64,000 nucleotides of DNA from Isoetes taiwanensis. Lineage: Eukaryota > Streptophyta > Lycopodiopsida > Isoetales > Isoetaceae. The stretch lies in NCBI GenBank assembly GCA_021234155.1, contig JAJEKV010000011.1, positions 14,795,255 through 14,859,254 of the forward strand, given 5' to 3'. The position numbers were made by a program, and so were the translations under genes. Within the stretch, counting starts at the first letter, position 1. Each line of letters starts with the position of its first letter. Positions 1 to 64,000 of this stretch are shown in pieces. The notes beneath the pieces are model-generated. The model did no database searches and was not told where the DNA came from. It worked only from the letters and a program-made list of their open reading frames with translations.

Positions 1-950
1 TAGGACATGTGTATATGGAAGTTTCTTCAAGTAGTCCATCTTTTAAAAAAAAATTATAGAATTTTGTTCCCATAGGTCCATCTTTTTGAAAGATTTATGC
101 CTCTTTTCGAAGGAAATGACAATGACGTAAGATGGAAATTTATGTTTTCTTGTTTATGTGTCTATGGCAGTTTGTTTGTGCAGGTCCATCTAAAGATTTA
201 CGCGTCCTTGCAAGAGATGTGTATATGTATAAGTATATGGAACTGTGGCCGGCAGTCCATCTTTATTTGAAAGATTGGAAACCCATGTGCATCTCCTGGC
301 AAAGGCAAAGGACCATGACATAGACCTGTGTATACTAGGGGGTATCTTATTCAGATAGACTCAAACTGCTCTTGCAATGTTGCATCGTCATGGCATCTTG
401 AGCATCTTTATGCAGACGGGAATATACGACGCGAATCAAGTAGCATCTCAATGCAGATGGTCTGGAATATACAGCGGGAATCAAGTAAAATAGCTTAAAA
501 GACAGAGGTTTTTTGTTTGGAGATGTGAAGGTTTAGGTTATGGGTTGATTTTAGGTCATGGGTGGATTATAGAGTAAGGAAGCATATTCGAGGACGGAGA
601 TATATGTCGTATTTGAGATTGAACCATGGGAGAAAAAAAATGAAAAAAATTGCTTGTGGTGTTGTGAAGATGGAGAATAGGTAGAATAGAATAGATTTTT
701 TAGCGTCCACGGAGACCGATTGGCAAAGGTTACATAAAATGTCACATCTATGAAACCAAAAAAGTCTATACCTAAAAATTGCAAAGTAACATATTCTTGA
801 CTTAATCTAAGCGATCAGATTAGACACGGGAGCACCTCTGCGCTTCAGAGGAAGCCGGCTATGGGGGCCAGCCGATTTGGACTTAAATAGCCTCTAATCT
901 ATACTCCACTTCCTTCCCCGCCCTCTAGCACAATAGCCCACTGGCTGGCT
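1..950. other. Intergenic, with diverged short duplications
   Basis: No gene is recognisable here. Two kinds of diverged duplication are visible. Blocks around 10-110 and 175-290 share the phrases TCCATCTTT and GAAAGATT. Blocks around 405-440 and 450-490 share a phrase close to GCAGA..GGAATATAC..CGAATCAAGT. Short open frames in this stretch have no recognisable domain. The last 100 bases are the probable promoter and 5' UTR of the gene starting at 951. Confidence 0.4.
676..740 (-). repeat. LINE-like 3' end with GAATA-type tail
   Basis: Read on the minus strand, a phrase close to CCGTGGACGCTAAAAA runs into an ATTCT-rich microsatellite. The same junction occurs at 22,600-22,682 (tail TTTATC) and at 34,421-34,460 (tail ATTCT). 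Three unlinked copies with the same last unique bases but different short-tandem tails suggest 3' ends of a non-LTR retroelement. The family is not identified. Confidence 0.4.
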
Positions 951-2827
951 ATGGCGAATGAAGCTCTCCTCCTGGATGTTAAGCACGAATTCGGCATCGA
1001 CCCTTTCAACAATTTTAATGTCGCCGTTTGTAGTCGCAGCCCTTCCTGCAGATCCGCCTTTATCAACGCCATTTTTCGAAGATATCAAAACGGTATTTCC
1101 CCTTCTTTTTTTAATCTCTTTCTAATTAGCTTAGGACTCAAGCAAATTTCTAATTGTTCTTCAAATCCGGCGCATTCACAGCAGTTGATTTGGAGAAGAA
1201 ACAGGGCGTTTATGGTATGGTTAGCTACAGAGATAGGAATCTGCCTTCTACTGTTTTTTGGGATATTCCTTTTAGCAGCATAGCGATGCCGGACTACTTT
1301 ATCCGTTACAGGCTGTTTGCTTTTGATTGTATTTTCATTGTCTCAAGCAACACCTTCACAGAAATGGAAAATGAATTAGCGGTGCAAGCGAAGAAATGGA
1401 AAATGCCCTTTGCGATGGTAAGAATAAATGGCTATAAGCTTGTAAAGCACATAGCTTTGAAGCTAAATCATAGTATGAAGTCTTCCTCCATCATTCTTCG
1501 CCGAATAGTGTCTAAAACCACACCTCATCCTGTGTTTATTATAAACTGTGCGGCTTTAGGGGCTGCAAAGCTCTATCCCTACAGATTGTTCAGAAACAGC
1601 AGGAGTGATGATTCACTTTCTGGATTAGATGAAGAACGTCTTGTACAATTCTTGGATGCTTTGGTAGATTTCAAATACTCCAATTATTTCATGAAGAGGA
1701 AAGCTGAAGATTTAAAAAATCAACAGCCTAAGGATGAGATGCAGAAGAGTATTGAAGGATACCAAGAAGAAGATAAGAAGAAAGCTGGGATGCAGAAGAA
1801 TGTTGAAGGATACAAAGAAGAAGATAACAAGAAAAATGGGATGCAAAAGAATGTTGAAGGATACAAAGAAGAAGATAACAAGAAAAATGGGATGCAAAAG
1901 AATGTTGAAGAATACCAAGAAGAAGATATTAAAAAGAGGAATGCTGAAGGATACCAAGAAGAAGATATTAAAAAAGATGGGATGCAGAAGAATGTTGAAG
2001 GATACCAAGAAGAAGGTATTAAAAAAGATGAGATGCATAAGAAATATCAGCTACAAGGAAAAATGGGCGAGTCTAGATTTGTGGCAGCAGCTTCAATTAG
2101 TTCGATTCACCATTTAGATCTGTCTGCCAAATCCACTATAGTAGAAGAAGAAGAAGACGACGATGAAATATCCACAATAAAAGAAAAAACTTCATGGAAA
2201 GATTTGCTTGCCACCATAGAAAGAACAGATTCATCATCTTCAGACGATTCATTTGGCCAAGTTTTGTTATCTGCTGGATCCATTACAAAACAAGTAGCTT
2301 CATCACCCCCACCAAACCCAGCTGGTCAAGATTTGTCTGCTACTATAACATCATACCATTCATTGGGCCAACCTTTGCCTTCTGCTGGATCTGCTGTAAA
2401 AACTTCATCACCACCACATCATACAGTTGGCCAAGCTTTGTCTGCCAGTATAGAACAAACAAAGACTTCATCCACATCAGAAAATTCATTTCGCCAAGCT
2501 TTCCGTTCCACTGCTTCCACTATACAAGAAAAAGCTTCATTACCTCCGCATATCTCATTTGGCCAAGACTCAGTTTCCGATTATGCTACAGACAAAGCAA
2601 GTTCATGGAATTCAATTTCCACAGAACAAACAACCTCCTCATGGAATCCAGATTCTCAAGCTGGTTCCAGCTCTGAAGAAACAACTTGGCGTTTACCTTC
2701 TTGGCCCATTGTCCTCCTAGGAGTATGCCTCGCTGTTTTTCTCAGTCTCAGTACTTCAATCATGATACTTATTCTTTTTCTTCTTCTACTCCTTACTATT
2801 ATCGCCTTTGTATTCTTACTGCTTTAG
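951..2827 (+). CDS. IRG-like pseudo-GTPase with repeat tail and C-terminal membrane anchor (2 exons)
   Basis: Exons 951-1092 and 1182-2827 give about 595 residues. The intron has GT-AG ends, phase 1, 89 bp. Residues about 1-230 resemble the G domain of immunity-related GTPases (IRG/p47). FNVAVCSRSPSCRSAFI lies where IRGs have the P-loop (VAVTG..G.GKSSFIN), TVFWDIP where they have the G3 WDxPG, and FAMVRINGYKL where they have the VRTKxD guanine motif. The glycines and the lysine of the P-loop are lost (GKS became CRS), as is the G4 Lys/Asp, so GTP binding is doubtful. Residues about 245-345 are 17-residue tandem repeats (MQKNVEGYKEEDNKKNG type), then an acidic patch and a Ser/Pro-rich FGQ-containing region. 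The last 40 residues are hydrophobic, a probable membrane tail anchor. The start ATG lies in GGCTATGGCG and fits the exon 1 frame. Animal IRGs act in vacuole defence; the role here is unknown. Confidence 0.72.
1735..2036 (+). repeat. 51-bp in-frame tandem repeat
   Basis: About six head-to-tail copies of a 51-bp unit encode MQKNVEGYKEEDNKKNG-like 17-mers. One copy is 12 bp shorter, so the frame is kept. The copies are close to each other in sequence, which suggests recent expansion. The encoded segment is very charged and probably helical or disordered. Confidence 0.9.
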
Positions 2828-3510
2828 TTCTTATATGAGGAGGCTTTCTTGCCTTTTTGATACAAGGTGCATTCTGGTAGCATGGTTTGTTTTTTCAGAA
2901 TACACATAAAAAGAACAATGAAAAGACAAACTTGGATCAAAATCAACACTTGGCAATGTGCCCCTCACAGTTTAATATTTTGGTCTCAGCATAAATTATG
3001 GATGCAACTGCTGAGAAAACAGAAAAAACACCTGAACATGCAAACCTTTTTTATTTCAGCCACACATACCTTGTGGGACCACAAATAACAAATAAACGAT
3101 AGACTTCAAAAATTTTGGCAAAAAATTTGACAGAAGTAAGAAAATGCTGGGACAAGATAAAGGAACAAATTGTCTTCAAGATTTTTGACAACCTTAACGC
3201 ATTACTACCAGCAAGAAAACATGTAATCTTGAATCTTAATCTACTGATCCGTTACCCATGATTTCAATGCGAACCTACATAATAGTTTTGATTTTTTCCA
3301 TGTGGCTAGCATTTTTATGAAGGAAAAGACCATTTCTTGCTAGCTTTTAGGCTACGTTTGATATTCTTGATAAGTGTAAAACAACATTTCTGACGTGGGC
3401 AAAGCATATGCATCTAGAGAATAAACACATGGCTACCCATATGCCTGCAGGCCTTCATAGTTTTCTAACGGACTGTATAAACAGGCTGCATAATTAAGCA
3501 GACTGCACAT
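2828..3510. other. Intergenic: 3' flank of first and promoter of second IRG-like gene
   Basis: No ORF with recognisable content. A TATA-like element (TGTATAAACA) lies at 3474-3483, about 30 bp upstream of the ATG at 3511. That is close, so the 5' UTR would be very short or another start site is used. Confidence 0.45.
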
Positions 3511-4383
3511 ATGGCGGATGAAGCTTTTTCTGCTGCCCTAGAGAAGGCAAAGCATGAATTGGGCATGGACTACCTCAACCACTTCAACGTTGCAGTTTGC
3601 AGCAAGAGCAGATCCTGCAGATCCATTTTCATCAAATCCATTCTCCATAGATTTCAACATGGTAAGCCCTCTCTACTGGTTGACACTGTAATTCAAATCA
3701 ATTCCCTTGCTAATCCTGGGGCATTATGCACAGCTGATATTAGGACTGAACAGACTACTGATGGCATGATTGTATATAAAGATTGGAATAGACCATTTGT
3801 AAGTATTTGGGATGTTCCTCATGACAACATTGGCAAGGCAGATTACATCATTAATTACAGATTGTATGCCTTAGATTGCATTCTCATTGTCTCTGACCAT
3901 AGATACCATGAAGTGCATGCCCTTTTAGCCCGACAAGCTAGATGCTGGAGGAAGCCCTTCGCAGTCATCAGAATACATGGTGATGATCTTGTACAACAAA
4001 TAGCTCTCACGTCTAATGTAAATATGGAGTTATCAGCTATGCGAGTCCGCGCTGTGGTTGAAAATAGTTGGCCTCATCCTGTCTTCATCATAAGTTGTCC
4101 TGCTATAAAATTTGGTGAATTGAGTCCTTATCAATCATACTTGAACAGCCAAACCGATGATTCTTTGTCAGAAATGGATGAAAGTCGTCTCATACAATTT
4201 TTAGATGCTTTGGAAGAAGCTAAATATTCAGTTTTGACTACTTCACAAGAAACAACCAATGAGCCTTCCCAATCATGGTTTTGGCCTACCTTTCTTATTG
4301 GTGCTACCCTATTGCTAGCTACTGCTAGCATCGATATACCCATTTGGTATCCACCCTTTTATATTCAACTCACCATGATATAG
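3511..4383 (+). CDS. IRG-like pseudo-GTPase, short form with membrane tail (2 exons)
   Basis: A paralog of the gene at 951. Exons 3511-3661 and 3734-4383 give about 266 residues. The 72-bp GT-AG intron is phase 1 and sits at the same codon as in the first gene. It is a multiple of three and has no stop, so retention would give a longer protein of 290 residues. FNVAVCSKSRSCRSIFI replaces the P-loop, again with GKS changed to CRS. WDVP is at the G3 position and FAVIRIHGDDLV at G4. The C-terminus has a hydrophobic stretch (WPTFLIGATLLLA) ending near the last residue. It lacks the charged repeat tail of its neighbour. The two genes are in tandem and probably arose by duplication. Confidence 0.72.
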   Translation: MADEAFSAALEKAKHELGMDYLNHFNVAVCSKSRSCRSIFIKSILHRFQHGKPSLLVDTVIQINSLANPGALCTADIRTEQTTDGMIVYKDWNRPFVSIWDVPHDNIGKADYIINYRLYALDCILIVSDHRYHEVHALLARQARCWRKPFAVIRIHGDDLVQQIALTSNVNMELSAMRVRAVVENSWPHPVFIISCPAIKFGELSPYQSYLNSQTDDSLSEMDESRLIQFLDALEEAKYSVLTTSQETTNEPSQSWFWPTFLIGATLLLATASIDIPIWYPPFYIQLTMI

Positions 4384-4697
4384 TTGACTTGTTCATTTGC
4401 AAAAATAGTTTTTTATAACAACTGTGTGCTTTGATATGCATCCTTTTGGAATAAAATACAATCTCTCATGTGCCTTGTTGCAAGAGATTGCCTATTAAGC
4501 AAAGGTGACGTTTACATTATGAGATGCAATTTTTACAACACAACCTGTAGGCAACTTTTACAGTAATTCATGTCAAAGAAATCTATTCACCATACTTGTA
4601 AAATACTAAATAGAATGCCTCCAGTCCCAAACGACAGTAAACAAAGAAGGGGTCCAACCAAACACTTTAGTTTTATTTTATTGTCAATTCTGACAAT

Positions 4698-4902
4698 CAA
4701 CTAGAACTCACTCCTCTACAACTTTGAAACTCTGAGAAGTTGTCTCATAGGAAGTAAAGCAGAAAATATTACAGACATATACAAGAACTTACTCCTCCAG
4801 ATCTTTGAGAAGTTGTCTTATATATGAATACAGCAGAAAGTGGGACAGACAATATACAAGAGCTTACTCCTCCAGATCTTTGAGGAGTTGTCTTATATTT
4901 TG
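4698..4902. repeat. About 75-bp tandem repeat, about 2.5 copies
   Basis: Copies at about 4698-4785, 4786-4860 and 4861-4902 share ACTCCTCCAGATCTTTGA, GAAGTTGTCT and GACA.ATATACAAGA. The array abuts the 3' end of the minus-strand gene ending at 4920, so it may lie in that gene's 3' UTR or terminator region. Confidence 0.75.
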
Positions 4903-4919
4903 TACTTATCTAGCAAAAA

Positions 4920-5697
4920 TCAATGTGTAACAGCACGATTTAGAGATACCAGAAGTGCAGCCATACCGAAGACTACGAGAATGCTTCCAATTCTTTGTAT
5001 TGAATTATTTGCTTCTAAACTTTTGCTTGCCATAGCCACTGCTCCTAAGACTGGCTTCATTTCCACCATATGGTTCATCATAATCAAGAGACTAGCCTCA
5101 TCCATGCAGAACAAAGAATCATCTAGGAAACCATTTCTTTCCAAGTTATAACATGAAGTAGATAGAGTAGATCCCAAAGCTGAACAAGTTATGCAGCAAA
5201 TATGATTGGATGTTATATTACTTGGCAAGCTTTCTTGCAGCTGCAGACGGAAAATAGAGGCCGATTCGGCCATGCTTTTATCATGAGCATTTGCGATTTC
5301 TTTTAAAATCATGTCCACGTTGACAAGAACCATAAAAAAGGGATGCCTCCATCTTTCAGCTTCAGAAGCAAGATTTCTCTCTGATTCCTCAAATGTGTCA
5401 TTTGATACAATCACCAAAATATCATAGCTATAGAGCTGTTTAGTCTTGTAGTATTGGGCTGTGGAAGTATCATCAAGAACTTTGGGAAGAGAAATGTCCC
5501 AATACACAATGATGCCTTTAGTATCTGTTGCAAATAGGCGACGGTTAAAGGAAAGTAATCTACTAGTTTTTTTTTTCCTTTTAAGGATGAATGTATACAA
5601 CAACCTTACCTGTTATTCGCTTCATAGAAGCGATGAAGCTGCGTCTGCACTGATCGTTTCTGCCGCACACTGCAAGATTCATCTTGTGGGTAGCCAT
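4920..5697 (-). CDS. IRG-like pseudo-GTPase, third paralog (2 exons)
   Basis: Exon 1 runs 5697-5610 and exon 2 5524-4920, giving about 230 residues. The intron is GT-AG, phase 1, at the same position as in the two plus-strand paralogs. Exon 1 starts at an ATG in GCTATCTATGGCT and encodes KMNLAVCGRNDQCRRSFIA, the P-loop equivalent. Here the first Gly is kept but GK[ST] is CRR. Exon 2 carries IIVYWDISLP (G3 position), YSYDILVIVSNDTFEESE and FFMVLVNVDMIL (G4 position, a single Asp retained). The C-terminus has a hydrophobic tail (GSILVVFGMAALLVSL). It is convergent with the gene at 3511. Exon 1 is too short for a simple ORF scan and was found by matching the paralogs. Confidence 0.68.
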
Positions 5698-7663
5698 AGA
5701 TAGCTATGCCTTTCATCTGCATCCCTTTATTAAACGAGATCCCACGTTGGGCCGCCTTTGCAACGAGATCCCACGTCTGTTAGGGTAAACTATAAAGTAG
5801 TAGATCTGTATGATCTAATCCATCTTTTTGGATGTTTAAACCCTGAATCTTACCCAACATCTTTCTTTGAGTTTTTGAATCTTGCGTAACGAAATCTGAT
5901 CCTGGAACAAATCTAAACATCATGATAAAAGCCCATCACATCCTAAAAATGTGCTGTTTCGCGTTTATGTATGTCCTCTTGCGAAGGAAGGATCATGGCA
6001 TGTTAAAATCAGATATATCCGTGGTATATTATATCAGCACAGAATCATTTCAAAACCACGGTAAAAAGAAACGATTGAGAATAAAATTTCCAGCATTTAA
6101 GCTGGTCGTAATGACAAGGACCTTTGGATTACTGCAAATTTGCTTGTAAATTATAACCAAGAATTTTACCTCCACTAACTAGTTAACAAATTTTAAGTGC
6201 AGAATATTCATTTTTTAAGAATATACTGAATCGTTTTTTCCATGTATTATAGCGTTTGGTTCATCTTTTATTGCGTACCATCGATGTGGGGAATATTCCT
6301 GGCATTGTACCGGATCGGTGGCCCACATCATTTACAATTAAAGCCAGACAATTTTTTTCAATGGTGCACCTTGACCTCAATGGTCCAAAACCACAATATC
6401 ATTAAATGAAAGAAATTACATAAACCTTGGTAGACCGGATTTGCCACCATGGGTTGGCCTCATCTTCAATGAACAGAGGCTTGGAGGCCGGATTAAAGAA
6501 GGGATTTATGGAAAAAAAGAGCAGATGATCTGCAACAGAAGTAGAAGCCGTTCCCATGCCTTCCTACAACCTACAATTTCTCTGCCTTTGCAAACTGCCA
6601 ATCTCCTGTTTCTGCATTCAAATGCTCTGTTTTTCCATGAAAAAACCTTTCGTTCCCCTGTTCCGGATCACGAAGCCCATCACGAAGCTTTATAACAGGG
6701 CATTGATTTTCGGCTCAATTGGAATGTGACAGCCCATCACTAAGCTTTAAAACAGGGCATTGATTTTCCGCCCAACCCAATTGCAATATACAGCAGGCCA
6801 ATTCAACCAATTTGGATGACCAACACGAAAAATCATTATGCCCAAAGCAGAATGGGATTTTCTGCCTCAATCCCTGCAGAAACTTTAGCCCGATTTGGCT
6901 AATATTAGTCCGGATTTGGGGATAAGAAAGGAAAGACTGATCACAACTATTCTTCCCAGCATGTGACCCATCAGATACAAAAGAGAATCAAGCTTTGAAT
7001 AAGCCTCAAGAGATACCAGCAACAGAGATTTGGGTTAGCTCCACCGGCCAAGCAGGGGAGCAAAAGACGTCAGATCTGCTTGCAACATTTAGAAGATATT
7101 GCAGCGATGAAAATCGGCCCTGTAGATGTCGGATTGTGCAGCCGGATTCTCCCCTTCCTTCAAATTGGCCGATGTTATTTGTATCTGTGCTGACCTTTTC
7201 CTATCACCAAGAAGGCATCTGCGATTCCTTCTTCATGGTCGAAATAGCTCGACCTTACAGATAAAGGCCATGACCAGAAGACCTCCCTGGAAGCTCGCTG
7301 GGATCGCTTGGCATCCCACCGAAAAAAGAAAGCAGCGTGCAATCTCATCCGTGGCCTAAAAATTTGGCTGCGCAAAAATCTTAAAATAGCTTTTCTTTCA
7401 ACCATTACAAAAACATCCATGAAAAAGGGGAGTTAGAAAGCACCCAAAATAGCAATAACCACTCAAGCTCCTCCCACATGGCAAATTATACCCTTTTTTA
7501 TACAATACCATACGAAAATCATAGTCCTAACCACTGCCTGAAAACCCTCCCCCAACCCAAAACGAAATTAGCACAGTATATAGTTAACAAATTTTAAGTG
7601 CAGAATTTCACCTACATTAATTTCAAAAGTATGCTTCCAATAGAAAACCAAATGAAATATTTT
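5698..7663. other. Intergenic, with a 26-bp direct repeat pair
   Basis: No gene recognised; short frames at 6441-6695 and 6995-7360 have no known domain. TAGTTAACAAATTTTAAGTG plus the next six bases occurs at 6180-6205 and again at 7581-7606. The flank before copy one and the flank after copy two are also alike (AATTTTACCTCCACTAA and AATTTCACCTACATTAA), as expected if 1.4 kb was inserted or one copy of a tandem unit was split. Confidence 0.45.
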
Positions 7664-7830
7664 CAGAATCTCATGTCTGGTTTTTCCAGAAACAAGTATT
7701 TAGAGAATTTCATGAAGAAGTACTTCCAGAATCTCATTGCCTGGTTTTTCCAAAAACAAGCATTTAGAGAATTTCATGAACAAGTATCTTGTAAGTTCAA
7801 AAACAAGTATTTTCAGAATTTCATATCTTC
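7664..7830. repeat. 63-bp minisatellite
   Basis: Two adjacent 63-bp copies (7664-7726, 7727-7789) begin CAGAATCTCAT and include TGGTTTTTCCA and TAGAGAATTTCATGAA. A shorter third piece follows at about 7795-7830. The array is open in one frame but has no recognisable coding content. Confidence 0.8.
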
Positions 7831-7862
7831 CAATTCGAAAAAAAAAAAGCACACCTGAATTC

Positions 7863-8262
7863 TCATTCTTGTGGACTCTTTTTCGTGGCTGAAGCAATAA
7901 CCGAAGCAAGCTGATTAACGTCAAGCTGATTTCCAAAATTGAAGGTACAATGAGTAAAGCCGCCTTGGTTATTTATAACAGGCCCATTAAACCTGCCAAG
8001 TGCCCTCGCCATATCTGGAAAAGTTTTGCTCATTTCATCATAAAAAGAATCATCGTAATCTTCATCTGTGTCAAATTTGAGAGATGGATTTGCAAGGATT
8101 GTTGAATCTGTAGTAGGCGCAGTGATAATAGCTCTTGAATCCTTGTTAGCTGTTTTTTCCGCAACACCTTGATTTTCTTTACCATCAATCCCTGAACTAG
8201 ATAGCAATGTAGATGGAACTTTAATAACATTCGTACACGCTTCAGCAAGTATATTACTAGGT
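7863..8262 (-). CDS. Orphan exon, unidentified protein
   Basis: An open frame follows a possible acceptor (AAAACCTAG) near 8263 and ends at a stop at 7863. It encodes about 130 residues including DTDEDYDDSFYDEMSKTFPDM and VINNQGGFTHCTFNFGNQLD. The segment is acidic in the middle and reads like a genuine C-terminal exon, but no family is recognised and no partner exons were found. The INN.G..THCTFNFG phrase recalls short motifs in some transposon-encoded proteins; this is only a weak resemblance. Confidence 0.3.
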
Positions 8263-8755
8263 TTTTAGCAATTTCATCTGCATAAATGAAAACAAGACAA
8301 ATTAATAAACGACAAATTAATAAACAAATTGAAGAAACGACAAATTGAATTTAAACGACAAATTGAATTTCAGAAACTTGAATTTCAAACAAAAATGCTC
8401 AAACAGAAAACTTTACATGCTAGGATGAACTTAATTAGAGTATCAATACAACTTAGTGGCAATGCATAAACTCTACTCTTGCACAAAATAAAATACGTGT
8501 AAGTGTACATACTAGAAAGTGCATCCTTGTACATTCGAGAAGTTCCAATATTATTTAAACCTGATCAATTCTTCCCATACATGTGTCCACTTTTGACTCC
8601 TGTGTCCTGTCATACCTAATAAACTATAGGCATCTAACAAGTTAATATGCCAATGCATAAAAAACAAGTTAAAATAATATTAACACACATTTCACTTACT
8701 GTTCATACGATGCTACAGACTTGTGTCATGTAATACTTATGCCCACTTCGGCCGG

Positions 8756-10355
8756 TGTGACGTTCCAGCATAATATACGCCCCAATACGTATATTATACT
8801 GCCACGTCACACGTACATGTCACAAGTGACATGTACTTGAGAGTAGGACAACGTTGCACCTAGGAGCTAAAGGTTGCACCTAGGGGGCAACCTTGGATGT
8901 TGGGTATGTAATTAAACATACACAACAAAAGGTTCCTTGTTCATCCATTTCCAAATGGCCTAAAGCCATTTGCCCATGTGGATGCCCTAACCTAGATAGG
9001 GTCTATATAAGGGCTAAAACCCTAGACCCTAGCTCTCCTTTCACTTTGCCAATTAGGGTTTTCTAGAGCTTCCTTTCCTCTTTCGCAATTAGGGCTTTCT
9101 GGGCCAATTCGCCAAGGTAAGGCTCGAAATCGCATTGCCGGGCTCAAAAAGTCGGATTTGCACAACAAAGTTCTTTGAGTAGCAAATTGCCTTCGCAAGA
9201 TCGGGGAGCATGGACGCCTTCCAAGGATCGGGAGCAAGCCAAGGAGCGGTATCTAGTTGTTACATTGTGCAAAACCGTCTTTAGGCATGGCAATATGTTG
9301 GGGTTAGTATGTTAGATCATCTCTCGAAGCCTTGTAGATCCCTAGATCCGAGACTCTAACGAATGAACCTAACATTGGATGTTAAGTAGATAGATTGATA
9401 TGATTCTCTATCTACGTTCGTGATATTGCATGTATTCCACTCTATGATCTCCTTGTTGTGGGAAGGGGGTAGAGACCTAAAGGTCGTGTAGAAGATGCTC
9501 CTAGCATAGCACCTTAGTTCCCACGTAAATGCGCCCCGGTACGTGAGCCCACCGGCCAGGGTGAAGGGGCAAGGCCGGTTGATAAGGAGGAACTTGTCTC
9601 ATCGCTGACCCCCCCTCGGTAGTAAAGCCTATCGGGGGTCTTTGGCCGGGTTAGGCTTAATGGCTTGCCCTTTAGCGTGTGGGCAAGGCATGAGCTCGAC
9701 ACTCGTGGGGTGGTGGATATGACCTTCCAAAGGAGTTCAAGTCGAATAAGGGCGGTGGCCCTCTAGCCGCTGTGATGAGCATGGATACCTGCGGAGGAGA
9801 GGCAGCTCTCTTCCCCTGCCTCATCGGGGGTTGGGGAGATGCAACCCGCCAGTAGTAGCCCCTCGGCTATTCACCCGTGAGGCTTCTGACCCAAGTCCCA
9901 ACACTTTTCACCTACTCGCAAAGTGTGCCTGAGGGGCGGATGGAGTGGACTACCCTAAGCCATGTTCTATGCCAGCCAAATCCATTGCCATGAATTACAT
10001 GCGCAATGAACTCGGAGGCCCTAGCCGGTCATTCATCCCCTTGAGTCCGAGCCACGGGTAGGACCTTCCCTATGTATTATTGTTATGAAGGTATTGGCGA
10101 CTCGTGTGATGTTGCTATTGTTATGGTGATTATGTTGTATATTATTAGTTGTGCTCACGTTTGTTTGTCACGCTTCCCAGATAGGTCGATCCGATGGAAG
10201 ACGGATGAATGACACATCCACTCTTCCTTCTTTGCCGGCTCTGCCCCATGGGAGTGGAGTCGGTGGATGGCCCCCCGGCCGCAAAATGCCGGGGGAATGC
10301 TCCTCCTTCGAAAGTACGATCACGGGCATCGTATAAGGAGTAGGGGGCGTCCGCA
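8756..10355 (+). repeat. E3 5' LTR
   Basis: Begins TGTGACGTTCCAGC and ends GGGGGCGTCCGCA (TG...CA). The first 57 bases form a near-perfect palindrome with TGACGT and ACGTCA at its outer edges. A TATA box lies at 9003-9010, followed by repeated TTAGGG/CCCTA telo-box-like motifs (9019-9090). The 9540-10070 part is GC-rich and shares blocks with the minus-strand LTRs of E2. Confidence 0.72.
8995..9095 (+). promoter_or_regulatory. E3 LTR core promoter: TATA box and telo-box motifs
   Basis: TCTATATAAGG at 9002-9012 is a good plant TATA box. AAAACCCTAG and two copies of CAATTAGGG(T/C)TTTCT follow within 80 bp. AAACCCTA (telo-box) is typical of plant translation-related and histone gene promoters. 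Transcription would start near 9035, defining the start of R. Confidence 0.55.
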
Positions 10356-10367
10356 AGGGTATCGAGC
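10356..10367 (+). other. E3 primer-binding site, degenerate
   Basis: AGGGTATCGAGC directly follows the LTR end. It matches the tRNA-iMet site TGGTATCAGAGC of E2 with one substitution and one deletion. Its position fixes the LTR boundary. Confidence 0.55.
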
Positions 10368-10566
10368 ATGATCTTGGCATCCAAGATCGAGCAATCGCCA
10401 TTTTCCCTTTAGGACTAACAAGAGATTCGAAGTCTTGGGGTATAGCCACCCAAGCAAGAGCTTCGAGCAATTGGGAAAATTTCCAATTTTGGGTAGATTT
10501 TAGCTCCATGATAGATTGCTAGTGAAGTGTAGCATCTTTCCCAACCTAAATTGCCAAAAAAATAGG

Positions 10567-10635
10567 CCACCCCTCACGAGTCGCCCGGCACCATTAGGTT
10601 CAAGAAAACCGATTCCGCCCGCCTTTGTGAGTGGT
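10567..10635. repeat. Hairpin repeat R1 in E3 leader
   Basis: CCACCCCTCACGAGTCGCCC...GTGAGTGGTTGACC with a central AAAACCGATTCC. It is the most diverged member of the four-copy hairpin family described at 12,214-12,700. Confidence 0.5.
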
Positions 10636-10933
10636 TGACCTCCGTTGACCTAGTTAGGTGTCCCAATTAATTAAGATAATGGTGTAGTTTGGCTTATTCC
10701 CTTAGTTCTGGATAGGTTTGTATATTATAACACTAAGAAACTCCCTGTAAATTGTAAAATAGCCGCGGAATAGTCGACCCCCCTCCGCCGTAGTCCAAAG
10801 ACCATTAGGTTGGTAATCCGATCGCCCAGCGACCGTGTGTGTGGGTGGGTGTTTTGGAGTATGGTGAGCCCAAATGAATGCCTCGTACCTTCGCTAATGC
10901 CCTAGTTGTTTTTTTTCCCCATATGAATTGCAG

Positions 10934-10985
10934 GTCCCAACCCTAAATTCCACCTCCCTATAAATACAAAATTAGGGTTCCCATT
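10934..10985 (+). promoter_or_regulatory. Internal promoter upstream of the H3-tail ORF
   Basis: CCCTATAAATACA (TATA at 10,957-10,966) lies 97 bp before the ATG at 11,063. AACCCTAAA and TTAGGGTT telo-box-like motifs flank it on both sides. The architecture is that of a plant housekeeping or histone gene, not of an LTR leader. It suggests the captured gene kept or gained its own promoter. Confidence 0.5.
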
Positions 10986-11062
10986 TTACCCCCACCTTTC
11001 CCGGAACAAATACCAAGAAGACGATCTTCAGCGCCAAAGCTCAAAACCCGACAAACAAAAGC

Positions 11063-11876
11063 ATGGCACGGACGAAACAGACGCCCAAGAAGGTTATGCC
11101 ACCCGTTATGTGAGCTTCAGAGCGCAGCCGTCCGGCCCGTAAGGCCGACGGAGGCAAGTGCACATCGGGGAAGAGGAGGCACCGGGTTGAACCACCTAAC
11201 CCTAACCCCTCGAAGAGCAGGAAATGTATCGGAGAACCTTGATCGAGGCGACGCGCGAGAGAGCTGGAGGGAGTCAGCCGAGGGAGATCTTCGGGATAAT
11301 GAAGAACCACGCCAGAACCGGAAGAAGAAGAAGAGGGAAAGAGAAGAAGGCGAGCCGAGGAAATCCAAGGCGAGCGCCGGAGGGAAAAAAGAAGAGCCAA
11401 GAAAGAGGAGGGAGGAGAAGGAACGTAAGAGGGAAGAGAGGAGGAAGCGCAAAGAGGAGCCGGAGAGGGTGAGAGCAGAGAAGGGTAAGGACCCTGAAGT
11501 GCCGGAGAGAAGCCGAAGAAGAAGAAGACACCTACCATGGGGCAAGAACCATACAGAGCCGGATCCCCGAGAAGCCCCCCATCCCTCGCCGTCCGACCAA
11601 CCCGAGGAGGGAGCGGGAGGACACGAAACCAGAGAAACTTCGGCCCTTCAAACCCAATACCGGAGGAAGAAGACCCCGTGGCCAATGCAATCACCCTATC
11701 CTAAATGGCCGTCACGGGCACCCCAAATGACAAAGACCAAGAAACCAAGGCCGCAGAGGGAGTCCTATACCGAAGCTGGACTTGCGCATCGGAAGGAGCT
11801 TAAGGAGTATACTGCGTACATGAAAATGTATGAAGAATACTCCAAATACTACCCAGAGCCCCCTTCGCACGTTTAA
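11063..11876 (+). pseudogene. E3 ORF1: H3 N-terminal tail followed by a long basic region, frameshifted
   Basis: The ATG at 11,063 opens MARTKQTPKK. Its first seven residues are exactly those of histone H3 (MARTKQTARK...), including K4. A stop occurs at 11,111 after 16 residues. In another frame 15 bp later, ARKADGGK recalls the H3 ARKSTGGK segment. A third frame (11,187-11,876) continues open with Lys/Arg/Glu-rich sequence (KKKKREREEGEPRKSKA) to HRKELKEYTAYMKMYEEYSK. No H3 fold is seen downstream. It occupies the same place as the H3 ORFs of E1 and E2, so I read it as a decayed, rearranged copy of the captured gene. The charged region alone would not prove this; MARTKQT at an ATG makes chance unlikely. 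Confidence 0.55.
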
Positions 11877-12213
11877 CGAGGGAGATTTTGCAGGAGTTTG
11901 ACCCATCCAAATGGGTCACGGACGACATGTTGCTCGCGACCGGCAGAGGCGCTTGAGCAAAGACATCGTACACTACTGAAGACTCGCTATGCGTGCTCAA
12001 CACGCTTAAGAGAGTGACTTGCATGCCCAAGGATATTAGACTAGCTCAGTTTATTAAGAAGGAGGGCCCCTGAACTATTGTAAATGACCTTTTCTTTGGT
12101 ATAAGTCTATAATTTTGATAAATAAATAAGTCAAATCGAGTTTAAATAGGGTGTATTGCCGAATTCTACATTTAGAAATAGCAAAAATTCGGAACAAACC
12201 AGGCATTTTGATC

Positions 12214-12700
12214 CCACCCCTCACAGAGTGCGCCCCGACCCATTCGGTTTGCAAACCGATCCTACCCTGGCGCACTGTGTGAGTGGTTGAGCATGGTTTG
12301 GTGCCAAATCTTGCCTAAATGCAGAAAGTAGCTATACTATTCGACCTAACTCATCCTAGTTAGTAGGAATTGACCCCTAATCTGTCCAAATTGGCCAACG
12401 CCGAGTCAAATGGAGCTCCACCCTCACAGTGCGCCCAAAGACCATTCTGGGTTCATAAAACCGATTCCACCCCTGGCGCCTCAAGCGTGAGTGGTCGGAC
12501 CCCAAACTCCACCACAACTTGCCCAAATAAGGCGAGTAAAGGCTCAATCCTATCTATCTCGATGAGATATCCAGGATTATGTCTTTAGTTCTCTAGTTTA
12601 GCATCATTAGTGACCTAAACAGCAGTCCACCCCTCACAGAGTGCGCCCCAACCCATTCGGTTTGCAAACCGATCCCACCCTGGCGCACTGTGTGAGTGGT
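12214..12700. repeat. Hairpin repeats R2, R3, R4 in E3
   Basis: Copies at 12,214-12,290, 12,418-12,497 and 12,627-12,700. Each starts CCACCC(C)TCACAG and ends GTGAGTGGT. The ends pair as a stem (CTCACAGAGTGCGCC with GGCGCACTGTGTGAG). R2 and R4 also have a central palindrome, CGGTTTGCAAACCG, giving a two-storey hairpin, and are nearly identical. R3 is diverged in the centre. They lie between ORF1 and ORF2, close to the ORF2 promoter. Confidence 0.8.
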
Positions 12701-12839
12701 CTCGTCCGAATTGATCCAAGTTGTCCTTAGACGAACCAAAATCATTGCTTAGGGACCCTTAGGAGCATTTCCAAGCTCAGTTAGCCTATAAATCATACCT
12801 CTAGACCTCAGAAAGTCAGAGAATTGTAAACCTAAAATT

Positions 12840-12872
12840 TTCCCAAAATTAGGGTTTTGCCTATAAAGGGGA
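12840..12872 (+). promoter_or_regulatory. Internal promoter upstream of E3 ORF2
   Basis: AAATTAGGGTTTTGCCTATAAAGGGG contains a telo-box-like TTAGGGTTT directly before a TATA box (12,862-12,868). It is about 115 bp upstream of the ORF2 ATG at 12,981 and repeats the telo-box plus TATA layout seen before ORF1. Confidence 0.45.
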
Positions 12873-12980
12873 ACCCAAGTGTCATTTGCACCTTCCAACC
12901 TCGCTCTCTGCTCCAAGCCGATTTCTCTGATCCTTAGGGCGCTTCTGCATCTGTCTGTCATCCCCAGCTCCTCAGTGCTT

Positions 12981-13627
12981 ATGGCCACTTCTTCATTCAA
13001 GCGATGGTACAGCGCCACAGCTCATGCGGCTGAAGCTGACATCGAATCTGTCTTCAGTGTCTTCCGAAGGGAACTTGACATTGAGGCCACCATCAACGCC
13101 ACTCCCTTCTACCAGAACATCATGTCTGAGTTCCATGCCAAGATAGGACCCTTTCTGGTAGAACTCCCACCTTGTGTAGGGTATTTTGCACCTAACACTG
13201 CCCTCAAGTCAGCCCTGCAAGATATCCCAAATGTTGGGGTCAAACCCAGATAGGGGAACCCTCAGTGCAGCCTTTAGAAGTTGAACCCATAGCCATGGCC
13301 GCAGCAGAGGAGGAACGGATGCGACTCGAGTACGAGCAAGAAGAAGAGGAGGAGGATGAATACGAATCAGACCCAGAAGACTTGGATCTAGAACAGGAGA
13401 GGCAGCAAGCCCCAATACGTATATTATGCTGGAACGTCACAGCCCCAATACGTATATTATGCTGGAACGTCACAGCCGGTACATTTGCAGCAGCCAATCT
13501 AGTTACCAATGACACCCTACCAGATTTATTGCAAATCTCTGTTTGTGGACTTAGAACAGAAGCCATCGTCTTCAACCAGCTTGATAGCTTATTTTTACGA
13601 ACTAGTGTTACAGCGTACCAAACCTAA
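12981..13627 (+). pseudogene. E3 ORF2: relative of E2 ORF2, frameshifted and interrupted
   Basis: MATSSFKRWY at 12,981 aligns with MARPTLQQWY that starts ORF2 of E2 (58,175, minus strand). Similarity continues through PFYQNIMSEFHAKIGP against PDYAAFLRFFHEEIVP. The first frame stops at 13,253. A second frame (13,265-13,627) has an acidic stretch (EYEQEEEEEDEYESDPEDLD), also present in the E2 protein (PPDPEDDEVVDEQD). It is then interrupted by two 33-bp copies of LTR-terminal sequence at 13,409-13,474. No catalytic motif or known domain is recognised, so the function is unknown. Confidence 0.5.
13409..13474. repeat. Two tandem 33-bp copies of the LTR-terminal half-palindrome
   Basis: GCCCCAATACGTATATTATG and 13 further bases ending GGAACGTCACA are repeated exactly (13,409-13,441, 13,442-13,474). 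They match 8780-8812, the inner arm of the palindrome at the LTR start. GCCGG follows directly, as it precedes the LTR start at 8756. The insertion keeps the ORF2 frame open. Confidence 0.85.
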
Positions 13628-13645
13628 TGAACAAAAAACATTATT

Positions 13646-13728
13646 AAACAAGGTGCTGCGCACGGAGGGTTGCCCTCCGTGACCCGAGAGTGAAATGGCT
13701 TAAATCACACTTCAAAGTCATGTTTTCG
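13646..13728. repeat. Dispersed hairpin repeat, copy d
   Basis: AAACAAGGTGCTGCGCACG, the hairpin GGAGGGTTGCCCTCC (13,664-13,678), then GTGAAATGGCTTAAATCA and TTCAAAGTCATGTTTT. The same 85-bp block is at 47,063-47,148 with compensating changes in the stem (GAAGGG/CCCTTC). Sequence just after it (GCATATAC..GGAATATGCC) resembles the block before the hairpin at 18,952. Confidence 0.7.
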
Positions 13729-16379
13729 AGCATATACTGACATATACTTGGAATATGCCACAAACCCTCATGGATCCCAAAAAACTGGACTCAAACATAT
13801 CAGTGGAATGCTATTTCCATGCCCAATTCATAATTCATAAGGCAAGGCATTCAAATACGCTAATAACTCACAAATTGAATGTTGCAAATAGGAAAAAAAA
13901 ACACAATCCATTAGTTCCATTCAAACCTTGAACATATCGAAAGACGAGAAGCAAGAATGATGATTTCGTTGGTGTTTTAGTTTTCTTTATCGGGGCTCAA
14001 CACATGCACGCACTGTGGTCCGGTTCTCCAAGATTCAAGGAATTCGATTTTTTATTGCTATTTTTGTTTTCTAAATTTGAAATTGCCTCCAAGATTTCCA
14101 ACCACCTTTATTGATTTTAGTACTAAATTGGGGGACAAAAGGGACATCGAAAATGAGACACCCCAGTGTGCAGACATTTGTTTGGTTCTAAAACTACCAT
14201 TATTAATGTTCGACATTTTATGGTAGAGTATATCTCTCAATTTTGAATGGCGTGGAAGACGATCTTGAATATGTGGGATTTGAACCCACATTATGCCCAA
14301 AATCTAAGCGTACCAAAGTGTAATTATAATGGCTAAGAGATAGCCATGAAGCAACCACCATCCATGAGTATTCATGTTCACAATGAATAATATTACATCG
14401 AAGCGGCCCTTACAATCTATAAGGTACTCTAATTATTAGCCACATAACTTTATTTATACTTACTCCATATATCATAACCATCATAACTGTATTTAAAGGC
14501 ACCGATTTAAATAAAGTGTTTAAAATAATCCCAACTATGTAAAACTGCCTTCTTAATGAATGACCCATAATCATTTTCTTTGCCAAGGCTTGTATCATGA
14601 ATCTATGTTTTTGTTTCTAGCATTTTCTTCAAGCCAATGTGGTTGTTTAGAACTTGACGATATCAAACATATGGCAAAGAAATCGTAATCACGTTGCTTG
14701 CCTAGGAGTAACAATTTATTTCTTATATTCTATGATATAACAATAACCTTAGCTACAAGGCTTTTCTAAAATACTACAAACCACGGAAAGAAATGCCATT
14801 ATATCCTACACGTCTTGTTTAAGGAGCCGCACCACACTTTGGAGCACATGTTCATGCAATGTGATCTGTTTGAAGAAGAGTTAAACAACACACGCAATTC
14901 AAAATCATCTACTTGTACTAAACCATTAATTGTTGCAGGTTGGCTAGTTTGAAAGGCTGATTTGCTTCAAAACACACTCCAACTCTTTATTTATGGCCCT
15001 CCCTTTCACTAGCTGAAAATCTATCCATTCATACTGTGTATCTTTATTATCTGCTCAACACATGTGAGCCAATGCTCAAAAAATTGAAGGAGATGGATAT
15101 GTAGAACTCAACAGCAATTGAATCTATTGTATATATCTGAACTGGAAGTTAATCTCCTTACTGTGTCCAAATTGCTGGTTGTTTCCTATTTCCGAATGCA
15201 AGGCATGCTCAAACTCTTTGATGGCTTTCCTTTTTGGCATAAGTATGAAGTTTAATATGCTATGATAAATGTTTAAGATATTCTTGGAGCTATGATCTTC
15301 GTGTAACATGAACTATGAATCTTCTGCATGTCTGGCAGAACTTCAGTGCGAACGCATGAAATCAATCATGTCTCCATTGCAAATTGTGAGCTGCATTCTA
15401 AAACACAAATGTTGATAACAAGCAAAACTGACAAAGGAATTGATCGACGGATAGACAGTCCGGTTGGCTTTATACGCATGAACAGAAGAATGGGCTAAAG
15501 GACTGTAGGGACTTTTCATTATGCTGCAATCAGATACATGAAAACCAAGTTTTCCTACACAGACTCTACTGCAATTTCTCACCTAAACAGATCTACCTCA
15601 AGGTCATATTCCAAAGTCTCACATGCTCATCTCAAGCATTGTATGATGCAGATAAATTTAATTTTGCTCCAAGTCATTGCTGACTTGTGGCAGAATTGTA
15701 TGCTCAGATGGATTTACTTTTGGGAGCAGAAAACATGCATGCATATCATAATTAAATAAATGAAGGAAACCTGAACATAGAATAAGCAAAAAAGTAATTA
15801 TAAACATGCGGGCTACAATCAAATAAGCGGGCAGTAAAAATTAGTGTGGGCAATTGGCTCTTGAATGCCACAACAAAGGTTCGGTTCTGAAGCTTCCAAA
15901 AACGTTCAAGACAAAAGATACATACTATTAGCAAAAAGGAACCTAATCTTCTGAGCATTTGGTCCATCATGTTGTAGAATTATGAGAACCCTTTCTGCAA
16001 TTTGCAAAACAGACAAAGGTGCCAACCACACACACATTTCTTTTGCAATGATAATTATGTTTGAAAGAACTGGAAACATTGCACGTGACCACGTGGATTT
16101 ACTTTCTACTATGATTTGGTATGGGAACAATGAGCACCAGTTCCTGGTGCCGGCTGCTGAATATTCTTTCAAAATTGACAGTAGATGAATCCAATCTAGA
16201 ACTATGAAGAACAGACATCTAAAACTCAAGTGCAATTATAACAAAGATCAAGGCATGTATAGGTTGCAGGCAAACTTGCCGTTCTCAAAATGACTACAAA
16301 GATATCTTTGTTTCAAGATTTAACTTAGAAGAAAAAAAGTCTGAAAGCTGAAGAGATGGTGAGAAGAGCTTACATAGGA
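13729..16379. other. No gene recognised; one tRNA-like T-arm
   Basis: AT-rich sequence with short unlinked frames. At 14,271-14,291 the minus strand has GTGGGTTCAAATCCCAC, a perfect T-arm with B-box. No convincing acceptor stem or anticodon arm surrounds it. It is more likely a tRNA-derived SINE head or tRNA relic than a tRNA gene. Confidence 0.35.
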
Positions 16380-18542
16380 TTATGAAAAGGCTTGAACATG
16401 GCCCCCTCTCTTATATTTATGGCCTAACTCATTGCTGCGCGCAGATGCCATAACTCTTACTGCTGCTTTATCCACGTTGGAGTACTCAATGTTGTCTGAT
16501 AGTTTCTGCATCTTTATCCTGCAAAGACACATTTATTAATCCTTTTTTTCGTACTAGCAATATTGTTATTTTATAGTTACTCTTACTTGATAATTTTCTC
16601 TGATGGAATCACGAAGATCCATTAATGCCCTGCAACTGCCTGTGCTGACAATACTACCCAAGTGCCTGTGCACAACAGGGGGTACCTTATATCCTGTCGT
16701 GATCTCCTTTTATAACCACTATACAACAAAGAATGACTCTGAGAAAAGTTAAAAATTACTTGTGGTAGTGCTGGTAGGATATGTTTCTAGTGCCCTTCAA
16801 AGTACTGCCTCCATCTAACCATACATCTAATCAGGGCAATTTTAAGTATGGGCAGTTCTGTTAAACCAGAACGGACCTGCTCATCTCCAATTGTACTGGT
16901 TGGTTCTGTAACTCAAAAGACAAAATCCAAATGTTTAACGATGTCAAGAAAATGAAAGAAGCCAAACAAAACAAAGATTTTGAAGCAACAGAAAGAAGAC
17001 TACTTTCTCTTATCATATTGGAATAAACTGAGTCTGACTTTCACTGCCAGCATTCTACATCAAAGTACTACTATTAAGAGACGTGCTAACCCAAGAAATG
17101 CATATGTGAAAGAGTGATGGAATTCTGCTCTGATCAAAAGTGAAGCCACTTACAGAGGAATAGAAGCCTTGTCCTATAGATAAAAGCGAGAGATACACAG
17201 ACCAACTTGAGAGCCAGCATTGCAAGATTCTTTAAGGCATAAAGAAATTGACATCTAAATAGAAGCTTCATCAGATAAGAAGCTATTACATGCCTTGTTA
17301 GCATATGAAAATGTTTAGATAGGCACTATCCACAAAAATTGTATATATTTGCATGATTATCTTTGCATTCACATGCAAATGCCAGCAACATCTTTCCTGC
17401 ACTTGACAACAAAGAGGTGGCTAAAGATTTGTTGAAGAATTTCGTAAACGAAAACTTAACTATTTTCAAATGACCTAACGCTGAAAATAATGTTAAAGGT
17501 TTTAAAAGGTTCTTACCATAACTAGAAACTGAGCTTTTTCAGTCTGAGCAACAAATAGCTTATCACAGTCAACTCTCCTTGTCTACTTTTATTAGCCGCC
17601 CTGCCATGCACCAACTTCCTGAGAGCCAAATTGCAGTGCCCTCTCCATTCGACCCCATTTCTCTGCAGTTTGCCTTCGATGTTATTCCTCCTACTCTGGC
17701 GAAGAATGCATTTAGCAAGAACAATCGAGGCAAATATGGCGTCCGGCTAAAGGGCCATTTTATCAAAAATCTTAGAATAAGCAGGTTTCTGAGGCCTAAA
17801 TCTACATTCCAGAGAAATCTTCAAGCATATCTCATTATCAAGAAGTGCCGATGCTAAGAGCTAAAACAGAAATAAGACGACCAAAATTACCAGTCCAAAA
17901 CTCTGGTCTAGCATCTCCGCCATGCACAAAATAGAACGGGCTCAATCCTAACGGTTTCAAGGAACGAAAATTACATTTAATAGTACCTGTGTTCGTCTCG
18001 GGCCGCTCTCTCAAATGCAACAACAATTTCATGTTCCAATTCCCTGTTAAAAAAATGAACAGATTATCCATCACTAGCAGCCAAAATCACCAAGAGCAAT
18101 GAATGACACCATCGTACCTTAAATCTTTCGCTCTCTTATGGATTCTCTCCTTGGCTCCCAGAGACTAAGATGCTCCCTGCAAAGAGCAAGATCAGCACAT
18201 TGCACAATCAGGATCACCACGCTGTCTACACCAAACCTAGAAGAAGCTCACCCAAGCTATAAAGGCAAGCTTTAAAGGCTAGATACAGCACCAAAACTGA
18301 ACGAGGTGTGAAAACAAATCTCCCAAATTTAGGTCTAATCACAAATCCAAATCCAAACACTGCACTCCTGTGGGAAATAAAAAATACCTGATAAAGAGTG
18401 ACACCTGAATCAGAGATCTCTGGACCATTTTTGGCATCACCTCTCCTGTAACAGAATATGGTTTTTGAGTATTTAATATCAAATTACATCCCAAACACAT
18501 GATGTCTTGCCATAAGCCGTAGGCCAGCATAGATTCGGCCAT
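16380..18542 (-). pseudogene. Possible spliced gene or gene relic, unidentified
   Basis: Several exon-like pieces lie in order on the minus strand. One at about 18,049-17,989 (ELEHEIVVAFERAARDEHR) has plausible acceptor (TTAACAG) and donor (GTACTA) sites. One at about 16,650-16,590 encodes LMDLRDSIRENYQ before GTAAGA. A terminal one at 16,518-16,380 follows TTTGCAG and encodes MQKLSDNIEYSNVDKAAVRV to a stop. A possible start is at 18,542 (MAESMLAYGLWQDIM). I could not join all pieces in frame, so it may be decayed. No family is recognised. Confidence 0.25.
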
Positions 18543-18879
18543 GCTGTTTTAAGCAAAAGGCAAAAACACTTTAGGTTAATCAGAAGAAAAAACCCTTACC
18601 GTCAACGAAGCCAATCAATCAACTGCCATAAGCTCCAGCATATTTGGGCTCACGGAACTAGATCCAGGCTGTCGTTTATAGCATTGATGCCGGATTTGGC
18701 TCTGCAAAAATCCACTGTACAGGGAATGAAGCCATTCAAAAATTATGTCGGCCTGTTTTCTTAAGGAGAAGCGCCCAATGTGGTCGGATTAGCTGTGGCC
18801 AGGCTGGGCTATGCACCATAGCCACGCCTGCGAAGGAATGGGGCTGGATGACCGAGAGTTTACAGGCAGCAGCCAGTTT

Positions 18880-18975
18880 GTAGCAGTCACCAGCATATGC
18901 TCGGCATATGTCGGCATATACCTGGATATGCCCACATACCCACATAAACGAGGGTTTGCCCCCTAGGGGCAACCC
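18880..18975. repeat. Dispersed hairpin repeat, copy a
   Basis: GTAGCAGTCACCAGCATAT, then TCGGCATAT repeats, CCCACATAAACGAGGGTTTG and the stem GGGTTTGCCCCCTAGGGGCAACCC at 18,952-18,975, followed by an A-run. A second copy with the same order is at 61,700-61,820; a shorter one is at 62,875-62,912. The stem plus A-run looks like a terminator, but its repetition points to a mobile or repeat family. Confidence 0.7.
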
Positions 18976-20091
18976 AAAAATAAATTGTAATTGAAAACCA
19001 GCAATGAACAAATAGTAATTGAATGCTTACGATGCTTCGGCTCTTTGGAACTGGTTGAAGAAACAATGGCCCTGGTTCTGAGTTTTTTCCTTCGCTGGTA
19101 AGTGCCGAATATATTGTTTATATGTAAGAACAAAATCTGCTTCACGGGTCCATATAGGTTTTCGAAAATGGCAATCACGAATTTTGTAGCTGTTGGCTGA
19201 TGGTTCTTGCTAATACGCTCGCCATATTTCACAAGTTCGTCCTCTTCATCCGTTTCTAGTACCAGATCGCAATCCTTAACAGCATGTAGCTCTTTGATGG
19301 TCCTGATCCCAAATCTAGTCAAAATATAATAGATTCTCTTAATACAGCCTGACGCATGCGTAATCTGATGGTCAATATCAGATAAGATTTCTCTCTCTTC
19401 AAAAAAGCTGATCGGAGGTGCTTTCTTCTTTGGTCTATCATAAGCGCCACTGGTCCTAGTCTTCTTGACCATACAAATCAATGCCTCGCGGCTTTGACAG
19501 AAAATGGGATCATGAAGGATGTCGAATGGATGCTCACGAACCCTGCTTACACCAATTCTTTTCTCTTGTTCCCTCCGAACAATTCTCCCAATGCCTCTAA
19601 ACAAAGAATGCAACCTACAAAATAAAAACTAAATTAGAATCTGAGATATAACAGAAGTACATAGTAAAATTCACCAAAATACATTACTGGAGGATACAAT
19701 TTGTCATTTTTCTTCTTCTTTACCTACAAAACAGCAAAAGACATACATTATAAAGAAAATCAATAACATTACAAAATTAAAGAGCATGTACCTGGAGAAT
19801 AAATCGTGCCAGCATGTCATTGAGTACCCGCAGCTCTAATTTCTCAATAGGGATAGAATAATCATACTTAAAATCCTTTCTCCATGAGCCAAACTTTCGA
19901 CCTGCCCATGCATTCACTCCTTTTGACCGTTCCAAACCACCATTAAGCGCTTCAGATAACAAAGACTCATCTAGAGATATCCAACCATCCTTAGAATCGT
20001 CCTCTTCACTGGTTTCTCCATCCTCAACCTCGGCCAAGATCTGCTCAGCCTCCTCATCAATGGCGAGAGTTGATGGAATGCAGTTAACACC
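18963..20091 (-). CDS. Unidentified spliced protein (at least 2 exons)
   Basis: An upstream exon (about 20,091-19,792) opens after CATAG and ends at CTCCAG before GTACAT. It encodes an acidic stretch (EVEDGETSEEDDSKDGW) and then KDFKYDYSIPIEKLELRVLN. A downstream exon (about 19,617-18,963) opens after TTTTGTAG. It contains REHPFDILHDPIFCQSREAL, a basic patch (DRPKKKAPP) and NHQPTATKFVIAIFENLYGP. A mini-exon near 19,725-19,690 (VKKKKNDKLYPP) is possible, but its phase does not fit cleanly. The last codons run into the hairpin repeat at 18,952, so the natural C-terminus may be replaced. No family recognised. Confidence 0.4.
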
Positions 20092-20377
20092 CTATGATAC
20101 TAGACTAAAGGAAGGCTGGATTTCTGTCATTCTGGCCAACACAACAGAAAAATAAAGCAAATAGAATTTACACAATTATGGCCAGCAAACAGAATTAAAG
20201 CAAAGATAACTTTGCTACAAAACATAACAGAATTAAAGCAAACATAACTTTGCTACAAAAAGATTCATAAACTCTACCTATCACAAAATTGATGATAAAT
20301 GCACAAATGCAAAGAATACATATCAAGAGTAGATATTGATATTGGGATTGTGGATAATCCATCAATATCAAGAGTAG

Positions 20378-21302
20378 AATCCATCAATATCAAGAGTAGA
20401 GGGAGACATCCAAACTACAACCAGCAACCCCAATGAGAGCCAATGCAGATCAGACTTGAGTGAGCAAAAGGAGTCTAGAAAGCGTCCCCTAGAAATAACT
20501 TCAGGGCATTCAAGTTGTGAGAGCAAACGTGCTCATCTGGTGAGTAAAATCTGCAGACCTGCTTTTTTTTAATCAAAACGTGTTGTCATGAACATTTATG
20601 TTGTGGAATTTTCTACGTGTTAAGGGTTTAAGCAGGGTTTAACCTTATGTTATGCTCCCAACTAGCAAGAGTCTAGTTTGCTAACGTGGTTTTTGAATCT
20701 GTTTAGGATATATATGGATCAAATGGCTCCAAGAAGATGACCTACGGGATCTCCTGCACAGATGATAAGGCTAGAACAACGTGCTCGTCTAAGACTCATG
20801 CATTCCCTGTAATTAATGGCTCTACCAAAACAAGAGGCAGGCAAAGCAACGCCAATGATCCCCAAAGCATTGCTGCACGGGTATATCTCCTTGTTGACTA
20901 TAGCATTCATTCATGGATTCTTTGCTTTAACTCACTCAGATTTTTCACTTTCAACATTAAATGACAACACGTCACTAGTGTGTAAAATATATAGATACTT
21001 TCTAACCAAATCAATGATGGTGTTGGCACGACCTATTATAATTAGCATGCAGAGTTTATGCAATGATCTCACAGTCTGTTATTGAATGTTTCTGCAGCAC
21101 CGTCGCGAACGGATAAGTGAAAGGCTGAAAATTCTGCAAGATCTTGTACCCAACAGTTCCAAGATGGGTAGCTTGATGTTCCATTGCAAGATCTGTTGTA
21201 TCTTACATCTTATTCTAAGCCAGCCTTCTCAAAACCTTGCAGGTCGACCTGGTAACAATGTTGGAAAAAGCAATCAACTATGTCAAGTTTTTGCAGCTCC
21301 AA
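20378..21302 (+). pseudogene. RSL/RHD6-like bHLH transcription factor, partial, with a broken splice donor
   Basis: Four exon pieces, all phase 0, spell an RSL-class bHLH. They are 20,378-20,539 (..ESRKRPLEITSG..ESKRAHL, donor GTGAGT), 20,707-20,880 (ending TKTRGRQSNANDPQSIAAR, donor GTATAT), 21,098-21,163 (HRRERISERLKILQDLVPN, the basic region and helix 1) and 21,243-21,302 (VDLVTMLEKAINYVKFLQLQ, helix 2, donor GTAAGA). The ten-residue DPQSIAARHRRERI context and helix 2 are typical of plant RSL genes that control root hairs and rhizoids. The third exon should end at AAG|GT, but the sequence is AAG|ATGGGT, so the donor G is mutated. No exon for the usual segment after helix 2 (KVLATDEFWP-like) and no N-terminus were found. 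Probably a truncated copy. Confidence 0.65.
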
Positions 21303-22330
21303 GTAAGATCCACGTGGTCCCAGAAGTATAGTTTTTTCTAAATGTTGTTCCCAAATATATATATCTAAATGGGACAACATAATAATGGTCCACGTATTTA
21401 GACACAATACAAAAGTGCGAGAACTAGGCCGAGCTCAGAAGAGCAGCATGAATTGAATGATTGTAATAGCCGTTTAAAAAGGGTTTCCTAGTAGATTCAG
21501 AATTAAATAAGATAGGTAGATATTGTTTTAATGTATTAGGTAATTTTGTGCAAGAGTAGAGTTTATGGATCAAAAGAGCTGGCCTTGAAGGAGGAGTCTT
21601 TGGAAAAGAACTTACCAGCAGAAGTAGCAGCACCAGTCGACAACCAAAGAAACTATGATAATCTGAGGACAATTAATCTTCTTATTAAAACTGTTGCAAG
21701 GATCTCACTGTTGTTCTTGTCTCCTGCAGGAACTATCCAGATTCTTCTTGGCAGAGCACATTCCGATGCTTGAACAAGCAATGGCACGCTGGCACCAGGC
21801 AGAAGATACGAACAAAAACCTAAAAGAAAATTTATCAGCTTCCATTTCTGAACTTTGCATTTAAGGCAATGGCAGTAAGACAAACTATCTTGAAATGCTG
21901 AAGATTACGAACGTGATTAGGTAGAAATGTTGTTGGCCGATCTATCTTCAAACAGAACTGAATGTCTTCATTCTGAGACCTATTACCGTCTTCAGATAAT
22001 GTCGAGAGTTGATATTGCTTTCAAAACAGGCCGAGAGTTCAAGAAATGTCGTTACAAAGCTGGTCGTGAACTCTTAGTGGCTTTAAACTTAAACCTACCA
22101 CTAAACTACCAGTAAACTTGAGATTCGCATAAAAGAAAAGCCTATACTGGTCTTCAACGCCATAAGCATCAGAATATCCATCCATGGCCTTCAGCGCCAT
22201 TCTAGCGCTTGTATCTTTCATATAATCGCCATAGCCGGCCATGGTGGCACCTCCATCGTGAGAGAAAGAAACAAGAGAGAGAAAATGGCCACGTCAACAT
22301 ACGTAATCCAAGGTCCTGGTCATTACGTTT
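21303..22330. other. Non-coding, with one exon-like segment
   Basis: After GTCTCCTGCAG, an open stretch at 21,730-21,864 (+) encodes HIPMLEQAMARWHQAEDTNK and ends at TAA. It could be the last exon of an unidentified gene; no upstream partner was assigned. On the minus strand a short ATG frame at 22,242 starts MAGYGDYMKD inside GGCTATGGCG. Neither is recognised. Confidence 0.3.
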
Positions 22331-22487
22331 GGTAATTTTAGGTTGGTGGGGTTTATACCCCTTAAAAATTCTCGGCTCGCTCGCCCGGGCGAAGCGGCGC
22401 GACTCGCTGCTCTGCCATCATCGCCAGCCAGAAATTTAGCGGAGTCATCTTTTATGGGGCCTAAAGCCCCGCCAACCTAAAATTACC
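22331..22487. mobile_element. 157-bp MITE-like inverted-repeat element
   Basis: GGTAATTTTAGGTTGGTGGG at 22,331 is matched in inverted form by CCCCGCCAACCTAAAATTACC ending at 22,487, giving terminal inverted repeats of about 21 bp with one mismatch. The interior is GC-rich (CTCGCCCGGGCGAAGCGG). No obvious target duplication is seen, and the superfamily is not assigned. Confidence 0.65.
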
Positions 22488-22540
22488 TAATACATAATAT
22501 GAATTTTTTTTCTCCATGTTGTGCTTTGTTTAGGCTTATG

Positions 22541-22682
22541 CCTTTTTGTTCTGTAGGGGGCTCACGCCCTCTTTTCTTTCTTTGTTTGGGTCCCATAACC
22601 CGATAGGGTTCTCGTGGACGATAAAAACTTATCTTTATCTTTATCTTTATCTTTATCTTTATCTTTATCTTTATCTTTAATA
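22541..22682 (+). repeat. LINE-like 3' end with TTTATC microsatellite tail
   Basis: GGGTTCTCGTGGACGATAAA is followed by about nine copies of TTTATC (22,627-22,682). The unique part matches, in the opposite orientation, 34,441-34,480 and 690-720. Confidence 0.55.
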
Positions 22683-22683
22683 T

Positions 22684-23045
22684 AACAATCTACACATAAC
22701 TATCATTAACATTAATTAATACAAACCATTGCATCCAACACATTTAAATTAAAATCCCCCTGAAACCCCCTTTGGTTTGGGTGCATATTCACATGGGGGG
22801 TGACTCCGGGCAACGAGAGCTGTTGGATAGGCATATTCACCCCTTATTCCTTAATCTACACCGTACACAAAGTTCTTCGTTTGTGGGGTATGGATGTATA
22901 AGATTTAGTATACTGTATAACAAAATTTGTAAAATACTATAAGATTTGAGGTAATGTACTATATGGTATTGATTTTGTACGTGCAAAACATAATTTAAGG
23001 GGCTCTCGCTGCCCTACGTCACCCCCCGTGTGAATATGTAGCATT
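22684..23045 (+). mobile_element. Inverted-repeat element, copy 1 (one arm lost)
   Basis: It shares its whole length, in opposite orientation, with the interior and one arm of the element at 25,214-25,752: ACATAACTATCATTAACATT, then CCTTTGGTTTGGGTGCATAT, then GGGCTCTCGCTGCCCTACGT. The right arm stops at CCGTGTGAATATG and is replaced by GTAGCATTATAACAGGGGG. That replacement continues to about 23,155 and matches the reverse complement of 28,140-28,268. Confidence 0.65.
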
Positions 23046-23155
23046 ATAACAGGGGGTTTTTTTGTGATTTTATACACTTTTTGGCATGGTTTTTATATGA
23101 TTTCATGGGTGTATTGCACGAGGCATACTAATCAGTATATCTAGAGTGCACACTG

Positions 23156-25213
23156 GATTCTCATATTTGAATGGCATTTTATCTATGGTTTTGCAATGGT
23201 TTTGCCTTGCATATTTTTGTTCCTTAAAAACTTAATTAATTTAATTTTATGAAGGCCATGCAAGCAACGAGGCATTCAACTTTAGGGTTCGACTTTAGGG
23301 TTCGTGGAGTGAAGGGGATTTAGGCTATGGCTTCCACAGTTCTCTTCTCTGATGGCTAGGTTAGTAGCTGTGGTAGGTTGCAAAGGTGATGGCGTGTTAC
23401 AGATCACAGAGACCATGATGCAGATGCGTGCTCCTTTTGAAGAATATGTCCCAATATCTGGTACAAGTTTCACAACCATTGGTTTCTCACGATGCCGAAG
23501 CGAGCAGTGCCGCCGAAAGCGTTGTGGAGCTATGACAGCTTTTGGGCGGTCCATATGAGCACGAAGACATGTACTTTGAGTTATCTTTGTTATGATCTGA
23601 ATGGAAGTCACAACAGATCTCAAAGATATTTGGGGTTCCAAAGAGTGGCAAGTAAAAGCTTGGAGCAAAGAGAGAAAAAGTATGTATTCTAGAACCTATT
23701 GCCATATCGCCTCTATATTTTGTTGCAAAACTCGAATCACTATTTTTTTACCGGGTAATTAATATTTGAGCATATTTGGGGTTCCATGATGAGGATATGA
23801 CAAGTTAATTTTTGTCATCAAACGGTGAGTATATCTAGTGAGAATCATCCACCATATATTATGTATTAATACCTTGAATGAAGGAAACCTGCACTTTTGT
23901 CAACTTCTGTTATATCAAGGAAGATGAGGTGATGCGTAAGCTTTTGTTGCAATTGTTACAATACCGTTTACATTTTGCGGTGCAAGTCCCGTTATACCAA
24001 GTGGAGCTGAGATCATTTTCCAAATAAGCATGGTTTGTTGCAAAATTTTTGAAAGCATCTAATATATGTTGTTGCGGTAGCTCCACATGTTTCATGTCGC
24101 CATTGATCCATTGTTTCCTCGGTTTGCCATTACGCTTGTGGCTATCTTGCGTAAATCATTGCACTACTAAGAGCATTGCAAATCATTGCGAGAATATCAA
24201 AGAAGCGGGCATATGAAGGATAATGCTCATAGATACAATGAGTTCTAAATCAAACTTGTTGTACAGCTTGCAGATTAAACAGGTAATGAGACGAGTCTTC
24301 TCCAAATTATTCTTCAATGATGCTAAAATCTGAGCAAGTTTAGTATGCAATGCATATTTGCCCAATATTCCAAGTATTGTTGCGGTGAGGGGTGCATGCA
24401 CGGAAGTTCCATGAATCGCATGTTAGAGCCGGAATACCTTGGTGCTATACTAGCTTTGACGATTAATATAATTCATAGAAGGAATAAAGAGGCTACAACC
24501 GAACTCGAAAGCAATAACTTTCGTGGAATGAGAATGGTATGAGTTACCCTTTTGTTGCCTCTTATGTACGTAGATCATGTTCTTTGCTTTAGTTGCATAA
24601 ATTCACAAGCAGATTTCAACTGCTGCTCAGCCATTCGCATTGCGCATGTCAAGCAAGGTTTTAACTCTTTCGTTATTTTTTAAACCTGTGTTCATGGTGA
24701 AACATGTATATCAAGAAATACAAATGCTGTTCTTCTATGCCCCAGATATATTACATGGCATTTTAAAAAGGGGATATGTTGGGCAAAGGCATTATTACTG
24801 TCCGTACCTCACAATATTATTTGTATGTTGCAATATCAATTTGTGTAGTACCTCATCCTTATTTGATGAAGATATAGCTTGTATGGTTTGGCAAGATTTA
24901 AGCACTACTATTTTGCAAGGATGCATTGGTTTGAAGTCCCTATTTGTTCTTTAAACATCAAATTTGAAGCTTCACCATCTACGGTGGTTGCAATATCGAT
25001 TCCTATGGTCCTATGGTATCTCATCCTTATTTGTCAAACATACAGGTGGTATAGTTTTGACAAGATATAGGCACTATGGCTTTGGAAGAAGCCCCATATT
25101 CTAAAGTTGCTATGTTCCATTGCACTTTTCTTATGTTTGTTCCGTTGAACTTTTCTTACGTTTAATGTCATCAATATTTTTCTACACAAGACATGTTGCC
25201 ATCTCTTTGTTTC
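23156..25213. other. Non-coding; one local direct duplication
   Basis: No gene recognised. About 100 bp are duplicated at 24,828-24,925 and 24,988-25,085 (TTGCAATATC.., CTCATCCTTATTTG, GGTATAG/TGGTTTG.CAAGAT). Short frames have no domain content. Confidence 0.4.
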
Positions 25214-25752
25214 CCTAAGGGCCCGAAGGGCCCAAAAATTTTTTTAATACAACAACCAACACATAACTATCATTAACATTAATTAACTTAAACCATTAAA
25301 CCATTGCATCTAACATTTTTAAATTACAATCCCCCTGAAACCCCCTTTGGTTTGGGTGCATATTCACACGGGGGGTTACGTAGGGCAGCGAGAGCCCCAA
25401 AAAAATTTACAATACATGTACAAAATTAACACCATTAAGTACATTCTCCTAAACCTTATAGTATTTTGTAAACCTTAATATACAGTACACAAAAACTTGT
25501 ACATGCATACCCCACAAACGAGGATCGCTATATACGGTCCAGATCTTGGAATAAAGGGCAAATATGCCCATCCGACAGCTCTCGTTGCCCGGAGTAACCC
25601 CCCGTGTGAATATGCACCCAAACCAAAGGGGGTTTTAGGGGGATTTTAATTTAAATGTGTTGGATGCAATGGTTTGTATCAATTAATGTTAATGATAGTT
25701 ATGTGTTGATTGCTATATTAAAAAAAATTTGGGCCCTTCGGGCCCTTAGAAA
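25214..25752. mobile_element. MITE-like element with long inverted arms, copy 2
   Basis: CTAAGGGCCCGAAGGGCCC at 25,216 is mirrored by GGGCCCTTCGGGCCCTTAG ending at about 25,750. The arms extend about 180 bp each (including CCTTTGGTTTGGGTGCATAT and its complement near 25,612-25,633). The interior has no ORF. It could be a non-autonomous DNA transposon. Confidence 0.72.
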
Positions 25753-25989
25753 GGAATTTCACATGTTAGAAACAACGATACAAACTATACTTAATACAAA
25801 CTATACTTAATGTTAGAAACAATGAGAGAGACTTTATTAAACGAGGCAATGTGTATTTTTTTGGGCCCTCGGGCCCTAACAAATTCGAACATGCAACACG
25901 ACATTGTCTTTAAAGTAGGATCCCTTAACACATTTACAATATTGCAAGCATCTATTACACACATTCGCAAAAAAATATACAAGGAGTAA

Positions 25990-27168
25990 TAAAGACCAAC
26001 TAGAGTGTTAAACATAGCTCCTGCATAGCAGCCAGACATTGCAATCTGCACTTCTCCTTGATCATGGCAAGCAATTGCAATATTTCCCATTAAATCCCCC
26101 ATGGAGTTACCCCGGCTAGGACTGTAAGTCCAAGTATAGTAGGGTCTATATCTAAAATAATACCCAGGCTCACCAGTGCAGCCACCAATTCTTCAAAAAT
26201 TAAATAAAACCATACTATGCTCATAAAAAAAACCAGCTAAAACCCATGGAAGCTAGTGCCTTGGCGGATGTTCTGATTTTGTTGTTAGCAAAGCCACTAA
26301 TCCAAGAAGTAAACCTCCAAACTTCCACCTATCAGCAAGTACCAGTCTTGAGTGATAGGCTTACCATCTATCAAACACCATAGAAGAGCAAGGCTTATGG
26401 GAGCCAAGAATGCACTTGTAACAGCAGAAGGGCGCGACCATCTTTCTTCTTCTAGTATGGGAATCTTGAGTTGCCTTGGTAGTGTCAGGGGCAACTCCAT
26501 AAGAATTTTAAACAGTTTCTGTAAAACATACCACAACTTGGAGGGCTTGTTAGCATCAATTTGCTCTTCAAAACTTCCCAAAAGAGGGCAGCATTTTTCT
26601 GCTTGTTCTGGTAATATTGACACCTGTGAAATCCACATCCATTGATTGAGTGATGTTGTTGAAGCTGTTTGCTGCAATGCGCGGTCCGAAGTCGTGGAGC
26701 ACTCATCATTCTTTTCAAATTTCTTCACAACTTTCTTCACAATGTTCTTCTCCCGCGAACCGATACTGCGCTGATGACTAAGTAGGGGCTGAATTACATC
26801 CCACTCAAGCTGACCACTAGACCTTTTGAGAAAATGTGAAGCAGCCACAAAGCAGATCCTGTGGATACCAAGCGAACAGATCCCGCCACAACAGTAACAA
26901 GAAAAACAGCTCCTCCAAGCACACTGTTAAGGCCTAACTCTGCCACACCTGCACCTGCAAAGGCCATAATACTTGCAGCCACATCTGGGGCTCCATTTCC
27001 AAATTGTAAAAGTGTTACACCAGCTACAGTAGGATGCAAATGTAATAGTTTGGATAGCTTCTCCAAAGAAAAGCAAAAGTAATCTTCTGCAGTATTTCCT
27101 AACATATAAAATAGAGCAATAACCCAGCACGAACAAGGGTTAAATATGTAAGCTATCCTGGCTCATAC
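25990..27168 (-). pseudogene. Cation/calcium exchanger (CCX-type) pseudogene
   Basis: Plant CCX proteins are membrane Na+/Ca2+-exchanger-like antiporters. On the minus strand, 27,138-26,850 encodes [20 protein letters not shown] and [15 protein letters not shown], the first alpha repeat, with [11 protein letters not shown]. The next CCX helices are missing. The frame shifts at about 26,850 and resumes in the cytosolic loop ([41 protein letters not shown]). It shifts again near 26,300, carries stops near 26,250, and has ILGLTVLA followed by a one-base loss before [20 protein letters not shown]. The second alpha repeat is therefore out of frame. Homology ends at GAMFNTLVG. Several independent lesions and an internal deletion of roughly 50-60 codons make it non-functional. 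Confidence 0.85.
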
Positions 27169-28376
27169 ATTCATCATGCACGAAAGCCATGCTCTCCAAA
27201 TATCTGCTAACTTCATTTCAATTCCATGGATTTGAAGGAGTGCCAATCATAGAAACCTTTCTCTGAATTCTCCATTAAATCCAGAATCAACAACTAAATC
27301 TGAATTGCCTTAGCCACACTTAGATCATAATGACAGATTCTTGCCATGCTGTTGCAAAGTAAATGTTTCCAGCTCTTGCCATGACAAATGGTATAAGCTA
27401 TGCTAGATATTCTATTGTAATGCAAATCATTGAATCTCTATCCCAGCAAGTAGGATCAATTGTATAAAACTCAGCAAATATGGTGTAAATTGCCGCTCCC
27501 AACCCTGAGATGCGAAAAACACAGGCAAAAAGAAGTGCCTGTCGTGAACCAAACTGGGCCTTGCAGGAGGAATAGGATAAGCTGACAGAGAAGAAACACT
27601 GAAGCCGAGGCTGGTCTGTGCTCCTTCGTAGAAATCTGCAGGACAAAACCCTATACGAAATGAGGTTGCCCAAACGAAATAGGCTCTTCAAAGCTCAAAA
27701 CCATCTCTGATACTTGCTGCCAGTCCATACCTCTCTCAGGGAAATCTCAGAACATAAACTCTAATGAGAATAGGTTGCACGAAAAAGGCCAAGTCCGAAC
27801 GTCGACCAGAAACCACAAAAAAAAAACATGCAGGAACCATCTCTGGTGGTCTCTGGTTGCAGTCGATTTGTGGTAGCCCAAACTATAGAGCCAGAGTCTG
27901 TGCAGCCGATTCTTGTGGCAGCCACAAGCAAACCGACAGAAAGGGAAATGCCACGAAGAAAACATCACCGAATTAAACTGTAGGAGACGTGGGAAAGATA
28001 GTCTAAGGAAAGCTCCCCTGCCCAAGTAAAGAATGCCCTAAAATGCTATCCACGACCCTTGCATGTTCAGCCCCTAAAATAAAAAGAGGGCTTTTGTTGT
28101 GAGCCCTTGATGTTGGACCATTAAAAAAAAAAGCTAAATCAACGACTAAGAAATGGTGCACTCTAGATGTACGCATTAGTACATCCATTCGAATACGCCA
28201 TAAAATCTTAGGAAAACCTTTGTGAAAAGCGTACAAAAACACAAAGAAAACCCCCTGTTATTATGCTACATATTGATGCTAGAGAAGATTTTACCTATCT
28301 CATAATCAACGAGAGGCTTAAATTATATATATTCCACCTATTTTAAAAGGCACAAAAAATCCTCACGGCTAGTGAA
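27169..28376. other. Non-coding; contains inverted repeat partner at 28,140-28,268
   Basis: No gene recognised; minus-strand frames at 27,398-28,025 lack domain content and may include 5' remnants of the CCX pseudogene. Positions 28,140-28,268 are the reverse complement of 23,033-23,155 (shared AACAGGGGGTTTT and CATCTAGAGTGCAC), another copy of a dispersed repeat. Confidence 0.4.
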
Positions 28377-30480
28377 GTGGTTAGTGGTAGAAGAAATATT
28401 CCTACAAACTTAAAATTCTATAGGCAATTCAAAAACTGTATAGGCAATTTCCTAAAAAAAAATTATTGTATCGAAAATTTTCCTACAAAGAACAAAATAT
28501 ATAGGCAATTCAATAGTTTCATCTTTTTCTCATCCATCCTCATCTTCAAAGTCCTCTTTATCTTCCTCATGTCGTCGCTACTAAATGAAGTCAAAATGCC
28601 TTCAATATCATCTAAATCTGCACTTTCTTGATCTTCTATTAGATCTTGGTTTGCATCTACATTCTCAGAAACTGCTACTGATGATGCTATCCATCCCTTG
28701 TTGAATAATGTACTTTGTAAGGGATCACTAAACTTCCTCTTGCCAGTGGGCACTCTGCCCATATCTCTTGCTCTCCAGAATACTCTAAATAGAGGTGACA
28801 CAAAACGTATGACAATCTAATCTGCTCTTTTTGCTGTGTGTAATCGATCCATTTTCCCACTCTTCTCTGTTGTACGAAATTAAGGGAGCACATTCGAAAG
28901 AGGAAAATTAAGTCAGGAAGCGAAATTAAGGGAGGGAGATGTGGCCTTTTCTGATCTAATTGGCATGCAGAGAGTAAACATCGGTTGCTGCTGCCGCCAA
29001 AGGCCAAGCCCTAAAGCTCGACCTCGTCCAAAAATGGACGACAAAAAAAAAAACAATTATATTGTTTATTTTGTTTGTCAATATTTTGTTTTGTGGTAGT
29101 ATTACTATGTGTATAGGAAAGAATGATGTATTTGTATCGGTTTATGTTGCAATAGGAAAATATATATAAGTTAAATTATGGATAAAATAATTTTCTACAG
29201 ATTTTTGTATGTATCGGCAATTTTGCTATCAAAACCCAACTGTACCAGCTAATTTCCTGTTGATCTTGGAATGTACCCGCATGTTATAGGATTAGTTCCT
29301 ACAAATTTTTCTTTGTACCGGCAAAATCAAAATTTGTACCGGCAAAATTGGCATGCCTAGGACTTTCCCCATCACTGTGCACAACTCTTTTTTTTTTTGG
29401 TTTGCCCTCTTGCCCCCCCCCCCCCCCCCCCTCAAACAAGATACTTCTAGCTTGTCCACGTGCTCTAAATTGATGAGCACCATTGGAATGCTAATTTTCT
29501 ACATCTATTAAAAAAGTACCATAAAACTTGCCTTTTGCCTTCCCCTCTTGGACCTCGACCTCGACCTCGACCTCGACCTCAAACTCTCTGTTAGCAGAAG
29601 TTTAGAATCGAGGCACAATATCATGATCGTGCTTGCCTCTTCGCCCTCTCGACCTCTGCCGAAGATTGCATTTAAGATAGGGAAAGGGCCAAAAGTCCTT
29701 TTCGGCCTCCATCCATGTTGCCTTCTTCGACAAAGCAACAGGACCTAAGCGCATAGTGTTCTCATGGGTTCTCATGGGATGAGAGATAAAAATTCGTCTC
29801 ATCAATCTGTCTGTTATCAAGTGTCTCTCAAAATCATCAAAGGCCGAATCATCCAAGATTTTATTGAAGACCCTAGTCGTCTTATGCCAAGGTTCATCTA
29901 ACATTTTGCAGTTTCGGCTTCGTCCATGCCATTTGTCTAGTTTGTTGACTTCAGTGTCTGTGCGAGATGCTGAAAGTAATGCCTGACTTTGTCTACAACA
30001 GAGGTATTGCACCAAGCCATCTCTGTACCCAACCTATGTAGTCATCTGCATTAAGGGAGACCTCCAAACCATCTAGGGTTTTCTATGAACCCTACAACCG
30101 AGGTAAGGCCATTTTCTAAATCATACAGGAGTCCGTTATATAAGATTCTGTGAATGATTTCAAAGAGGGTTCGGTTGCTTTCTCAAATCTGAGCCTTGCA
30201 TTTTAAATAAGATAGCGTGTGAGGATTTTTGCTGCAAGAACCGATATCCTTTAACTAATGTTCTACGGGTGCAACAAATGCAATGCTCTGCCAATTCCAT
30301 GAGGTTGACTAAGAGCCTAAGATTCAGAGCAGATTTGTATATAAAGCAATAACTAGGGAGGAATTGGAATTCGTTGCATAATCATTGATTTGGCTTGTAA
30401 AACTACAAGAGCATAATCAACATAGATCTGAATTATCTCAAGTTTTTGAATCATGATTGTACGGTGTGGTTATAGATTCC
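28377..30480. other. Unassigned; phrase repeats, simple repeats and two unidentified minus-strand frames
   Basis: Short phrases recur (TATAGGCAATT at about 28,421, 28,440 and 28,500; CCTACAAA and GTACCGGCAAAAT near 29,300-29,345), as in subterminal regions of some DNA transposons. The minus strand at about 28,760-28,520 is open with KRKFSDPLQSTLFNKGWIAS and an acidic stretch, and at 30,015-29,602 with DDSAFDDFERHLITDRLMRR. Neither is recognised. Simple repeats are poly-C (29,414-29,432) and GACCTC (29,549-29,580). Confidence 0.3.
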
Positions 30481-30503
30481 TAAAATTGACTCAAGCAACC
30501 AGG

Positions 30504-30840
30504 AGGATTCACTTGAGGGAATCCTCAAGATTCCCTTGCGTGAACCCGTAGTACTCTATAGGTGAATCCTCCTGCTGATATGGCCACCAACTATCCTTTG
30601 AGAATGATTCACACTTGAGTGAATCATCAACCGTGGTTTGGTGGCAGACTCCCACCTTAATGACTCTCTTTTCGTATGCTTGGGGGATTCACTTGGATGA
30701 ATCATCAGCTTCAGTTGTCAGATCATTTCGCATGTTTGAGGATTCATCAATTGAATCCCCAGCTAAGATCATGCGTTGCCACTCCTCTTACCTCCCTTTT
30801 TACTTTCACATGCTTGAGGATTCACTCGGGTGAATTTTCA
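30504..30840. repeat. Cluster of six imperfect GATTCA..TGAATC palindromes
   Basis: Near 30,504 (GGATTCACTTGAGGGAATCC), 30,561 (half site), 30,605 (GATTCACACTTGAGTGAATC), 30,684 (GGATTCACTTGGATGAATC), 30,739 (GGATTCATCAATTGAATCC) and 30,817 (GGATTCACTCGGGTGAATT). Most share a flank like CATGCTTGAGG or end CATCAGC. Spacing is roughly 45-80 bp. Confidence 0.7.
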
Positions 30841-33800
30841 GCATTCGTGTAACGAGCTTGGCCCATTAGCAGATATGTAATTTACATTTTCCTACTAATG
30901 ATTATTGAAATTATTTCAAATGGTCATTACATGAGAAGTTCATACTATATATAAGAAGTTTATACAAACTTCATGTGATAAAAACAAAGGGTATCAGTTT
31001 CTGTGAGGGTTTCTGGAAGGAAGTGGGAGGAGCAATTTTTGGATTGTTTTTCTGGTCGAAGTTTGGAGCATCATATCTCAGGGACCAGAGATCCAGTTCA
31101 GGTAATTTTCACTTTTCTAAGAAGACTTTCAAATCAGCTTTTCAGATTGGATTAGATGATGCCGAAATTCATCAGTATAGCAGAGTTATGACAGATTTAA
31201 TGATGGGTCAGAATTCACTCCACATATATCTTCTTCTACAGATTGGTTCTTGGAGCTAGAAGCTGGACTTTTGAGGCACACGCATCTGCAAGAGGTCCAT
31301 ACTAGAAAACTCTCAGGTGGGTGGTTTTGAGCTTACACCAGGGGATGTTTTGTGGCTCTATGGAATAGTTCTAATTATTTTGTAATTATATAAAAAAAAA
31401 TATGGATTGATTGGAAAAATTTTAAGGATTAAATTGGTCCTATCTTACTGGATACGCTGGCTTTGGATGGAAATATAGATTTATAAAGCATGGATGTGTT
31501 AATAAGAGCTACAGTCAGTGCACGAGTCAAGCCATGCAAGTATCTGGTGGCAGATGAGTTTGATTGTAAATTCTTGTGCATCACCAGTACAAACCTTGAA
31601 AACACCCAAAATCATGCATATTAACCCTGTAGGAACGATCCTAAGAAACGGGTTTGCATGTAGAGAGCAGATCGATGATGTCTGGGAAAAGAACTAAAAG
31701 ATGGAATGGGATCAAGAATGGATAATCCTCAAGAGTATGGCAGAAGCTGGAGCTGGGTTGGGTCAGTCTAACTGGGATTTGAATCAGCCAGAGGCTGCCA
31801 AAATTGGTCAGAGATAGCCGGAATCATGCTTAGAAAGGTCAAAATTGACTGAGGCAGTGGCCTTGTGCATAGCAAAGGTCCTTGCCATTGGCTAAGGGAA
31901 GGCAACGAGTTTATGGGAACTCAAAAGTTGTGATCCGACTACGCTAAATTAATGAGTTAAAGCTAAGGAGATATTGAACAAATAAAATGGCATAGTAACA
32001 TAGCTAATATGTGATCTGGATGAGGGGGTGGGAATTATGATTTACCATGATCCAAATGTTGAGACGTTTGAGAGTCAAGGCATATTAGGCTAGAGATGGC
32101 CTCATGAAGCTTGTGAAAGTTTTTGGCTATGATATTGAGGCATGTAAGGATTAACTGGAATCCATTCTTAAGATGGCACAATTATATAACGAAAGAAATT
32201 GTCCTGTATCTTAACTGCAAAAATGCCAATTCTCCTTGAGAAGGAGAGCCTGAGAAGCTTATGGGGGCTTCTGGGCATGCAACCCAAGGGGCCAATAAAA
32301 AGAATACATAAGCTAAAGAATGGGTATCTCTATAGAATGAAACATTAATATGGTTAATGGGATTGGATAAATTTTCCAACGAGCTGTGTTCCTTATGGGA
32401 GAATGACTGTAAGGGCATTGTAGTCATGTGGCATTGCATTCCTTGTAAGATGTTGCATTCCTTGTAGAGGGAGTGACCATGGGGAAATGCTAGACCTTTT
32501 ATATGCTCTTGTATAATGTACTAAATGCTTGGAAACCATGGTTATGTGTCATGGTTGCATTATGTTAGTATGTTCTTGTTGATTAGACATCATGATGTGG
32601 TAGCACATGAATGTGATTTGTTCTCTATGATATCATTGCAATTGTTGGCATTGTTCTATGTTGTCCTTAGTATAGATGCATCGGAAATGCATGTGAGATG
32701 TGACTTTGGATTCTTGGATCATGATGAAAACTATGGTTTAAATTCATACATGTGAGACATGTATGAGTGCATATCCTCCGGCGCGCGGGTTTCATGTATT
32801 ATAAAGGGGATATGCCATGTACGTAATAGGGTCATCAAAAATCCCTCCATATATGCCTAATCCAGGCTTCAAAAAAACCCTTCTCGTATACATATTAGAC
32901 TAGATTACCCTTACAAAACACCTGGAATGGCAGGCTCATGAATCTTGTGAGCCTAACAGAAATCATGTGATGGATTTGTGCAAAGCTTGTAGGATTCCCC
33001 TACGCAAATCCTTGGCTCCTTAAAAGAGACCAAATCTTAACTTTTGTCATATGCAAAAAAGCTGCATAATTGTGGCCCCTTAATTGTGGCTCCTGCGAAC
33101 CTCGGAATGGGGGTTGTGTTTTTTTGTTATGGATATGGGCGAGGAATTGAGATTGTTTAATTGACAAAGAAATTCTTTCCAAGGTTCGATTTCAATGTAT
33201 AAATGACGAGAATAGACAATATTTTGGAAAGATGTGGAGTAGAATGTACGGTATATGTATTGTCTTTCTATCAAGCATCAATCACATTCGTTTTAAGTGG
33301 ATGTTGCTTACAAAATGCATGATTTCTAACAAGATGCTAAATTCCAAGCATGATTGTTCACTTGATGTGGTAAAAGGCATGATATAGAGTAAAAGCTCAC
33401 CAAAATTTTCGAACGGGTCCAACTGGAAGCATGGTGTTAACTTATTTAAGTCTGCATGATTGCGAAAAAATGGAATTTAAGGTTTTAGGATTTAGAATTA
33501 TCAACAATATGCTCATAGGTATGTATCATCTTATCATTTAGTATGTCCTTGCCCCATTTAATTTGAATCATCCATCTTTGTAAGAGTATGTTATTTGTTG
33601 GACTTCAATAGACAGGAAGTTGCGAGCAACTCTTGCATACAAATTTCCATAAAAACAAGAGAAATGTTCGTGGAGGTCAAGCATCCAGAATTATACTTTG
33701 CAGTTTGAGGGCATAGTGCAAAAAATGTTGTTTTTTTAATGGTCATAGAATGAACATTTAGGTTTTTTTTACTACATCTTTTCCTGCTACAGTTTGAATC

Positions 33801-34420
33801 GAAAACTTTCACCTTAAAGAGGATTATTCCTGCTGGTCAAGCATCCAAAATAACACTTACAAAGCACCTTCGAGCAATTATGAAAATGATTTTTTTTTAT
33901 GAAGTCATGAACAAACATTCAAGTTTTTTCAACTAGTTTGAATTGAGAAATTTCATCTTAAAATGCCCTCCATAATAGGTGGATTTAGAACTGACACCAA
34001 GTTGGTAAAGAGAAATGTTCGCGGTGGCCGTGGCCGCCGCGATAAATTTCTTGTAAGATAAAAGAACATAGAAAATTATTATCTTCCATGCCATTCTCAT
34101 TTTCCATTTTTTCACATGTGTGAACCACGATTTAAAATTAGCACATGTGAGGTTTGAAAGATTCCAATGTTTGAATAAATCTCCACAAATAGCTATGCTA
34201 TTATTTTTTTTTTCCTATTAGTGCATTATGAGCTTATTGAATTGAATTCTTTTTTTTTTTTCTCTTTTTCCATTGAGACCTATTTAAAGGTAAAACATGC
34301 AAACGCGCACCCTAGGTGCATGATAAATAAATTTAAACTACAATTTTGATGGCAATTGATACTCATATGCACAAATTTAAGTTGAGACGTAGGAAAATGG
34401 TTAGCACACTACAACTTGCA
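30841..34420. other. No gene recognised
   Basis: AT-rich sequence with only short frames lacking domain content. A frame at 30,975-31,259 (+) starts MIKTKGISFCEGFWKEVGG; no family is recognised and I do not call it a gene. Confidence 0.35.
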
Positions 34421-34640
34421 ATAGAATAGAATAGAATAAAGTTTTTATTGTCCACGAAGACCAATCAGCCTATGGGGCCCAAAAAGGAGTCGCAACAAAC
34501 GTATTACTATCCGGGTTAAACCCTCCTGCCGGAAGGGTTTTCGGGGGAAAATCCGTGACAGGAATAAGAGTGCTGTCAAACTGCACAGACATCTATCATG
34601 AGGGGAAAGAAATAAGTAATGAAACACCATTGGTACCTTT
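34421..34640 (-). repeat. LINE-like 3' end with ATTCT tail
   Basis: On the minus strand, GGGCCCCATAGGCTGATTGG leads to TTCGTGGACAATAAAAAC and an ATTCT-type tail at 34,421-34,438. Compare 22,541-22,682 and 676-740. Confidence 0.5.
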
Positions 34641-34908
34641 TAATTGCATTATTTAAGAGGGGTTGTCATGGTGCATTATTTTCATCTTCTAGTTGGGTTC
34701 TTGAAGATACAATTTGGACATCATCACAAGCTAATTTTATTGACATTCAATTTATGAAAGTACAATATTACAAAAAAATTCTTTTCTAAGTTAGAGAAGC
34801 TTTTATTACTTATAAAAAAATATTTAGAGTAGTATCAAAGGATCTCCTAATAGATATTGTCTATAAAGCAAGTAGCAAAAAAGAAAAAAAGAAAAAAAGA
34901 AAAAAAAG

Positions 34909-34950
<42 letters not shown>

Positions 34951-35758
34951 GGCATGATAGTTATGCAATACAATCTGTAAAATGTAACTAAGATCATCAT
35001 AGCAGTCCAGAATAGTTGCTGGAAATCAATGTACATGCCTTTCAATTATAAGCAAATCATATGCATCCCTTACGACTAGCATAGAAACATCGAGGACCTA
35101 TCTTGGAGCAGACTTTCAAATGGTTAAATTACCAAAGTTATTTCCAGCTTTTGCACTTAGCTTAACTTGAACCATCTACAACAGTCCATTTCTTTGATTG
35201 GATGATACCACTGTCTTGTTTCCAATTAATTCGTGTAGCACTGATACTTGTTATTTAATCATTCGAAACTTGTGTCCCTGGAATTAAATAGATCAATATA
35301 CATATGGGTTGATCAAGTGCCCATTCTAACATGTCAACGTGAACTTTATATCTGGGGTTGCAGTGATATCTTATAACAAGAGTCCTTGTAGAATGACCTT
35401 CCTTAGTTGTTGTAATTCCTGAATGGATATAGCATTCCTTCTCGGGAGATATTCTCAATCTTCTTAATCCATTTTAGGCAGCAAATCTTCAACCAAATGT
35501 TAAACCACTTTATGTTGTTATTCCAATCCAAACTTCATTTGCCCAGCTAGCTTCGTAGACATAACAATTAAGCTATACTGAAGATGTCTATCATCTATCT
35601 TAAGGAATAGCTCCAATTCATTGACCGTAGTGTCAATCAATTTACAGTTAGCTAGTGTCAATCAATTTACAATTAGCTATTATAACTATGTACTACATAT
35701 TAGTGCACATCCAATGCAACAATATAAGCTAAGAATTTTGCATGTTCAACCTAAAATG
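34641..35758. other. Non-coding, including a long A-run
   Basis: Positions 34,880-34,948 are A-rich, with an uninterrupted run of about 40 A, perhaps a retrocopy tail or replication-slippage tract. No gene recognised. Confidence 0.4.
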
Positions 35759-36817
35759 TCAAACATGCTTCCGTATCAGAAGTTGCGTGGACTTCTGAAA
35801 TTTACGGATCTCCCGTAAGGCCACGGTACCGGGTCTATACCGGTGGGGCTTCCTTTGCGGAACAGGATTAGGAGGCGGCCCCTTGTGCCCCGGGATCGTC
35901 TTGGCCCCTACAACTGGACGGGGCCGAGAGGCATCCACCCGCTCCTGTCTCCGGCTGGAACTGGCGTTCTTCCCAAAGGCTCCGACAGTCTTCAACTTTT
36001 CCTTGTACTGGCTGCCGGACTTTCGGGCTACGGATTTCCTCCGGTGCTTAACGGTCGTATGCTCCGTTTGGTTTGGGCCCTGCCCACTCCCTGATCCCCC
36101 ATCGCCCTGCTGATCCGGCTGCTCTTGCCAGGCCTTCTCCTCCTTTTCCTTTTGGATCCTTTCCTGCTCCTCCTTGTACTCCCGAGCTCTCCTGAGGTCT
36201 TCTTCAATCTCATTGTATCGTCGCTCTACAATGCGGCGAAGGAGTTCGGCATGGTATCGATCGGGCCGCTGGTTCATATCAATCTGGATCGTCGTTAAAT
36301 AATCTATGCTAATGTCAGGAATCTCTCCCCACGTGAAGCTCTGAGAAGCTTCATGCCATTGGTATGGGGGAATCTCGATGGCCCTGCCATCTATAACGGC
36401 AACTCCATCTCCAAGATACCGGTATTCCCTACCTCGAGCCGCCGTATCGGCTCGCTCCACTTCCCTACGGTCATCCTCCCTGGCCAAGTTCTGAATGCGG
36501 TCGGCCTCTTTACTTATATCCTCCTCTTCAGTGTGGCCTTCACATTCGGGAGGGTAAAATTTTATTAGCATCATGACCAAGTCAGGTTGCTCGGCCATGG
36601 TGTAAGGAAGCTGTCGGAGATTCAGCATGACCAAAAATGGCTCCGAGTAATGGTAAATTGGATAGGGGATCCTATCGTTGTTCTCAAATCTGTTTACCAA
36701 CTCGTCCAAAAGTATATCTATCAAGGCAGGGTCAGTAGCCATGTGCCGGGCGATCAAAGCATAAATCTGGGCTATGGTAAGGGTAGTGGGGTCCACGGTG
36801 CTCTTGGTGTTGGCCAT
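35759..36817 (-). pseudogene. E1 ORF1: unknown domain fused to a truncated histone H3 domain
   Basis: An open frame of 352 residues starts at ATG 36,817 ([12 protein letters not shown]). Residues 1-240 are unknown, with an acidic and coiled part ([20 protein letters not shown]). A basic linker follows ([14 protein letters not shown]). Near residues 325-350 it reads [19 protein letters not shown] then TQLLIRK, the alphaN helix and start of alpha1 of histone H3. The rest of the fold is missing because the element is truncated. The N-terminal MANTKST shares M-A-x-T-K-x-T with H3 and with E3 MARTKQT, perhaps by descent. The frame is long and unbroken, so it may have coded for protein recently. 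No matching long N-terminal part is obvious in E2 ORF1, although [12 protein letters not shown] weakly recalls HPDYAAFLRFFH of E2 ORF2. Confidence 0.7.
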
Positions 36818-37545
36818 AACTACGACACTGAGGTCTAGGGCAACAGGCGGTAGGGCGCTTGCGGTTAGGAAGGCGGTAGCGAAGGTGCTAGGGATAGCGA
36901 AGAACCAGGGTGGAGCGACAGGGTCAGGTCCGGTGGCTATGGCGGGCGTCGGCTCTAGCGGGCGGAGGCGCTTTAAGACAAGGAGAAAGCAAAAAGTTAA
37001 CGGCCCTTAACCCTAAAAAGTTTTAAAAGTTTGCTTGTTTGTTTTTTTTTATTTTTTTATTTTTTTTAACCTTATATGGCGGAAAATATGTGCGAAAATA
37101 CGGTCGGGCGCCGACGGCATTCTACGCGCTCACATCGCGACTGGGGGTCGACGAAAAGCAAGCGGCGCCTGGGTTGACTTTCGCGCCCGAATTTCACGCG
37201 ATGGTACGGTCGGGCGCCGACAGCATTTTACGCGCTCCTACCGCGTCGGGAAGTCGACAAAAAGCAAGCGGTGCCCGAGTTGACTTTCGGGGCCCCTCCG
37301 TGGCCATTTTTTCGCCAGCGACGACTGTTCTAGGGTATTCGGGATACGCCCGATCCAATGACTAAAAGTTATACCCCCTCCAAACTTGGGCCTTCTAGTC
37401 GCCCTAACCTCTTTAAACCTACAATTTCTTACTTTAACCTAACACAAAGCCAAACATCAAAGTAAACTAAACCACACACTAGGTTAGCCTCCTACCTAAC
37501 AAACGAACTACGAGTTAGGGTTTGGCCAGTGCCACGATTCCGGGT
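35765..37545 (-). mobile_element. Element E1: truncated relative of the histone-carrying retrotransposon
   Basis: The leader at 37,545-37,320 matches that of E2 (59,705-59,460): CCAAACTTGGG.CTTC.AGTCG, AACCTA.CACAAA.CCAAACATCA and GTTA.GGTTTGG.CAGTGC. Similarity starts about 20 bp inside the E2 primer site. The ORF downstream ends in histone H3 sequence. At about 35,765 the element is cut off inside the H3 domain. No gag or pol of E1 remains in the window. Confidence 0.72.
36818..37320. other. E1 leader, proximal part
   Basis: Contains GGCTATGGCG at 36,933 as in the E2 leader, a T-rich run near 37,040-37,070, and two copies of a GC-rich phrase (GGTCGGGCGCCGAC.GCATT, near 37,100 and 37,209; AAAGCAAGCGG near 37,156 and 37,262). 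No coding content recognised on either strand. Confidence 0.45.
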
Positions 37546-37554
37546 CGAGTCTCC

Positions 37555-39226
37555 ATGGGTGCCTATATGCATGGGTAATTTGCAAAGACTTGGTAATCAT
37601 TGTGACATGGTATAGCCTTGGATGCAACTGTGATGGGCCTGGCCAGTTAACCTCTCGGTAACTGGAGATCCCATCGATCTCTACCGTTGGATCTACTTAT
37701 AACCTCTGGGACTCAAGAAATTGATACATGCATACTTAGATAAAGAATTTAATCTTTATACATATTCTAAGGTCCCAAACATATACTTGCCCATTACTCA
37801 GCAATATCCCCGCACACAATGAATGTTCTTGATAGTTATAGCTTCAAGCCCATATATAATAGTAATAATGGTAATAATAATCAAGTTTATTGAATAGCAA
37901 TCACACACTTCTACTCTCGCCTTTCCGAAGCTTGGCTACTTTTCGGAGCATCTCGCACCTCTGATTACACCATCAACCACGGGGTTAGTCACATGGACTA
38001 AGTGGGGATCGGGGATCTAGGACATATCTAGCTTCAACAATACAAGGCGTCAACAACCTAACCTTACCGTAGCCTCGCCCCTGCAATCCAAGTAACTAGT
38101 CCAGCAAGCATGACCAATGCCACTTAATTCCAACAAAGAAGACCACATATATAATAACCAAGCAATCATAGCATCAACATTGCAACCAATATTCCTCTGG
38201 GTCTGAGCAAGGTCAACTCGGCTGATCAGGCCAGTGACATAGAGGCGGGGTAACCACGTGTGTACACACCCATCCACGCTGCGTCCAGCATTGGAGAACC
38301 ACTTAACTGTGCATGACGTTGTACCATACGGTACCAACGCCCGATGTTCAAATAATACCATTTACATAGCACTGTGCAATAACCGCGAGTCTAGACCATC
38401 GCACCTAGACTCCGGCCCCAGAGGTCTATATCAAAGAATTATACTACACTAGAGATCACAATACTATGAATTCCATCCAATATCAACTAGGCACATTTCC
38501 ATATCAAATTTACCTTAGAAATTCCATAATTTACACCTCATGCAACAAAGGAAATCCAGTTATATGCTCGTATAAACATTACTATCTCTACCATGCAACA
38601 TGCAATGCCCGGTGCTTAAGAAAAATACAACCTTTACTAATATCTTATTACTTTTAACTAGATCAACTTCTTTCAAATTACTACTTATAACCTTAATGAC
38701 GGTGGCTTCCATAAACCTGCTAACTAGTTTATTAATTCCTGCACCCATTCCCAGCTTGTAATACCCCTAGCATATATTTTCCCTTTGCTAATTTAGTTAT
38801 TTCCAAAGGGTTTAGATATACAACTAGCTATATTAACACTAGAAAACCCCAGGTGTAAGGCTTGATCCCCACCTGGAATCCTGCTTGCTTCCTCTGCACT
38901 CCAACACGCTTCCAGAGTATTGCTCACCCCCTGCTCCTTCAGCAATCCGGCTGCAATCTATCGCCTTCCAAAATATTCCACCATCACAAAAAAGACTTCT
39001 TTCCCATGGAAAACTCCTCCCCCAAGAAATCAAGAATAACATTGTTGTGCTTATATAACCTAGCAATGCCCTTGCATGCATGCATGCACACACTGCATGC
39101 ATGGACACATTGCATGCATGTATTCCTAGCACATAATCATTTATTTTACCATTGAAAACGCACTCTTATATAATGACAACGTTACTTACATCTTAATGTT
39201 GGTGCTAGGTTGCTAGGTCCGTTACA
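37555..39226 (-). repeat. LTR-like segment of another family
   Basis: Minus-strand ends are TGTAACGGACC and GGCACCCA (TG...CA). A TATA box (TTATATAAGC) lies at 39,049-39,060, and GCATGCATGC microsatellites at 39,070-39,120. Immediately upstream on the minus strand is a purine-rich tract (TTTGGAGGAGAGAC, 39,227-39,240), as expected before a 3' LTR. It does not match the E2/E3 LTR. The left boundary, next to the E1 leader, is a guess. Confidence 0.45.
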
Positions 39227-39240
39227 GTCTCTCCTCCAAA

Positions 39241-41398
39241 AATTCAACCCATGTCCTCATGGGTGCATCTTAGAGCACTCATGAAAAGTCCAGTTTGTAT
39301 TTCCCTTTGCGACATCTTCCTTGGAACAAACCCAACCATTGATCTAAAAAAAGAAATTTTTATAGTCTGCCTCCTTAATTTCCCGGGTCTCTTCCCTTTA
39401 TGTCTTCACATCGTAATCCTCAATTCAACATACTCCCAAATGAATACAATTTTGTCCCTTAGAACTGACCCATCCTTGTCAAACACAATTGCTTAGCCTT
39501 CCAATCCAAGATGATGCCTCTCCAAACTTGAAAGTTCAAAGCTAACTTCATACAAGTAATTTAAGCTAAAGGAAAGATACATATTAGATAGCTCCAATGC
39601 ACGACCCTTCTAACATTCAATTTAACATACTGCCAAGTCTAGAACTAACTCAAATATTATGAGTATACTCTATGCATCAGAAAGAGGAACATACATATCC
39701 AATTCAATATAATAAACGTAATGCAGTTAATACAACTTTTCATAAAGAAGGTACGTGCCATAGAAAAAAAAAAAACCCACCATTCTAAAGAGATACTCAG
39801 GTCGAACTAGATATGTAATCTCTCGAGACTTCTTGGGTGGCCAAATCCAAAAAGTAACAAGCAAAATACATAATCAAGTCCCCCAGTCTGGGTATCTTAT
39901 AGCTAGGTAACATACTTAAGTTGATACAAGGGATCCCATAAGAATTATAACCCATGGTACAGAGAATTCCTCTACGAGTTCATCCAATGACATTGAAGTA
40001 TCCTAGGCTATACACTTGACCTCTATATTTAGCCTACTTTCATGCATATTTTCCCATCATATTGGTTAGTCTTTGAATAAGATTTTATAGGCACCAATTG
40101 CCGTTAATTTCAATGAAGCTCTTACTTCATGTATTTCGTTCACAACTTCTATCCTTTGACTATATCCTTAATCAACTAATGCGATCACCATCCCTCCTTT
40201 AATCTACAATCACTTCTAGCATGCCAAATAATTACGATACATGGAAGCACCATTATTAGATGTGCTTACAACTCTTCTATTACATTCTAAAATTTTCAAA
40301 AAATGGCACTTCCCCATGTCTATACATTCCCCTCTGCCTTTATCTCATGTTTAGGCTTTATCTGACAACTCTTACGTTCAACTTCATAGTTTACCTACTA
40401 CCACGATTAAATATGTTATTCCTCTATTCATCATCTTCTTCTTCATTATCCATAAGATGGATAACATTGTTCAATCTTGGCCAATCAATTCTTCAATCTG
40501 CCATAATTTAAGTGGATATCATTCTCTAAATATATAAATGCGTAACCTGACTACTTTGTTCCATTAAGTGCTTTCTTATACTCCAAGAATTTTTTCAAGG
40601 CCAAGAACTTTTTCAAGGCTATCACCGACTATTCTAGCCACAACCCTAGGGTCAACAACTTTATAGACCTCAAGTAGGACCATGATGTAATCATGACATT
40701 TCCTTCTACGTCACACATCTGCTATTTACACATGAGCTTCAATCTGACTATCATGCCAATCTTATTTTATAACCATATCTAAGCATTCTCAAAACTTGTC
40801 TTACAACCACCGTGTTGTAACCTTATCCAACCATAGCCTGAATGCTATCAACTTAGCAACCTATTGTTATTTTACCACTGGATATCAATATATGGATGCT
40901 GCATGGTTTTCTCAATTTTATCTTCAAAAGGATGCACCTAACATCACATCAAGAATCTTATTCATCCGATATGGTGAGATGAACCTTCCCTGAATATTAT
41001 AGGCATTATATACCATGCACTACTTATTCCAAATTTTCTTGCCACCAGAGTATGCTACTACGAGATCACATCTACATTATAAGAAGTGGTTACCAAAGTA
41101 AAACGCAATATCTGTAACTTAATCTCCCTCAAGCATCACTCCCATGCTATGCGCACATTGGCAACCCTAAATCAAAGTTAGCCCCTTGATGAAGTACATT
41201 TTTCTAGCTTATCTGCTTTGCAGGATAGAAAATCAACCAAGATTATAGAAATACCAGGTAATCAATTTCATATACCTTCATAAAACAATTTGTCACGCCT
41301 CCTCTAAGGCCGTCATCTTCACATAATACTATTAGCATAATCCAACAACCTCAACTTGAATCTAGACTTCGCCATCATACATCCAAGGATCCAACTAT
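39241..41398 (-). other. Degraded retroelement interior, no coding sequence
   Basis: Lies between the polypurine-like tract at 39,227-39,240 and a primer-site sequence at 41,399. No gag or pol motif was seen in any frame. Either the coding region is fully decayed or the element was non-autonomous. Confidence 0.35.
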
Positions 41399-41440
41399 GC
41401 TCTGATACCAACTGTGACGTTCCTAACTGACATGCCCTTA
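41399..41440 (-). other. Primer-binding site (tRNA-iMet) and LTR end of another element
   Basis: GCTCTGATACCA at 41,399-41,410 is the complement of TGGTATCAGAGC. TGTGACGTTCCTAACTGAC follows, so a minus-strand LTR ended at about 41,413. The LTR itself is not recovered: unrelated inverted arms start within 25 bp. Confidence 0.6.
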
Positions 41441-41809
41441 AACAAGGTTGCATATTAAACGGGAGCAAATCATTGAAACGGGAGCAAAAGGAATATTCCT
41501 CAAAGATTCCTTTTTTTTTTCAAAAAAAGAGCTTAAATGTGGTAAAACTTTTATTTTGGTCATAAAATTGCATTTTGACCCCCCCCAAAACCACTTATTT
41601 TTTTGTACAAAGAGAAAATTGACTATGTCAAAGTGATACTTTTCCTAACAGTTAGAATTTACATGGAGTGTGTTTTTAGAAAAAACCACTAATTTAAATG
41701 TACGTCCTAGACAACATTTTGTTAGCTTGGATTGTATTTCAGAAAAGGTACTTTTAGGTTACAACGAGTCATTCTTTAATGATATAATATTTCAAAGTAC
41801 CAAAATTAT

Positions 41810-44383
41810 ATTCCGGAATACACTATTGCTATTCGAGCATAACAGAAGTGTATTCCGGAATACAGTTTTGTTTTTGCTCGAATCCAAAGTGTATTCCGGA
41901 ATACACTTTTGCTGTACAAGTTTTTGACACTCAACAGTGATCTTGCAATTTTCCAGGTCTTTCGGGTTTTCAGCATTTTCAACGATCTTGCAATTTTTTT
42001 TGTTTCAGTTGATTTGAATGACCTTGCAAATTTTTTTTTTTTTTTTTTATGTGGGGATACAGAAATGTAGTTCTAATTAATAAAGGGATTAGCGAAAGGA
42101 ACAAATAAGATAACAACAACTAGATTTTTTAGCATTTTCAATTTATTTTGATGGCCTTTCAATTTTTTTTTTTTGTTTTGTTTTGTGTGGATACAGGGTC
42201 GTAGTTTTAAATAATAAAAGGATTTTGATTTTTTTGTTTTTAAAGCCAGGGATACTGGATTGTGGTTACAAATCATAAGAGGGAAATGTATTCCGGAATA
42301 CACTTTGTATTCCGGAATACGTTTTGGTGTTTTTTTTTTCTGACTTTGCTGAAGGCGATCTTCCTTTGCAGAGCTCGGGCGACCATTTCAAGGTGGCGAT
42401 GGCGTTGGCATTGATGCTGGCTACAGGTTGAGCTATGGCGCTGGCCTTCAAAGTCTGTTTGTGCAGTTTAGGGTTTTTGTTCGATTTTGGCCTGTGTTGA
42501 AGCATCTGACGACTTGGTTGGAGCATCCGGCGACTTCTAACCTTCTGCTAGGTAATTTTCGCAGAGCTTTTTTTCCTAAACCCCTATCCCTGTGCAAAAA
42601 TTGGCTATGGTGGAGTCGAGAAGGTCCTCTCCTTCCTTTCTAAGAAAAAATTCTTTTTGTTTGCTCGACTTAAGAGAAAACATTAGGAAGTCGGGGAAAC
42701 AGACTCCACTTCATTCAAGCTCTCACCTCCCAGACATTTCATTCATCCAGCCGCCTTTCGTGATATGTCATTCCAGTGAAAGTAGGAAGGCCTGTAAGCA
42801 CTTTCAATTTATCTCCTTTTTCCAAGTGGATGCATATCTCATTTGCACCGCATTCCATCAGCAGAAGTTTGGAGATCCTTTGACAGTGTTTGAGATTGAT
42901 AAAGCTGGAAACACCAAGCACACGATTTTAGGACTTGATTTAGCTGCTGGACAGAAGCCACAATATGTTGTTCCACCGTTGGTTTGGTTTGGGGCATATC
43001 CAACTAAAGATATAGATATTAAAGATGGGATTTCTGTAAAATTTGAACCAAGAGATCCTGAACATCATTATTCACTTGTTGGCTGCACTGTGGCACCAGC
43101 ATTTCAGTTTGAGGATTTTGAGCTAGCCACTCGTATTGACCCTGTAAACAAGTATCCTCTAGCTAGCCCATTCATTGAGCTACTAACTGATCCATAGAAT
43201 GAACAAATTTGAGCTTCTTTGACAAGTATATTCAAAATGGCAAATAAAGTGGCTGCTATGAAAAATATTGGTTCCGTTCCTGTCTTTATGTAGATCCAAT
43301 TAGACACTGGCCTTGTGCTTGGCAAAATCTGATATACTATTTTACCATCAAATTGCAGGCCAGTAGGAAGGCAGGATATAAGATTTAAGGCATTTTCTCT
43401 GGCTGGAGTTGGACAAAGAAGCCGAAGCAAAGATTTAGGTGCAGATTTAGGCGACGTATTGTAGTTGTTTTGTTAAGTTTATATCTAGGAGAATCTCTAG
43501 TTTATTCTTGATATTCCGTATATATTTATTGTTGATTCTTAGCAAAGACTTAAGTCTAGATTTTCTTAGAATTCTGTTTGAAGCGTAGATTTGCAGTTTT
43601 TAGTGTGGTCTTAGTGTGGAAATTTGCTTAAGAGTTCATTTTAGCTTTCTAGATCTCATGTTAAATTTTTGTGTAGGTTGCTGAAGATGATATGCATATT
43701 TTGAAATATAGAATCTGGAGCCGCGAAAGTGACAAACACAAAGAATGCAGCCATTCCAATAACTTTACTGGTAGAAGAATGTTCTGGAGAGAAGATTGAC
43801 CTAATGCTGTGATATGCCTTTAGCTGTAATAAATTGATCTCATTGTTGTAATATGCCTTTAACTGAGATAAAGGCCACGTGTCAATGTTGTGCCTTTAAC
43901 TGTGATATGGACACTGTGCTGGACAATCCCAAGTATCAACTCCACAATGGAACAACCAAAAGAAAATTGCCCAACTTAATAAATTGCTAGTAGATAACAA
44001 GTCCATTAACTAATTTTCTAATGCTTTCTATGTTGTTCAGAAAGTAAAAAAATGATCTAAATTTGTCTTTTGTATGTACATAAAAAATTCTTAAAAGAAC
44101 TTCACTTGCTTTTGTTTTCAGAACGAAAGCTAAAAATTTAAATGCAATAAGTCTCATTTGCAGCAACAAATTTAACAACAGTACTTACAGGAAATTCCTT
44201 CTTGCATATTTTGAAACATTATTAATGTAAATATTTCAAAACAATATTCAAAATGACACTCTTGGTTTGTAAAGGTCTCGTGTTATTGTGCATTCTATAG
44301 AATGTAAAGATTGTAAAGCAAAGTTGTAATTCTGAATAGACATTTGCTTTCTCAGTTAAGCAAAAGTGTATTCCGGAATACAC
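41810..44383. repeat. Six copies of an ATTCCGGAAT-centred palindrome
   Basis: Positions about 41,810, 41,852, 41,891, 42,290, 42,308 and 44,370. Most are GTGTATTCCGGAATACAC (18-bp perfect palindrome); flanking bases often repeat CAAAAGTG/CACTTTTG. A decayed seventh site (GTGTATTCTTGAGCAC) is near 44,408. Confidence 0.85.
42750..43197 (+). pseudogene. Cupin_5 (DUF985) family pseudogene
   Basis: The last frame (about 42,870-43,197) encodes GDPLTVFEIDKAG, GLDLAAGQKPQYVVPPLVWF and YSLVGCTVAPAFQFEDFELA, the hallmark C-terminal half of Cupin_5 proteins (small beta-barrel proteins of unclear function). The N-terminal half is present but in other frames: FRDMSF near 42,757, GRPVST near 42,785 and IYLLFPSGCISHLHRIPSAE near 42,815-42,870. 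At least three frame changes separate the parts, and about 13 bases are missing just after the conserved Trp. The first cupin motif with HPEGG is not found. The piece is probably a dead copy, possibly carried in by the surrounding element. Confidence 0.75.
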
Positions 44384-45685
44384 TTTTGCTTTTTCTAAAA
44401 GTCCAAAGTGTATTCTTGAGCACAGGTTTGTTTTTTAGAAAATCCCTGATCCAAGTACTTTTTTTAGAAAACCCCTGACCCAAGTACTTGGTTATTTTTT
44501 TGTTTTTTATTCAGCCAATAAAACGTCATAACATATCAAACGTGTTTGATGGACTAACTAATCGTGGAGACTTGGGACAGATAATCAGTTGCAACGTGTG
44601 ATAAGCGTATTGTTCAATACGCACCAAATTTTGAGGGTGCCAAATTCATGTATTGAAAAACATCAAAGAAATAAAAATTATTTTTTCTTCTCTATTTTGA
44701 TGTTTTTGATATCTCATTTTCAGAGATTGTGTATTTGTGTCTAGATTTTGCCATTTCAAGGGTGTTTCTTTGCAAAAAACAAACTTGTCACTTAATGAAG
44801 AGCCAAAATGAGGGGGGAAAAAAAATTGAACCTTCTCAAATTCTCAAGTTTATCCAAAAAAGGCCAATTTTAAGAGCATGGTGTTTTTTTAAAGGGAATC
44901 TTTGAAACGGGAGTTCTGCAACACTCCCGTTTAATTTGCAATCTTGTTCTTAACCAACTGGGCAAAACCGTCTAGACGTTTATGAGTAGTCGCTTCTACC
45001 CATTTATGCCGGTGTCTCGGGAACGCCCCACAGGCACATTCAAGGTTCGAATACTCGAGCGGTCTACCATGGGCCCGTTACAGTTGAGCTTGCACTGCAA
45101 TGTTCTTTTGCATCTTTATAACTAGCAAACAAGGTTGCTTCTTTTAAAAGTGCCTTAATCCAAGAGGATTCAAATTTGCTAGGATGTGATAATAAATTCC
45201 AGGGTTTTTGACATCATTCATCGGATGTGATAATAAATTCCAGGGTTTTTGACATCATTCATGTTTCTAACGAGCTGCAAATATTGGTAGTGTCTAATTT
45301 GGTAAGGTATTTGAAGAATAAAAGCTTGGTATTTACCTTCCCGTTGGTATTTACCTTCCCAGTATGGATGGACAAGCAAGCATATTTATCTTGTAGTAGA
45401 AAATATGTAAAGACACCCGCAGGGCAAAAATATGTAAAGACACCCTCTGTGCGCAATAAATTGTTTGAGAAATAAACTCTATTAATATTGTTTCGCTATT
45501 GCTTAGTAGTATGATAGTTGAGGTTATGTATCTAGGTTGAAAAAGCAAAATATATGTATGGGATGCCTAGTCATCATCTGACGTGTCATGTGTTTCAATG
45601 AATGGTGGAGGGGCAAGATCATAGATCAGGGCATATTCGAGTAGAATATGCCATGAGTGAAGGGTGTGGATAGATGTGTTGCCAC
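43198..45685. other. No intact gene; SINE-like and repeated blocks
   Basis: Apart from the inverted arm at 44,880-44,950, there is a B-box-like GGTTCGAATACTC at 45,045 and a short tandem duplication at 45,178-45,264 (GATGTGATAATAAATTCCAG twice). Confidence 0.4.
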
Positions 45686-46697
45686 TTACTCCAATGCTAG
45701 ATCAAGTGCTCTATAAGCAACAAACTCTTGAGGATCCACATCCCTTGGCATACATGATGCTGTGTATCCAGGGCACAAGAATTTTACATATATCTTCTTC
45801 TCCATCTCCAAGCTCCAGTTAGAGAGGTCTCTACCAAGCAACCTTGCATATGCTACCAATGCCACCTTTGAAACTGCATAATCTCTAAAAAGCTCAGAAT
45901 CATCTGCATCTTCTGGCATAGTAGGCCATCCATTCTCAATGTCCTTTCCCTGCTCTAAATCTTCTCCATAGTTTTCAATAAAAGAATCAATAACTTCCTC
46001 TGACAGATTGGATATCTCACATAACCTGTCTACCCATTTAGATGGTACTTTCCCTTGAAGCCGCTGTGTCATGCATCCAAGTTAGTTGCTATAAATTTGT
46101 ACATTAAATATATATATGTATAGAGTATTTATTCAAAGCTACCAGATTGATGAGTCTTAGGCTTTTTCTTACATTTAAAGGGCTTGAGGCAGAACCGATC
46201 ACCACAATTCTTGATCCTTGCTTTAGTGGCCTAAACAGGGGAATCATAGCTTTGATAAACTGTTTTGTCCCGTAGTAATCTGTTTCTAATATTTCTTTTG
46301 ACATTTCCGCATTTAATGTAGACTCAGACACTGCGGCGTTATGAATCTAGAAAATACCACACAGTTAAGTTTCAAGCAATTTGCTCTGCATTATTATCAA
46401 ATAACCTAATCTTCAAATAGAACTTACTAGGATATGAAGACCACCAAATTCTTTCACAAGCCAAGCAGCAAACTGTTGAACGGAAGTCGGATCTGTTATA
46501 TCAAGAAGCTTAGGAATAATGTGAAGCTTCTGTTCGCTCAGCAAATCTGCTGCCTGTAGTAATTTAAATCTATCGCTGGAAGTAAGAATTGGAGTAAAGC
46601 CGGCACAGGCAAGCTGTTTGATAATTTTGAGGCCAGCGGCTGTGCAGCTTTCGGTGACAACGGCTATGGTGTCTGCAGACCACCATGTAGGCGCCAT
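45686..46697 (-). CDS. Short-chain dehydrogenase/reductase-like protein (3 exons)
   Basis: Exons 46,697-46,428, 46,346-46,173 and 46,063-45,686 are all phase 0 with GTAAGT/GTAAGA donors and TAG/CAG acceptors, giving 273 residues without a stop. The layout matches plant classical SDRs of the neomenthol/salutaridine reductase group. It has a Rossmann start, LDITDPTSVQQFAAWLVKEF, SRIVVIGSASS, an insertion with GWPTMPEDADDSELF, the catalytic DYAVSK (Tyr-x3-Lys) and CPGYTAS. The cofactor loop TGxxxGIG reads TESCTAAG, and NNAG reads HNAA. The C-terminus is about 15-20 residues shorter than usual. NADP(H) binding may therefore be impaired or altered. The start ATGGCGCCTACATGG was chosen because it directly precedes the first beta strand; an upstream in-frame start exists. 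Confidence 0.8.
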
Positions 46698-48487
46698 AAC
46701 CAGGTTAGACAGAGTACAGACGCCATAGCCAGGGCGGAGTATATTTGTAAACGCCACACCTCGCGTTAGGGAAAGTCCTATGAACAAACATATTGACTCA
46801 AAAGTTAGTCAGTCGAGAGGGCATTTCGCCCTCTTTCGATCCAAGACTTAACGAGTAATAAGTCTGTGCTTGGCCCCCTGATTTTCACAACATTTTTATT
46901 GCACTTGCAAGAGTTGAGAAGAGCATTTTTAACTCACCACAACTGAAAACGCGTGCCCAGCAATGTCCTTGTGTGTTACCTTAGCGCATTGATAAATGTT
47001 AGAATTTCATTATATGCCACAATATAGTAGGGGAGGGTGCCCATGAACCCGCCCTCTTAAGCGAAACAAGGTGCTGCACACGAAGGGTTGCCCTTCATGG
47101 CTGGAGGGTGAAGTGGCTTAAATCATAGTTCAAAGTCATGTTTTGACAATTAATTCAAATTGCTACTTCTAGACAATTAGAGTTGTGCAATTGTTTTTAA
47201 AAGCCTGGTTGTGGAATTCCAAAAAGGGCGTGGCCGTCCATTTTTTGCAACCTCTGTGTGCATGTTTTTCCCTGGCCTTACAGTTGGCGAGAGCCTGGCA
47301 GGGGCCGAGTTCTCAGGCGATTTTGGGCGACAGAGGGATGGCGGCTAAGCGGTCGGCCAACGCGTGGAGATCTGCAGGTGACCTGCAGATGGTTTCCGAA
47401 TTTGGTCAAGGGCGTGGAGATCTGCAGAGCCTCCATGTTTCCCACTTCTGGAAGAGCAGGGCAGCGATGGCAGAGAGCGCCTTATCAAGACGGGCTCCTG
47501 TAGATAGGATCTCTGCTTCAGATTTTTGCATGTCTGCTTCGGTTTTTTGCTCGGACGAGGAGGGACGCCCGGCTGAGAGTAGCTCAGCTGCTGCATGCAG
47601 GTCGATTAGGCTAGACTATGGCACATTTATTCACAAAACCAGCTTTGCTGAGTTGCCATGTGAGCTTTTTGTTTCTTTGAAAATCCGAGAGGAGGATGGG
47701 AAGGCGGAGAACAATGTTCTTGGACATGGTCTTGGAAGGAGATGTGGGCTTTAGCAGGATGCTGCTCTGAAGTTTTTGGAGCAGAATGGGAAGCAACAAA
47801 AAAGGCAAAGGTGAACAGAAATGAAGAATTGTGTTGTACTGCAGAGGCAGAACATCCTTCTTCATGCACGCCGCTTTCATCGTGGCAGGAAACAGAGGAT
47901 TGCTACCTTGGGCTACACGATTACAAGAATGCTCTCAAGTCGTGCTTACACATTGTCAATGGCACTTAAATTGTGAATTAGGCTGCTTCATAGCTAAGAA
48001 GATGTAACGAAGAACCTGGGTTATGAATGGATGTAAATTATAAATAGGGTGCTATGTGCATATATATGGGAATGGGAAGCTATGTACGCATATGGAAAGC
48101 CATTTATTGTTGTTTTGCAAAGGACCTTTCCCTAGAATATACTGTCTATTGAATGTGGATTATGGTTGTAATGTGGATTTCGATTGTCTGTTATTGGCTA
48201 CCTGTTGCATCTGCACAATACATGTTGCTCCTTGATTTCATTGAATGACACGTGTACGGCTCACAATTTAATTCCAAGGCCCATGGTTTATTGTGTGGCT
48301 CACGTTTTTTTAAATTTTTTTTATGAACCCATTAGAGTTATGAACCCATAATTACTTCTAGACAATAGAATACTTGAGAAAGAGGTGATATCTCTTGCAA
48401 TTGACATTGTACTAGAGATAAAATATGGAAGATTGTAAACTAGAACCATGCCACTATTTTAGGCAATGGATGTTGCAAATCTATGAG
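46698..48487. other. Promoter side of the SDR gene, hairpin repeat copy e, unassigned ORF
   Basis: GGCTATGGCG (minus) lies at 46,721-46,730. The hairpin repeat GAAGGGTTGCCCTTC is at 47,082-47,096 within the block 47,063-47,148 shared with 13,646-13,728. An open frame at 47,185-47,754 (+) of 189 residues contains RSANAWRSAGDLQMVSEFGQ; no domain is recognised and it may be chance. Confidence 0.35.
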
Positions 48488-50158
48488 TGTGACGCTCCCT
48501 GAACATATACGACCCTCGGACGTATACATACGGGGATTTTCCCCTCCCATGGCGACCAACTCACCATGAGCAGGGCCCTCCGTCTAACTCGGGCCATCTA
48601 TAAGAAGACGCTCCAGTGAAGGACACATAGGGGTCATTCGGCCCACGCCTTCAATGGGGCTCCTACGTCGCGGAAGCGTGAATACAAAGTTAGCACACAG
48701 CATAATCATATCACAATTTACCACCACGAGGGGTGGCACATCCATCCAAGTGACAACAACAAAGAATATGCATCTAATACTAAGGAAAACACCCCAAACC
48801 CATGGTTCTACCCCGGCTCAGACTCCAGTGAGGATCGACTGACGGCTAGGTCTCAAGAGATCGCTGAATCGAATCTTAACATGGCGCTATCGGCATAGAA
48901 CATCGGCTAGGGTTGTCCACTCCATCCCCCTCCCCGCACACACTTTGCGGATGAGTCGAATCATGCTATGGCATCACTATAGCCTTCCAGACATGCAGAC
49001 TCAAGGTATCACCCTACGAGCCTACTACAGGGTTCATGAAGCCCCGTCCGATGAGGCAGGTCGGGGAGGCGTCCCCTTCCAGGATCACAGGGTTCCATGG
49101 GTGAGCTAGAGAATACGTGCCGCATCAGCGACCCCCGCATTCGTACCCGACTTACTCACCCTAAATCTACTCAAAGTGCAAGATGCTCCATACGGATCAC
49201 ACCTCTACACCCAGGGAGTGTCGGACCCATACCCGCCCCTCTACGGGACCTCCATCGCCTAGCCCACTGTAGGAGTCTCAGGAGCCTTTTATGTTCGTGC
49301 AAGACCCCACCCCCACTTCACCATCTTGGTCCCTTTGTTTGGTGCTAAGCCATTCCATAGCATCCACGACTCGGTGGTCTCTTGTGCACAGGCCGCATAT
49401 AATGGGAATATTACAGGGCTCTATCTAGGAGCATACTATCATACATGAGCTCAGAGGTCTCTACCCCCCTTATTTCCCCCATTTCCAGAGTAATACTATG
49501 CAAAGAACTATCAATCCATCCTTTAAGAGCAAAACCAGAATCAGAATATAAAGAGAACTTACCTTTACAATCAAGGGTTAGCTCCTACGAGTAAAACACA
49601 GAGAGAACAAACAAAACCACACAACAAGTGCCCAAAAGGGGCGCTACCCTAGAATATCAGCCTATACTAGCCACCTATCTGAGTTCCTGCTGGACCCGTT
49701 ATCGTTTGGCGCTTCCATCTTCCTGGGACTTGACGTTTAGCTCTGGCCACACAGGTACGTGCTAGGCAAGGGTGGCGCTCAGCTGGGTGAAGGTGGCGCT
49801 CAGGTTGGCAAAGGTAGGTAGGCGCTCAGCTCCTCAAAGGTGGCGCTCAACTCCTCTTGTTCGATTATGGCTGATATGGGGGGTGGTGATCCACCTTGAT
49901 GGCTTCAATTAGCATCACCATGTTAGCCAATCGATTTTGGCCAGGTGGCGCCTTCCCAAACCATAATTAACTTAATTATTCCTTTTAAATATTAATTCCT
50001 TAATTATAGGTTATTATCCATAATAATTAAATTAGCATAGCTAATTTAATCCCTTTAGGTCAACCCCCTAGGTTACCATACCCCATGGTGGCGTATCTAT
50101 ACTGGGTGACGTGTCAATATATTTATACGTATACCGTATAAATACTTGGAACGTCACA
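48488..50158 (-). repeat. E2 3' LTR
   Basis: 1671 bp, TGTGACGTTCCAAG...GGGAGCGTCACA on the minus strand. The start contains a palindrome (TTTATACGGTATACGTATAAA) between TGACGT and ACGTCA motifs. It pairs with 59,735-61,384. The 62-codon frame it contains (48,654-48,842) is present identically in the other LTR and is not considered a gene. Confidence 0.92.
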
Positions 50159-50171
50159 TTCTCCCCTCCTT
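50159..50171 (-). other. E2 polypurine tract
   Basis: AAGGAGGGGAGAA on the minus strand directly abuts the 3' LTR, the expected primer for second-strand synthesis. Confidence 0.85.
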
Positions 50172-50728
50172 AGAATTAATGCTGGGGTTAGATACAAATG
50201 TAGTAAATGACATTATGAAGGAAGAGAATTCCTTATTTCAGAAGATAATATATTAAAACTTCAAAGTTTAAAACATTGAAGTGCAGTTCACATGATTATC
50301 ATAAGCAACAAGTTCAAGGACCGAAGTCCAATATCAAATAGCAGGGTAACAATAAGGAACTACATGTAAACACCATGAAAACTGGAAAAGTCGGGCCATC
50401 AGCAACCCTCTATACATGGGCGGTGACGATCGCTCACCGGGCCCGCATTATGTCAATATGTCAGTTTATATAGATAAAATAATTAGGTTGTGGTTGAAGG
50501 GTCCACCCCCTATAAGAAATAAAAGAAAATTTATCTACAAGGAACTTATCATGCCTATGGTTTGCAATTCATTGCGGCGTAAGGAATGGTCAAGTTCCTA
50601 TTATAGCCAAGATGAATGCGGCTATGAACTACATGCTTTACAAGCGGTTCATGGTCGTGTCCACATTGACAAGACACCACGCCCTAAGGAACACGAAGGT
50701 GATCCCATCATCGGTGAATCGTTGTTAA
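50172..50728. other. E2 segment between pol and polypurine tract
   Basis: No recognisable coding on the minus strand. A 128-codon plus-strand frame (50,416-50,802) runs antisense into pol and has no domain. Confidence 0.4.
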
Positions 50729-53700
50729 CTACGATGCATCTACCCCTCTCGCCTGATTCTCGTGAATCAAGCCTTCAAGCTTACCGGCCGGGGCGGGGTT
50801 GATAGCATCGTTGATGGTGCGGCCTTGAGATTCGCGCATGAAGTCCGGATAGTGCTTCTCAAGGTCTGTTTCCATCACCCACGTAGCATCCTCCACTGGC
50901 AAGTGTTTCCACTTGACCAAGTATTGCAGCATCTGGGTCCTCCGAGTCTGCTTATATGCTCGATCAAGAAGAGCTTCAGGCACTATATCCAATTGCTCTT
51001 CTGTCATTTCAAGTAGGGTGTGTGTATCCAAGATCTCCTCTGGATCTGGGGTGTGCTGCTTTAGAAGACTGACATGAAAGACCTTGTGGATCTTCAGACG
51101 GGGTGGCAAGTCCAGGCGATATGCCTGTTCCCCAACACGTTCAGTGATCTTGAACGGGCCAGCCCATCTAGGGGCCAACTTCTTGCAGTTACCAATTTTA
51201 AGCTTGGCTTGTTTCACCTTAATCTTAAGCCAAACTGATTCACCCATCTGGAAGATTCGTGGGGTTCTGTGCTTATTTGCTACACTCTTTTGACGACTGC
51301 GTGCGGCTAATAGGTACCCACGTACTTCGTCAACCAAAGCTTGCATTTCTAGGAGGAGTTGCTGAGAAACCTCCACTTTAGAAACGGGGTTATGCCATGT
51401 GTCTGGAGTAAGGCATTGATAACCATAATTTATCATGAAGGGAGACATTCTGGAAGACTCCTGTTTCATGCTGTTGTAGGCAAACTCGACCAGATAAATA
51501 TAGTCAGCCCATTGTGATTGCTTACTCCACACATAACTTCTTAGCATATCCTCTATGATGCGATTTGTACGCTCCATCTGACCATCTGTCTGAGGATGAT
51601 ATGCTGTACTCATGGCAAGCTTGGTCTGGATAGTAGCAAAGAAATCTTTCCAGAAAGCACTTACAAATTTGGGATCCCTGTCAGATACAATAACTCGTGG
51701 CATTCCATGCAACCTGAAGATGGCGGTGTCCGTGGTACGACATGGCAAGAAATGAGCCATTTTCGACAACTTGTCGACCACTACCATTAACGCATCATAG
51801 CCACGAAGAGTACGGGGAAGGCCTACAATGAAATCTATGGTTATGTCCCACTTAGCATTGGGCACATCCAACGGTTGTAACTCTCCTGGGATCCTTAGTT
51901 GCTCCGCCTTGGTTTGTTGACACACTTGACACTGCTTAATGTACCTGGCAATGTCCTTCTTCATCGAAGGCCAAAAATAACTGGAGCGGATCTTAAAGTA
52001 GGTCTTCATAAAACCTGCATGTCCAGCTATAGGGCTGTTGTGCGTGTCATGGAGAATCAGCTTACGTACTCCTGAAGTCTCAGGTACACACAACTTATCC
52101 TTGTAATATAACAAGGTGCCCTCTTTCTTATACGAACGGAAAGCTTCGCGCTCTTTATCTGTGCGAGCCTCCTTAGCCAAACTATCCCACACATCACAGA
52201 ACTCGGGATCCGTGGCCAAGGTTTGTTCTATCTGTTTCCCAAACTCACTAGTGAGTGTAGAAATTGCATTACAATGGGTTCGGGTTACTAAGGGATGGCG
52301 TGACAATGCATCCGCAACCACATTGTGCTTCCCAGGCTTATACATAATCTCAAAGTCATACTCCTCCAGAAATTCCATCCATCTTCTCTGACGGAGATTG
52401 AGATTTGGCTGGGTGGATAAGTAACGGAGACTCTGATGATCCGTATCCAGCTGGAATCTTCTACCAAGAAGGTAGTGTCTCCATATCCGCAGAGCACGGA
52501 CAACTGCTAACAATTCCTGATCATGAGTAAGGTATCGCTGCTCTGTTTCGTTCATTTTCGTTGAATCGTAGGCAATAACCCTCCCCTCCTGCATTAGGAC
52601 TCCCCCAGTAGCAATCTTACTGGCATCTGTTGCCACTAGCTTATCCTTTTCAGGGTCGGGTAATGTAAGGACTGGTGCTGACGTTAAAGCATCTTTAAGC
52701 TGCTGGAAGCTTCCCTGAACCTTTGCTTTCCAATGCTCAATCCAATCCTTTACCTTCTCATGCTTTGTAAGATTAGTAAGAGGTGCTGCAATCTTTGCAA
52801 AATCCTTAACAAATTTCCGATAATATCCGGCTAGTCCTAAGAAACTTCGGACCTCGGAAACATTACCTGGAATAGGCCATTCCCTTACTGCCTCTATCTT
52901 GGTTGGATCTGTCGCAATTCCTTCTGCTGAAATAACATGTCCCAAATAATCCACCTTCGGAGCGGCAAACTTGCACTTAGAGAACTTGGCAAAGAGCTAG
53001 TGACGTCTTAGCTTTTCCAAGGCCAACCGAAGATGTTTCTCATGCTCCTCCAGGGTTTTACTATAGATGAAAATGTCGTCAAAGAAAATAACAACAAAAT
53101 CATCCAAGTATTGTCGGAAGACATCATTCATTAACCGCATAAACGTTGCGGCGGCATTAGTTAATCCAAAAGGCATAACGGTAAACTCATAATGCCCATA
53201 TCTAGTGCGAAAGGCAGATTTATGAATGTCCTCCTCCTTAATCCTTATTTGATGATATCTGGAGCGTAAATCAATCTTTGAGAAATGCTTGGCCCCTTGC
53301 AACTGGTTCATTAGATCATCTGCCCTAGGCAAAGCATAGCGATTCTTAATGGTGTGCTTATTGAGCTGCCTATAGTCAATACACATCCTCAAGGAGCCAT
53401 CCTTTTTCTTAACAAAAAGGATAGGAGCGCCAAAAGGCGAAACACTAGGCCGAATGAAGCCTAAGTTTAGTAACTCCTGAAGTTGCTTCTTAAGCTCTAC
53501 CAACTCAGGGGGACTCATACGGTACGGGGCCTTACTGGTAGGCTTAGTACCTGGTTCCAAAGCTATCTCACATTCTACCCCTCTAAAAGGAGGAAGTTTC
53601 TGGATCTCGTCTGGAAAAAGATCGCTAAATTCTCGGAGAAGATTGGCAATCCCTTCCGGCAAGGTATCAACTACTTGCTTCTGCTTGGCATCTGATTCAA

Positions 53701-54112
53701 TGGAGGCAAGTCTAATAATGCAAAGCAACTTATCTTTACGTATAGCCTTATCTAACTGCCTGATGGTGATAGACTGCATAATGGGGTTTAAGGAGTCACC
53801 TTTTATAGTTACGCGGGCTCCGTTAGCGGCGTTGAAGGTAACTTCCCATTTCTCGCAGTCTATATTGGCTTTTGCAGATGCCAAGAATTCCATACCAACA
53901 ATAAGATCATATTTGCCAATATCCATTATCTCGGCACCCATGGCAACTGGTGCACCTGGCAACTGCATCTTAAGGTTAATGTGGCGGCCATGCGTATGTC
54001 TGATCTTACCATTGGCTAAAGTAACAGGCTTCGGTCGAGATCTCAAAGTTTCAAGCCGCAATACCTGGGCCATTCTAGGAGAAGCAAAATTATGTGTACT
54101 ACCCGTATCCAT
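50729..54112 (-). pseudogene. E2 pol: protease, reverse transcriptase, RNase H, integrase, chromodomain
   Basis: From the 5' side: retropepsin motif DTGSTHNF at the start; RT with [29 protein letters not shown] and the catalytic FFDD near 53,085; RNase H with [17 protein letters not shown] and NVVADALSR; integrase with the HHCC zinc finger (ending CQVCQ), catalytic Asp in WDITIDF and VSDRDPKF, and [14 protein letters not shown]-terminal chromodomain [17 protein letters not shown]. The chromodomain assigns it to chromoviruses. Lesions: one in-frame TAG at 52,994-52,996 at the end of RT, a Gly-to-Arg change in the RT DLRSxYHQI motif, and about ten residues missing in frame between the first and second integrase Asp. 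Otherwise one frame throughout (the apparent start at 52,954 is only the first start-like codon after the stop). Confidence 0.92.
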
Positions 54113-54319
54113 CAGAATTATAAAAGGTTTGCTGTCTACTTGACCTATGGTGGAAATAACGGCGGTGACTTTCAGCAGATGTCGGTTTCAATAGCCGCAA
54201 GGATATGGGACTCACCGCGGAATGTATTCGGGAGCCTCCTCCTCGACAGGTAGAGTCGACTCGAGATCGTCCCAATCGAGGTCGGCCATGGCCAGCTGGG
54301 CAGTCTGTGTGACATAAGG

Positions 54320-55455
54320 GCAATTCTGCATGAAGTGTCCGGGGCGCATACACATGTAGCATGCCTTATCTCGGCGTAACTGGTCTCGGGCCTCTTTGGG
54401 AATAGACTGTAAGAGGTTCCAAACTTCCTTGCCGACGTTGTTTGGTTTTGTCGGGCATGTTAAAGGTGACTTTCCTTTCCCCGGGCGTCGTTGGAGTTCT
54501 CACGAGAGAGCCCCGACTTGGTGAGCCGGGTTTTGTAAGGTGTGGACTCGGGCGTGGGGCTGCGTAGTAAGGAGCGGGACGCGGATCTTGGTTCCTTGGT
54601 GTGTCCTCCTCGAGGCTCAATGCCTTAGCCTCGGCCTCTGCCCATCGATTTTGGGTCTATGGCCTTAACCATTCGCTTTAATGGGCCGGGGCCAATCCTT
54701 CGATGTAACCCTCCACGACCCTCTTTTCATTCATCCCCGGTACATACAAACCTCAAGCGCATGAACTCATCGGTGTAGGCCTGAACCGACATACCCTTAC
54801 GCTCTAACCCGTAAAAGGTCTGAATTTGTCGGCATTTGTGCGCACGCGAGGCACATAATGCGACTTTAAAAGCTTTGGCAAACTTTTTGAACTTGCATCC
54901 GCTACGTCCCGGATGCTTGGCTCGCATAGCCCTTCCACCAAATGCGGCAGCTCTCGTAAGGTTTGTGGTGGCAACCTTTCCTGTATCCTTTTCTGTCATG
55001 CCATAGGATTTCCCAAACTCCTTCATTTCGTCCAGCCAGGACTCTGCATTCAGGCTGCCCCTAGATTTCCCATCAAACTGGGCCAGTTTCCTGTTTTTCC
55101 ATATACTGGTTATGGCCGTATCAACCGTCTTACGGTATTCCTTGTCGCGGCGCTTGGGGTGCTCTCCCGATGATACGGACGACTCAGAGGTGGCTGATTG
55201 TGAAGAGGTGGCACTATCCCTTGAGGAACTTCGATGACGTTTGGAACGGTGCTTCCTTCGTGCGGGTACAGGGCTTGGTTCAGGTGCAAGTGGCTGCTGG
55301 GGTGGTGGGCTTGGCGGCAACGGAGGTAACTCCGGTCCATCCTCATGTACGTGTTGTGGTGGATTGGCATTCAACACATGAGTTTGTAACTCGACTAATT
55401 GCCTCTTCATCAATAAGTTCCTGACTGGCATTCGAAGGTGTCTGCCAGGCGGCAT
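54320..55455 (-). pseudogene. E2 gag with CCHC zinc knuckle, frameshifted
   Basis: ATG at 55,455 (MPPGRHLRMP). A proline-rich and then Ser/Arg-rich N-terminus (SKRHRSSSRDSATSS) is followed by a capsid-like segment (FDGKSRGSLNAESWLDEMKE). The first frame stops at 54,727. Continuations are in other frames at 54,620-54,366 and then ACYMCMRPGHFMQNCPY (54,365-54,318), a C-x2-C-x4-H-x4-C knuckle that binds nucleic acid. At least two frameshifts and a stop before protease mean gag is broken in this copy. Confidence 0.82.
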
Positions 55456-55713
55456 TGCATGCACCGTCTATATTGAGTATAAGAAGGTATAAGCAGAGTT
55501 ACAGTGACATCAAGTCTCACAAAGAATGTCATATCGGATAGTATTTAGAGAAAGTAGGTAGAAAAGTACAACAGAAAAGGTTTTTATTATCAGAGTCATT
55601 ACATCGAAAGTCACTTACAACTTAAAGTTATATATCACAGGGTTAAACACTTTACATTACACAATTTTTCCAAGTTACACAAAACATAGGAAGCAGAATT
55701 GAATGGATCAGGC

Positions 55714-56200
55714 CTAAGGGTTCGCGAAAGGATACAAGATGGAGTAGCGAACGCTCTCGCATACGGCTCTCACTAACTTGTAGCGAGCCCAGGCTTGGAC
55801 AATAACAGGTTGATAATCCAGTGTTGGGCTAATGATAAGGAGATTGAAGAGCCTCCTTAATGCATAGAAAATCTGCCAGAGGTGATCATTGGCATCCTCA
55901 AAAGCTTCGTGCCTTGACATGTCCCAATAGTCCCATGTGCGACGAAGAGTCTGCTTCAGGTCGTCAAAGGCCCGCTCCCTGAGAATGTTAACTACCTCCA
56001 TCCCCTTGGCTGGATCATAGGGCTCTCCTGGCTGTGCGGGTTCCCCTTCCTCGTAATCTTCGTCCCATTCCGGGTACTCCCCATACCTTTGGCCATAATC
56101 CTGGTCGGGCGGTCCTGGATCATCCCTCCGTATGTGGTCGGTAATTCGTTCCTCATATTCTTCGAGCGTCTCGTCTGCAAGACGGTAGGGATGAATATAG
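55714..56200 (-). pseudogene. E2 ORF3, C-terminal part, unknown
   Basis: About 160 residues: LADETLEEYEERITDHIRRD, an acidic Tyr-rich stretch (YGEYPEWDEDYEEGEPA), then a helical-looking end (AWARYKLVRAVCESVRY). The frame runs further upstream, but that part (to 56,385) is unlike coding sequence and lies in an insertion with a SINE-like head. ORF3 may therefore originally have been continuous with the end of ORF2 near 56,780. No family is recognised. Confidence 0.5.
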
Positions 56201-56776
56201 AACATTGAACAATGTTTCTTACACTCTAACTCTAATAGATAGAAGGACGCATCATGGAAGAGAATAATTTTGATCGTACTCATTGATACAATAATCAATA
56301 TGTAGCAAAATAACAGGGGGTTCCAGGGGGATTTCATATAGATATAATTCTTGAAACCATAGACCATATCCCTAAAACAATTCAATGGGTTATTATAAAA
56401 AAAAACATAGATTTAAGATAAAAAATAGTCACATTAGCTCACTGGTTAGATTGGTTAAAGTAGTCTTATTAGGACATTGAGTTATTTTGGTAGAGGTTCG
56501 AATCCCCGTATTTCATATTCTAAAAGCTTAAGCGAAACCGTATAGAGGCTCGATATACCATCAAAACCTTAGGCAAACTCGTATTCGACATCTTAAAATC
56601 ATAGGCGTCCCCAATCATAATTGAGCATAATCGAAACGAGAGGTGTCCAGAGGCTCCAACATACAGTCTGGGCCGTCGGATTGACAGATCCGACGACTGT
56701 GGTAGTCCGGGTGCACCTCGTTTAGAATATGTAGCTAAAGAGTATGCCAAAGCAAAATTTTACAACTATACGCAAT
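56200..56776 (+). mobile_element. Probable tRNA-derived SINE insertion inside E2
   Basis: TAGCTCACTGGTTAGATTGG (56,435-56,454) matches a tRNA A-box region, and AGAGGTTCGAATCCCC (56,492-56,507) is a B-box 45 bp later, as in a Pol III promoter. Coding on the minus strand is lost on both sides of it. Exact ends and target duplication were not found. Confidence 0.5.
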
Positions 56777-58175
56777 TCAAAATGCATAATACAAATATTT
56801 AAGAACTAGGTCCCTCCTCTTCGTCCATAGGCTGAGGAAGTGGACGGTAGCGCACAAGGTGGCACTGGGGCTAGCAGAGAGGGCGGCTCGAGCTGCTGCC
56901 TTGGGTGGTAAGCAAGTGGCTAAAGGTGCCGCCACAAGAAGTCGCATATTAGTGCAGCCCGCCACGTCCCCCAATGCTGCTATAGCCAAATCCCTACGGA
57001 CCAAAGTAATAGTGGTGGCGTGATAATCAATCTTCTTATGGCCCGCTGAAGTGGATATGGCTCGGAGCGCCCACCAAGAAGTTGCAGAAGAAGGCCCTAG
57101 GTTCTTGGAGAAGAACAACACCTCTCCTTGCCAAAAGGCTGAGAGAAAGAACCGGGGCACATGGTTTCCCATTGCCCTAATCTGAGGATCTCTGGAGGTC
57201 TCCGCTTCCTTTTCCAAGTTCACGGGGATCTCCTCCTCCTCTTCGTCTTCCTTGTCATCCCTAAGGCTGACCTTGGTGTCCCAAAGGTCTTCCTCGTCCT
57301 GATCCACCTCTCCCATGGTGATTTGCAAGGGCGGGTCTGCGAGAGGGGGCCGTAACTGGGCCGCTCTGGAGGCTGTGGTGTGTCACTCAATAAGAACCGT
57401 CGAAGTGACAAAAGAGTCTCAACGGGCTCTTGTTCTTCGGGCTGATATGCCAATAAGTGCTCGACTGGTGAGGGATTCACAACCGGTGTGGTAAAATCGA
57501 TGAAGTCATCTTGGAATACTCAGCAAGGTCATAAAGGACCTCTATCTTCTTGCGGCGGATCCCAGTAATGACGCGGTAAGCCCACATAATGTCCTCAAAA
57601 ATCAGGTACTCTTGGTTATTCACGAGTACTGTAGGAAGAAGGTTTAGCCCTTCGAGCTTGAGAGCTTTCTGTCGACTGGCAGGGGCTTCGGTGGCAAGTT
57701 CCTTCCACCTTACAAAATCCTGCTCGTCGACGACTTCGTCGTCTTCTGGGTCAGGAGGTACAGGCGTAGAGGAATGCTCAGCAGCTATCTCCTCATCCTC
57801 AATATACTGGTCCATGATGATGGCCAGTGCAAATCGGGCCTCAAAACAAGTTTCCCGATCTATTGTAACAATAGGGAGGTCAGTCCCTCGCCTCCTTATG
57901 CCCTTGATGACATTCCGGGCGTGCTCATCATCTCCTAACATCTCAAGCAAAGTGTGGGAGTCGAGATAGAGTTGGGTGTCGTCTTCATTGGATATGCAAG
58001 CAGGTACAATCTCCTCATGGAAAAACCGAAGGAAGGCAGCATAGTCTGGGTGCACCTGCATGTTGGAGACGAGGTCTACCTGCTGGAGAAGATAAGGGTG
58101 AAGAAGATCAAAGGGAACCGCGGGGTCCCAATGCTCTCCATCCAAATACCACTGCTGCAAGGTTGGGCGAGCCAT
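56777..58175 (-). pseudogene. E2 ORF2, unknown accessory protein, two frame changes
   Basis: ATG at 58,175 (MARPTLQQWYLDGEHWD). The first frame to 57,477 encodes HPDYAAFLRFFHEEIVP, RETCFEARFALAIIMDQYI, an acidic patch and NLLPTVLVNNQEYLIFEDIM. Reading continues in a second frame (to about 57,350; VEHLLAYQPEEQEPVETLLS) and a third (57,316-56,777; GEVDQDEEDLWDTKVSLRDD, then NHVPRFFLSAFWQGEVLFFS). Together about 460 residues if once one protein, or two proteins. Its N-terminus is related to that of E3 ORF2 (12,981), so it is a conserved family gene. No known domain. Confidence 0.6.
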
Positions 58176-58249
58176 GAGGGTTGAAGGCGCAAGGGAGGAG
58201 AAAGGAGGCGCTGAGAGCAAGAAAGAAAAGTAAAACCCTCATGGCCAAA

Positions 58250-58275
58250 AAGGACTTTATACTTTTTGGCACGTT
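58250..58275 (-). promoter_or_regulatory. TATA-like element before E2 ORF2
   Basis: AAAAGTATAAAGTCC on the minus strand lies about 85 bp upstream of the ORF2 ATG. This parallels the TATA box before ORF2 in E3 and supports independent transcription of the accessory ORF. Confidence 0.35.
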
Positions 58276-58475
58276 TCCCAAAATTATTATTAAAAATAAT
58301 TATTTAATTAATAATTTATTTTTTTTTCACACCAAGTGGCAGGAAAAAAAAACATTTTTATATTGACAACTTCAAAATTTGGAATACTTTACATAGACAA
58401 GTGCACAAAAATCTTTACAACAGAAAGAAGATAGTCGCCTAGTCACCGAAACTCCCCTCGGATCCTTCGTACTAG

Positions 58476-59126
58476 CTAGAGGTCTTTGGGCATGATGGTG
58501 ACCCTCTTTGCATGTACGGCACAGAGGTTGGCGTCGCTCAAAATCTCGATGAGGTAAGCCTCGGCAGCCTCCTGAAGTGCGAGGATTGCAAAGGCTTGGA
58601 ACCTCAGATCAGTTTTAAAATCCTGGGCAATTTCCCGTACAAGCCGCTGAAAAGGGAGCCGACGAATAAATGGCTCAGTTGACTTCTGATACTTACGTAT
58701 CTCCCGAAGTGCTACCGTGCCCGGTCGGTATCGATGGAGCTTTCGCGGCTTGAGGGTCGCCTTCAGCGATGGGAGGGATTTCCCACCTGTTGTTGGATGC
58801 TTTGCCCGCTGGACGATCTGCTCACGTCTCTGGGCCGATGTCTTCTTGGCGATGGCGGCATTCTTTTGTAATCGGGTCTTGTAACCTACACCTCCCTTAA
58901 CGGGTTTGGTGTTCTTTCTCTTCAACGTCCTGTTGCCCCACTCCGTAGCCTTCCTATTCTTGGCCCCGCCCTGCTCCACAGGTTGATCTTGTTGCTGGCC
59001 AACAGTTGGATCCACCGTTTTGTTGATGTTCTGGTCAACGTTTTGATCCCCCTGTTGATCAACAGGCTGGTTTTGGCCGTCCTCTGCTTCCTTACGGAGC
59101 CCCTCCTCTACATCACCCCCTAACAT
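58476..59126 (-). CDS. E2 ORF1: histone H3-like protein with novel N-terminal tail
   Basis: 216 residues from ATG 59,126, unbroken. Residues 1-60 are Gln/Asp-rich with repeated DQN/QQ phrases ([20 protein letters not shown]). Residues about 60-130 are very basic ([30 protein letters not shown]) and include [15 protein letters not shown], faintly like the H3 tail STGGKAPRKQLATKA. Residues about 130-216 are a histone H3 fold: [19 protein letters not shown] (alphaN), [20 protein letters not shown] (alpha1, loop 1), [20 protein letters not shown] (alpha2, loop 2), [12 protein letters not shown] (alpha3 start). It ends where canonical H3 continues with QLARRIRGERA. Loop 1 has no insertion, so it derives from ordinary H3 rather than CENH3. 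It is the first ORF after the primer site. It could form or mimic nucleosomes; no function is shown. Confidence 0.9.
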
Positions 59127-59721
59127 CTGGTGCAGGGTGTGAAGGAAGGTCGGCTATGGCGGGAACAGAGCTCGGGTCCGGCGGCTATGGCGGAGAAGGT
59201 CGCCCAGAAGAAACACGCTTTAAAAAGTAACTTAAATTTGAATTCCAACGTTCACTTTTTATTTAATTTTTTTTTAATTTTTTTTTCTTAAATTTCAAAC
59301 AGGCGCGTATAAAAGTACGCGCGACCGTATGGGGCGCTGCGTTACTTATACGGCCTCCGAGGACTTATACTTTTTGAAATAAACACCTCCGAGGACAGCA
59401 GCGCCCCTTTCGATTTCTCGGCGGCCTGTTGTCTTTTTGACCTCGGGAGACGTGCCCCTTAGGGTATTTGGAAGGTGCCCGATCCATTGGAGCCGTTTTC
59501 GCCTTCATCCGAGCTACCTACAAAAAGTTATGGCCCTTCCAAACTTGGGTCTTCCAGTCGCCCTAAACTTCTTAAGATCTTACATCCTATTACATTAACC
59601 TAGCACAAAACCAAACATCAGAGAGCCAAACAACCACACTAGCTTAAACTCTCTCTCCTGACTACCGAACTAGCGAGTTAAGGTTTGGTCAGTGCTATGA
59701 TTTCGAGTAACCGAAATCACG
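59127..59721 (-). other. E2 leader
   Basis: Untranslated region between primer site and ORF1. It has two copies of GGCTATGGCG (plus-strand 59,152 and 59,183), an A/T-rich stretch near 59,260-59,290, and the block shared with the E1 leader at 59,460-59,705. Confidence 0.7.
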
Positions 59722-59733
59722 GCTCTGATACCA
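59722..59733 (-). other. E2 primer-binding site (tRNA-iMet)
   Basis: TGGTATCAGAGC on the minus strand, one base from the LTR end. This is the standard initiator-methionine tRNA site of many plant LTR retrotransposons. Confidence 0.95.
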
Positions 59734-59734
59734 C

Positions 59735-61384
59735 TGTGATGCTCCCTGAACATATACGACCCTCGGACGTATACATACGGGGACTTTCCCCTCCCATGGC
59801 GACCAACTCACCATGAGCAGGGCCCTCCGTCTAACTCGGGCCATCTATAAGAAGACGCTCCAGTGAAGGACACAGAGGGGTCATTCGGCCCACGCCTTCA
59901 ATGGGGCTCCTACGTCGCGGAAGCGTGAATACAAAGTTAGCACACAGCATAATCATATCACAATTTACCACCACGAGGGGTGGCACATCCATCCAAGTGA
60001 CAACAACAAAGAATATGCATCTAATACTAAGGAAAACACCCCAAACCCATGGTTCTACCCCGGCTCAGACTCCAGTGAGGATCGACTGACGGCTAGGTCT
60101 CAAGAGATCAGCAGACCGAATCTTAACATGGCGTTGGCTGGCATAGAACATCGGCTTCCATCCGCCCCTCCTGTGCACACTTTGCAGATGAGTCGAATCA
60201 TGCTATGGCATCACTATAGCCTTCCGGACACGCAGACTCAAGGTATCACCCTACGAGCCTAATACAGGGTTCATGAAGCCCCGTCCGATGAGGCAGGTCG
60301 GGGAGGCGTCCCCTTCCAGGATCACAGGGTTCCATGGGTGAGCTAGAGAATACGTGCCGCATCAGCGACCCCCGCATCCGTACCCGACTTACTCACCCTA
60401 AATCTACTCAAAGTGCAAGATGCTCCATACGGATCACACCTCTACACCCGTGGGAGTGTCGGACCCATACCCGCCCTCACGTGACCCAGCTGTCGCCTAG
60501 CCCACTTTGTAGGAGTCTCGGGAGCCTTTTATGTTCGTGCAAGACCCCTCCCCCACTTCACCACTGTGTCCCTTGTTTGGTGCTAAGCCATTCCATAGCA
60601 TCCACGACTCGGTGGTCTCTTGTGCACAGGCCGCATATAATGGGAATATTACAGGGCTCTATCTAGGAGCATACTATCATACATGAGCTCAGAGGTCTCT
60701 ACCCCTTTATTTCCCCATTTCGAGTAATACTATGCAAAGAACTATCAATCCATCCTTTAAGAGCAAAACCCGAATCGAATATAAAGAGAACTTACCTTTA
60801 CAATCAAGGGTTAGCTCCTACGAGTAAAACACAGAGAGAACAAACAAAACCACACAACAAGTGCCCAAAAGGGGCTACCCTAGAATATCACCTATACTAG
60901 CCACCTACACGAAGTTCTTGTTGGACCCGTTATCGCTTTGGCTTCCATCTTCCCCGACTTGACGCTTTAGCTCACGGCTACAGTGCGTGCTAGGCAAGGG
61001 TGGCTTCCACCGGGTGAAGGTGGCGCCGAGTTGGCAAAGGTAGGTAGGCGCTCAGCTCCTCAAAGGTGGCGCTCAACTCCTCTTGGTCGATTATGGCTGA
61101 TATGGGGGGTGGTGATCCACCTTGATGGCTTCAATTAGCATCACCATGTTAGCCAATCGATTTTGGCCAGGTGGCGCCTTCCCAAACCATAATTAACTTA
61201 ATTATCCCTTTTAAATATTAATTCCTTAATTATAGGTTATTATCCATAATAATTAAATTAGCATAGCTAATTTAATCCCTTTAGGTCAACCCCCTAGCTT
61301 ACCATACCCCATGGTAGCGTATCTATACTGGGTGACGTGTCAATATATTTATACGTATACCGTATAAATACTTGGAACGTCACA
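59735..61384 (-). repeat. E2 5' LTR
   Basis: 1650 bp, TG...CA. It differs from the 3' LTR by scattered substitutions and several small indels (for example around 60,105-60,185 and 60,890-61,025). Confidence 0.93.
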
Positions 61385-61389
61385 ATGAG

Positions 61390-62203
61390 GTTCTATGTTT
61401 GCTTACTTGCTTACTCAAAAGTGGTCATAATGTCGAAAACAACAGACTTTGACGGTACTTGAAGAACACAATAACGATTTGCCTCTTATTCTAAACCTAA
61501 AATCCTAAGCAATGCGGCTATGGCACAGGCTTCTACATCAAGAATGCAAGGGCATTTTGTTTGTGTTTGTGGGCCTCTGTTGCTGCCGGACTTAGAGGGT
61601 TTCGACTCTTGGAGGTCGCTATAGCCCGACGCGCTGTCTATCTTGCCGGTTAGGCAGTTCAAACATCAGCGACCCACAATGCAGGCGATCGCCAGTTTAC
61701 AGGGAACAATAGGTTTGAAGCAGTCACCAGCATATCCTAGGTATATTCTAGCATATACCTAGGATATTTCACAAACCCACATAAGCGAGGGTTTGCCCCT
61801 CTAGGGGCAACCCAAAAATCCACGAAAACAAGGTGAAGGTAGGATGTACCTGCCTCTAAAAATATACCGCCAAAACTAAAATTAAATGTTTACTCCAGAC
61901 AGAAACAGTTACAAGTCTTTAGTGGTTTATTAGTTGCCCCTGCATTAGCGTGAGCACAGATAACTTTAGTTTTCAGTCTTATTAGAATGTGGATGGTTTG
62001 GACTACTAACCCAAACAATGTCTTTTTTATTGTAACCTTGGAACTCATTTGAAATGGTTAGTAGCCCACCAATACACTCTTATCTTCAGGTGGATGGTAA
62101 AACAGTGTCGTAGCTCCTCTTGGTACAATCTTCCATCCTTTTGTGTCTGAAAAACTCAGGTATTTTAATAAAATATTTATTACATGCTAAAAGCGCTTCA
62201 AAG
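61390..62203. other. Intergenic with hairpin repeat copy b
   Basis: GAAGCAGTCACCAGCATAT at 61,717 leads to the hairpin GGGTTTGCCCCTCTAGGGGCAACCC near 61,789-61,813, matching 18,880-18,975. No gene recognised. Confidence 0.5.
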
Positions 62204-62344
62204 TCAACCACCTGCACCACTAGGGATGTAAATGTTGTTTTCTGATTTCACAATAGGTGTGGAGCTCAACAAGTCGTAAAGGTACTCCAATCCCTCTTTT
62301 GTTTTGCCTTCGTGAATCATGATCATAGTTCCAATATCCAGGAA
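62204..62344 (-). CDS. Possible terminal exon, unidentified
   Basis: After TGTGTTAG, 46 codons end at TGA with HEGKTKEGLEYLYDLLSSTP and IYIPSGAGG. The composition looks like real coding sequence. A competing frame (from about 62,390, after TTTGCAG, MVWFGSQVVLVPGYWNYD) covers the same bases. No family recognised, no upstream exon assigned. Confidence 0.25.
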   Translation of the reverse strand, partial: FLDIGTMIMIHEGKTKEGLEYLYDLLSSTPIVKSENNIYIPSGAGG

Positions 62345-64000
62345 CTAACACAACCTGACTACCAAACCAAACCATCTGCAAATATAAGATAACAAAACTA
62401 GTTAAAGATAAACCAAGCAAACATTATTTCAATTCTTTTCACAAGAAAAAAAAAACTGAGGGTAAATTAGCAAGAGTTTAGTAACTTCTTTAAAATGAAT
62501 TGACCACTAGTGATAATGGAAATTGCAGGAACATAATGTGCAAAGAACAACAATTTCGCAGCTGTTACGCATAACCCAATACTTAAAAAATGTATATTCT
62601 GTTTAGCCATGACAGGGAGCAATCTCCTTCAACAAAGAATAGATTTCTTTTCGAACCCAGTCAACAAATCTGGCAACCATATTTAGCTTACCCCTGCGAT
62701 TAGAAGCCAAGCATATAAATCTTTACGACATTCTTATAGAATCGGATAATGCCTTATCCCCAAAAAATAGGTTCCACTACAAGGCTGCGTAATTTAAAGT
62801 TGGTGAAAGAATAGAATAGTATTCTAGGCAGAATAGTAAGGCTAGAAAAGCTAAGAAATGGTAACTTATCCATTAAAACGAGGGTTTGCCCCCTAGGGGC
62901 AACCTAAAAACTTTATTATGATGGGTTTATTTTTTTTAATCTCTTATTTTGAAATAACATTATGAAATTTCAAAGTTTAGCTTCCAATTGATACTAAGCA
63001 CGTGTCATTTCGACAAATTGGAAGAATATTATAAAGATTTTAAGTTGTATGATAATTTTGATGCCAGTAGACCCCCAAATGCCCTTTCAATGCACCACCA
63101 AAAAGCTCTCCAATGGACCACTAAATACTCACAATTGACCTTTACTGGACCACAAACTTGCCCATCAATAGACCATGCATTTAGCTCAATTTTTAATAGT
63201 TCTTAAGGTGGGCTATTAAAGGGCAAAAGTGAGCTATCAAAGGGTAAAAAGTGGGCTATTAAGGGGCAAAAAGTGGGCCATTGAAGGGGAGTGGGTGAAA
63301 GAATGGCACCCTCCCCTACTTGGATCTCCAATTTTGGTTTTGGGTTATTCTGGTGATGCCACGTGGCAAACAAATCCATTGCTGATTATTGTTTGGGTCT
63401 ACCATTCTGCATCTCCGATTTTCAACTCTATTTTTTTTTTCTATTGTTTCTTTAGACAGGGCCACAGCTTGAATGCTGCCTTATTGTTAGCTTGTTTAAT
63501 CTATCCAAATGGATGTAGCCTTGGTTTAGCCATATCCATAGCTCTGCATCTCTCTCCTTTTGCTGCAGAAATCGAAAGAAGGAGAAGAAGAACTAGGATC
63601 TTGACTCAGGAAATAGGGCTAGAAGACGAAGACAAAAGCACAAAAGAATAAAGCTGAGCTTTGGGGCTTATATCAGCTAGGAAGCGGGAGCTTTGTGCTC
63701 CAAAAAAGTTGGCTCCCCAAGTATCATAATGTACATTCAACGTTTTTCATCTAACATTCTGATGTGGCCGGTGACCCCGTTCCTGGCTAATGGCGGTCGC
63801 GGGACCCTATTGGTCCACGCGAGAAGGCCCCTCCAAAAATCTTGAACTCAAGAAAATGGGTCAACATTCTTGGAGATTCTTGAGCCATTCTGATCAAGAA
63901 TGACAAATGGCCTTGCAAAAACTGGTAGAACCAGTTATCTTTGCTTAAATGGGATTAGCAATTTTACTGTCGCATGACCTAAAGAATGGGTGGTGTTGAG
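62345..64000. other. Unassigned right end, with hairpin repeat copy c
   Basis: GGGTTTGCCCCCTAGGGGCAACC at 62,883-62,905 preceded by AAAACGAG. A local repeat of GGGCTATTAA.GGGCAAAA.GTG occurs three to four times at 63,209-63,285. An open frame at 63,229-63,651 (+) has a hydrophobic part (ALLLACLIYPNGCSLGLAIS) and a basic end; it is not recognised and may be chance. Confidence 0.35.

What the first reader, a model, noticed from the sequence alone, without database searches (positions are those of the whole stretch)
48488..61384. A complete chromovirus that carries a histone H3 gene
E2 has every structural mark of one inserted Ty3/gypsy element: paired LTRs, 5-bp ATGAG duplication, iMet primer site, polypurine tract, gag, pol with chromodomain. 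Between primer site and gag it carries an unbroken 216-codon ORF with a nearly full histone H3 fold. I know of no described LTR retrotransposon family with a histone gene as a standard component.
Basis: partly seen in the sequence, partly recalled or inferred. Interest (0 to 1): 0.95.

Follow-up and report, generated by a model that had tools for sequence, protein, structure and literature searches.

The report
Quillwort retrotransposons carrying their own histone
A large family of jumping genes in what is very likely a quillwort plant carries, as one of its regular genes, its own version of histone H3, the protein that DNA is wrapped around, with the usual regulatory tail replaced by something else.

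Summary
E2 (48488-61384, minus strand) is a structurally complete Ty3/gypsy insertion with an H3 ORF (59126-58476) between primer site and gag. The feature is family-wide in this genome (1.658 Gb; size matches Isoetes taiwanensis): 150 of 150 scored matches at 68-100% identity, E2 included, of 8105 candidates. Of 20 copies fetched around H3 hits, 14 have gag downstream; of 8 fetched upstream of stop-free pol copies, 5 have H3. Six H3-bearing copies have paired LTRs and 5-bp duplications. In 14 of the 20 an N-domain precedes the H3; seven read as one protein of 428-452 aa: new domain, acidic linker, basic tail unlike the H3 tail, whole H3 fold. Three subfamilies share this, with synonymous sites near saturation and H3 conserved (dN/dS 0.08; pol 0.04-0.07). 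E2 is decayed: no N-domain, and its H3 stops about 11 residues early. I think the element makes a nucleosome-competent H3 variant that puts its own domain on chromatin; that is inferred. Precedent: a fungal hAT DNA transposon with an H3-like gene. My word searches of open papers showed none for LTR elements.

The parts
59735..61384 (-). 5' LTR of E2 (element runs on the minus strand)
   Evidence: 94.6% identical to 48488-50158; TG...CA ends, K2P 0.057
48488..50158 (-). 3' LTR of E2
48483..48487 (.). target-site duplication ATGAG, low-coordinate side
61385..61389 (.). target-site duplication ATGAG, high-coordinate side
59721..59733 (-). primer-binding site TGGTATCAGAGCC (initiator-Met type; type named from recall)
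   Evidence: read; the same motif in 10 of 20 other copies
50159..50171 (-). polypurine tract AAGGAGGGGAGAA
58476..59126 (-). ORF1: acidic Gln/Asp linker, basic tail and H3 fold; lacks the N-domain of other subfamilies and stops about 11 residues early
   Evidence: Pfam Histone 7.3e-37; PDB H3 1.7e-44; comparison with copies
57477..58220 (-). ORF2, family-conserved acidic protein of unknown kind; about 462 aa in the longest copies seen, shortened here
   Evidence: no Pfam match; in 13 of 20 copies; dN/dS 0.10 over 9 copies
55714..56385 (-). ORF3, family-conserved acidic ORF of unknown kind (conserved part about 55717-56235)
   Evidence: no significant Pfam match; in 13 of 20 copies; dN/dS 0.065 over 12 copies
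54727..55464 (-). gag remnant
   Evidence: weak Ty3_capsid here, E 0.08; the homologous frame in L036 gives Ty3_capsid 6e-16, Retrotrans_gag 5e-15 and weak zinc-knuckle matches, E 0.01-0.02
52997..54112 (-). pol: protease and reverse transcriptase
   Evidence: RVT_1 4.6e-30, RVP_2 5e-7
50729..52954 (-). pol: RNase H, integrase, chromodomain
   Evidence: RT_RNaseH 1e-31, Integrase_H2C2 2e-20, Chromo 2e-9
50837..50983 (-). chromodomain; appears to lack aromatic residues at the first and last cage positions
   Evidence: cage positions placed by eye, from the description in PMC6317226 (passages) and recall
35759..36817 (-). E1: truncated copy of a divergent subfamily, N-domain plus H3 tail and start of the H3 fold
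   Evidence: complete relative L048
37361..37545 (-). leader of E1, 77% identical to the leader of E2 just inside the primer site

Best explanation
This is a lineage of chromodomain-bearing Ty3/gypsy LTR retrotransposons that once captured a host histone H3 gene, fused it behind a ~215 aa domain and a new basic tail, and has kept the fusion as a regular gene between primer site and gag through a long history of copying. Shown: presence across many copies and three subfamilies, position, shared origin of tail plus H3, purifying selection comparable to that on pol. Inferred: the protein enters nucleosomes as an H3 variant, because the whole fold including the C-terminal helix is conserved. It would place an element-specific tail and N-domain on chromatin, most likely the element's own DNA, where the missing H3 tail could not receive the usual repressive lysine methylation, or could serve as an address for the element's proteins. 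The element would gain escape from silencing or a self-made docking site.
For: Family-wide: 150 of 150 scored matches (E2 included), 68-100% identity, 109 of 150 without a stop in the matched stretch by my count of the table. Of 20 H3-centred loci, N-domain in 14, gag in 14, exact primer site in 10. H3 in 5 of 8 pol-centred windows. 17 of 60 pol places, E2's own included, have a listed H3 hit upstream on the same strand; none downstream or on the other strand. Six H3-bearing copies with LTR pairs at K2P 0.018-0.051 and 5-bp duplications. H3 C-terminus ending RGEFR in 17 of 20. dN/dS: H3 core 0.079, tail 0.12, RT 0.064, INT 0.040. Between subfamilies pS 0.78-1.0 and pN 0.09-0.12 in the H3 core. 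Tail homologous between subfamilies (0 of 2000 shuffles reach the score) but not detectably to the canonical H3 tail.
Against: No expression, chromatin or protein data were available, so nucleosome entry and the benefit are inference. The host's own H3 genes could not be searched (genome search did not complete), so the donor gene is not identified and no tree with it exists. The two structure models are too poor to use (mean pLDDT 46 and 30). Not every copy has everything: 6 of 20 lack gag and 10 of 20 lack a close RT within the fetched stretch, 6 of 20 lack the N-domain, and 3 of 8 pol-first windows show no H3. The 20 copies were taken from the best H3 matches and the 8 from stop-free pol copies, which favours conserved copies; the dN/dS values are pairwise, not by branch. 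H3 core (0.079) is slightly less constrained than the pol domains (0.040-0.069).
Confidence: 0.55

Rival explanations
1. Passenger capture: the H3 is a transduced host gene carried along by the element without use.
For: Plant LTR elements do transduce genes (PMC7264820, first of three parts of the text); E2's own H3 is broken and its N-domain lost.
Against: dN/dS 0.079 over 20 copies, near that of pol; near-saturated synonymous sites with pN only 0.09-0.12 between three subfamilies; H3 C-terminus kept in 17 of 20. A passenger would have decayed over that distance.
Confidence: 0.06
2. Decoy or chaperone trap: the protein binds H4 and the host's H3 chaperones instead of entering nucleosomes, hindering chromatin assembly on new element cDNA.
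For: The fold is conserved while substitutions cluster at about 101-107, a stretch that I recall as near chaperone contacts; the linker, ORF2 and ORF3 are acidic.
Against: The C-terminal helix, which I recall as the H3-H3' nucleosome interface, is conserved too, more than a decoy would need.
Confidence: 0.15
3. Packaging or tethering protein: the basic tail and H3 fold condense element RNA or cDNA, or tether the integration complex to host chromatin, acting inside the particle or pre-integration complex.
For: Tail net charge +16 over 63 residues in one copy; position before gag; N-domain under constraint, dN/dS 0.19.
Against: Gag has weak zinc-knuckle matches of its own; keeping an almost canonical H3 fold is more than nucleic-acid binding needs.
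Confidence: 0.15
4. Repeated capture: different subfamilies took H3 from the host independently.
For: L044 and L048 H3 are nearer to canonical H3 (84 of 95 and 85 of 96 residues) than the E2 type is (77-83 of 95-96 in complete copies).
Against: All three types share the non-canonical tail, an N-domain (30-36% between types; E1 39% to P0121), the position, and T107A; I124L is in all copies covering it but L040.
Confidence: 0.06
5. Assembly artefact or a host gene that the element landed beside.
For: None found.
Against: Independent insertions with separate target duplications carry H3 inside their LTRs.
Confidence: 0.01

Closest known systems
H3L-bearing hAT DNA transposon of Pyrenophora tritici-repentis (PMC3538342; passages read)
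   Same: A mobile element with an H3-like gene as a regular component, plus an ORF of unknown function.
   Different: DNA transposon with terminal inverted repeats, in a fungus, 10 long and 16 short very similar copies; here an LTR retrotransposon, divergent subfamilies, a fused N-domain and signs of long-term selection.
Orchid Ty3/gypsy elements with a 2-ODD m6A demethylase ORF (PMC9289625; passages read)
   Same: Plant Ty3/gypsy family that captured a host-type gene and kept it through diversification.
   Different: RNA demethylase instead of a histone; giant elements that the passages compare with Ogre.
Plant chromoviruses (PMC6317226; passages read)
   Same: Ty3/gypsy gag-pol with a chromodomain; LTR, primer site and polypurine tract.
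   Different: The passages I read list no histone among the domains surveyed; clade membership was not tested here.
Bdelloid LTR retrotransposons with captured ORF3s (PMC5408684; passages read)
   Same: LTR elements with enzyme or other ORFs added and kept by lineage.
   Different: Extra ORFs called ORF3; 'histone' occurs 0 times in that text.

Membership tests
Chromovirus (Ty3/gypsy with chromodomain) | PR-RT-RH-INT order with integrase after RNase H | tested here: met
   E2; copies
Chromovirus (Ty3/gypsy with chromodomain) | chromodomain at the integrase C-terminus | tested here: met
   Chromo 1.9e-9; homologous stretch in 9 of 20 other copies
Chromovirus (Ty3/gypsy with chromodomain) | aromatic cage for methylated H3K9 (type I chromodomain; present in some clades only) | tested here: inconclusive
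   by eye, the first and last cage positions are not aromatic in E2 and in the 9 aligned copies, as described for type II (PMC6317226); no alignment to a reference chromodomain was made
Chromovirus (Ty3/gypsy with chromodomain) | placement in a named clade (CRM, Tekay, Reina, Galadriel, Tcn1, Chlamyvir) | not tested
   no reference tree was built
LTR retrotransposon | paired LTRs with TG...CA, primer site, polypurine tract, 5-bp target duplication | tested here: met
   E2. Six further copies: LTR pairs and 5-bp duplications (one with a mismatch), exact primer site in 5 of 6; polypurine tract not examined there
Histone H3 | core histone fold, H3 type | tested here: met
   Pfam 1.5e-42 (P0121); PDB H3 chains
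Histone H3 | canonical ARTKQTARKS tail | tested here: not met
   no similarity above shuffles for three element tails
Histone H3 | incorporation into nucleosomes | not testable with these tools
   needs protein work
Centromeric H3 (CENH3) | divergent core with longer loop 1 | tested here: not met
   core aligns without internal gaps and is about 81-89% identical to canonical H3 in copies covering it; the loop 1 criterion is from recall

The most novel reading that the evidence does not exclude
The element makes its own private nucleosome mark: its H3 variant is laid on element chromatin, its tail cannot be silenced by host H3K9 or K27 methylation, and the element's own chromodomain integrase, which seems to lack the usual methyl-lysine cage, or the H3-borne N-domain reads that mark, giving a self-addressing retrotransposon with a built-in epigenetic label.
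Probability: 0.15. Interest if true: 0.97.

Novelty: new variant of a known kind. Interest (0 to 1): 0.9.

Why it matters
Host silencing of transposons acts largely through histone H3 tails. A retrotransposon lineage that has carried its own H3, with that tail replaced, under selection comparable to that on its polymerase, makes it directly testable whether mobile elements can alter the nucleosome itself. Together with the fungal hAT case it suggests that H3 has been taken up by unrelated transposon classes. It also gives a natural set of H3 variants with a long N-terminal fusion.

Tried and rejected
Tried without result: N-terminal extension of E2 against 5.8 billion proteins (24 candidates, none at E<=0.01); N-domain of one copy likewise (450 candidates, none); full ORF search, where only the 7980 candidates sharing most words were scored and the best 120 listed; the seven of these that I read were tandem canonical H3s. 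Viral contigs with H3, pol and E1 (none for H3 and pol, one short H3-like match L012 for E1, not followed); bacterial genome contigs gave 11 loci in MAG records, ten of them matching the H3 part, which I take for eukaryotic contamination and did not follow. Structure models of the N-domain-H3 protein and ORF2 are too poor for a fold search, so none was run. A spliced-RNA origin for copies lacking ORF2/ORF3 was considered and dropped: four share the left break (ruler position 2126) but the right breaks are 4550 twice, 4445 and 4470. Rejected: misassembly; disfavoured: passenger capture, repeated capture; CENH3 not met (see rivals and membership). The search for the host's own H3 genes (first, last) and the genome search with P0121 (first, last) did not complete. 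My notebook holds rougher counts for (N-domain 15, gag 15?, pol about 13); the recounted figures here are 14, 14 and 10.
Full report
What is in the window. On the minus strand, 61384-48488 is one inserted LTR retrotransposon. The LTRs (59735-61384 and 48488-50158) are 94.6% identical, differ by K2P 0.057, begin TG and end CA, and are flanked by ATGAG on both sides; AAGGAGGGGAGAA precedes the 3' LTR. TGGTATCAGAGCC follows the 5' LTR after one base. Pfam finds protease, RT, RNase H, integrase and a chromodomain. gag is weak here (Ty3_capsid E 0.08) but clear in another copy, L036, as Ty3_capsid and Retrotrans_gag, with weak zinc-knuckle matches, in one 989-aa frame with protease and RT. The 216-codon ORF at 59126-58476 is an H3: Pfam Histone 7.3e-37, best solved chain 1.7e-44. 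It ends early, about 11 residues before the end that most fetched copies reach. This copy is complete in structure and decayed in its genes.

Host. The window lies in an assembly of 1,658,258,908 bases in 1110 contigs. The published Isoetes taiwanensis assembly is 1658.30 Mb in 204 scaffolds plus 909 contigs (PMC8566536, passages). The identification is an inference from this near match. The word histone occurs 0 times in the main text of that paper and 0 times in that of the I. sinensis genome paper (PMC10541799, passages).

Is it a standard component? A whole-genome search with the ORF gave 8105 first-look candidates; 150 were scored and all 150, E2 itself included, matched with E below 1e-74 at 68-100% identity, 109 without a stop in the matched stretch by my count of the table. 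I fetched 10 kb around 20 of the 150; H3 is there by choice. Of the 20: N-domain in 14, exact primer site in 10, ORF2 in 13, ORF3 in 13, gag in 14, a close RT in 10, plus two with an RT of only 35-40% identity that I take for other elements. From the other side, the 60 scored places nearest to E2's pol (of 44770 first-look candidates) were compared with the 150 H3 places: 99 and the other 51. Of the 60, 17 (E2's own included) have a listed H3 upstream on the same strand within 15 kb: fourteen at 2.8-3.3 or 5.1-5.2 kb, E2 at 5.5 kb, one at 8.4 and one at 13.7 kb. None has one within 15 kb downstream or upstream on the opposite strand. Of the other 43 pol places I took 8, all without a stop in pol, and fetched 4 kb upstream: H3 in 5, ORF2 or ORF3 alone in 2, nothing in 1. 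In one of the five (L050) the H3 is broken and in another (L049) only part of it is there. Six H3-bearing copies have LTR pairs with K2P 0.051, 0.035, 0.018, 0.025, 0.029 and 0.024 in the longest aligned piece; reading the flanks printed, five have a perfect 5-bp duplication and one has a single mismatch; the exact primer site is present in 5 of 6.

What the protein is. Seven of the 20 loci read as one frame of 428-452 codons from a start codon: an N-domain of about 215 residues, an acidic Asp/Gln-rich linker, a basic tail and the H3 fold (net charges -12 and +16 for linker and tail in L039). E2 and its nearest relatives (L021-L025) lack the N-domain, as does L028. E1, at 36817-35759 in the same window, is a truncated copy of a second subfamily: its leader is 77% identical to E2's and a complete relative with about 413 codons is L048. 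L044 is a third type. The H3 C-terminus RGEFR is present in 17 of 20; L028 is cut short and L032 and L033 end differently. The core has no internal gap against canonical H3 in the alignments. The E2 type typically carries P60, R64, A86-F87, I89, changes at 101-105 and A107; T107A is in every copy that covers the site in all three types, and I124L in all but L040 (numbering from recall). The pre-fold tail is alike between the three types (0 of 2000 shuffles reach the score) and not detectably like the canonical H3 tail. The usual K4, K9 and K27 contexts are therefore absent. The N-domain of L039 and E2's own extension found no relatives among 5.8 billion proteins at E 0.01; that search needs shared 5-residue words.

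Selection. Pairwise dN/dS over copies: H3 core 0.079 (20 copies), tail 0.122 (21), ORF2 0.102 (9), ORF3 0.065 (12), gag 0.131 (11), RT 0.064 (8), RNase H 0.052 (10), integrase 0.040 (6), chromodomain 0.069 (9). The pool was 21 (E2 and the 20 loci); copies whose match covered under 80% of the query or fell under 60% identity were dropped by the script before each count. An earlier run gave 0.083 for the H3 core over 171 pairs and 0.19 for the N-domain over 66 pairs. In seven pairs that I chose, five of them between subfamilies, the H3 core has pS 0.78-1.0 and pN 0.09-0.12 between subfamilies, and pS 0.50-0.53, pN 0.03 within the E2 type, while the seven insertions with both LTRs in hand are at most 0.057 apart in their LTRs. 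Most of the divergence thus arose while the gene was being copied and selected. E1 and E2 share 25 H3 codons with pS 0.97 and pN 0.09. The sample favours conserved copies and the estimates are pairwise, not by branch.

How it may work. Shown: an H3 fold kept whole, a replaced tail, a fused domain, a regular place in the element, constraint near that of pol. Inferred: nucleosome entry, and use on the element's own chromatin to escape tail-based silencing or to provide a docking site. By eye the integrase chromodomain lacks aromatic residues at the first and last cage positions in E2 and in the 9 other copies aligned, the type whose partner is described as unidentified in PMC6317226 (passages). 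This leaves open, without evidence, that it reads the element's own H3. ORF2 (net -33) and ORF3 (net -17) of L039 are acidic; a histone-handling role would be a guess.

What is known. Word searches for histone-bearing retrotransposons and for extra ORFs and gene capture showed no LTR element with a histone gene in the titles and abstract starts listed: 20 of 96, 20 of 23, 15 of 959, 0, 0, 15 of 94 and 7 of 7 papers. They cover open-access PMC papers only, so a description elsewhere or under other words is possible. The nearest case is the fungal hAT transposon with H3L (PMC3538342, passages; the only paper). The review of additional ORFs in plant LTR elements has the word histone 0 times in its main text (PMC7264820; first of three parts read).

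Limits. The host H3 genes could not be searched, so donor and tree are open. No expression data. Both structure models are unusable. Copy number is bounded only by 150 scored and 8105 candidates, which may include host H3 genes. Other Isoetes or lycophyte genomes were not searched.

Noticed in passing
window 11063-12064 (+): Decayed H3-like piece with a canonical-looking start (MARTKQTPKK, E 0.005) and an H3-like C-terminal half (E 2.7e-10; both E-values for a 2.2-kb subject), unlike the element H3; in between lies a 229-aa charged ORF in another frame. Possibly a host H3 pseudogene or a divergent variant.
   Followed up: partly
window 1154-5603: Three ORFs with matches to interferon-inducible GTPase (IIGP, Pfam E 3e-4, 1.7e-6, 5.7e-6), which I did not expect in a plant.
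   Followed up: no
L024, L025, L037, L038 (oriented, just after H3): Copies that lack ORF2 and ORF3 share the left break point in the H3 3' region but not all the right one; H3 then runs straight into gag-pol.
   Followed up: partly
L036 oriented 4606-7572 and pol places: In L036 one 989-aa frame runs from gag to RNase H; open frames of up to 1639 aa surround pol in other copies, their gag content not checked.
   Followed up: no
L001-L010 (bacterial MAG records): H3-like genes or pieces in contigs filed under bacterial MAGs, probably eukaryotic contamination.
   Followed up: no
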